From the NCBI GenBank assembly GCA_027459725.1, contig DAIDHK010000002.1, forward strand, positions 169,866 through 204,891: a stretch of DNA of 35,026 bases, in the 5' to 3' direction. Made by a program: the position numbers and the translations under genes. The notes under the pieces were generated by a model. The model made no database searches. It was not told the DNA's origin and was given only the letters and a program-made list of their open reading frames with translations. This document shows positions 1 through 35,026 of this stretch, one piece after another; within the stretch, counting starts at the first letter, position 1; each line of letters opens with the position of its first letter. This DNA comes from Candidatus Levyibacteriota bacterium. Its GTDB lineage: Bacteria > Patescibacteriota > Microgenomatia > Levybacterales > UBA12049.

Positions 1-2046
1 GATGGAGTGGGCGTGATCGCTCAAGATATTACAGACAGAAAAGTTATAGAAGAAAACCTGATTCTCACTACAGCCCAGTTTAGTGCTTTGGCAGACAACA
101 TACCCAACCTGGCTTGGATGGCAAACTCGAAAGGTAAAATTTATTGGTACAATTCTAGCTGGTATAGATATACAGGTAAAACAGAACGGCAAATGCAGAG
201 AGAGGGGTGGGAAAAATTAATTGATCCTGCAATTCTACCCATTGTACTAAAGAAGTGGAATTATGCAATAGAACATGGGATATCATTTGAAATGGAATTT
301 CCGCTAAAAAGTAAAAGCGGTAAATTTCATGATTTTTTAACTCAAGTAACACCGGTAAAAGAAAGTAATGGAAAGGTTCTACATTGGTTTGGTACTAATA
401 CTGACATAACAAATCAAAAAAAAATTGAAGAGGCACAATTAAGATTAGTGTCAATTGTAGAATATTCTGATGATGCAATTATCAGTGAGGACCTTAAGGG
501 GCATATTACCTCATGGAACAGAGCCTCAGAAAAATTATTTCAATATAAGAAAGACGAGGTAATAAATAAATCAATCAAAATTATTGTTCCTCAAGACTTA
601 ATAGAACAGGAAAATAAAATCTTTGCTAACCTTCAACGTGGAAAGGCTACGGACCATTTACAAACGGTTCGTCTAGCCAAGGACGGAACAAGAATTAATG
701 TATCATTAACTATCTCTCCAATAAGAAACCCTAAAAATGAAATTATTGGCATATCAAAAATCATTCATGATATAACAGATATAAAAAGAAATGAAGAAAA
801 TTTACACTTTTTAGCCAAAGCTAGTAAAGTTCTTGCATCTTCGCTTGACTATCAAAAAACACTTAACAACCTTACTCAATTAGCTATCCCGCAAATCGCA
901 GATTGGTGCTCAGTTGATATACTGGGTGAGGATTCCAAAGTACAACTCGTTGCCCTCGCGCATAAAGATCCTAAAAAAGTTGCCTGGGCAAAAGAGCTTA
1001 GAGAGCGTCAACCCATTGATCCAAATGCGCCAATAGGTATATCTAAGGTATTAAGAACTGGTAAATCAGAAATTTACCCCCACATTACAGATGAGATGTT
1101 AGTAGCTACTGCTAAAAACAAACAGGAATTACACTTGGCAAGACAATTAGGCCTTACCTCGGTTATGATCGTGCCTATAATCTCAGAAGGAAAACCTGTT
1201 GGAGCTATTTCTTTTGTCACGACTGAATCTCGTAAGAGATATGTACCAGCCGATCTGTCCATCGCAGAAGAAATAGCTAATCGAGCTTCGTTGGCGATAG
1301 AAAACTCTCGATTATACAATGCTGCTCAAAAGGAACTGTTGGAAAGAAAAAAACTAGAAAAACAAAAAGATGAATTTATCGGAGTAGCTTCTCATGAACT
1401 CAAAACCCCAGTTACAAGCATCAAATCTTTTACCCAAATTTTACATTATAAATTAAAAAAAGAAGGCCAAATTGAAGCGGCCAATATGCTCTCTAAACTG
1501 GATGTCCAGATTGATAAACTTACTGATTTAATAGGCGATTTACTCGATGTAACAAAAATAGAAGCAGGAAAGATGGTTTTCAACAAGACTGCTTTTTATT
1601 TCGACGACTTAGTAGAGGAAATTGTAGAGGAAATGCAAATGATTACTGATAAACATAAACTAATTACTAACGGAGAAACAAAAAAAATAATCTATGGAGA
1701 CAGAGAAAGAATAGGGCAAGTTCTTATTAACTTAATTTCCAATGCCATAAAATACTCACCTAATGCTAGTAACATCATTATTACCAGATCTATAGATAGA
1801 AAAAATGTTAAGCTATGTGTAAAAGATTTCGGATTGGGAATACCTGAAGATAAGAGACGTCAGGTGTTCAACCGATTTTTCCGTATTAGCGGTCCAAACC
1901 AAGAAACCTATCCGGGATTGGGCTTGGGCTTGTACATTTCAAGTCAAATTATCAAACGTTCCAAAGGAAAAATTTGGGTGGAAAGTACAGAGAATGAAGG
2001 ATCAGTCTTCTGTTTCTCTCTCCCAATACAAAACCCTAACACATAA
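1..2046 (+). CDS. Sensor histidine kinase, PAS-PAS-PAS-GAF-HisKA-HATPase_c, 5' truncated by window edge
   Basis: Frame is open from base 1 (DGVGVIAQDITDRK = C-terminal end of a PAS domain); H-box FIGVASHELKTPVTSIKSF; N box NLISNAIKYSP; G boxes DFGLGIPED and GLGLGLYIS. Confidence 0.93.
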   Translation, partial: DGVGVIAQDITDRKVIEENLILTTAQFSALADNIPNLAWMANSKGKIYWYNSSWYRYTGKTERQMQREGWEKLIDPAILPIVLKKWNYAIEHGISFEMEFPLKSKSGKFHDFLTQVTPVKESNGKVLHWFGTNTDITNQKKIEEAQLRLVSIVEYSDDAIISEDLKGHITSWNRASEKLFQYKKDEVINKSIKIIVPQDLIEQENKIFANLQRGKATDHLQTVRLAKDGTRINVSLTISPIRNPKNEIIGISKIIHDITDIKRNEENLHFLAKASKVLASSLDYQKTLNNLTQLAIPQIADWCSVDILGEDSKVQLVALAHKDPKKVAWAKELRERQPIDPNAPIGISKVLRTGKSEIYPHITDEMLVATAKNKQELHLARQLGLTSVMIVPIISEGKPVGAISFVTTESRKRYVPADLSIAEEIANRASLAIENSRLYNAAQKELLERKKLEKQKDEFIGVASHELKTPVTSIKSFTQILHYKLKKEGQIEAANMLSKLDVQIDKLTDLIGDLLDVTKIEAGKMVFNKTAFYFDDLVEEIVEEMQMITDKHKLITNGETKKIIYGDRERIGQVLINLISNAIKYSPNASNIIITRSIDRKNVKLCVKDFGLGIPEDKRRQVFNRFFRISGPNQETYPGLGLGLYISSQIIKRSKGKIWVESTENEGSVFCFSLPIQNPNT

Positions 2047-2112
2047 ATTAATACACTTTTCTTTCCCCTCTCTTACAAAATAGCACTTATACTAATAAGT
2101 ATAATTCTTGCT

Positions 2113-2484
2113 GTGAAAATAGTATCTACTAACAAAAAAATACTTATAGCAGATGATGATCCTGCAATTGTAGAGTCAACGAAATTCATCCTCGAAGAGT
2201 TTGGATATAAGGTTGATTATAGCTACGATGGAAAAATTATATACGATATGAAAGATCACTTCCCTGATCTCATGCTACTTGATATATGGATGTCGGGACA
2301 AGATGGTAGAGATATTTGCAGGTATGTGAAAAAAGATCCTCTTAAAAAATCGATCCCGGTCATCATGATTTCAGCAAGTACTGATATAAAAAAATCTGCC
2401 CTGGCGGTAGGTGCAAATGATTTTTTAGAAAAACCATTTGATATGGATGACTTGCTGGCAAAAATCAATAAATTGCTTAACTAA
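2113..2484 (+). CDS. Receiver-only response regulator (CheY-like)
   Basis: ILIADDDPAIVES...LMLLDIWMSGQDG...VIMISAS...DFLEKPFDMDDLL; GTG start 7 nt after TATAAT. Confidence 0.92.
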   Translation: MKIVSTNKKILIADDDPAIVESTKFILEEFGYKVDYSYDGKIIYDMKDHFPDLMLLDIWMSGQDGRDICRYVKKDPLKKSIPVIMISASTDIKKSALAVGANDFLEKPFDMDDLLAKINKLLN

Positions 2485-2543
2485 GTCAAACTAACTGATA
2501 CCTCTTTCTACCATTTGTTAAAAATTAAGATATAATATAAAAA

Positions 2544-3215
2544 ATGGCGCTCAAGTATACTAATCCCCAATTTGATCCTCAAAAATTGAGTATTTATAAT
2601 ATCGACCGTCAAGCAGTTGAGAATGTACCACCTCAGTCTCTAGTTCTTGATGTCGGTTGCGCTACAGGATTTATGGGAAGCTATCTTAAGCAGCACAAGT
2701 CTAATCGAGTGTATGGTTTGGACATTAGGCCTGAAGAAATAAAAATAGCCAAAAGATATTTAGAAGAAGTTATTAAGGGAGATATTGTCGATACAAAAGT
2801 CATAAATGAAATTCTAGAAAAAACGAGACACAAAAAATTCGATGTAATTTTAGCCACTTCAGTCATTGAACATGTTACTGATACAAAGCAAGCTATTAGA
2901 AACATGATAAATATTCTCAAACCCGGAGGATTGCTTATTATAACCACTCCCAACATTGCTCACTGGTCGACACGTTTTAGTCTGCTTTTTGGTAAATTCG
3001 ACTATACTGATTATGGTATCCTAGATCATACACATTTACATTTATTTACCGCTGAAACTTTTAGGAAACTTATTACAAATGAGGGTCTAAAAATAGAAAA
3101 ATTTGCTATCGATGCTGAGGGAGGAGGGTATCCTAGACTCAGTTTAATGCTGGCAAAGCTCTTCCCTAACCTTTTCGCCTATCAGATGTTGATCGTAGCA
3201 AAGAAAGTACACTAA
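2544..3215 (+). CDS. Class I SAM-dependent methyltransferase
   Basis: Motif I VLDVGCATGFMGSYL, DVILATSVIEHV, LKPGGLLIITTPN. Confidence 0.92.
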   Translation: MALKYTNPQFDPQKLSIYNIDRQAVENVPPQSLVLDVGCATGFMGSYLKQHKSNRVYGLDIRPEEIKIAKRYLEEVIKGDIVDTKVINEILEKTRHKKFDVILATSVIEHVTDTKQAIRNMINILKPGGLLIITTPNIAHWSTRFSLLFGKFDYTDYGILDHTHLHLFTAETFRKLITNEGLKIEKFAIDAEGGGYPRLSLMLAKLFPNLFAYQMLIVAKKVH

Positions 3216-4013
3216 TTACAAGTTTACTTTCTTAATTTTACGTTTAATATTCTCTCCCAAAAAACTTGAAGCAATTTCATAAACGGTAGTTGATAAATCT
3301 GTGACGTAAAATTCTCTTTTTCCCTTTATACCTGACAGATTTAATAATTTTTTCTCTGTTAATATTTTTTTTAATATTTCTGCAGTAGGCTTTGCTGAAT
3401 CGACTATCGCTACATGATCTCCCATTACTTTGCGGATTGTCTTTTCCAATAAGGGATAATGAGTGCAACCAAGATGCAAAGTATCAATCCCTTTTAAAGT
3501 TGACAAATATTTATTTGCCAGTAAATACGATATTTCACTATCTGCCAATCCCTCTTCTACTAACGGTACAAACAAAGGGCAGGCCTGAGAAATAATTTCA
3601 ATATTAGAATCTAATTTACTAATTGCTACCGAATAAGCCTTACTACTAATAGTCGCCTTGGTTCCAATTACTCCGACTTTTTTAGTAGTTGTTGTGTTAA
3701 CTATCATTTCAGCTGAGGGATGAATTACGCCAATTATGGGAATGGAAACCATAGATTGTAGCTCTGGTAAACAAGTGGCGCTAATAGTATTACAGGCAAC
3801 AACTAAACATTTAACATTTTTGTCTAATAAAAAATTGACTAATTCTTTGGCGAAAGTAGTAATAACTTCCTTTCCTCTACTGCCATAAGGAACTCTAGCC
3901 GTATCTCCAAGATAGATAATATTTTCCTGAGGAAGTAAACTTACAATTTCTCTCACTACGGTTAAACCGCCTATGCCAGAATCGAAAATGCCAACTGGTA
4001 GTTTATTATTCAT
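3216..4013 (-). CDS. murI: Glutamate racemase
   Basis: PVGIFDSGIGGLTVVREI, YLGDTARVPYGSRG, VVACNTISA, LHLGCTHYPLL; start taken at MNNKLPVG. Confidence 0.96.
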   Translation of the reverse strand: MNNKLPVGIFDSGIGGLTVVREIVSLLPQENIIYLGDTARVPYGSRGKEVITTFAKELVNFLLDKNVKCLVVACNTISATCLPELQSMVSIPIIGVIHPSAEMIVNTTTTKKVGVIGTKATISSKAYSVAISKLDSNIEIISQACPLFVPLVEEGLADSEISYLLANKYLSTLKGIDTLHLGCTHYPLLEKTIRKVMGDHVAIVDSAKPTAEILKKILTEKKLLNLSGIKGKREFYVTDLSTTVYEIASSFLGENIKRKIKKVNL

Positions 4014-4026
4014 AAAATAAACACAA

Positions 4027-4073
4027 AACAACTGTATTCATAATTATATAAATAACTATTACATACAGTTGTT
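4027..4073. repeat. 11-bp perfect inverted repeat AACAACTGTAT / ATACAGTTGTT flanking a TATAAT box upstream of murI
   Basis: Arms 4027-4037 and 4063-4073; minus-strand TATAAT (4043-4048) lies between them. Confidence 0.7.
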
Positions 4074-4083
4074 AGTTTAACAA

Positions 4084-4108
4084 TAAAAAACAGATTTAAT
4101 ATCTGTTT
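4084..4108 (-). terminator. Intrinsic terminator of the RRM gene, overlapping its stop codon
   Basis: Minus strand AACAGAT-ATTAA-ATCTGTTTTTTATTG hairpin plus T-run. Confidence 0.75.
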
Positions 4109-4431
4109 CGATTATCGTTATATCTTGGTCTGCGGTCTCCTCCACGATTATCTCGTGAACCAAAATCTCTTCTTGGTCTGTCTTCCATAGGTTTAGCTTC
4201 ATTAACCTTGATTGTTCTTCCATCCAATTCTTTATCGTTTAATTCCGCAATTGCTTTTTGTGATTCTTCTTCAGTCGACATTTCGACGAAGCCAAATCCG
4301 CGTGAACGACCAGATTCACGATCAGTGATGACTTTAGCTGAAACTACGTTTCCGGCTTGAGAGAAGAATTGTTGTAAACTTTCGTCAGTTGTGTTCCATG
4401 ATAAACTGCCGACAAATAATTTTTTACTCAT
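4096..4431 (-). CDS. RRM-family RNA-binding protein with Arg/Gly/Asp-rich tail
   Basis: RNP2 KLFVGSLSW, RNP1 RGFGFVEM; C-terminal RRDFGSRDNRGGDRRPRYNDNRNRY; SD AAGGAGGA upstream. Confidence 0.95.
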   Translation of the reverse strand: MSKKLFVGSLSWNTTDESLQQFFSQAGNVVSAKVITDRESGRSRGFGFVEMSTEEESQKAIAELNDKELDGRTIKVNEAKPMEDRPRRDFGSRDNRGGDRRPRYNDNRNRY

Positions 4432-4932
4432 ACTGTCCTCCTTTCTTACATTATTCGTAGAGACATAGCTGTTTACTGAGGTAACTAACTAATATTAACT
4501 ATCGAGCTACTCAAAAGAGAACAGTATTCTTTACTAAGCTTATTATATCATATCTGAGCAAATCATACTTTCCAGACCTATGATCTAAGCTCTAGGGCAA
4601 CTTTCTATACATCTCCTAATTGAGCCTACGGCGCCTCTTTGACTGATCACCTATACAGATAAAAAAAGACCTTTCCCGCAGAGTATATACAATCCCCTAC
4701 AAATTATAGATACACGTCAATATAAAATCACGCATAATAAAAGTTAGCTTCAGTAAGAATACTATCTGTATACCCTTTTTGACTTAAATTTGAGAAAAAC
4801 AATGATACAATTACCCGATAAATCAATCTGTTACTTTTATAATATATAACTTATAAAAAAAGATTTAATCGCATATAAAGCTATCTTAATAACCTAAACT
4901 CAATATTATGCTGTGCTATAATACATTCCGTT

Positions 4933-6066
4933 ATGCCTAAAATTGAATCGGGAAGCATAAGACTCTCACGTTCTGAGAGAGAAAGTCTTGGGCAGGCTAA
5001 ACTCAGGTTATTAAACCATCTCGATATAATTACTTTACCCGCACGTAGAATAATATTAAGCAATCTACTATTAAAAGGCGTACCAGGCGAGTTAGAATTT
5101 AAAGATCCTAGCTCTGAACCACAATTACAAAAGTTTATAGATGATGGTTACGCTGTTATTGGATTATTCACACATCCTGGACAAAACGAGACTTTGGCAA
5201 TTCCCTCATTGTGGACGAAAAGATTTAAGGGTTCAAGAAAAAAACCAATTCAATTCTCAGTTGCAAATCATATGTTAAATATTCCCGGATTAGAAGGCGC
5301 AGCACGATTTGGAGGAGTAAAGGTAGATAGCATGACAATAGAGGATACACTTGATCATATTGCAAAAAAACGTGCTAAAGAGGCTATTCGTAACCACACA
5401 GAGTATGTTCCAATTTCAACAGATGATATTAAATCTATCGCTACAAGTTTTATTTCTGTAGGAAAATCGTTTGCCCGCGTAATTCAAGAAGGAGGCACAG
5501 CCTTTGAAAACCCGCAACAAGGAAGAAGAGCGTTTCTGGATGAAGAGAAAGAACATTTATATACTAAATCCCCCGAGGAAATACTTAGAATAGTGAAAGC
5601 AGAGCAAGAAAAAAAAGGTACTTTGAGAAAAGTTATTAAACGTAAAATTCAAGAAACAATTTTTATAGCGGCAAATAGAAAGCTAAAACCAGCCAAATCT
5701 AATGTCACGCTGCCTCCTTTTTCTGAAAAAAAGCCTGAGAAGATTGGCACATTTAAGGATGAACCTGTAAAGAAATTTTTACGTTTGACTGCCGGATGGG
5801 TTCAAGAAGAGGGAAAAAGATCTCGAATTCAACATAAAGCGGTGGTTGTCTGCATAAACGTAAAAGCTAATGCTGATTATCGTAAACTTAAAAACCTTAA
5901 CCGACATCACTACACATATACTGTCAGTAACCCAATGACTGTACAAGATTTTCTGGCCAAAGCAGCAGAGGATAAAATCACACCCGATGAACTAGCCTTT
6001 AGAATACTCAACGAAAACGCAGATGAAAGATATAAAGCGCATCATTTCAATCCTTACAGCAGCTAG
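4933..6066 (+). CDS. Conserved hypothetical protein, possibly acyltransferase-like
   Basis: Long ORF with TATAAT at 4917-4922; FTHPGQNE...IQEGGTAF vaguely resembles PlsC-type HX4D/EGT blocks (weak). Confidence 0.75.
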
Positions 6067-8435
6067 TCAGCTTTATAAGGTTGAGGAACATAGGAGACAC
6101 TACTAGCAGATACTCTTTCTTCCAATCTAGGTTTTAAAGGCTTAGCAAGAGCAATAGCTAAAACTTCATCCATGTGGGAAACAAATTTGAATTCAATATC
6201 TCTTTTAACCTCAGCCGGAATCTCTTCTAAATCCTTCTGATTATCCTTAGGTAAGATTATGGTTTTGATACCTGCTCTATGTGCAGCAATAACTTTTTCT
6301 TTAACACCCCCGATTTCCAAAGCGCGGCCACGTAGAGTAACTTCACCAGTCATAGCTACTTTACGATTCACGGGGATCTTAGTCAAGGCAGATAATATGG
6401 CTGTAGTAATCGCCAAGCCGGCAGATGGACCATCCTTTGGCACTGCTCCTTCAGGTACGTGCACATGTACATCAATCTTCTGGTAGAAATTCTCAGATAA
6501 GCCAAGGGCTTTAGCACGAGTTCTAATGTATGACATAGCTGCAGTCGCTGATTCCTTCATGACATCACCCAACTGTCCAGTTAAGATCATACTTCCTTTA
6601 CCAGGCATCAATGCAACTTCTATAAATAAGATTTCTCCACCTGCTTCTGTCCAAGCCAATCCGGTCGACATACCTATCTCATTTTTCTTTTCGATCAAGT
6701 TCGAACTAAATTTAATCGGACCAAGATAAGTTGGTATTTGTTTACTGGTTATCACAATTTTACCAGTTTTACCTTCTGCTACTTGTTTAGCAATCTTACG
6801 TAGTACACCAGCGATACGTCTTTCCAAGTTACGCACTCCGGCTTCGCGTGTATAGTGATGAATTATGAATTTTAATGCATCATCTGAAAAATTTACCTTC
6901 TTCGGATCCAACCCATTCATATCCATTTGTTTTTTAACTAAAAAATCTTTAGCAATCCTAAACTTCTCATCATGAGTATAACCGGCAAAATTTATAATTT
7001 CTAAACGGTCACGCAAAGCAGGTGGAATAGTATCCAGCATATTGGCAGTAGTAATAAACATTACGTTAGAAAGATCAAATGGCACTTCTAAATAATGATC
7101 AGAAAACTCAGAATTTTGTTCGGGATCCAAAGCTTCTAACAATGCACTTGAGGGGTCTCCACGAAAATCTGCCCCTACTTTATCAATTTCATCGAGCATG
7201 AAAACAGGATTTTTACTGCCTGCATCTTTAATCCCCTGGATAATACGTCCAGGAAGTGCACCGACATATGTACGACGATGACCACGGATTTCTGCTTCAT
7301 CACGAATTCCCCCCAGCGAAACACGAACAAATTTACGACCCAAGGCCTTAGCAATTGAACGTCCGATCGAAGTCTTACCAACCCCTGGAGGTCCCGAAAA
7401 ACAAAGAATTGGACCTCTAGTTTTGCCTGTCAGCTTATGTACCGCCAAATATTCAGTAATTCTTTCTTTTGCTTTATCTAACCCATAATGATCTTCATTG
7501 AGAATTTTCTCTGCTTTTTTGATATCATCATTACTGTTTGTTTCAATGCTCCATGGCAAACTGATCAACCATTCTACATAATTACGAATATAACCAGCCT
7601 CGGGATTGAACTGATTCATGGCATTAAGCTTGCGTACTTCTTTCTTAGCTTTCTCTTCTACATCCTTGGGCATTTTTGCATCTTTAATTTTCACCAATAA
7701 CTCACGGGTCTCACTAGCTTCATCATCATTACCAAGTTCTTTTTCAATTACCTTAAGTCTTTCTTTCAACATAGCCTCACGGGCACCTTTTTCAAATTGC
7801 TGTTGAGTTTTCGAAGCAATTCTTCTTTCCAGCTCCAAAACTTTAATTTCTTTAGCGAGTAGATCAGTTAATTTCTGCAAACGTACCTTAACATCAGTCA
7901 TTTCCAGTAGCTCCTGGCGTTCTTGAGGTTTTAATTCTAATGCTGAGGAAAGCAAATCAGCTAATTCTGATGGTGAATTCTCTGACATTATATTCATGAA
8001 TAACAAAAAATCAGCAGACTTTCCCAAATTCATGGCTCGACGAAATTCATGCGTCAAATGATTACATAAAGCTTCAATTTCAGGAGAAGCAGTATACTCA
8101 TCCGGAACTTCCACTACTCTAGCAAGTAAAAAATTATCATGTGGTTCATATGATAATATTTTTACTCTACTAATGCCCCGCACTTGGGCATTAATCTCTC
8201 CATCTGTACGAATCATACGCTCAATTCTAGCTAGGGTACCTATTTCAAATAGATCGTTATTGGTAGGTTCGTTTAAACGAGAATTCTTCTGCAAAACGAA
8301 TACTACAATTCTTTCATTTATATATGACGACTCTAAGGCAGCTAAACTTTTAGGCCTTCCAAATGTTAAAACAGAGTCAGTATTCGGAAAAATGATTCCA
8401 TCTCTTATTGGGATTATAGCTACGATTCTTTCCAT
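6063..8435 (-). CDS. lon: ATP-dependent endopeptidase Lon
   Basis: Walker [12 protein letters not shown], Walker [11 protein letters not shown], protease motif [11 protein letters not shown]; start taken at [13 protein letters not shown]. Confidence 0.97.
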
Positions 8436-8446
8436 AAATTTTAGTA

Positions 8447-8473
8447 TTAGCACTCTATCATAGGTATTGCTAG
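8447..8473. promoter_or_regulatory. CIRCE-like (HrcA operator) inverted repeat overlapping the lon promoter
   Basis: TTAGCACTC (9/9 to consensus) - N9 TATCATAGG - TATTGCTAG (6/9 to GAGTGCTAA); minus-strand TTGACA at 8475-8480. Confidence 0.7.
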
Positions 8474-8510
8474 ATGTCAACCCTATTTAATCTATCATTC
8501 TATATCAAAA

Positions 8511-8876
8511 TTATTTAATATTATTTTTTACAATATTTATCAGGGATATCATATCAAATGGTTTCTTTAAATAAGCTGAAATATTCATTTTCTTTGATAA
8601 TTTCTCTAAATTTGCATCCGCAGATGAGATAACTATTGGTAATGTCATCATCTGTTTATTTTTTCTCAATTCCTCTACTAATTTTTCAGTATGTAGATGT
8701 TTATAATGAATATCCATAAGGATTAAGTTGGCATTACAATCTATTATTTGTTCTGTAAACAATTTACTATCATCAAATCTTACAACAGTATATCTTTCAC
8801 TCTCCAGAACAATACGCATAACATCAAAAATTGCATCATCATCCTCCACTATAAAAACCTTTTTATTCTTATACAT
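8511..8876 (-). CDS. Receiver-only response regulator
   Basis: KKVFIVEDDDAIFD...LILMDIHYK...IVISSAD...AYLKKPFD. Confidence 0.88.
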   Translation of the reverse strand: MYKNKKVFIVEDDDAIFDVMRIVLESERYTVVRFDDSKLFTEQIIDCNANLILMDIHYKHLHTEKLVEELRKNKQMMTLPIVISSADANLEKLSKKMNISAYLKKPFDMISLINIVKNNIK

Positions 8877-8975
8877 CTTCTCCACGTATTATATCACCTG
8901 TGTAAATGTATAAAGTAGAACTTAATTTACGCTGTACATTATGCAATTTTGTGTTATAATTCACTCGCAAAGACG

Positions 8976-9647
8976 ATGGTACAAACAATTTTAGTCGTTG
9001 AGGACGACAAAGGGGTACAAAAATACTTAAGAGAGTTGCTTCTCGATAATGGGTATGGCACTCAGGTATCAGCGGATGGGATAGATGCGCTGGAAAAACT
9101 CAAAAAGATAGAGCCCGATGCTGTAGTTTTGGATCTAGGTTTGCCAAAAATGAGCGGTGAGGCAGTGTGTATGGAAATTCGCAAAAAATATCCTGATCTC
9201 CCAATCATTATTCTTACCGCTAAAGATAGTATTAATAATGTAGTTGAAGGTTTAAATTTAGGCGCAGATGATTACATGACTAAACCATTTGTCGGAGATG
9301 AATTATTAGCTCGTCTTAAAGCTAGATTACGCCATTCAGTCTCATCTGATGAGATTTTACAAGTAGATGACTTGACTCTTAATACAAAAACAATGGAAGT
9401 AAAAAGAGGAAACAAACAAATACAGTTGACTCCTCAAGAATACAAGTTACTTGAATATTTAATGTCAAATAAAACACGTGTTCTTACACGTGAGATGATT
9501 CTTAATCGCATTTGGCTGTATGCTTCTGAGGTGGAGACCAGAGTTGTTGATGTGTATATGGGATACTTAAGGAAGAAAATTGATACTGGTTATGAGAAAA
9601 AACTTTTGAAATCAGTACGTGGCTTTGGTTATATGATGAAGGACTAA
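8976..9647 (+). CDS. OmpR/PhoB-family response regulator
   Basis: MVQTILVVEDDKGVQ...AVVLDLGLPKMSG...DDYMTKPF plus winged helix LTPQEYKLLEYLMSN...VDVYMGYLRKKI. Confidence 0.95.
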   Translation: MVQTILVVEDDKGVQKYLRELLLDNGYGTQVSADGIDALEKLKKIEPDAVVLDLGLPKMSGEAVCMEIRKKYPDLPIIILTAKDSINNVVEGLNLGADDYMTKPFVGDELLARLKARLRHSVSSDEILQVDDLTLNTKTMEVKRGNKQIQLTPQEYKLLEYLMSNKTRVLTREMILNRIWLYASEVETRVVDVYMGYLRKKIDTGYEKKLLKSVRGFGYMMKD

Positions 9648-10867
9648 GGATTATATTGTGGCAGAAACTTAGTTATATCAAGTTCTGTCATAGCTTTTTC
9701 TTCCAAAGGACTAAATACGCAAAAAACATTATTAGGTGATAATCCTAAAACTTCCGTTAAATATACCTGCATTCCTTTCGCTCTCATTCTATGAGTTCTC
9801 GCATCAACACTGGAGTAATCACGATCGTATAGATTTTGGTTATTAGTCGAACTTGATATACCCCAATTACCTACAGGAGGAAGTACTACAGAGCTAAACT
9901 CTTTTTCCAGCCAAGAATCCACATCATTCATTTTAGATGTTAGATGATGATCTTGAATTTTCGATTGCCATAACTTCTTTATAAAACTATCATAATCTCT
10001 ATGTATCTCATCATATTGTTCCTGTCTGGCAAAAGAACTTATTGCCTGTTGAGCTAAAAAAGCACGAAATAGTCTCTTTACTATATCTTCATTATTTGGA
10101 TCCAATAAATCCTTAAGAGCGAGATGAAATTTTTTTTGTGCTATACTCTCAATTGCTCTCAAATCATCAAAAGTAGGCTCGGGTATACCGCTAATTGTAG
10201 TTCTGAATCTTTCTTTTAAATCAGTCTCCAGTGTTAGATAATCTTCTAAATTTGCAGCTTTGGTCGCGTAATCCCGCAAAGCTATTCCTCTTGCAACCAC
10301 ATCTGAAGTAACCATAGGGTGTATAACGGCCATGTGCGGTCCAAAGTTCTTGGCGAAATGTTCAACGACTTTTTGGCCTCTATCTATTTTTCCTGCTTCA
10401 CTACCTTTAATTGCAGCTACATCTGCAATAACCTTCTCAGATTCTGAGAGTGCATGATTGAGTCGGTCAGCATAATTACCGTTGACTCTATCATATTGTT
10501 CAATCCCCCATCTTGTAGTGCCATCTGAATTGCGTCTGGCGCCCATTTCTCTCTCACCAGCTAACAAAGATAATTCGTAGGGTACATGTACTCCAGAGAT
10601 AATTCTGTTAATATCCTGTGCTGTACGTGTTTTGCCACTCAATGGAGGACCGATTACAAAAACAAGTCTTATTTCAGGATTATATAAACAATTTAATAAC
10701 TCTTCGCCTGCCTTTTTCCCTCTTAAATTCCAAAAATTACTTAATATCGTACCCCCAATGACTTCTTGTACCTCTCTATCCAGCATTGTTGGCAAATTTA
10801 AACCATTGGGAACACGCGTACTTCTCTCACCGAATGAATTTATTCTATTTATTTCAAAACTGTTCAT
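9644..10867 (-). CDS. P-loop NTPase/kinase-like protein, translationally coupled to the upstream histidine kinase
   Basis: Walker A VFVIGPPLSGKTRTAQ; start MNSFEINRIN overlaps the upstream stop codon as ATGA. Confidence 0.8.
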   Translation of the reverse strand: MNSFEINRINSFGERSTRVPNGLNLPTMLDREVQEVIGGTILSNFWNLRGKKAGEELLNCLYNPEIRLVFVIGPPLSGKTRTAQDINRIISGVHVPYELSLLAGEREMGARRNSDGTTRWGIEQYDRVNGNYADRLNHALSESEKVIADVAAIKGSEAGKIDRGQKVVEHFAKNFGPHMAVIHPMVTSDVVARGIALRDYATKAANLEDYLTLETDLKERFRTTISGIPEPTFDDLRAIESIAQKKFHLALKDLLDPNNEDIVKRLFRAFLAQQAISSFARQEQYDEIHRDYDSFIKKLWQSKIQDHHLTSKMNDVDSWLEKEFSSVVLPPVGNWGISSSTNNQNLYDRDYSSVDARTHRMRAKGMQVYLTEVLGLSPNNVFCVFSPLEEKAMTELDITKFLPQYNP

Positions 10868-12021
10868 ACAAGTTTTGGCAGACACACACTCGCTTCAATA
10901 GCATCTCCAGATGATCTCCTGATCGATATTTTACCATTATGATGCTTAACTATATCTTTTGCTAAATACAAGCCTAACCCCATACCCGTATTCATGTTGT
11001 TCTCGCCCTTATAATACTTTTGGAACAAATGCAATAAATCATCCGGTAATATTGTACCTCTATTTACAATTTTTATTCCAATTTGATTCTTTTTTTGAGT
11101 TAGAACTACTGATAATGGAGACTCTTCATTAGAAAACTTCTCAGCATTATCAAGAATATGGGATATTAAATTGTCAATTTTTTCGGGATCTCCTTTAATA
11201 AAAATTGAATTATCACTTGCGTCGTTAACAAAATTGTATTTTCTTTGACTGTGAATAGCGCTATATCTGGCAATTACACGTTCTATGATAGGAACAACAT
11301 TAAAAGTACTTTTAACATATCTTTGTTTTTTTGAGTTTATTCTTGTAATGTCTAATAACTCGTTGACAATGTATATTAGTCTATGAGTTTGAGCATAGAG
11401 TTCATCTATCCATAATCGTTCTTGAGACTTTTTATGAATAAACCTTTTGTGAAGTAGTTGTATATAACCATGAATGGAAGTTAGAGGTGTTCTAAGCTCA
11501 TGGGCAGCCAGAGATATAAATTTATCACGGGTATCTAATGCTTCAGCCATATCCTGATATGCCTGAGCCTTGTTAATAGCTAGGCTTGCCAGAGACCCCA
11601 TGAAATTTAAAGTATTAATAATCTTGGGGGTAAGTCTCTTTTTCTTTGGAATATTTATGGAAAGAACTCCTATTTTAGTTTTTTCAAAAGTGATAGGAAT
11701 ATATACTATTCCAAAAATATCTAGTCCTTCCAATTCTTTATGATATTTGGAGATCTTATCTATAGGGAGCATAAAAATACTTTCACTCTTGAAAGCTTCG
11801 TAAATAAAACCTTTACGCCTAGCATCTACCTGATATTTCTGTGGAAGAGTGCTATATACCCTTTGGAAGTATTTTCCATTTTTAATATATATAGATCCAT
11901 AAGTTGTCTTGAAAATCCCTGCTGCTACAAATACAATGTTTTTATAAGTTTCATCCAAACTCCTACAGTCCAACACCTTAAGCATCAACTCATTCAACTT
12001 TTCTACATCAACACTACTCAT
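10864..12021 (-). CDS. GAF-domain sensor histidine kinase
   Basis: H-box FISLAAHELRTPLTSIHGYIQLL; MGLGLYLAKDIVKHHNGKISI. Confidence 0.94.
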   Translation of the reverse strand: MSSVDVEKLNELMLKVLDCRSLDETYKNIVFVAAGIFKTTYGSIYIKNGKYFQRVYSTLPQKYQVDARRKGFIYEAFKSESIFMLPIDKISKYHKELEGLDIFGIVYIPITFEKTKIGVLSINIPKKKRLTPKIINTLNFMGSLASLAINKAQAYQDMAEALDTRDKFISLAAHELRTPLTSIHGYIQLLHKRFIHKKSQERLWIDELYAQTHRLIYIVNELLDITRINSKKQRYVKSTFNVVPIIERVIARYSAIHSQRKYNFVNDASDNSIFIKGDPEKIDNLISHILDNAEKFSNEESPLSVVLTQKKNQIGIKIVNRGTILPDDLLHLFQKYYKGENNMNTGMGLGLYLAKDIVKHHNGKISIRRSSGDAIEASVCLPKLV

Positions 12022-12092
12022 TACGTGTCATAGCATAGCATTCAGGGATATTTTCTTCAAGTAAAGTGATTCTATAAATGTATAAAGAAAAA

Positions 12093-12272
12093 TTACTTTC
12101 TTTTATTTTTTTTCTGTCTGGATAGACCGCCTTTACGACCAGCCATCTTTGCCTCCTCACTACTCCACTTGTGAGCAGTACCCTTGGCATGTGCAGCTTT
12201 GCCGCCCTTACTGGCGATACTTCTTTGCTTATCGCTATCCATTGAAGCAAATCCACGATTTTTTATTGCCAT
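12093..12272 (-). CDS. KGG-repeat stress-type small protein (59 aa)
   Basis: Translated by hand: MAIKNRGFASMDSDKQRSIASKGGKAAHAKGTAHKWSSEEAKMAGRKGGLSRQKKNKRK*; SD AAAGGAGG 5 nt upstream; absent from the ORF track. Confidence 0.92.
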   Translation of the reverse strand: MAIKNRGFASMDSDKQRSIASKGGKAAHAKGTAHKWSSEEAKMAGRKGGLSRQKKNKRK

Positions 12273-12437
12273 AAACCTCCTTTTAGAAAAATTTCATATC
12301 ATTAACAATCATTTTTGTTACAAAAAAAGTAATAACTAATAGTGTCATTTCTGCTTCCATAAATATAACGCAATCATAATACTCATATATAAAAGGTCAA
12401 GCAATTCTGTGTAAGAATTGTGTGTGAAGTGAAGAGC

Positions 12438-13121
12438 TTATTTTTTTATCTGAGAATCAATAGCACTTTTTAAATCTGAATACGTGTAATTGCCGATAAA
12501 ATGATGTTGGTTAATATAAAATGTAGGAGTCTCGTTTACCTGTAAGCTATTTCCAGCTGCCTCATCTTTGTTAACTCGGTCTATCACTGCCTTAGAATTA
12601 AGTGCTTTATCGAAATTACTAACATTCAACCCAATCTTTTTGGCATAAGTATCAAAATATGATTTCGGATTAGCGCTGGGAGCCCATGTGTTCTGATTAT
12701 CATATAAAATATCGTGCATTTGCCAAAACTTACCTTGCTCAGAAGCAGCAACAGCTGCCTGGGCAGCGATCATGGCATTTTTATGAATTTGAATTAATGG
12801 AAAGTTACGAAAAACTAAATTCATTTTATTTCCATAGGCCTGCTTCAATTGTTTAACGATTGGATACATTGCTCCACAACCAGGGCATTCAAAATCACCA
12901 AATTCAACAAACGTCACAGGAGCATTGCTTGGACCAGTTTGAAAACTACCCTTAGGATCTAATAAAGCATTGCTTGCTTTGGCAGAATCCAGAAGAGAAG
13001 CAGTAGAAGTAGTTGAAGTTGTACTTCCAATGTTTCCGTTACTCAAAAAGACAGCACCTACAATAATAATAATTAGAGTTACAATTCCGATCCCGGTAAT
13101 TACCTTTGCATCCTGTGACAT
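12438..13121 (-). CDS. DsbA-like thioredoxin-fold oxidoreductase, membrane anchored
   Basis: N-terminal TM helix; FVEFGDFECPGCGAMYPIVKQL (CPGC); NETPTFYINQHHFIG. Confidence 0.93.
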   Translation of the reverse strand: MSQDAKVITGIGIVTLIIIIVGAVFLSNGNIGSTTSTTSTASLLDSAKASNALLDPKGSFQTGPSNAPVTFVEFGDFECPGCGAMYPIVKQLKQAYGNKMNLVFRNFPLIQIHKNAMIAAQAAVAASEQGKFWQMHDILYDNQNTWAPSANPKSYFDTYAKKIGLNVSNFDKALNSKAVIDRVNKDEAAGNSLQVNETPTFYINQHHFIGNYTYSDLKSAIDSQIKK

Positions 13122-13457
13122 GAATTTATTATACAAAAGTTTTATAACTGCGCAAGTGGTAGTTTTACAAGTTGTAGTAGATAGGTACTTTTTTCTACTC
13201 TTTCTTATTACTTAAAGTGTTTACTTTATATTCATTTTTAAATAATGCTTCTATTCCTACTCATGAAAATGCTTAATTGCATAAGTTAATATTGTACATG
13301 GCATAGATGCTGGAGAAATTGGAAGTTTATTCTATTTCTTCATATCATTAATTACCGTACTTATTAGAGGCGCATGGATATGATCCTCGACTAAATCGTC
13401 AATACCCTGCTGGCTTGATGAGTTTAACAAAGCGGTAGGCAAATAATATAAATTTAC

Positions 13458-13580
13458 CTATTCAAGCACTCCAATATCCCATCCCATCTCAGACAGTGAT
13501 TCTATTACCTTTTCCGCCGGCATTCCGGCTTTCTTGCAAGTATCCAGGTATTTTTTTACCTCCTCAGGTAATGTTTGCAT
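13458..13580 (-). CDS. Small helical protein (40 aa)
   Basis: MQTLPEEVKKYLDTCKKAGMPAEKVIESLSEMGWDIGVLE*; below the ORF-track cutoff; weak SD. Confidence 0.6.
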   Translation of the reverse strand: MQTLPEEVKKYLDTCKKAGMPAEKVIESLSEMGWDIGVLE

Positions 13581-13671
13581 AATTACACTTACCTATAAGA
13601 CTATATATACGCAATTAAATAAGTTTGTCAAGGAAATACTATATTTTACATGTCATGATATAATATGATTA

Positions 13672-14163
13672 ATGAGGATTAGACGTATATTGGCACTGCC
13701 TTTGTTCATCTTCACTTTCTTTATATCTACTTTTAGTGCCTATGCTGATATGGCAAATATCATAAATAATGTTACTAGTAATAATAATACCTCTGGTAAT
13801 ACAACCAGCGTAAATAACGTCCAAACAAATACAAACTCCAATGGTACAACCAGTACTGATATTAAAATCAATGATAATGGAAAAGTTACACAGTATCATT
13901 CAGATCAACCTGGTAGTGTAAATATTAACTCTGAGAATGGTAATACCCATATACAAATTAATAATAATGAGAGAAACGTAACGATTACTACATCTTCTTC
14001 AGCTACTCCAGATATGAAAAAAATTGAAGAAAAATCTAAGAAAGCAATTAAATCCACACTAAAATTAGATCGTAAAACTTCTTCAGCAAGTGCTGATTTT
14101 AAAATATTTAACTTTGATATTAGACAATTCTTTTATAATCTATTTAATTTTAAATGGTTTTAA
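13672..14163 (+). CDS. Secreted Asn/Thr/Ser-rich hypothetical protein
   Basis: Signal peptide MRIRRILALPLFIFTFFISTFSAYA; NNVTSNNNTSGNTTSVNN low-complexity region; TGATATAAT promoter. Confidence 0.8.
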   Translation: MRIRRILALPLFIFTFFISTFSAYADMANIINNVTSNNNTSGNTTSVNNVQTNTNSNGTTSTDIKINDNGKVTQYHSDQPGSVNINSENGNTHIQINNNERNVTITTSSSATPDMKKIEEKSKKAIKSTLKLDRKTSSASADFKIFNFDIRQFFYNLFNFKWF

Positions 14164-14199
14164 TCTCCATCTGAATAGCTAATGTGATATACTACTCAA

Positions 14200-14538
14200 A
14201 TGCAAAATAAAAACGACGAACTTATAATCGAAGACATAAAAATAGGCACCGGAACTGCTGTAAAATCTGGGGATCGAGTGGTCATGCACTATATCGGGAC
14301 ACTGGAAGATGGGACTAAGTTTGATTCTTCTTATGATCGGGAACAGCCTTTTGAAACTCCTATAGGAGTAGGTTATGTAATTAAAGGATGGGATATGGGG
14401 GTTCCGGGCATGAAAGTGGGAGGAAAAAGGAAGCTAACTATACCTTACCAATTAGGCTATGGAAAATATGGAGTAGATCCGGATATTCCAGGATTCGCAA
14501 CATTAATATTTGAAGTTGAACTATTACAAATCAAATAA
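14200..14538 (+). CDS. FKBP-type peptidyl-prolyl cis-trans isomerase
   Basis: GDRVVMHYIGTLEDGTKFDSSYDREQPFETPIGVGYVIKGWDMGVPGMKVGGKRKLTIP. Confidence 0.97.
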   Translation: MQNKNDELIIEDIKIGTGTAVKSGDRVVMHYIGTLEDGTKFDSSYDREQPFETPIGVGYVIKGWDMGVPGMKVGGKRKLTIPYQLGYGKYGVDPDIPGFATLIFEVELLQIK

Positions 14539-14541
14539 TAG

Positions 14542-14658
14542 TTAAGCTAGGGCGTGAAAAAGAAGCATAAGAATTTCAGATACTATGGCCGCAATAGCTA
14601 CTACAGATATTAATATAAAACTTGCCGCTAAATGATTCTGAGCCTTTATTGAATTCAC
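14542..14658 (-). CDS. Possible single-TM micro-protein (38 aa, GTG start)
   Basis: VNSIKAQNHLAASFILISVVAIAAIVSEILMLLFHALA*; AAAGGG upstream. Confidence 0.35.
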   Translation of the reverse strand: MNSIKAQNHLAASFILISVVAIAAIVSEILMLLFHALA

Positions 14659-14817
14659 ACTTATAATTTACCCTTTAATCCATTAATACAATAAAAAAGT
14701 AATAATACTATCAATTAATTATAATAATTATGCAAGAGTATTCTTAATTTTACCTGAAAGATTAATAAAATCATCTAAATGACAAAAGAGAGAATTTTTA
14801 GTAAAATAAGCTCAGAT

Positions 14818-14891
14818 TGCTGGATCATCTAACGGTAGGATAGTGGACTCTGAATCCATTCATCTTGGTTCGAATCCAAGTCCAGCAGCCA
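14818..14891 (+). tRNA. tRNA-Gln (anticodon CTG), CCA encoded
   Basis: TGCTGGA/TCCAGCA acceptor stem, TGGA-CTCTGAA-TCCA anticodon arm, CTTGG-TTCGAAT-CCAAG T-arm, discriminator G, CCA. Confidence 0.95.
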
Positions 14892-16496
14892 CTTACTATT
14901 TATTATAACTTGCTGCTGCTTTCTAAGCACAGAAAAGATTGGATTCTCGGCTATTTTCCATATTTTTCTATCCTTAACATATATCCTTTCAAAGAATAAA
15001 CGAAGGTAATGTCTTTTCAAAAAGTCAGGAGCCTCCATATAGGTTTGAAAAGTGTTGGTCGTTAACGACAAAACTTCATCAATCAATTTATAGTCTAGCT
15101 TTGATTTACGCTCCAGTTCATAAATCTGAGATTCAATTTCATTTATTTTTCCTTCAATTTCAGCTTGGGCTTCTAAAAATTTTTCTTTTGTAAGTTCTCC
15201 GTCTATTCTAAGTTCAAGAAGTCTGCTATTTTTTGTTTTTAACCCCTTTTTACGATTTTCCAATGCTTGAACTTGACCTTGAATATCGCCTTTGCTCTGT
15301 TGTAAGATCTCTTTTACCTTTGCCTTTACTAATTCAATAAATTCTGGCTTAAACTCGAATTTTTTAATATAATTAGCAACTTGTTTTTCTAGCTTTTCCG
15401 TTTCTATATAAGTGCTTTTACATCCTCCTGTTTTATTACAATGATAATAGGAAATTTCATCTCTTTTTTGGGAGTTAAGACCATAATGTTTTTCTGCAGT
15501 AAGCCTTAGATAATCTTCTTCATAAACTACTTTCTTATATCCACTAACTCTTTTTTTACCTTTATGAATAGAACAGTAGGCGATACCTCTTAAAAGGAAC
15601 GTATGCTTTCTTTCTCTGGTTAAAAATTGCCTATGTTGAGCAGATACATAATGGCATAGATCAAATAATTCTTTTGTTGTTAGAGGATTATGTTTTCCAA
15701 TTTTTTCCTGCTTTGGTTTACCCCATTTCATTAGTCCATAATAAAACGGATTGTCAATTATTGCGTTTATACTTTGTGGTGAAATAGGATCACCATTTAT
15801 AGCTACTAATCCCTTCTTGCTCATCATTCTTGCCAAAGTAGCATAAGAATAATTACCAGTTGAATAGAGATGAAACACTTCTGTTATTAAGGGTCCTGTT
15901 ATTAGGTCTACCTCAATAGGGTCTAATCTCCTTTCCAAAGCATCATATAACTTTTGCTTATCAGCAGAGTAAAACTTTTTGCTTAACTGTCCCTCTCTGT
16001 TGATGTTCACATATCCAGGAGGCGCCCATCCAGGCCACCAACTTGCATTCCAACGGCCTAACATCCCTCTTTTAGTTTTTCTACTCAAATCCCGACTGTA
16101 ATAAGCGTTTATTCCAGCCATCATAGAATCCATTAAATATCCTTCTGGACTTTCATCAATCATAGGTTGCATCATTGATACTAATTCTACACCAACTTTT
16201 TTAAGGCTTTGTTTATACAATGCGTGATCAAGTTCGTTTCTGCAAAATCTATCAGTGTGGTATACAAGTACAGCCTGAATTTTTTGTTTTCCTTCTTCGC
16301 ACTCGTTTATCATTTGAAGAAAATCTGGTCTATTGTCTGCTGTCGCACTAATGCCGTCATCAATAAAAAATTTAACGATTTTATATCCGTTTCTTTCAGC
16401 GAATTCACTTATAGCTCTTTTTTGTTGACCTATTGAATAATTTCCCTTTTGTTCCTCAGAGCTTACGCGACAATATCCGAATGCTAGTTTTAACAT
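14829..16496 (-). CDS. Large serine recombinase; C-terminus encoded antisense to tRNA-Gln
   Basis: MLKLAFGYCRVSSEEQKGNYSIGQQ catalytic motif, VYHTDRFCRN, recombinase domain, coiled coil; last codons (LLDLDSNQDEWIQSPLSYR) read through the tRNA complement. Confidence 0.93.
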   Translation of the reverse strand: MLKLAFGYCRVSSEEQKGNYSIGQQKRAISEFAERNGYKIVKFFIDDGISATADNRPDFLQMINECEEGKQKIQAVLVYHTDRFCRNELDHALYKQSLKKVGVELVSMMQPMIDESPEGYLMDSMMAGINAYYSRDLSRKTKRGMLGRWNASWWPGWAPPGYVNINREGQLSKKFYSADKQKLYDALERRLDPIEVDLITGPLITEVFHLYSTGNYSYATLARMMSKKGLVAINGDPISPQSINAIIDNPFYYGLMKWGKPKQEKIGKHNPLTTKELFDLCHYVSAQHRQFLTRERKHTFLLRGIAYCSIHKGKKRVSGYKKVVYEEDYLRLTAEKHYGLNSQKRDEISYYHCNKTGGCKSTYIETEKLEKQVANYIKKFEFKPEFIELVKAKVKEILQQSKGDIQGQVQALENRKKGLKTKNSRLLELRIDGELTKEKFLEAQAEIEGKINEIESQIYELERKSKLDYKLIDEVLSLTTNTFQTYMEAPDFLKRHYLRLFFERIYVKDRKIWKIAENPIFSVLRKQQQVIINSKWLLDLDSNQDEWIQSPLSYR

Positions 16497-16497
16497 A

Positions 16498-16752
16498 TTA
16501 TTTTTCTGTAAAGGCATTAAATGCCCACCAAAAGTCTTCGTGATTGTCATACGTGCCATCGTTATAAAAATTTGTATATTTACCCTCTTTATCTAATTGC
16601 TTTCCGTAGCTCACTTTAAGATAGACTTTTATATCCTCATCTTTGAATTTAATTGAGCGTATTTTTGTCAAAAACCCCCTTATTTTATGTGTCCTTATCA
16701 TTTGTACCTTTTTATCTTTTCTATAAATTTTTATTGTGTAATTCATGGTCAT
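16498..16752 (-). CDS. Hypothetical small protein immediately upstream of the recombinase
   Basis: 84-aa ORF; stop directly adjacent to recombinase ATG (TAATATG). Confidence 0.7.
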   Translation of the reverse strand: MTMNYTIKIYRKDKKVQMIRTHKIRGFLTKIRSIKFKDEDIKVYLKVSYGKQLDKEGKYTNFYNDGTYDNHEDFWWAFNAFTEK

Positions 16753-16787
16753 TCATTTTTATTTTTGGACAGGACAGCCCAACCCAA

Positions 16788-17237
16788 TTACTTGGATTGA
16801 GCTGTTTTCATTCTTAGTTTTCTTGAAGCAAGACCTCTTTTTATAGCTCTGCTCATTGCATCTTTGTATTTCTGAGTCAAACTCCATGCGAGAAATCCCA
16901 CTTCTGGAAAATCTACTTCACTTGCAAATTTGAGAGTGCCTTTATGCTTAGAAAGTTCCTGTACGACTTGATAGATTAGTAGATAATCCCTAGCGATTCT
17001 GTCAGCGCTATAAACAATTAGTGTTTCAAAGGTCTGCAACTTAATTCCTCTCAGAATTTTCTTTAGCCCTAGATTAACTTGCATACCGCTTCCTTGCTCA
17101 CAGACAATATCTACAATCTCGTATCCATTTTGTTGGGCATAGGTAACACATGCCTTGCGTTGTGCTTTAAGGGAAACAAACTTCTCTTTTTTTATGTTTG
17201 TTGCAACTCTGCAATAAATAACCGCTCTTTTGTTCAT
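16788..17237 (-). CDS. Resolvase N-terminal-domain protein lacking the catalytic serine (CRVATN)
   Basis: NKRAVIYCRVATNIKKEKFVSLKAQRKAC...IVYSADRIARDY; codon GCA at the catalytic Ser position; SD AAAGGAGGTGATAAATG. Confidence 0.88.
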   Translation of the reverse strand: MNKRAVIYCRVATNIKKEKFVSLKAQRKACVTYAQQNGYEIVDIVCEQGSGMQVNLGLKKILRGIKLQTFETLIVYSADRIARDYLLIYQVVQELSKHKGTLKFASEVDFPEVGFLAWSLTQKYKDAMSRAIKRGLASRKLRMKTAQSK

Positions 17238-17271
17238 ACATTTATCACCTCCTTTTGCCAGATTTGTTGTA

Positions 17272-17481
17272 TTAACATACTGGACATTTTGGTTTTGGAT
17301 AACTTCCAGTATCTTTTAATTCACTACGAGAAATCCTATTTTCTATTCCAATAAACCCACACTTATTGCATTCAATAAAGGTCAAACCATTTTCAATTAT
17401 TCTCACACACCCATTTTTCTGAGAAAATTTCTTTTGGGTTTCACTGGGAACTCTTAAATAAACTGCTGCGTTTTTAGCCAT
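17272..17481 (-). CDS. Zn-ribbon micro-protein with recombinase-like N-terminal strand (AVYLRVPSETQ)
   Basis: MAKNAAVYLRVPSETQKKFSQ...CNKCGFIGI...YPKPKCPVC*; GGAGGTGA upstream. Confidence 0.75.
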   Translation of the reverse strand: MAKNAAVYLRVPSETQKKFSQKNGCVRIIENGLTFIECNKCGFIGIENRISRSELKDTGSYPKPKCPVC

Positions 17482-17677
17482 AAAATTGTTCACCTCCGTT
17501 CTTCCATAAGTTTTGATTACATAATGGACACTTTGATTTTGGGTAGCGTTTCCGTTTTCTTATTTCTGTTTTGGAGTAGACAACAAACTTAGAGGCAATA
17601 CTTATTATTCCAGCCCAACCACACTGGCTACAAGTTGCAAAGATGAATTTTTTATTTATATCTGTTATAGTATCCAT
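17474..17677 (-). CDS. Zn-ribbon micro-protein, paralog of the adjacent gene
   Basis: CSQCGWAGI...YPKSKCPLCNQNLW. Confidence 0.75.
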   Translation of the reverse strand: MDTITDINKKFIFATCSQCGWAGIISIASKFVVYSKTEIRKRKRYPKSKCPLCNQNLWKNGGEQFYG

Positions 17678-17718
17678 ACAAATAGGACTCGGTTCACAAA
17701 AATGACCATCCTACGAGT

Positions 17719-17764
17719 AAATAGAGCCTTACTTGGTTTCCAGGCCTGGAGGCTCTATTTTTTT
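17719..17764 (+). terminator. 10-bp stem hairpin containing a 12-bp palindrome, plus-strand T7 tract
   Basis: AAATAGAGCC (17719-17728) / GGCTCTATTT (17751-17760), TCCAGGCCTGGA at 17739-17750, T-run 17758-17764. Confidence 0.6.
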
Positions 17765-17806
17765 GTTATTTTTATTATATAATACCTCATAGTATTGTTA
17801 CAGCGT

Positions 17807-18670
17807 TTAGTTAAATTCCTTGTATCTACTTTCATTTTCCCAACTAGCCATGTCATAAGAAAAAATTGGTATTTCAATTTTTGCACCATCAGTCTTTTCT
17901 TTTCTGTTATCTGCGTTTTTCAAACGCCAGTCATTTCCTTCAACTCTGATTGGTTTACACATTTCAATAACCCTTGAAGCGAACTTATCTCCTAGTCTAT
18001 TCGCTAACTCCTGAGGAGAGAGATTACTGCTAATAAATGTTGGTAGCCTTTCCTCATATCTATAATTGATAACATCATAAAGAATTTCCTTAGCCCAATC
18101 AGTTGCGCTCTCTGTTCCAATATCATCAAGGAACAAAATTGTGGTGCGCAGTTTTCCCAAAACTATTTCTTGTTCTGTTTGTTCATCATATCCATATTTT
18201 TTACCAAAACTACTTCGGAAGTTCGTTAATAGGGATGAAGTATTAGCCCAAATGATTTTTCGATAGTTATAACCTTTATCAATGAGTCCACAACAAAGAT
18301 CAGTAAGAAGATGCGTTTTCCCAGTACCCGGTTGTCCATATAAATATACGCCTGAATTCCTTAATTCTTCATAGTCCATCGTTTTTACTTTTTCTATATA
18401 GCTGTAAGCATTCTGGTTGTTATTAGTAACAATAAACTTGTCAGTTAACAACCAACGAAGTTTTATTCCTACATCAGAATACTTTGCCAAACGTACCCTA
18501 CACCTTAGATGCTTATCGTATCTAAATTTTTCTATATCAAGGAGATAAGGATATAACTCATTTCTGTCTTGATTTGAAATTCTAATATCATTTGCTAAAC
18601 CAGGCTCAAGAACTTCTAGTGGTTTTCCACATATGCTGCAAATTGTTTTGTTTAGATCAGTATTTTCCAT
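17807..18670 (-). CDS. DnaC/IstB-like helicase-loader ATPase
   Basis: LYGQPGTGKTHLLTDLC Walker A, TTILFLDDIGTES Walker B, YRYEERLPTFISSNLSPQEL sensor 1. Confidence 0.92.
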   Translation of the reverse strand: MENTDLNKTICSICGKPLEVLEPGLANDIRISNQDRNELYPYLLDIEKFRYDKHLRCRVRLAKYSDVGIKLRWLLTDKFIVTNNNQNAYSYIEKVKTMDYEELRNSGVYLYGQPGTGKTHLLTDLCCGLIDKGYNYRKIIWANTSSLLTNFRSSFGKKYGYDEQTEQEIVLGKLRTTILFLDDIGTESATDWAKEILYDVINYRYEERLPTFISSNLSPQELANRLGDKFASRVIEMCKPIRVEGNDWRLKNADNRKEKTDGAKIEIPIFSYDMASWENESRYKEFN

Positions 18671-19460
18671 ATTTATTCTCCAAATTTGAATTGGACGTTT
18701 TTTCTCTTGTTGCTCTCATTTTGTTGAAAATTGTATCGGAAAAAAATGTACCAAGGTCAAATCCTAATTTGTCGGCATCTGAGTCTTTTGATTTTGCAAA
18801 TGTTTGAAGCAAAATAGCAATCTCTCGTAATGAATAACCTTGTTCCAGTTTCCGTTTTAACAACATGCCCCATTTGCCCCAACTAGCAGAACTAATTGAT
18901 GGCTCTATATTAAATTTTTCTTTGTAAAGTTTCTTATAATAAGGTACTAACTTTTGAATAGGCGTTTGTTCTTTAGGAGGTACTCCTTTAACTGGTAATG
19001 GATTGTCAGATATATTATTTGTCTTTTGTTTTGTTGTTTTTTCTTGTTCTGTTGTGTTTGTTTCCTCAAATAATGGAAGTGTTATGTCTTGCGATAACGG
19101 TTTGTTATTTGTAGAAATACTATTCTGTGTACTCATATTATTAGTAGCAATAATGTTTTTACTTTTCTCATAGTTCCAGCTATCTGTTTTTTTGTTTATG
19201 CTGTATGTATTGATGCGTCCTTCCTTAGATGTTTTAATAATGTTTTTATTGATCAATCGTAAAAGTGCTGGATGTGCATTTCCTCGGTTTATTCCTGTTG
19301 CTTTCTCAAATTGAGAAAATGATATATGATCTTTTTCTTTATTCCAGCCAGATGTTTTACGAAAAATTACCCAGAGCAATCTCCCTTCATATTCTGATAA
19401 GTTAATGCGTGCAAGCGCTTCTGCAACATTGTTTTCAATCTTAAAAAATCCGTTCTCCAT
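18657..19460 (-). CDS. Phage replication protein O-like initiator (HTH N-terminus)
   Basis: MENGFFKIENNVAEALARINLSEYEGRLLWVIFRKTSGWNKEKDHISFSQFEKATGINR, typical of lambda-O N-terminal family; overlaps dnaC-like gene. Confidence 0.85.
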   Translation of the reverse strand: MENGFFKIENNVAEALARINLSEYEGRLLWVIFRKTSGWNKEKDHISFSQFEKATGINRGNAHPALLRLINKNIIKTSKEGRINTYSINKKTDSWNYEKSKNIIATNNMSTQNSISTNNKPLSQDITLPLFEETNTTEQEKTTKQKTNNISDNPLPVKGVPPKEQTPIQKLVPYYKKLYKEKFNIEPSISSASWGKWGMLLKRKLEQGYSLREIAILLQTFAKSKDSDADKLGFDLGTFFSDTIFNKMRATREKTSNSNLENKYGKY

Positions 19461-19469
19461 ATAAATCTT

Positions 19470-19712
19470 TTACACTTCGTAATCCCTGTGTAATAAATCC
19501 TTCAAATAATCAAAGTTATCGAATAAAAGACGTGGATTTACAGATGCCTGGTTTGTCCAATAATCTTGAAGTGCTTTTCTAAGATCATTACTATCCATGA
19601 AGCAAAACACAATTTTACGAGGATCTGTTTTAATAATTTTTGTGAGAGATATCCCCTTGGTTAGGAGATATGCGCAGGATCGTATATCAGTTGATTTAAA
19701 TAGATTCTCCAT
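19470..19712 (-). CDS. DUF5659-like protein
   Basis: STDIRSCAYLLTKGISLTKIIKTDPRKIVFCFMDSNDLRKALQDYW...LLFDNFDYLKDLLH; start at MENLFKS. Confidence 0.7.
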   Translation of the reverse strand: MENLFKSTDIRSCAYLLTKGISLTKIIKTDPRKIVFCFMDSNDLRKALQDYWTNQASVNPRLLFDNFDYLKDLLHRDYEV

Positions 19713-19842
19713 ATTTTTTTTCAATTTGTTGGGCAAGATTGCTGTTTTTCTTGCTCAAGACTTGTTGTATTAAAATCTTTGCTAGGGTTTCCGCTGCCAT
19801 TTCAATTTGTTTTTGAGCATCAATCTGAATCTGTTTTTTCAT
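19696..19842 (-). CDS. Micro-protein (48 aa), overlaps the start of the DUF5659-like gene
   Basis: MKKQIQIDAQKQIEMAAETLAKILIQQVLSKKNSNLAQQIEKKYGESI*; 17-nt overlap suggests coupling. Confidence 0.6.
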   Translation of the reverse strand: MKKQIQIDAQKQIEMAAETLAKILIQQVLSKKNSNLAQQIEKKYGESI

Positions 19843-19903
19843 AAAATAATTAGACTGTTTATGGCCTAATTATTTCAGGAGTGGAAGTGAAAGTCGTGGA
19901 AGA

Positions 19904-20632
19904 CTAGAAAGTTGGAGTTTTCCGAAGCAGTGCCTCGTAGGTTTCAAAACCTTTTCTTATGGTACTTTCGTCATAACAGGTGCAACCCTTTGGCTTTTTC
20001 TTACCTGTTTGATGCCCTTCCGGCATTGGACAATTTAGTGTTTCTTTTTCTGCTATCTCAGCGTATGAAGCGTCAGCTTTGATTGCCTTATACCATTCTC
20101 TATATTTTTTAATTGACGGTTTCTTTTTATTTATGTCCCAAACGAGATTAGTAAATTTATAATTTAGCTCACTATTTTCACTATTTACATTACTCACATT
20201 TCCTAGAATATCTCTATAATCCCTATATGCTTTTAATACATCTTCATCTCTTGCGCCTGGAGAAAGAATAATTCCATAAGTTTCGTCTGGACTGGATTCT
20301 CCATGCTTGTCGTAAAAATCACCTGTTTTATGTACAAGATATGCAGGGGAATAATCATCATTAGTGATCTCATTACGGAATACAACAGCACTAATAACGC
20401 TTCTAAATATAACAGGCAAAAAAAGTCGTTTCCTACTTTTTTCAATCTCCTTATCAATTAATTTAGCCTCTTTTTCACTAACAACCTTAGAATAATCATT
20501 TTTAGAAAGTGGCATTTTAACTTTCAAAGCTGATCTTAGTCTTTCTATTTCCTTGGCAAACTCATCACGATCCACAACCGGAGCAACATCGGTAAAATAT
20601 CTGTCATCATCAATATCAATCTTAATATCCAT
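19904..20632 (-). CDS. Hypothetical protein with Cys/His cluster near C-terminus
   Basis: Start near MDIKIDIDDDRYF; NCPMPEGHQTGKKKPKGCTCYDEST. Confidence 0.65.
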   Translation of the reverse strand: MDIKIDIDDDRYFTDVAPVVDRDEFAKEIERLRSALKVKMPLSKNDYSKVVSEKEAKLIDKEIEKSRKRLFLPVIFRSVISAVVFRNEITNDDYSPAYLVHKTGDFYDKHGESSPDETYGIILSPGARDEDVLKAYRDYRDILGNVSNVNSENSELNYKFTNLVWDINKKKPSIKKYREWYKAIKADASYAEIAEKETLNCPMPEGHQTGKKKPKGCTCYDESTIRKGFETYEALLRKTPTF

Positions 20633-20672
20633 CTGTTTGAAATTATACCACTTGGACAAGCATTAGTTAATT

Positions 20673-20840
20673 TTATATAGAGGGTTTTTGTAGGTTTAAC
20701 TGCTTGAGCAATTCTATTTCTGAGATAATCCGAAGTGAGTATCTCGCAAAGCACCTTTCAATTTCAATCCTAAACTCTTTTGTTAATTTACCTTGCGTTT
20801 CGGCAAGGCTTAATAGGTCTTTTCTACTAATTCTTTTCAT
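20673..20840 (-). CDS. Micro-protein (55 aa)
   Basis: MKRISRKDLLSLAETQGKLTKEFRIEIERCFARYSLRIISEIELLKQLNLQKPSI*. Confidence 0.5.
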   Translation of the reverse strand: MKRISRKDLLSLAETQGKLTKEFRIEIERCFARYSLRIISEIELLKQLNLQKPSI

Positions 20841-20908
20841 GGCACGCCTGTATCACATGAATTGTCTGTTTGAAAATAAGATAGTTATAATTATTATAAA
20901 CTTCGGGG

Positions 20909-21814
20909 TTACTTTTCATAGCTTGTCTGGTTGCATGCTTGATAGTAAGTCTGAAGCTCAGTTTTAAAACCCAGAGAATTCATCTTGTCAAACAACTGCT
21001 GTCCGTTCAAATCTTGCCATTGATCTGGTGTAACAAGAGATAACTGGTCTGGTGTTACTTGAACATAAGTCATTCTCATATATTTGAGATTTTGACATTG
21101 AGGATTTCCAAATGGATCTTTATTGACACCAAATGCTGCAACAGTAATTTCACCTACTTGAGTATTGAGCTTTACTGTTCGTAATGCTCCCAGCACATCA
21201 GTTGTAGCTTGTTCTGCTGCATTGTAATAGCCAGCAGTTAATGGAAATGGTATTGCAGAAAACTCGATGCTTAGTATGCCATTACTTCCAAGATCAGGAT
21301 TTGCTGGAACAATACTAATATCGTGAATAAGAGGTTCTTTCTCATTTGTTCCATATTCAGAGTAATTTACAGTTGGATATTGTTTTGTATCGCCATTTAC
21401 TAACTGCATGTCGGCAAGCAACACTTTGGTTACTGCGTTTTTAACTGCCTGTTTATCTTGGTCTATTGGTGAAAGAGCAGGCGTTGCTGTGGGTTTAGAT
21501 GCTTGTTTGATAGGGACAGTTGTTGCCTGTGCTATTTGCATAGCTGTTGGTTGCGTAGTAGGTATAGACATTGCTGATTTTCCACCATCTTTAGCCTCCA
21601 AAACAATTCCTCCAACCATCAGAAGAACGAATAGTCCTACCACGCTTGATGTTGCAATAATCTTGAACTTTCTTGAGAACTTGGATACTCTATAAAACCA
21701 CCAGAGAATTGTTCCTGGTATTGTTAGATACGGAACAATAAAGGTTGCAGCAATTAGGATAAGGATAATAACGAGAAACTTTTTATCTTTCTTGAGTTTG
21801 TTTATAAGTTTCAT
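20909..21814 (-). CDS. Membrane-anchored hypothetical protein
   Basis: Two N-terminal hydrophobic helices, Thr/Pro/Ala linker, extracytoplasmic domain. Confidence 0.75.
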   Translation of the reverse strand: MKLINKLKKDKKFLVIILILIAATFIVPYLTIPGTILWWFYRVSKFSRKFKIIATSSVVGLFVLLMVGGIVLEAKDGGKSAMSIPTTQPTAMQIAQATTVPIKQASKPTATPALSPIDQDKQAVKNAVTKVLLADMQLVNGDTKQYPTVNYSEYGTNEKEPLIHDISIVPANPDLGSNGILSIEFSAIPFPLTAGYYNAAEQATTDVLGALRTVKLNTQVGEITVAAFGVNKDPFGNPQCQNLKYMRMTYVQVTPDQLSLVTPDQWQDLNGQQLFDKMNSLGFKTELQTYYQACNQTSYEK

Positions 21815-21851
21815 ATTTGTTAGATAACCTATAGGCTATTATAGCATAAAC

Positions 21852-21903
21852 TTGATGAGTACGCTATATACCATTTGATGAATACGCTAGAAAATATGGT
21901 ATA
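21852..21903. promoter_or_regulatory. Candidate XRE operator: tandem TTGATGrrTACGCTA repeats plus TATACCAT/ATGGTATA inverted repeat
   Basis: TTGATGAGTACGCTA (21852-21866) and TTGATGAATACGCTA (21875-21889), 23-bp period; IR arms 21867-21874 and 21896-21903. Confidence 0.65.
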
Positions 21904-22166
21904 TGGGAAAATTAACTTTAAGAGCGAATTTATCAGAATCAGAAAACGGAAAGTTAAAAGATGAATTTTCTGGACGTCTTGCAGAAAAACTGAAAGAGCT
22001 ACGATTAAGAAAGGGTATGAAGCAAGACGAATTAGCAAACGCTGCGACAGTACATTTAACATATATCTCTCATTTAGAGGCAGCTAAATATCACCCATCT
22101 GTTTTTGTAATGTGGAAGATTGCTAAAGCACTTGGTGTTAGTATGAATGAACTTACCGACCTTTGA
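21903..22166 (+). CDS. XRE-family HTH transcriptional regulator
   Basis: LAEKLKELRLRKGMKQDELANAATVHLTYISHLEAAKYHPSVFVMWKIAKALGVSMNEL. Confidence 0.92.
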   Translation: MGKLTLRANLSESENGKLKDEFSGRLAEKLKELRLRKGMKQDELANAATVHLTYISHLEAAKYHPSVFVMWKIAKALGVSMNELTDL

Positions 22167-22182
22167 TAGTACAACTCTAATT

Positions 22183-22198
22183 TTCGCGTATATGCGAA
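22183..22198. repeat. Inverted repeat TTCGC-GTATAT-GCGAA
   Basis: Direct reading; no T-run follows. Confidence 0.55.
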
Positions 22199-22231
22199 GT
22201 TAATTAAATTTACTTTCTTCAATCATATTTC

Positions 22232-22648
22232 TTATTCTTTGAAATCTTCTTGTGGATCAAAGGACAAAGTTTTTTCTCGTCTTCCATACAAATCACTCAT
22301 TGTGTTTGAATGGGTTGCAAACCACATAACAAAATCCCTATCATCCTTTGAGAGTCCTCCTGCCTCCTGTTGTCTTCTAGCAATACTCATAAATTCTGTA
22401 AACATAATTTTACAGACAAGGACAGGGATAAAATTTCTAAAATGGGCTATTTTCTCTCCAAATAACCTATCCTCTTTCAGATATTTATAAAATTCTGAGT
22501 TGTGGATTTGGGCTGCTTTCAAAGCCTTATTGATAGATATACCTGTCATTAACCAGGGTTCTAGTTTTGAGAGTATTAGTTGTTTATGATTTTCCTTTTG
22601 CTGAATTGTTAACCAAGGTCTACCGCCTTTGTTTTTACAGTCTGTCAT
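22232..22648 (-). CDS. HTH / terminase-small-subunit-like protein
   Basis: KGGRPWLTIQQKENHKQLILSKLEPWLMTGISINKALKAAQIHNSEFYKYLKED. Confidence 0.6.
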   Translation of the reverse strand: MTDCKNKGGRPWLTIQQKENHKQLILSKLEPWLMTGISINKALKAAQIHNSEFYKYLKEDRLFGEKIAHFRNFIPVLVCKIMFTEFMSIARRQQEAGGLSKDDRDFVMWFATHSNTMSDLYGRREKTLSFDPQEDFKE

Positions 22649-22758
22649 AGAATTAAATTATATCGTACACGCAAATTTTATTAAGCGACGAATATGCTTA
22701 TTCAGTGGTATAATTCAAGTAAGAAAACTCGGGAAATTGAGATTGATATTGAAATTAT

Positions 22759-25452
22759 ATGGATAATATAAGTGAAAAAGTAACACGGAAAGAATGGATT
22801 GATGGAAAATTAAGGAAATCAGGCTGGGAAAGCATTGTTCCATACGTTGAAGGATTGGATACTTCCTCTTTTATGAATACCGCAGTTGAGGAGTATCCCA
22901 CTGAAACAGGTCCGGTTGATTACGCACTTTTTAGAAACGGGAAGATAATTGCCTTTGTTGAAGCAAAGAAAATCAATCTTTCTCCCCAAAATGTTCTCTC
23001 TCAAGCGAAGCGTTATGTAAAAGGCACAAAAGAAGGAGTACCTTTTATTTACTCCACCAATGGAGAGCTGATTTGGTTTCAAGACTTACGGATTGATAAG
23101 AGTAGGTCAAGACCAGTCAATGAATTTCATACTCCAAAGGCATTGCATGAGCTTCTCACTATGAATAGAGAAGAAAAACTGTCATGGTTTATACAAAATC
23201 CACCCGACTACACAAAGTTACGATATTACCAAAAAGATGCGATCCAAAGTATTGAACAAGCACTAGTCGACCATAAAAGGTCAATGTTGGTAGCAATGGC
23301 CACAGGCACGGGAAAAACTTTCACAGTTGCTTCCCTTATTTACCGCCTGTTGAAATCTGGAACAAGTAAAAGAATTTTATTCCTCGTTGATAGAAAAGCA
23401 CTAGCAGCTCAAACAGTTATGGAGTTTGCGAGTTATGAAGCAGAAAACGGACTCAAGTTTAATCAAATCTACCAAGTGTATAGCCAAAAATTCAAAATGG
23501 ATGATTTAGGAAGTAATGAAAAATTCGATTTCAATGTTCTTCCAACAACCTATCTTACCAACCCTGACGGAAACCAAGTTTTTGTATATATCTCAACAAT
23601 CCAACGAATGCAAATATATTTATATGGCAGAGAAGGTATGTTTTCAAAAGATGGAGATTATGACCCAGATGACGATGCAGATAAGCTGGATATTCCAATA
23701 AACGCATTTGATACGATCATTGCTGATGAATGTCATAGAGGTTATACTTCGCAGGAAGTCAGTAAATGGCGTGGAGTGCTTGACCATTTTGATGCTATAA
23801 AAATTGGACTTACTGCAACACCAGCAGCACATACCACAAGTTACTTCAAAGAGGTCATTTATCGCTATGGCTACGAACAAGCTGTGCAGGATGGATATCT
23901 AGTTGATTATGATGCGGTGAAAGTTGAATCGGGGGTACGCCTTGAAGGTATAACTCTTAAAGAAGGCGAAGAAGTAGAACAAATTGATCCGTTTAGTGGC
24001 GTGCAACAACTTGATTTACTTGAGGACGAAAGACACTTTGATGTTACGGATGTGGAAAGAAGTATTACTGCTCCTGATAGTAATAAAAAGATTATTGAAG
24101 AATTTGCAAAACACGCCTTAGAGCAGGAAAAAGAACTTGGACGCTTTCCGAAAACCCTTATATTTGCCGATAATGATTTGCCTCACATCTCCCATGCTGA
24201 TCAATTAGTTAATATCTGTCGTGATGTTTTTAATCGTGGTGATGAATTTGTAGAAAAAATTACAGGCTCTGCAACAGTTGATAGACCGCTTACCAGAATC
24301 AAAGAATTTAGGAATCGTCCCAATCCTCATATTGTTGTAACAGTAGATATGCTTTCAACTGGTGTTGATATTCCATCAATCGAGAACATTCTTTTTCTCC
24401 GTCCTGTTAAATCAAGAATCCTGTTTGAGCAAATGCTTGGGCGTGGTACAAGGTTATGTTTTAATTTTCCCAATGGACTCGGTACTGCTGCTAAAACTCA
24501 CTTTACTGTTTTTGACTGTTTTGGAGGGACACTTCTTGAGGCATTTAAGAATAAAACGAGTATTACTCAGGTTACTCCTTTGACACCAACGAGGAAAATA
24601 GAACAGGTCATTGAAGACATAAATAACAATATAGATGTTGAATATAACGCAAGGTGTTTAATTAAAAGATTACAACGAATTGCAAAGAATGTAACATCAG
24701 AAGGGAGAGAGCAATTCGCTAAGTTTTTTGAAAATGGTGATCTCGCTCAATTTGCTAGATCGCTTCCTGACGAGTTGTCAGGCAATCGTGTTAACACATT
24801 ACAACTTCTTGCAGACCCAAAGTTTATCGATTTATTAAATAACTATCCACGACCACCAAAAAGATTTATTCGAGCAATAGAGCAAGAAGATACTGTTACT
24901 TCTGAGTATATTTTCAGAACTACCGATGGCAGAGAATTAAAGCCAGACGATTACATTGCCCAATTTGAAAAGTTTGTTAAAGAAAACCCAGATCACATAG
25001 AAGCAATAGCAATCGTTCTACAAAAACCTGCTGGATGGGGTACAGATGCATTAAGGGAGTTGCGCACTTCTCTTAAAGATAGACCAGAACGATATACAGA
25101 AGAAAATCTAAGGAAAGCATATAAATATCCTCTTGCCGATATTATCTCGATGATTAAGCACGCTGCGAAAGAAGAACCAATGCTTTCAACAAAAGAGCGT
25201 ATTGATCTTGCAATAGAGAAAGTAACAGAAGGAAAGAAACTTACTGATAAACAACATGAATGGATTGAGTTAATTAAAAAACATTTAATTGAAAACCTAA
25301 CTATTGATGCAAATGACTTTGACATCATGCCTATTTTTGTAGATAGAGGTGGAAGTTTCAAAAAGATAAATGAGGATTTCGATAACAATCTCATGGCACT
25401 TATTCAAAATATAAATACTGCGATACCACAAGTCTATGGTTACACAAACTAA
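22759..25452 (+). CDS. hsdR: Type I restriction endonuclease subunit R
   Basis: PD-ExK region VDYALFRNGKIIAFVEAKK; SF2 motifs ATGTGKTFT, DECHRGY, LTATPAAHT, QMLGRGTRLC. Confidence 0.96.
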   Translation: MDNISEKVTRKEWIDGKLRKSGWESIVPYVEGLDTSSFMNTAVEEYPTETGPVDYALFRNGKIIAFVEAKKINLSPQNVLSQAKRYVKGTKEGVPFIYSTNGELIWFQDLRIDKSRSRPVNEFHTPKALHELLTMNREEKLSWFIQNPPDYTKLRYYQKDAIQSIEQALVDHKRSMLVAMATGTGKTFTVASLIYRLLKSGTSKRILFLVDRKALAAQTVMEFASYEAENGLKFNQIYQVYSQKFKMDDLGSNEKFDFNVLPTTYLTNPDGNQVFVYISTIQRMQIYLYGREGMFSKDGDYDPDDDADKLDIPINAFDTIIADECHRGYTSQEVSKWRGVLDHFDAIKIGLTATPAAHTTSYFKEVIYRYGYEQAVQDGYLVDYDAVKVESGVRLEGITLKEGEEVEQIDPFSGVQQLDLLEDERHFDVTDVERSITAPDSNKKIIEEFAKHALEQEKELGRFPKTLIFADNDLPHISHADQLVNICRDVFNRGDEFVEKITGSATVDRPLTRIKEFRNRPNPHIVVTVDMLSTGVDIPSIENILFLRPVKSRILFEQMLGRGTRLCFNFPNGLGTAAKTHFTVFDCFGGTLLEAFKNKTSITQVTPLTPTRKIEQVIEDINNNIDVEYNARCLIKRLQRIAKNVTSEGREQFAKFFENGDLAQFARSLPDELSGNRVNTLQLLADPKFIDLLNNYPRPPKRFIRAIEQEDTVTSEYIFRTTDGRELKPDDYIAQFEKFVKENPDHIEAIAIVLQKPAGWGTDALRELRTSLKDRPERYTEENLRKAYKYPLADIISMIKHAAKEEPMLSTKERIDLAIEKVTEGKKLTDKQHEWIELIKKHLIENLTIDANDFDIMPIFVDRGGSFKKINEDFDNNLMALIQNINTAIPQVYGYTN

Positions 25453-26860
25453 CATTGTTAATAAATTATGGGGGTTTTGCCACGTCCTACGCCATGATGG
25501 AATGGATTATGGTGATTACGTGGAGCAACTTACTTATTTGTTGTTTCTTAAAATGATTGAGGAAAAAGGTGCAGTAATTCCAAAAGAATACTCTTGGGAT
25601 GTTCTAAAATCAAAATCAGGTACGGAGCTAATTGATTTTTATTCAGAGCTATTGCGAGGTTTAGCAAAACAAGAAGGGTTACTTGGTGCAATTTTCTCTG
25701 AGGCATTATCAAAATTCACAAAGCCTGTAAATCTTAAAAGACTTATTGATCTCATTGATGAAATAGATTGGTCAGGACTTGGTATTGATGTAAAGGCACA
25801 AGCATACGAAGGCTTACTAGAAAAGTCTGCAGCCGAAGGCAAAAAAGGCGCTGGACAATTCTTTACACCTCGTATTCTTATCCAGTCCATAGTCAATGTT
25901 ATGAAACCTGATCCAAGGGTGTCAAAAGATTTTGCTATTACTGACCCTGCTGCTGGTACAGGTGGTTTTCTTCTTTCAGCTTACGAATGGTTCTTGCAAC
26001 AAACTGGGGATGCAATCAATCGTGATGACTTAGAGCGCATAAAGAAAAATACTTACTTTGGTACAGAGTTGGTGGCAAGACCTCGAAGGCTTGCTCTTAT
26101 GAATCTCTATCTACATGGTATTACTGCAAATATCCGCCTTGGAGATAGTATTTACGAACCAGATCATGGTGATAGATACGATGTTGTTTTGACTAATCCT
26201 CCATTTGGTACAAAAGGAGCAAATCAAATACCAGAAAGACAGGATTTTACTGTTGGAACAAGTAACAAGCAGCTTAATTTTATCCAGCATATTCTAACTA
26301 TTCTCAAGCCAGGAGGTCGTGCAGCAGTTGTTTTACCTGATAATGTGTTATTTGGTGATCAGGCAGGAGAAGTTTTCAAAATCCTTATGCAGGATTGCAA
26401 CTTACATACAATTCTAAGACTTCCTAATGGTACGTTTACTCCATATAGCCAAGGAGTTAAGGCAAATGTTGTATTTTTTACCAAAGGTATTTCTACAGAG
26501 AATGTATGGATTTATGATGCTCGTACCAATGTGCCAGGTATAACCAAAAATGATAGACCGCTTACTCATAAACATTTTGAGGAATTTGAAAAATGTTATG
26601 GAGAAAATGCTAACGGACAATCTTCTAGGAAAGAAAGCGAGTCCAAAGAAAATAGATGGAAAATGTTTACCATAAAACAAGTAAAAGATAAAAATTATAA
26701 ACTTGATAGTTTTAAGTGGTTAAAAGATGATGATATAGAAAATGGCGAAGAAATTGGTGAGCCTGAGGAGTTAATAACAGATGCGTTATCTGAGCTAAAG
26801 GAAGCAACAAATAGCTTGGAAAAAATATATGCAGAACTTGAAAATGGAACTGACAAATAA
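25436..26860 (+). CDS. hsdM: Type I DNA methyltransferase subunit M
   Basis: GAGQFFTPRILIQSIV, DPAAGTGGFL, LTNPPFGTK; overlaps the hsdR stop. Confidence 0.97.
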   Translation: MVTQTNIVNKLWGFCHVLRHDGMDYGDYVEQLTYLLFLKMIEEKGAVIPKEYSWDVLKSKSGTELIDFYSELLRGLAKQEGLLGAIFSEALSKFTKPVNLKRLIDLIDEIDWSGLGIDVKAQAYEGLLEKSAAEGKKGAGQFFTPRILIQSIVNVMKPDPRVSKDFAITDPAAGTGGFLLSAYEWFLQQTGDAINRDDLERIKKNTYFGTELVARPRRLALMNLYLHGITANIRLGDSIYEPDHGDRYDVVLTNPPFGTKGANQIPERQDFTVGTSNKQLNFIQHILTILKPGGRAAVVLPDNVLFGDQAGEVFKILMQDCNLHTILRLPNGTFTPYSQGVKANVVFFTKGISTENVWIYDARTNVPGITKNDRPLTHKHFEEFEKCYGENANGQSSRKESESKENRWKMFTIKQVKDKNYKLDSFKWLKDDDIENGEEIGEPEELITDALSELKEATNSLEKIYAELENGTDK

Positions 26861-28127
26861 TGAATCTTCTGAGAAGGTAGAATATCTTCTAAAAGACTGC
26901 GTGGATATTCTGGACAATCAAAGAATCCCTGTGAATTCGGAAGAAAGAAATAAAAGAGTAGGTAATGTTCCTTACTATGGCGCAACAGGACAAGTTGGGT
27001 TAATAGATGACTATATTTTTGATGAAGAGTTAGTTCTGTTGGGTGAAGACGGCGCTCCTTTTCTAGATAAATCAAAACCTATTGCATATATTGTTACTGG
27101 TAAAAGTTGGGTAAACAATCATGCACATGTTTTAAGGGCAAAGAAAGGTATTGCAAACAATCGGTTTATAAAATACTACCTTGATTACTTCGATTATTCT
27201 GATTCTGTAGCCGGAACAACAAGGTTAAAGTTAACACAGTCATCTATGCGTAATATCCCAATAAGATTGCCTTCTTTATCTATACAAGAGAAAGTAGCAA
27301 TGGAAATACAAAACATTATTAGCAATGGTGACGAAGCAAAACAAAAGATACAAAAAGCAAAAAAAATAGTTTCAAAATTCCGTCAAGCAATTCTGACTGC
27401 TGCGGTTACAGGAAAACTTACCGATAATTGGCGAATAGAGAATATACCCATATTTAAAAAGTCTAAATTTTCAGGTAAAAAATTTGATATTGAAGTGTCT
27501 GAAAACACAGATTTATTTGACATACCTGAATCTTGGAAATGGGAGGCAATAGGTAATTATGCAGATATAATTGATCCACAACCAAGCCATAGAACACCTC
27601 CATCTGCTAACGAGGGAGTACCATACATTGGTATGGGAGATATCAATTCTGATGGTTCTATTAACTTCGAGGAATCCAGAAAAGTTTCAGTAGATATTTT
27701 GCAAGAACATAATAAAAGATATCAATTAAAATTGGGAGATTTCATTTTTGGGAAAATTGGAACATTAGGCAAGCCTGTTTTGATCCCTGTCAATCAAAAA
27801 TATACATTATCCGCAAATGTTGTTCTTGTTCAATCAAATCCTTCGTTAATTATTTCTCAATATCTATATTTTTACCTTTCAAGTAAATTAGTAGAGAAAA
27901 TCTTACTAATTGACAGTAGGGCAACATCCCAACCAGCATTTGGTATTAAAAGGTTAAGAACATTTCCGTTACCACTACCCTCGATTGAAGAACAAGAGGA
28001 AATAGTTAAAAGAGTTAATGCATATTTTGAAGTGGTAACTCAGATTGAATATCAAATCAAGAAAGCAGAAGCGAAAGTATCAAAACTTACTCAAGCAATT
28101 TTGGCAAAAACATTCAAGAATAACTAA
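26829..28127 (+). CDS. hsdS: Type I specificity subunit S, two target-recognition domains
   Basis: VPYYGATGQVGLIDDY...LVLLGEDG; second half YIGMGDIN...FGKIGTLGKPV; coiled-coil spacers; FRQAILTAAVTGKLTDNWR; overlaps hsdM. Confidence 0.95.
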   Translation: MQNLKMELTNNESSEKVEYLLKDCVDILDNQRIPVNSEERNKRVGNVPYYGATGQVGLIDDYIFDEELVLLGEDGAPFLDKSKPIAYIVTGKSWVNNHAHVLRAKKGIANNRFIKYYLDYFDYSDSVAGTTRLKLTQSSMRNIPIRLPSLSIQEKVAMEIQNIISNGDEAKQKIQKAKKIVSKFRQAILTAAVTGKLTDNWRIENIPIFKKSKFSGKKFDIEVSENTDLFDIPESWKWEAIGNYADIIDPQPSHRTPPSANEGVPYIGMGDINSDGSINFEESRKVSVDILQEHNKRYQLKLGDFIFGKIGTLGKPVLIPVNQKYTLSANVVLVQSNPSLIISQYLYFYLSSKLVEKILLIDSRATSQPAFGIKRLRTFPLPLPSIEEQEEIVKRVNAYFEVVTQIEYQIKKAEAKVSKLTQAILAKTFKNN

Positions 28128-28135
28128 CACTCTAT

Positions 28136-28849
28136 ATGACATTATTGCATAATCAAATAAATAGACTATGGCACAACCCTTCATATCTTAAATTTAAGGA
28201 ACATGGGTTTGCGAGACGGATATTTACCTCAAAGGATACAGAAGGATTTTTAAGAACAGGTGCATATCTTATAAAGGAGGCTGAAAAACGCTCCGACACT
28301 ATCATACCTTGGGATGAAAAAAGAAGATATGAAATACTTGCAAATCCACGTCTTGAGAATGCTTTTCTTGCTTTGGGGACAGAATATCTACTAAAAGGGA
28401 TTTTTTTAAGCAAGGGATATGCTATAAACAAACACGAATCATCTGCTCCTCCTGTAAGTTACCCCATTCTCCTTAAAGGAAATAGAGATAAACTTCGGTC
28501 TAATGAAGTACAAGATTTATCTCAAATAATTGCCCATTTGGGTAGAGTAATTGATTTTTCAGAATTCGATAAATCTCAAAAAGATGAAGAAAAGAAAGCA
28601 GTTGCAGAATTAAAAGGAATTCATTCAAAAGGGATTGAGAAGCTGACAATACCTTTCCCTAACGCAAAGCAAATACTTGAATACCTACATTTTAAGAGAA
28701 ATTATGCTTTGCATAGGCCTTTTATAATACCTGAGTTTAGAGGAATTACTCGACACGTTTTTAAGCTCCTTGACTACATAGCTCAAAAAGGTACAGGAAG
28801 AAAAATTGAAGAACTTTCTAAGCTGAATGATACTTCTGGGGAGAAGTAA
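28136..28849 (+). CDS. HEPN-like protein with RNxxxH motif, directly downstream of hsdS
   Basis: LENAFLALGTEYLLKGIFLSKGY helix; LHFKRNYALHRPF (R-N-x3-H). Confidence 0.65.
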   Translation: MTLLHNQINRLWHNPSYLKFKEHGFARRIFTSKDTEGFLRTGAYLIKEAEKRSDTIIPWDEKRRYEILANPRLENAFLALGTEYLLKGIFLSKGYAINKHESSAPPVSYPILLKGNRDKLRSNEVQDLSQIIAHLGRVIDFSEFDKSQKDEEKKAVAELKGIHSKGIEKLTIPFPNAKQILEYLHFKRNYALHRPFIIPEFRGITRHVFKLLDYIAQKGTGRKIEELSKLNDTSGEK

Positions 28850-28855
28850 AATAAT

Positions 28856-29626
28856 CTAAGGCATTGCAATGATCTTTTCCAATTCTTTTGGCAATTCCTG
28901 GAGTTCTGCCTCTTTGCCAAGTGAAAAGTACAGAGAAAATTGTCCAGTAAGAAGACTAAACATATGGAAATTGGCGAACAATGATTGCTCAACCCATTTA
29001 TAATCAGAGGCTATTTTAACAGTAACTTCATTTTTTTCACTTTCAAAGGAAAGATAATCATCAATGCCTCCTGCTGTTGAATGAACTAGATCGTTCTGTA
29101 CTTTATACAAGGTTTTATAAATATGTTCCAAGCTAACATCTCTCGACATCACAGATAAATTAAATTCAGCCCATGTATTTTTTTTATATCCGTATTGTTT
29201 CTGAACTTCTTTTGCACGTTGCTGTATCCGCTCAATAGTATCTTCCGTTTTCCCTTTTTCTTTGAACTTATCAGTAAGCATTTTAGTTTTTTGTTCATCT
29301 TGGAGATAATAAGAAATTGCCTTTTTTCGTATTATCCATTGATAATCTAAATATCTATCTATCCTGCCATCCGTCGAATCACTAAAAATATAAAGCGTAT
29401 TTACAATCAATTCAAATAATGTTCTGGCTAATACAAGGGCATCTTGACCATACCCATGTCTACAAAGCAACAGGATTGCGGCATATGTTTTATACCCTTT
29501 TCCAAAAGCCATTGCTAAATAATGACCCTTTCTTGTATCTGTATACTGACGACCTTCAGTCATTGAATCTGCTAATACTAAAAGTTTTTCATTCAGGGCA
29601 AACAGTTTTTTTATGCGCTCAGTCAT
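28856..29626 (-). CDS. DUF5677-like protein
   Basis: LLCRHGYGQDALVLARTLFELIVNTLYI; LEHIYKTLYKVQNDLVHSTA; WAEFNLSVMSRDVS. Confidence 0.75.
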   Translation of the reverse strand: MTERIKKLFALNEKLLVLADSMTEGRQYTDTRKGHYLAMAFGKGYKTYAAILLLCRHGYGQDALVLARTLFELIVNTLYIFSDSTDGRIDRYLDYQWIIRKKAISYYLQDEQKTKMLTDKFKEKGKTEDTIERIQQRAKEVQKQYGYKKNTWAEFNLSVMSRDVSLEHIYKTLYKVQNDLVHSTAGGIDDYLSFESEKNEVTVKIASDYKWVEQSLFANFHMFSLLTGQFSLYFSLGKEAELQELPKELEKIIAMP

Positions 29627-29704
29627 AAGTAGCCATAATAGTAACACAAATATATTTGGCAGCGATACTTTTGATTCTCTCTATTTGAGTGTATAATCAC
29701 ATAT

Positions 29705-30277
29705 ATGAAAAAGGGTGAGTTGATTGCAAAAATTCAAAAAACCATAGAAGAAATACCAGTTTTTGAATGGTCTAAAGATCGTGCAATAGAATTTATACGA
29801 GAAAAACAAGCAGAGAAACCGGGTGAGGAGCTTCGTGTTACCTATGAAATTGCCGTTAATACAACGGCGTGGCATATTCCTGTTAAAAATGACTCTATTG
29901 ATGAAGCTGTTGAAAGATTAAATCAACTTCCAATTTTTGAAAAATACTATTTATTTGTCTATACGCAATATGAACACTATCTAAGTGATAACGCAAGTCA
30001 AAATGGAGCTGATAAAAATGATATAGAGCTTTTGCGTTACAGAATTGTCAGAAACGTACTTGTTCATAACAATAAAATAGTTTTGCAAAGAGACATAGAT
30101 GAATTTGATCGACTCGCAAAACAATACAATCCAACACTAACTGAAAATGATCTAATGCAAAAGTTTAACTACAGAGCAAACGCTGAGCTTTCTCTCTTAG
30201 AATTTGGACCAGACATGTTATTGAGGTTCAAGAACTTATTGGAAACCGTTATTCCGGATGAAGATATTCCTGAATGA
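29705..30277 (+). CDS. HEPN-like protein with canonical RNxxxH
   Basis: ELLRYRIVRNVLVHNNKIV; TATAAT at 29692-29697. Confidence 0.65.
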   Translation: MKKGELIAKIQKTIEEIPVFEWSKDRAIEFIREKQAEKPGEELRVTYEIAVNTTAWHIPVKNDSIDEAVERLNQLPIFEKYYLFVYTQYEHYLSDNASQNGADKNDIELLRYRIVRNVLVHNNKIVLQRDIDEFDRLAKQYNPTLTENDLMQKFNYRANAELSLLEFGPDMLLRFKNLLETVIPDEDIPE

Positions 30278-30995
30278 GAAGTTGTATATTGTCAACTATT
30301 GCATCAGCTTTAGGAAATACTTTACTAAATGCGCTTCTTACCATCTGATGGTCGCTTGCTTGCTTTCCAAATCTGTAGGTACTTAAAGCATCTTGATAAT
30401 CTTTAGAGACTGAAACTATTTTTTCGTATATGTTCCTTGGAATAGACGGTGCGTTTCGTATGGTGTAGTTATGCAATTCTTGTGACGCAACTTCTGCATT
30501 TGATAGTTTGTACCACATTGCTTTTTCTTCGTAGGTTTTTTTTCTTTCTGGCAAAGAGGTTATTGCGAGTATGGCATCTCTATCATCCTCATCAAATCCT
30601 TGTTTCTCTAGTAGAGTTGTGAGTCTTTTGTTGCTATAAGTTGTAATATCGGGGAATTTTTGTAGAGCTGACATTAGGTCATGTATTATTCCCTCCGCAT
30701 CTTTTAATTTTTCCCATATGGTATTTAGGACTTCGAACTCTTTTTCTTGCTGCTTAGTACTTCTTGCTAACAAAGCACCTGTTTTTACTTTGAATAACTC
30801 TAAATCCTTGGCAAGCGTATTTTTATAACTCTCCAAGTCTTTTGAAAACCTGTTACTAATTATTTGGTCAACCCAGCCTTCACCAATTTTCTTAATCCAT
30901 ATAAAAAATCCTAATACAACTCCGCTCCACGTCAATCCAAGAGTTGATACTAACAAAATCCAATAATGAGAAATAAAATCAAATACACCTTTCAT
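30249..30995 (-). CDS. Membrane-anchored coiled-coil hypothetical protein
   Basis: WILLVSTLGLTWSGVVLGFFIWI TM segment then long charged helix; start MKGVFDFIS. Confidence 0.75.
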   Translation of the reverse strand: MKGVFDFISHYWILLVSTLGLTWSGVVLGFFIWIKKIGEGWVDQIISNRFSKDLESYKNTLAKDLELFKVKTGALLARSTKQQEKEFEVLNTIWEKLKDAEGIIHDLMSALQKFPDITTYSNKRLTTLLEKQGFDEDDRDAILAITSLPERKKTYEEKAMWYKLSNAEVASQELHNYTIRNAPSIPRNIYEKIVSVSKDYQDALSTYRFGKQASDHQMVRSAFSKVFPKADAIVDNIQLLIQEYLHPE

Positions 30996-30997
30996 AT

Positions 30998-31537
30998 TTA
31001 TAATGTAGAAGCCGTCCATTCCTGTCCCTTCATGCATTGTCCAGCATTACAGTAAACTTTATTTTCAGAAATTCTTGTTATCTCTCTTATACCTTTTTCG
31101 TCTTTTGTTTCCTCAAAGCGGTTTTGGATATATCTTAAAGCAAACTTTTCTGCTCCCTGTTCACTACCTGGCAAATGAGCGAAATCTTCGAGGTATTCAT
31201 AGGTAACCCAAACATAGTATTCGGTAAATTTATTTTCAGGTCCAAAGGGAATAACTAGGCGCTCTTTCCCTGTCGTATCATAAAAACTCACAATTATTCT
31301 CCATACGTCCACTCCTTGTGCTGCTTGATGGGCGTGGGTAACAACTGCGCGTAAACCCTTTGTCAAAAGAACTTCGAGATTTCGTGATACGAGTGCATCA
31401 AGGTCTTCGAAACGAAATCGTACTGCTCGCTCTAGGGTGTATGTATGCAATTCTCCTTTTTCAACATACCGTTTGACCGTTTCCGGTGATACGCCAAGAT
31501 AGACTGCTGCTTCATCAAGAGTTAAGTATTTTTGCAT
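30998..31537 (-). CDS. Excisionase/MerR-type HTH protein with uncharacterised C-terminal domain
   Basis: MQKYLTLDEAAVYLGVSPETVKRYVEKGELHTYTLERAVRFRFEDLDAL. Confidence 0.85.
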   Translation of the reverse strand: MQKYLTLDEAAVYLGVSPETVKRYVEKGELHTYTLERAVRFRFEDLDALVSRNLEVLLTKGLRAVVTHAHQAAQGVDVWRIIVSFYDTTGKERLVIPFGPENKFTEYYVWVTYEYLEDFAHLPGSEQGAEKFALRYIQNRFEETKDEKGIREITRISENKVYCNAGQCMKGQEWTASTL

Positions 31538-31614
31538 GTTATGATTATATCAAATAAGTGGGCAATGTAAAGGTATTAAAAGGGTAAGGGTAGGAGTAAG
31601 GTGACTAATCATAA

Positions 31615-32604
31615 CTAACTTATTTTTTTTACTATTTCTTCATACTCTGGTGTAGGCACAGCGTTACCCGGAAGTATGACCTTCATCGGGTAAGGAAAAT
31701 ATCCATCAACTGCTTGCCAAATTTCTTGACCTTCCAATGGATAATCTTTTATTAGTCTTTCATAAAAGTTTTCAGGGTTTTCAGTTGAAATAATGTAAAT
31801 TTTCATATTACTACCTTTCCTTTCACTCGTTCCATGAAGTGCTTCGTAGATGATTTTGTTAATATAATCATCTCTAAAGCTGTAACCATAAACGACTAAC
31901 TTTATATTTTCTTGAGCTACTGCGGAAGCAAAAAGTTCTCTATACCAGTTAAGTAAAGGTATGGTTTGAATAATTTCAGGCTTGTTTATTCCAATAACTT
32001 TCGCGTTTGAACCATCCTGAGTTTTCCAATTCAATGAACCATGTAACTTAATAAAGCCAAACTTCTCTTTTTCAAATTGGGTTTTGTATTCTTCTAATTC
32101 TGCTGCATTTGGAAGTATTTTTTCTGTTTTGAAATCATTTGCGTTGATATTTCCAGGAGTACCTGCATATTCCATAGACTTTGGGACCAGAGGTTGTCTA
32201 TTGGAATGCTTTTCAAAAAATAAATCCTGATTTAAGGAAAAACAAGCTCCAAAACCTCCGCTACCATCATTTACGAACAGATTTATAAATTCTGTTAGAG
32301 AGCTGGGATTGACGTCAACTGTACTCCAATTTTGTGATAACAGTTTGTCATTCATATTTTGATAGGCTTCTTGGATTACCTTTTCAAGAACTTCAAATTG
32401 TTCTTTCTTTGCTTCTTTTTGAGTATAAAAATTAGAATATGCATTTTCAAAATTAAATTGCTTTTTTAATTCTAGCTTCACATCGCCAGCACCATCTAAC
32501 AAAGGATTATTAAATATCTTTACCCACATATCCCTTGCGAGTAGTCCACCAAAATTCGCAGAGAAGCCAGCTCCTATGAGCAAAATTTTTTTGTTGAATT
32601 GCAT
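31615..32604 (-). CDS. SIR2-like domain protein, putative NAD-consuming defence effector
   Basis: KKILLIGAGFSANFGGLLARDMW, FIKLHGSLNWK, LVVYGYSFRDDYINKIIYEAL; start at MQFNKK, 6 nt from TATAAT. Confidence 0.85.
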   Translation of the reverse strand: MQFNKKILLIGAGFSANFGGLLARDMWVKIFNNPLLDGAGDVKLELKKQFNFENAYSNFYTQKEAKKEQFEVLEKVIQEAYQNMNDKLLSQNWSTVDVNPSSLTEFINLFVNDGSGGFGACFSLNQDLFFEKHSNRQPLVPKSMEYAGTPGNINANDFKTEKILPNAAELEEYKTQFEKEKFGFIKLHGSLNWKTQDGSNAKVIGINKPEIIQTIPLLNWYRELFASAVAQENIKLVVYGYSFRDDYINKIIYEALHGTSERKGSNMKIYIISTENPENFYERLIKDYPLEGQEIWQAVDGYFPYPMKVILPGNAVPTPEYEEIVKKIS

Positions 32605-32840
32605 AATTGTATTATAGCAGCCACAAAGCAGATGTATAATATAGGTGTGGTAAATTACGCCCCCACTCAATGGAGAATAAAGCTAGCAGCTAGCCTCACC
32701 AATACCCATAAATTTTTCCATTTGTAGCCATTTTAATATAGGATATGCGTCCTTTTTTACCCTTCACCTTTATTATATCAATCTGCATCTAAGTTTTACA
32801 GAATTGTAAAAAAAATTAAAGTCGCTAAAATTTTATTGTT

Positions 32841-33026
32841 ATGGACGAGATTGATATTGAGAAAGCGAAAGTAATTCTAGGAGATATAGCAAAAAAGATG
32901 AACGATGACCAATTAAAAGATACATGTGTGGAAGCACAATATCTTGTTGAATCATGGCTGGATGATTATGAACGCTCAATCTTTGAAGGCAAAACCTTAC
33001 GAGAATTATTAGGAGAAAGTATATGA
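32841..33026 (+). CDS. Small acidic protein translationally coupled to recombinase 2
   Basis: 61-aa ORF; stop overlaps recombinase ATG (ATGA). Confidence 0.75.
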   Translation: MDEIDIEKAKVILGDIAKKMNDDQLKDTCVEAQYLVESWLDDYERSIFEGKTLRELLGESI

Positions 33027-34477
33027 GAAGTATTCATAAACGAGCTGTACTTTATCTTCGAGTTTCGACAGAAGAACAACTTGATAATTTCTCGCTAGCA
33101 ACACAGGAAAACATTTGTAGAAAGGAGGCTGATAAGCGTGGATACTCCATTGAGAAAATTTTTAAGGAAGAAGGTAAATCAGCAAAGACTATTGCTGGCA
33201 GACCTACACTCATAAAATTACTTGAGTATTGCCGTAAAAATAAAAGAAGAATAGGAGCGTTAATTGTCTACCGACTGGACAGATTATCAAGACAAACTGG
33301 CGACTATCTAGCAATTAGAAAAAAGCTAACTGATATTGGCATTACCATAATTTCAACTGCTGAACCAACAGGAGAATCCCCTACAGAAAAGCTTATTGAA
33401 ACTATTTTGGCTGGCTTTGCTCAACTCGATAATGATATTAGAGCCGAAAGATCAAGAAATGGTATGTACACAAGGTTTATGTCGGGTCTGCCAAATGGCA
33501 ATCCTCCGCCTGGCTACTTGATGGTAAATGGCTATGTAGTAAAAGATGTGAATATCTTCGATCAGCTTAAAAAAGCATGGGATATTATGGCAACAGGTAC
33601 AAAAAGCTCAAGAGAAATGGCAGAGATATTAGACAGCTACAGACTTAAAAGTGGAAAAACAGGCAGGATATACAAATTCACCAAAAAAAATATCTTTCGG
33701 ATTTTTAGAAATAAGTATTATATGGGTGTCATTGTTTCAAAAACCTACCAAAAAGAAGTGCTAGCACAACATGTGCCGATGGTGAGTAAAGAATTGTTCG
33801 ATAAGGTACAAGAAATTGTTGATGGAAGAAATCATAATAAAGCTGAGATTGTCTTACGGAATAGGAATAATGAAGATTTTCCCTTACGCAGATTTGTTAA
33901 GTGCAAAAAGTGTAACCTTGCTTTCTCAGGCAGTTGGAGTAGAGGCAGAGGCGGAAGATATGCCTACTATCATTGTAGGGCAAGATGCAAAAACGCCAAT
34001 GTTAAAATAATGGATATGCACACATCTTTTACTAAGCTTCTTAAAGCAAAGGTAGTAGCACAAGAATATACGGCTTTTTATATGTCTTTTTTTGAAAGCA
34101 TGTACGAGAAAAGACTGACGAGAATAAAACAAAAACAAATACGGACAGCTTCGCAAATTCATAAATTGAGAGATTTACGACAAACACTCATTGAAAAGAA
34201 TCTCTCTGGTATTTATTCAGATGCGGATTTCAAAGAACAGCTAGGCTTGATTGAAGAACAGTTACAAAATATGGCAATCATCAGTAAAGAAGCCTCTCTA
34301 AACAAGTACGCAAAAGACAATGCAAAAGCGTATATCGAGAAGATAGTAACTGATTTACCCAAAGCATACGAGGCATGTGATATTAGGCAGAAGCGTACTC
34401 TCATTAGCCTACTATTTCCTAGAGGCTTAATCTGGAATTATCCAGGGTTAACTGTTAGAAATGAAAATAGCTCATAG
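33023..34477 (+). CDS. Large serine recombinase 2
   Basis: KRAVLYLRVSTEEQLDNFSLATQE, VYRLDRLSR, recombinase domain, zinc ribbon CKKCNLAFSGSWSRGRGGRYAYYHC. Confidence 0.95.
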   Translation: MRSIHKRAVLYLRVSTEEQLDNFSLATQENICRKEADKRGYSIEKIFKEEGKSAKTIAGRPTLIKLLEYCRKNKRRIGALIVYRLDRLSRQTGDYLAIRKKLTDIGITIISTAEPTGESPTEKLIETILAGFAQLDNDIRAERSRNGMYTRFMSGLPNGNPPPGYLMVNGYVVKDVNIFDQLKKAWDIMATGTKSSREMAEILDSYRLKSGKTGRIYKFTKKNIFRIFRNKYYMGVIVSKTYQKEVLAQHVPMVSKELFDKVQEIVDGRNHNKAEIVLRNRNNEDFPLRRFVKCKKCNLAFSGSWSRGRGGRYAYYHCRARCKNANVKIMDMHTSFTKLLKAKVVAQEYTAFYMSFFESMYEKRLTRIKQKQIRTASQIHKLRDLRQTLIEKNLSGIYSDADFKEQLGLIEEQLQNMAIISKEASLNKYAKDNAKAYIEKIVTDLPKAYEACDIRQKRTLISLLFPRGLIWNYPGLTVRNENSS

Positions 34478-34484
34478 CTTTGTC

Positions 34485-34628
34485 TTAGGAGAAAGCTAAC
34501 AAAGGAGCATTTTGCAGTATTTTGATTTCTTCCCATCGTTGCCTTATCAAATCAACCTGAATTGTGTCTTCAAATGCCTTCACAATCTTCTCAAGTGAGG
34601 TTATAATAACGTCAGAACTCGGCAGCAT
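34485..34628 (-). CDS. Possible micro-protein (47 aa)
   Basis: MLPSSDVIITSLEKIVKAFEDTIQVDLIRQRWEEIKILQNAPLLAFS*. Confidence 0.4.
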   Translation of the reverse strand: MLPSSDVIITSLEKIVKAFEDTIQVDLIRQRWEEIKILQNAPLLAFS

Positions 34629-34672
34629 TACTAGAGAAGCGTAAGAAGCCTAACAAAAACGGCAGTTAGAGA

Positions 34673-35026
34673 TTAAAAAAACGTTGGTATAGCAACGTCA
34701 AGTTTTTTAGTCATACTTACCCCAGTTTTCCCATTTAAGTATCTAAATTTACCTTTGCAATCAGTGAATTTTGTTAATCTTCTCTTAAGGATATATCCGT
34801 TGAACCATAACTTAGCATGAGTAAGTGATTGAAACGAACGGAGTGAGAAAAGTCTTGCTTCAAGATGCCCGTTGAGTTCTTCAATCATATTAGAAGTAAT
34901 CGGTGCTTGCGGGAAACCACGATACGCAAGCAGTTCTGGTTTGTACTTCTCAATGTTAGTTAAGACGGATAAGCAGATAGGATCATGATGATAATTCTTG
35001 TAAAGAGCAAATAGTTTTTTGTTTAT
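34673..35026 (-). CDS. Transposase C-terminal part; gene truncated by window end
   Basis: Frame open to 35026: INKKLFALYKNYHHDP...APITSNMIEELNGHLEARLFSLRSFQSLTHAKLWFNGYILKRRLTKFTDCKGKFRYLNGKTG. Confidence 0.75.
   Translation of the reverse strand: MNKKLFALYKNYHHDPICLSVLTNIEKYKPELLAYRGFPQAPITSNMIEELNGHLEARLFSLRSFQSLTHAKLWFNGYILKRRLTKFTDCKGKFRYLNGKTGVSMTKKLDVAIPTFF
34674..34698 (-). terminator. Intrinsic terminator overlapping the transposase stop
   Basis: ACGTTG-CTATAC-CAACGT followed by TTTTTT on the minus strand. Confidence 0.7.

Follow-up and report, generated by a model that had tools for sequence, protein, structure and literature searches.

Catalytic members of the HEPN superfamily are metal-independent endoRNases. 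At least 16 HEPN clades are linked to R-M systems, including DUF4145, AbiJ, AbiU2, ApeA, and Abi2/AbiF (PMC3710099). By analogy with PrrC and EcoprrI, a 2013 survey proposed that the R-M subunits keep the RNase inactive until restriction has been defeated (PMC3710099). PrrC, an Rx4H HEPN RNase encoded in the hsd operon of the type IC system EcoprrI, follows this two-tier defence logic (PMC3710099) and is the only R-M-guarded case described in the literature cited here. It consists of an N-terminal ABC-ATPase fused to the HEPN domain and, like RloC, is an anticodon nuclease, an enzyme that cuts a tRNA in its anticodon loop. RloC, a HEPN RNase with an RxxxxH motif, is also fused to an ABC-ATPase and is not tied to R-M (PMC3710099). 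Among the HEPN-T/HEPN-MNT toxins (PF05168), SO_3166 carries RNIAVH, and mutation of the R or the H abolishes its toxicity (PMC4621449). The active-site criteria for HEPN proteins are Rx4-6H, a polar residue following the R, and Ex3[KR] in helix 2, the last of which is found in many HEPN families but not in all (PMC3710099).

We analyzed a stretch of 35,026 nt, hereafter the window, from Candidatus Levyibacteriota bacterium (GCA_027459725.1, contig DAIDHK010000002.1, positions 169,866–204,891, forward strand), whose genome is 1.5 Mb in size and 98.7% complete. The fourth gene of its hsd operon encodes a 237-aa candidate HEPN RNase that resembles PrrC in its Rx4H motif, its location in an hsd operon, and the two-tier logic that this would permit (PMC3710099), and resembles RloC in its RxxxxH motif. 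Unlike PrrC and RloC, the 237-aa protein has no ATPase domain, and membership of either group was rejected for this reason; moreover, the R-M system is EcoEI-like rather than type IC, and no sequence similarity to PrrC was found. As in other R-M-linked HEPN clades, for which a second-tier role has been proposed, the gene is embedded in R-M operons (PMC3710099), but its family matched none of the Pfam, PADLOC, and NCBIfam models tested. The Ex3K helix pattern is shared with the PF05168 toxins, whereas no MNT antitoxin gene adjoins the candidate (it is flanked by hsdS and by a gene for a DUF5677 protein), and the comparison of its family profile with PF05168 did not rise above shuffled controls. 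The 237-aa protein represents a new HEPN-like family; the linkage of HEPN with R-M has itself been described since 2013 (PMC3710099).

The hsd operon and its fourth gene

Open reading frames and Pfam matches identified a complete type I R-M operon, hsdR-hsdM-hsdS, at 22759–28127 on the + strand (Table 1). HsdR, HsdM, and HsdS were all present with the domains expected of an EcoEI-like system. The hsdR and hsdM genes overlap by 17 nt and hsdM and hsdS by 32 nt in the reading frames as listed, and a gap of 8 nt separates the end of hsdS from the ATG of the fourth gene on the same strand. This spacing suggests that the fourth gene is co-transcribed with hsdRMS. An earlier reading made from the sequence only had described the hsdRMS operon as continuing into the RNYALH gene, which the 8-nt gap and the common + strand bear out; the interval that it gave, 25436–30277, begins at the start of hsdM and hence omits hsdR.

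Table 1. Positions in the window of the hsd genes, the candidate HEPN genes, and the gene between them.
Feature	Positions	Strand	Evidence
hsdR, type I restriction subunit (HSDR_N, ResIII, EcoEI_R_C)	22759–25452	+	Pfam EcoEI_R_C 7.5e-32, ResIII 3.8e-36
hsdM, type I methyltransferase	25436–26860	+	Pfam N6_Mtase 7.4e-65, HsdM_N 2.7e-13
hsdS, specificity subunit	26829–28127	+	Pfam Methylase_S 5.6e-34
Fourth operon gene, candidate HEPN RNase of 237 aa	28136–28849	+	No family match; E83, K87, R188, N189, H193 invariant with three homologs
E83-Y-L-L-K87 (ExxxK) codons	28382–28396	+	Invariant in the four homologous sequences; predicted long helix, residues 61–92
R188-N-Y-A-L-H193 (Rx4H) codons	28697–28714	+	End of predicted helix 177–193
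DUF5677 protein, convergent to the HEPN candidate, outside the operon	28856–29647	-	Pfam DUF5677 1.1e-33
Second HEPN-like candidate, 190-aa orphan, divergent from the DUF5677 gene	29705–30277	+	RNVLVH, residues 116–121

Family, conserved residues, and predicted fold of the 237-aa protein

The 237-aa protein gave no match against Pfam, NCBIfam, PADLOC, and PHROG, nor against the sequences in the PDB. Neither a Walker A motif nor an ABC-type NTPase domain was detected with motif and family libraries, in agreement with the earlier description of a small protein lacking such a domain. Plasmids, phages, and viral contigs yielded no copy of the candidate; a degenerate TEYLLK...GY pattern gave five matches in viral contigs, all of them unrelated.

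The family is very rare, with three homologs in total across all scans. The closest, from Candidatus Roizmanbacteria (L006), came to light when about 85,000 species genomes were scanned and is about 71–72% identical; a second (L007, 37% identity) came from a phylum-wide search; and a distant one of 207 aa (L003, in genome G633, 21% identity) from a profile search. Two weak genome matches were rejected: the L004 region consists of translation-factor and ribosomal-protein genes, and L005 contains a stop within the matched segment.

The motif reads RNYALH in the window, RNNYLH in L003, and RNFALH and RNKYLH in the other two sequences. Across the four sequences 21 columns are invariant, among them E83, K87, R188, N189, and H193. 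Both the Rx4-6H element with a polar residue after the R, here RNxxxH, and the upstream acidic Ex3[KR] element, here E83xxxK87, are therefore invariant in four of four. Loss of the R and H in homologs had been named as grounds for abandoning the HEPN reading; R, N, and H are kept in every homolog found, together with ExxxK. Because L003 was matched through profile positions 46–110 only, its RNNYLH, which lies downstream of that segment and has a chance of about 1% in shuffles, is an independent confirmation.

RNxxxH occurred three times in the 32 called proteins of the window (10,075 aa), against 0.49 expected, and the third occurrence, in a serine recombinase, is probably due to chance. The motif arose in 3.0% of the shuffles of the 237-aa protein and in 1.2% of those of the second candidate. 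At such frequencies the motif by itself is weak evidence, and its conservation is the real evidence.

An AlphaFold2 model from a three-sequence alignment was all-helical and weak (pLDDT 57, pTM 0.66). In this low-confidence model, ExxxK lies in helix 61–92 and RNYALH ends helix 177–193, the layout expected for HEPN. A Foldseek search of the model against the PDB gave no significant match. When the family was compared by hhalign with 16 PF05168 HEPN proteins, the ExxxK helices aligned locally, with a score inside the range of the shuffled controls. The structural check suggested with the earlier reading thus placed the motif at a helix end in an all-helical model and gave no significant match in the PDB. 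The HEPN assignment is drawn from the conserved signature and not from a proven fold.

Gene neighbourhoods of the homologs and proposed function

The Roizmanbacteria locus has the same gene order as the window, hsdR-hsdM-hsdS-HEPN. In L007, the HEPN gene is the last of an unrelated, type III-like mod-res operon (N6_N4_Mtase, ResIII helicase, TnsA-like nuclease, HEPN) and overlaps the preceding TnsA-like nuclease gene by 26 nt. The L003 copy is solitary, between phage-like genes (terminase, ParB-methylase); no R-M operon was found within about 9 kb of it (L003/L054), which indicates that the R-M linkage is not obligatory. Given the HEPN assignment, the candidate lies in R-M operons of more than one genome (the window, L006, and L007). 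Recurrent linkage to hsdS, proposed earlier as a check, was thus seen as recurrent linkage to restriction operons (hsdRMS in L006, mod-res in L007), with adjacency to hsdS itself in two of the four loci.

The window and Roizmanbacteria proteins are 78% identical for HsdR, 86% for HsdM, 71% for the HEPN protein, and 31% for HsdS, and the HEPN gene has a dN of 0.20 with dS saturated. Judged from these identities, the HEPN gene has travelled with the HsdR/HsdM core while target recognition (HsdS) changed. Other genes occupy the operon in further relatives. In L052, where HsdM is 56% identical, a gene for an Abi_C/AbiJ-like protein separates hsdM from hsdS in the hsd operon, and in plasmid relatives the slot after hsdS holds an AAA ATPase and an HNH-like protein in Hymenobacter and an Mrr nuclease in Acetobacter. 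In G105, where a transposase gene adjoins a truncated hsdM, the search for a HEPN gene found none.

It is reasonably likely that the 237-aa protein is a small HEPN endoribonuclease, a co-transcribed accessory effector of the EcoEI-like type I hsdRMS system. Its gene would probably give the operon an integral second line of defence, of known type. The active site would be formed by R188, N189, and H193, aided by E83 and K87. In the first tier, the R-M system would cut unmodified phage DNA; in the second, the RNase, harmless in the healthy cell, would cleave cellular or phage RNA once restriction fails or is inhibited, and this cleavage would bring about dormancy or death and stop the infection. 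We infer the RNase activity, toxicity, control by HsdRMS, trigger, and RNA target of the protein, and its guarding by R-M is a putative property taken over by analogy. The co-inheritance of HsdR, HsdM, and the HEPN protein fits restraint of the RNase by R-M subunits. The copy in the type III-like operon and the solitary one indicate that no dedicated type I partner is required. An RNase acting in parallel to R-M is a serious rival to guarding.

The same neighbourhoods bear on what else the gene might be. A HEPN RNase free of R-M guarding, that is, a lone abortive-infection or addiction toxin in an accessory slot of mobile-element R-M operons where unrelated defence genes come and go, would account for the varied contents of the slot beside hsdS (Hymenobacter, Acetobacter, and the AbiJ-like gene of L052) and for the family members found with a type III-like system and alone in a phage-like element. 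Against it, the hsdRMS-HEPN order has been kept in two genomes despite the large replacement of hsdS, and an addiction toxin would need an antitoxin-like partner, none of which adjoins the gene; we consider this explanation possible but rather unlikely. We are equally tentative about a wider proposal, in which a compact ATPase-free HEPN RNase family, portable across type I and type III-like R-M systems, would serve as a general R-M-controlled abortive effector that needs no NTPase module of the PrrC kind to sense that the restriction complex has failed or been engaged.

Two further explanations dispense with the RNase. The weak model, the lack of a significant Foldseek match, and the PF05168 score within the shuffled controls would fit a helical protein, HEPN-like or otherwise, that has no catalytic activity and instead binds RNA or DNA or acts as a regulator of the R-M operon, and non-catalytic HEPN proteins do exist (PMC3710099); however, all expected catalytic residues are invariant even at 21–37% identity, which makes such a protein improbable. 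A coincidental RNxxxH in an unrelated helical protein that serves R-M systems as an accessory subunit draws on the frequency of the motif in shuffles (3%) and on the absence of significant structural and profile matches, but the motif recurs independently in homologs, L003 having been matched through another protein segment, and ExxxK is conserved as well; we regard coincidence as very improbable. Should the protein prove to be a guarded RNase, its small size, lack of an ATPase, and occurrence in operons of two R-M types would recommend it as a simple test system for the restraint of an RNase by a restriction complex.

Two of the relatives carry additional genes of interest. In L052, positions 7561–15856 form a composite hsd run of a weakly PLD-like gene, hsdR, an AriA/PtuA-like AAA ATPase, hsdM, the AbiJ-like gene, and hsdS. 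In L006, the Roizmanbacteria HEPN gene is followed, with 4 nt in common, by a second HEPN-like gene (10702–11841; 379 aa, RHKIIH), whose product gave a weak match to RiboL-PSP-HEPN only (E 0.95) and no match to PADLOC.

Adjacent genes and the mobile-element setting

The sequence-only reading had also named a second HEPN-like gene and a HEPN-like DUF5677 protein near the operon. The DUF5677 protein is present as a separate gene between the two candidates; it carries QNDLVH at the position equivalent to RNxxxH, with the R missing, and DUF5677 may represent a family related to HEPN in degenerate form. RNVLVH is present in the second candidate as described, and in a poor single-sequence model (pLDDT 51) it terminates a predicted helix (residues 104–121). 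Foldseek gave no significant match for this model, and no credible homolog was found; L010–L012 were rejected as unrelated genes or a broken frame. The intervening gene on the opposite strand places the second candidate outside the hsd operon, and its assignment as a putative HEPN protein is at the level of the motif.

In both the window (14829–22648) and L006 (453–2866 and 11824–12240), the R-M/HEPN cargo was observed on an element that has a large serine recombinase ending in a tRNA gene (tRNA-Gln for the window, tRNA-Asn for L006). The elements also have replication genes, in the window Phage_rep_O and a DnaA/IstB-type ATPase, and a terminase-small-subunit-like gene, matched weakly for the window (PHROG E 0.004) and strongly for L006 (9e-14). 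No capsid genes were seen on either element, and the layout is reminiscent of phage satellites. No duplicate of the tRNA-Gln attachment site was found, and the contig ends where the window ends. A second serine recombinase near the contig end (33023–34477, + strand) indicates that the element may be composite or may have been entered twice.

A SIR2-like protein at 31615–32670 (SIR2_2, E 1e-7; PADLOC SIR2 and Aga_SIR2 matches) is probably a further defence gene of the island. The C-terminal part of an excisionase-like protein at 30998–31537 resembles the product of L003:2060–2938 by eye, in an unaligned comparison (FGPE..FEETKD..ITRISEN), hinting at a common element module.
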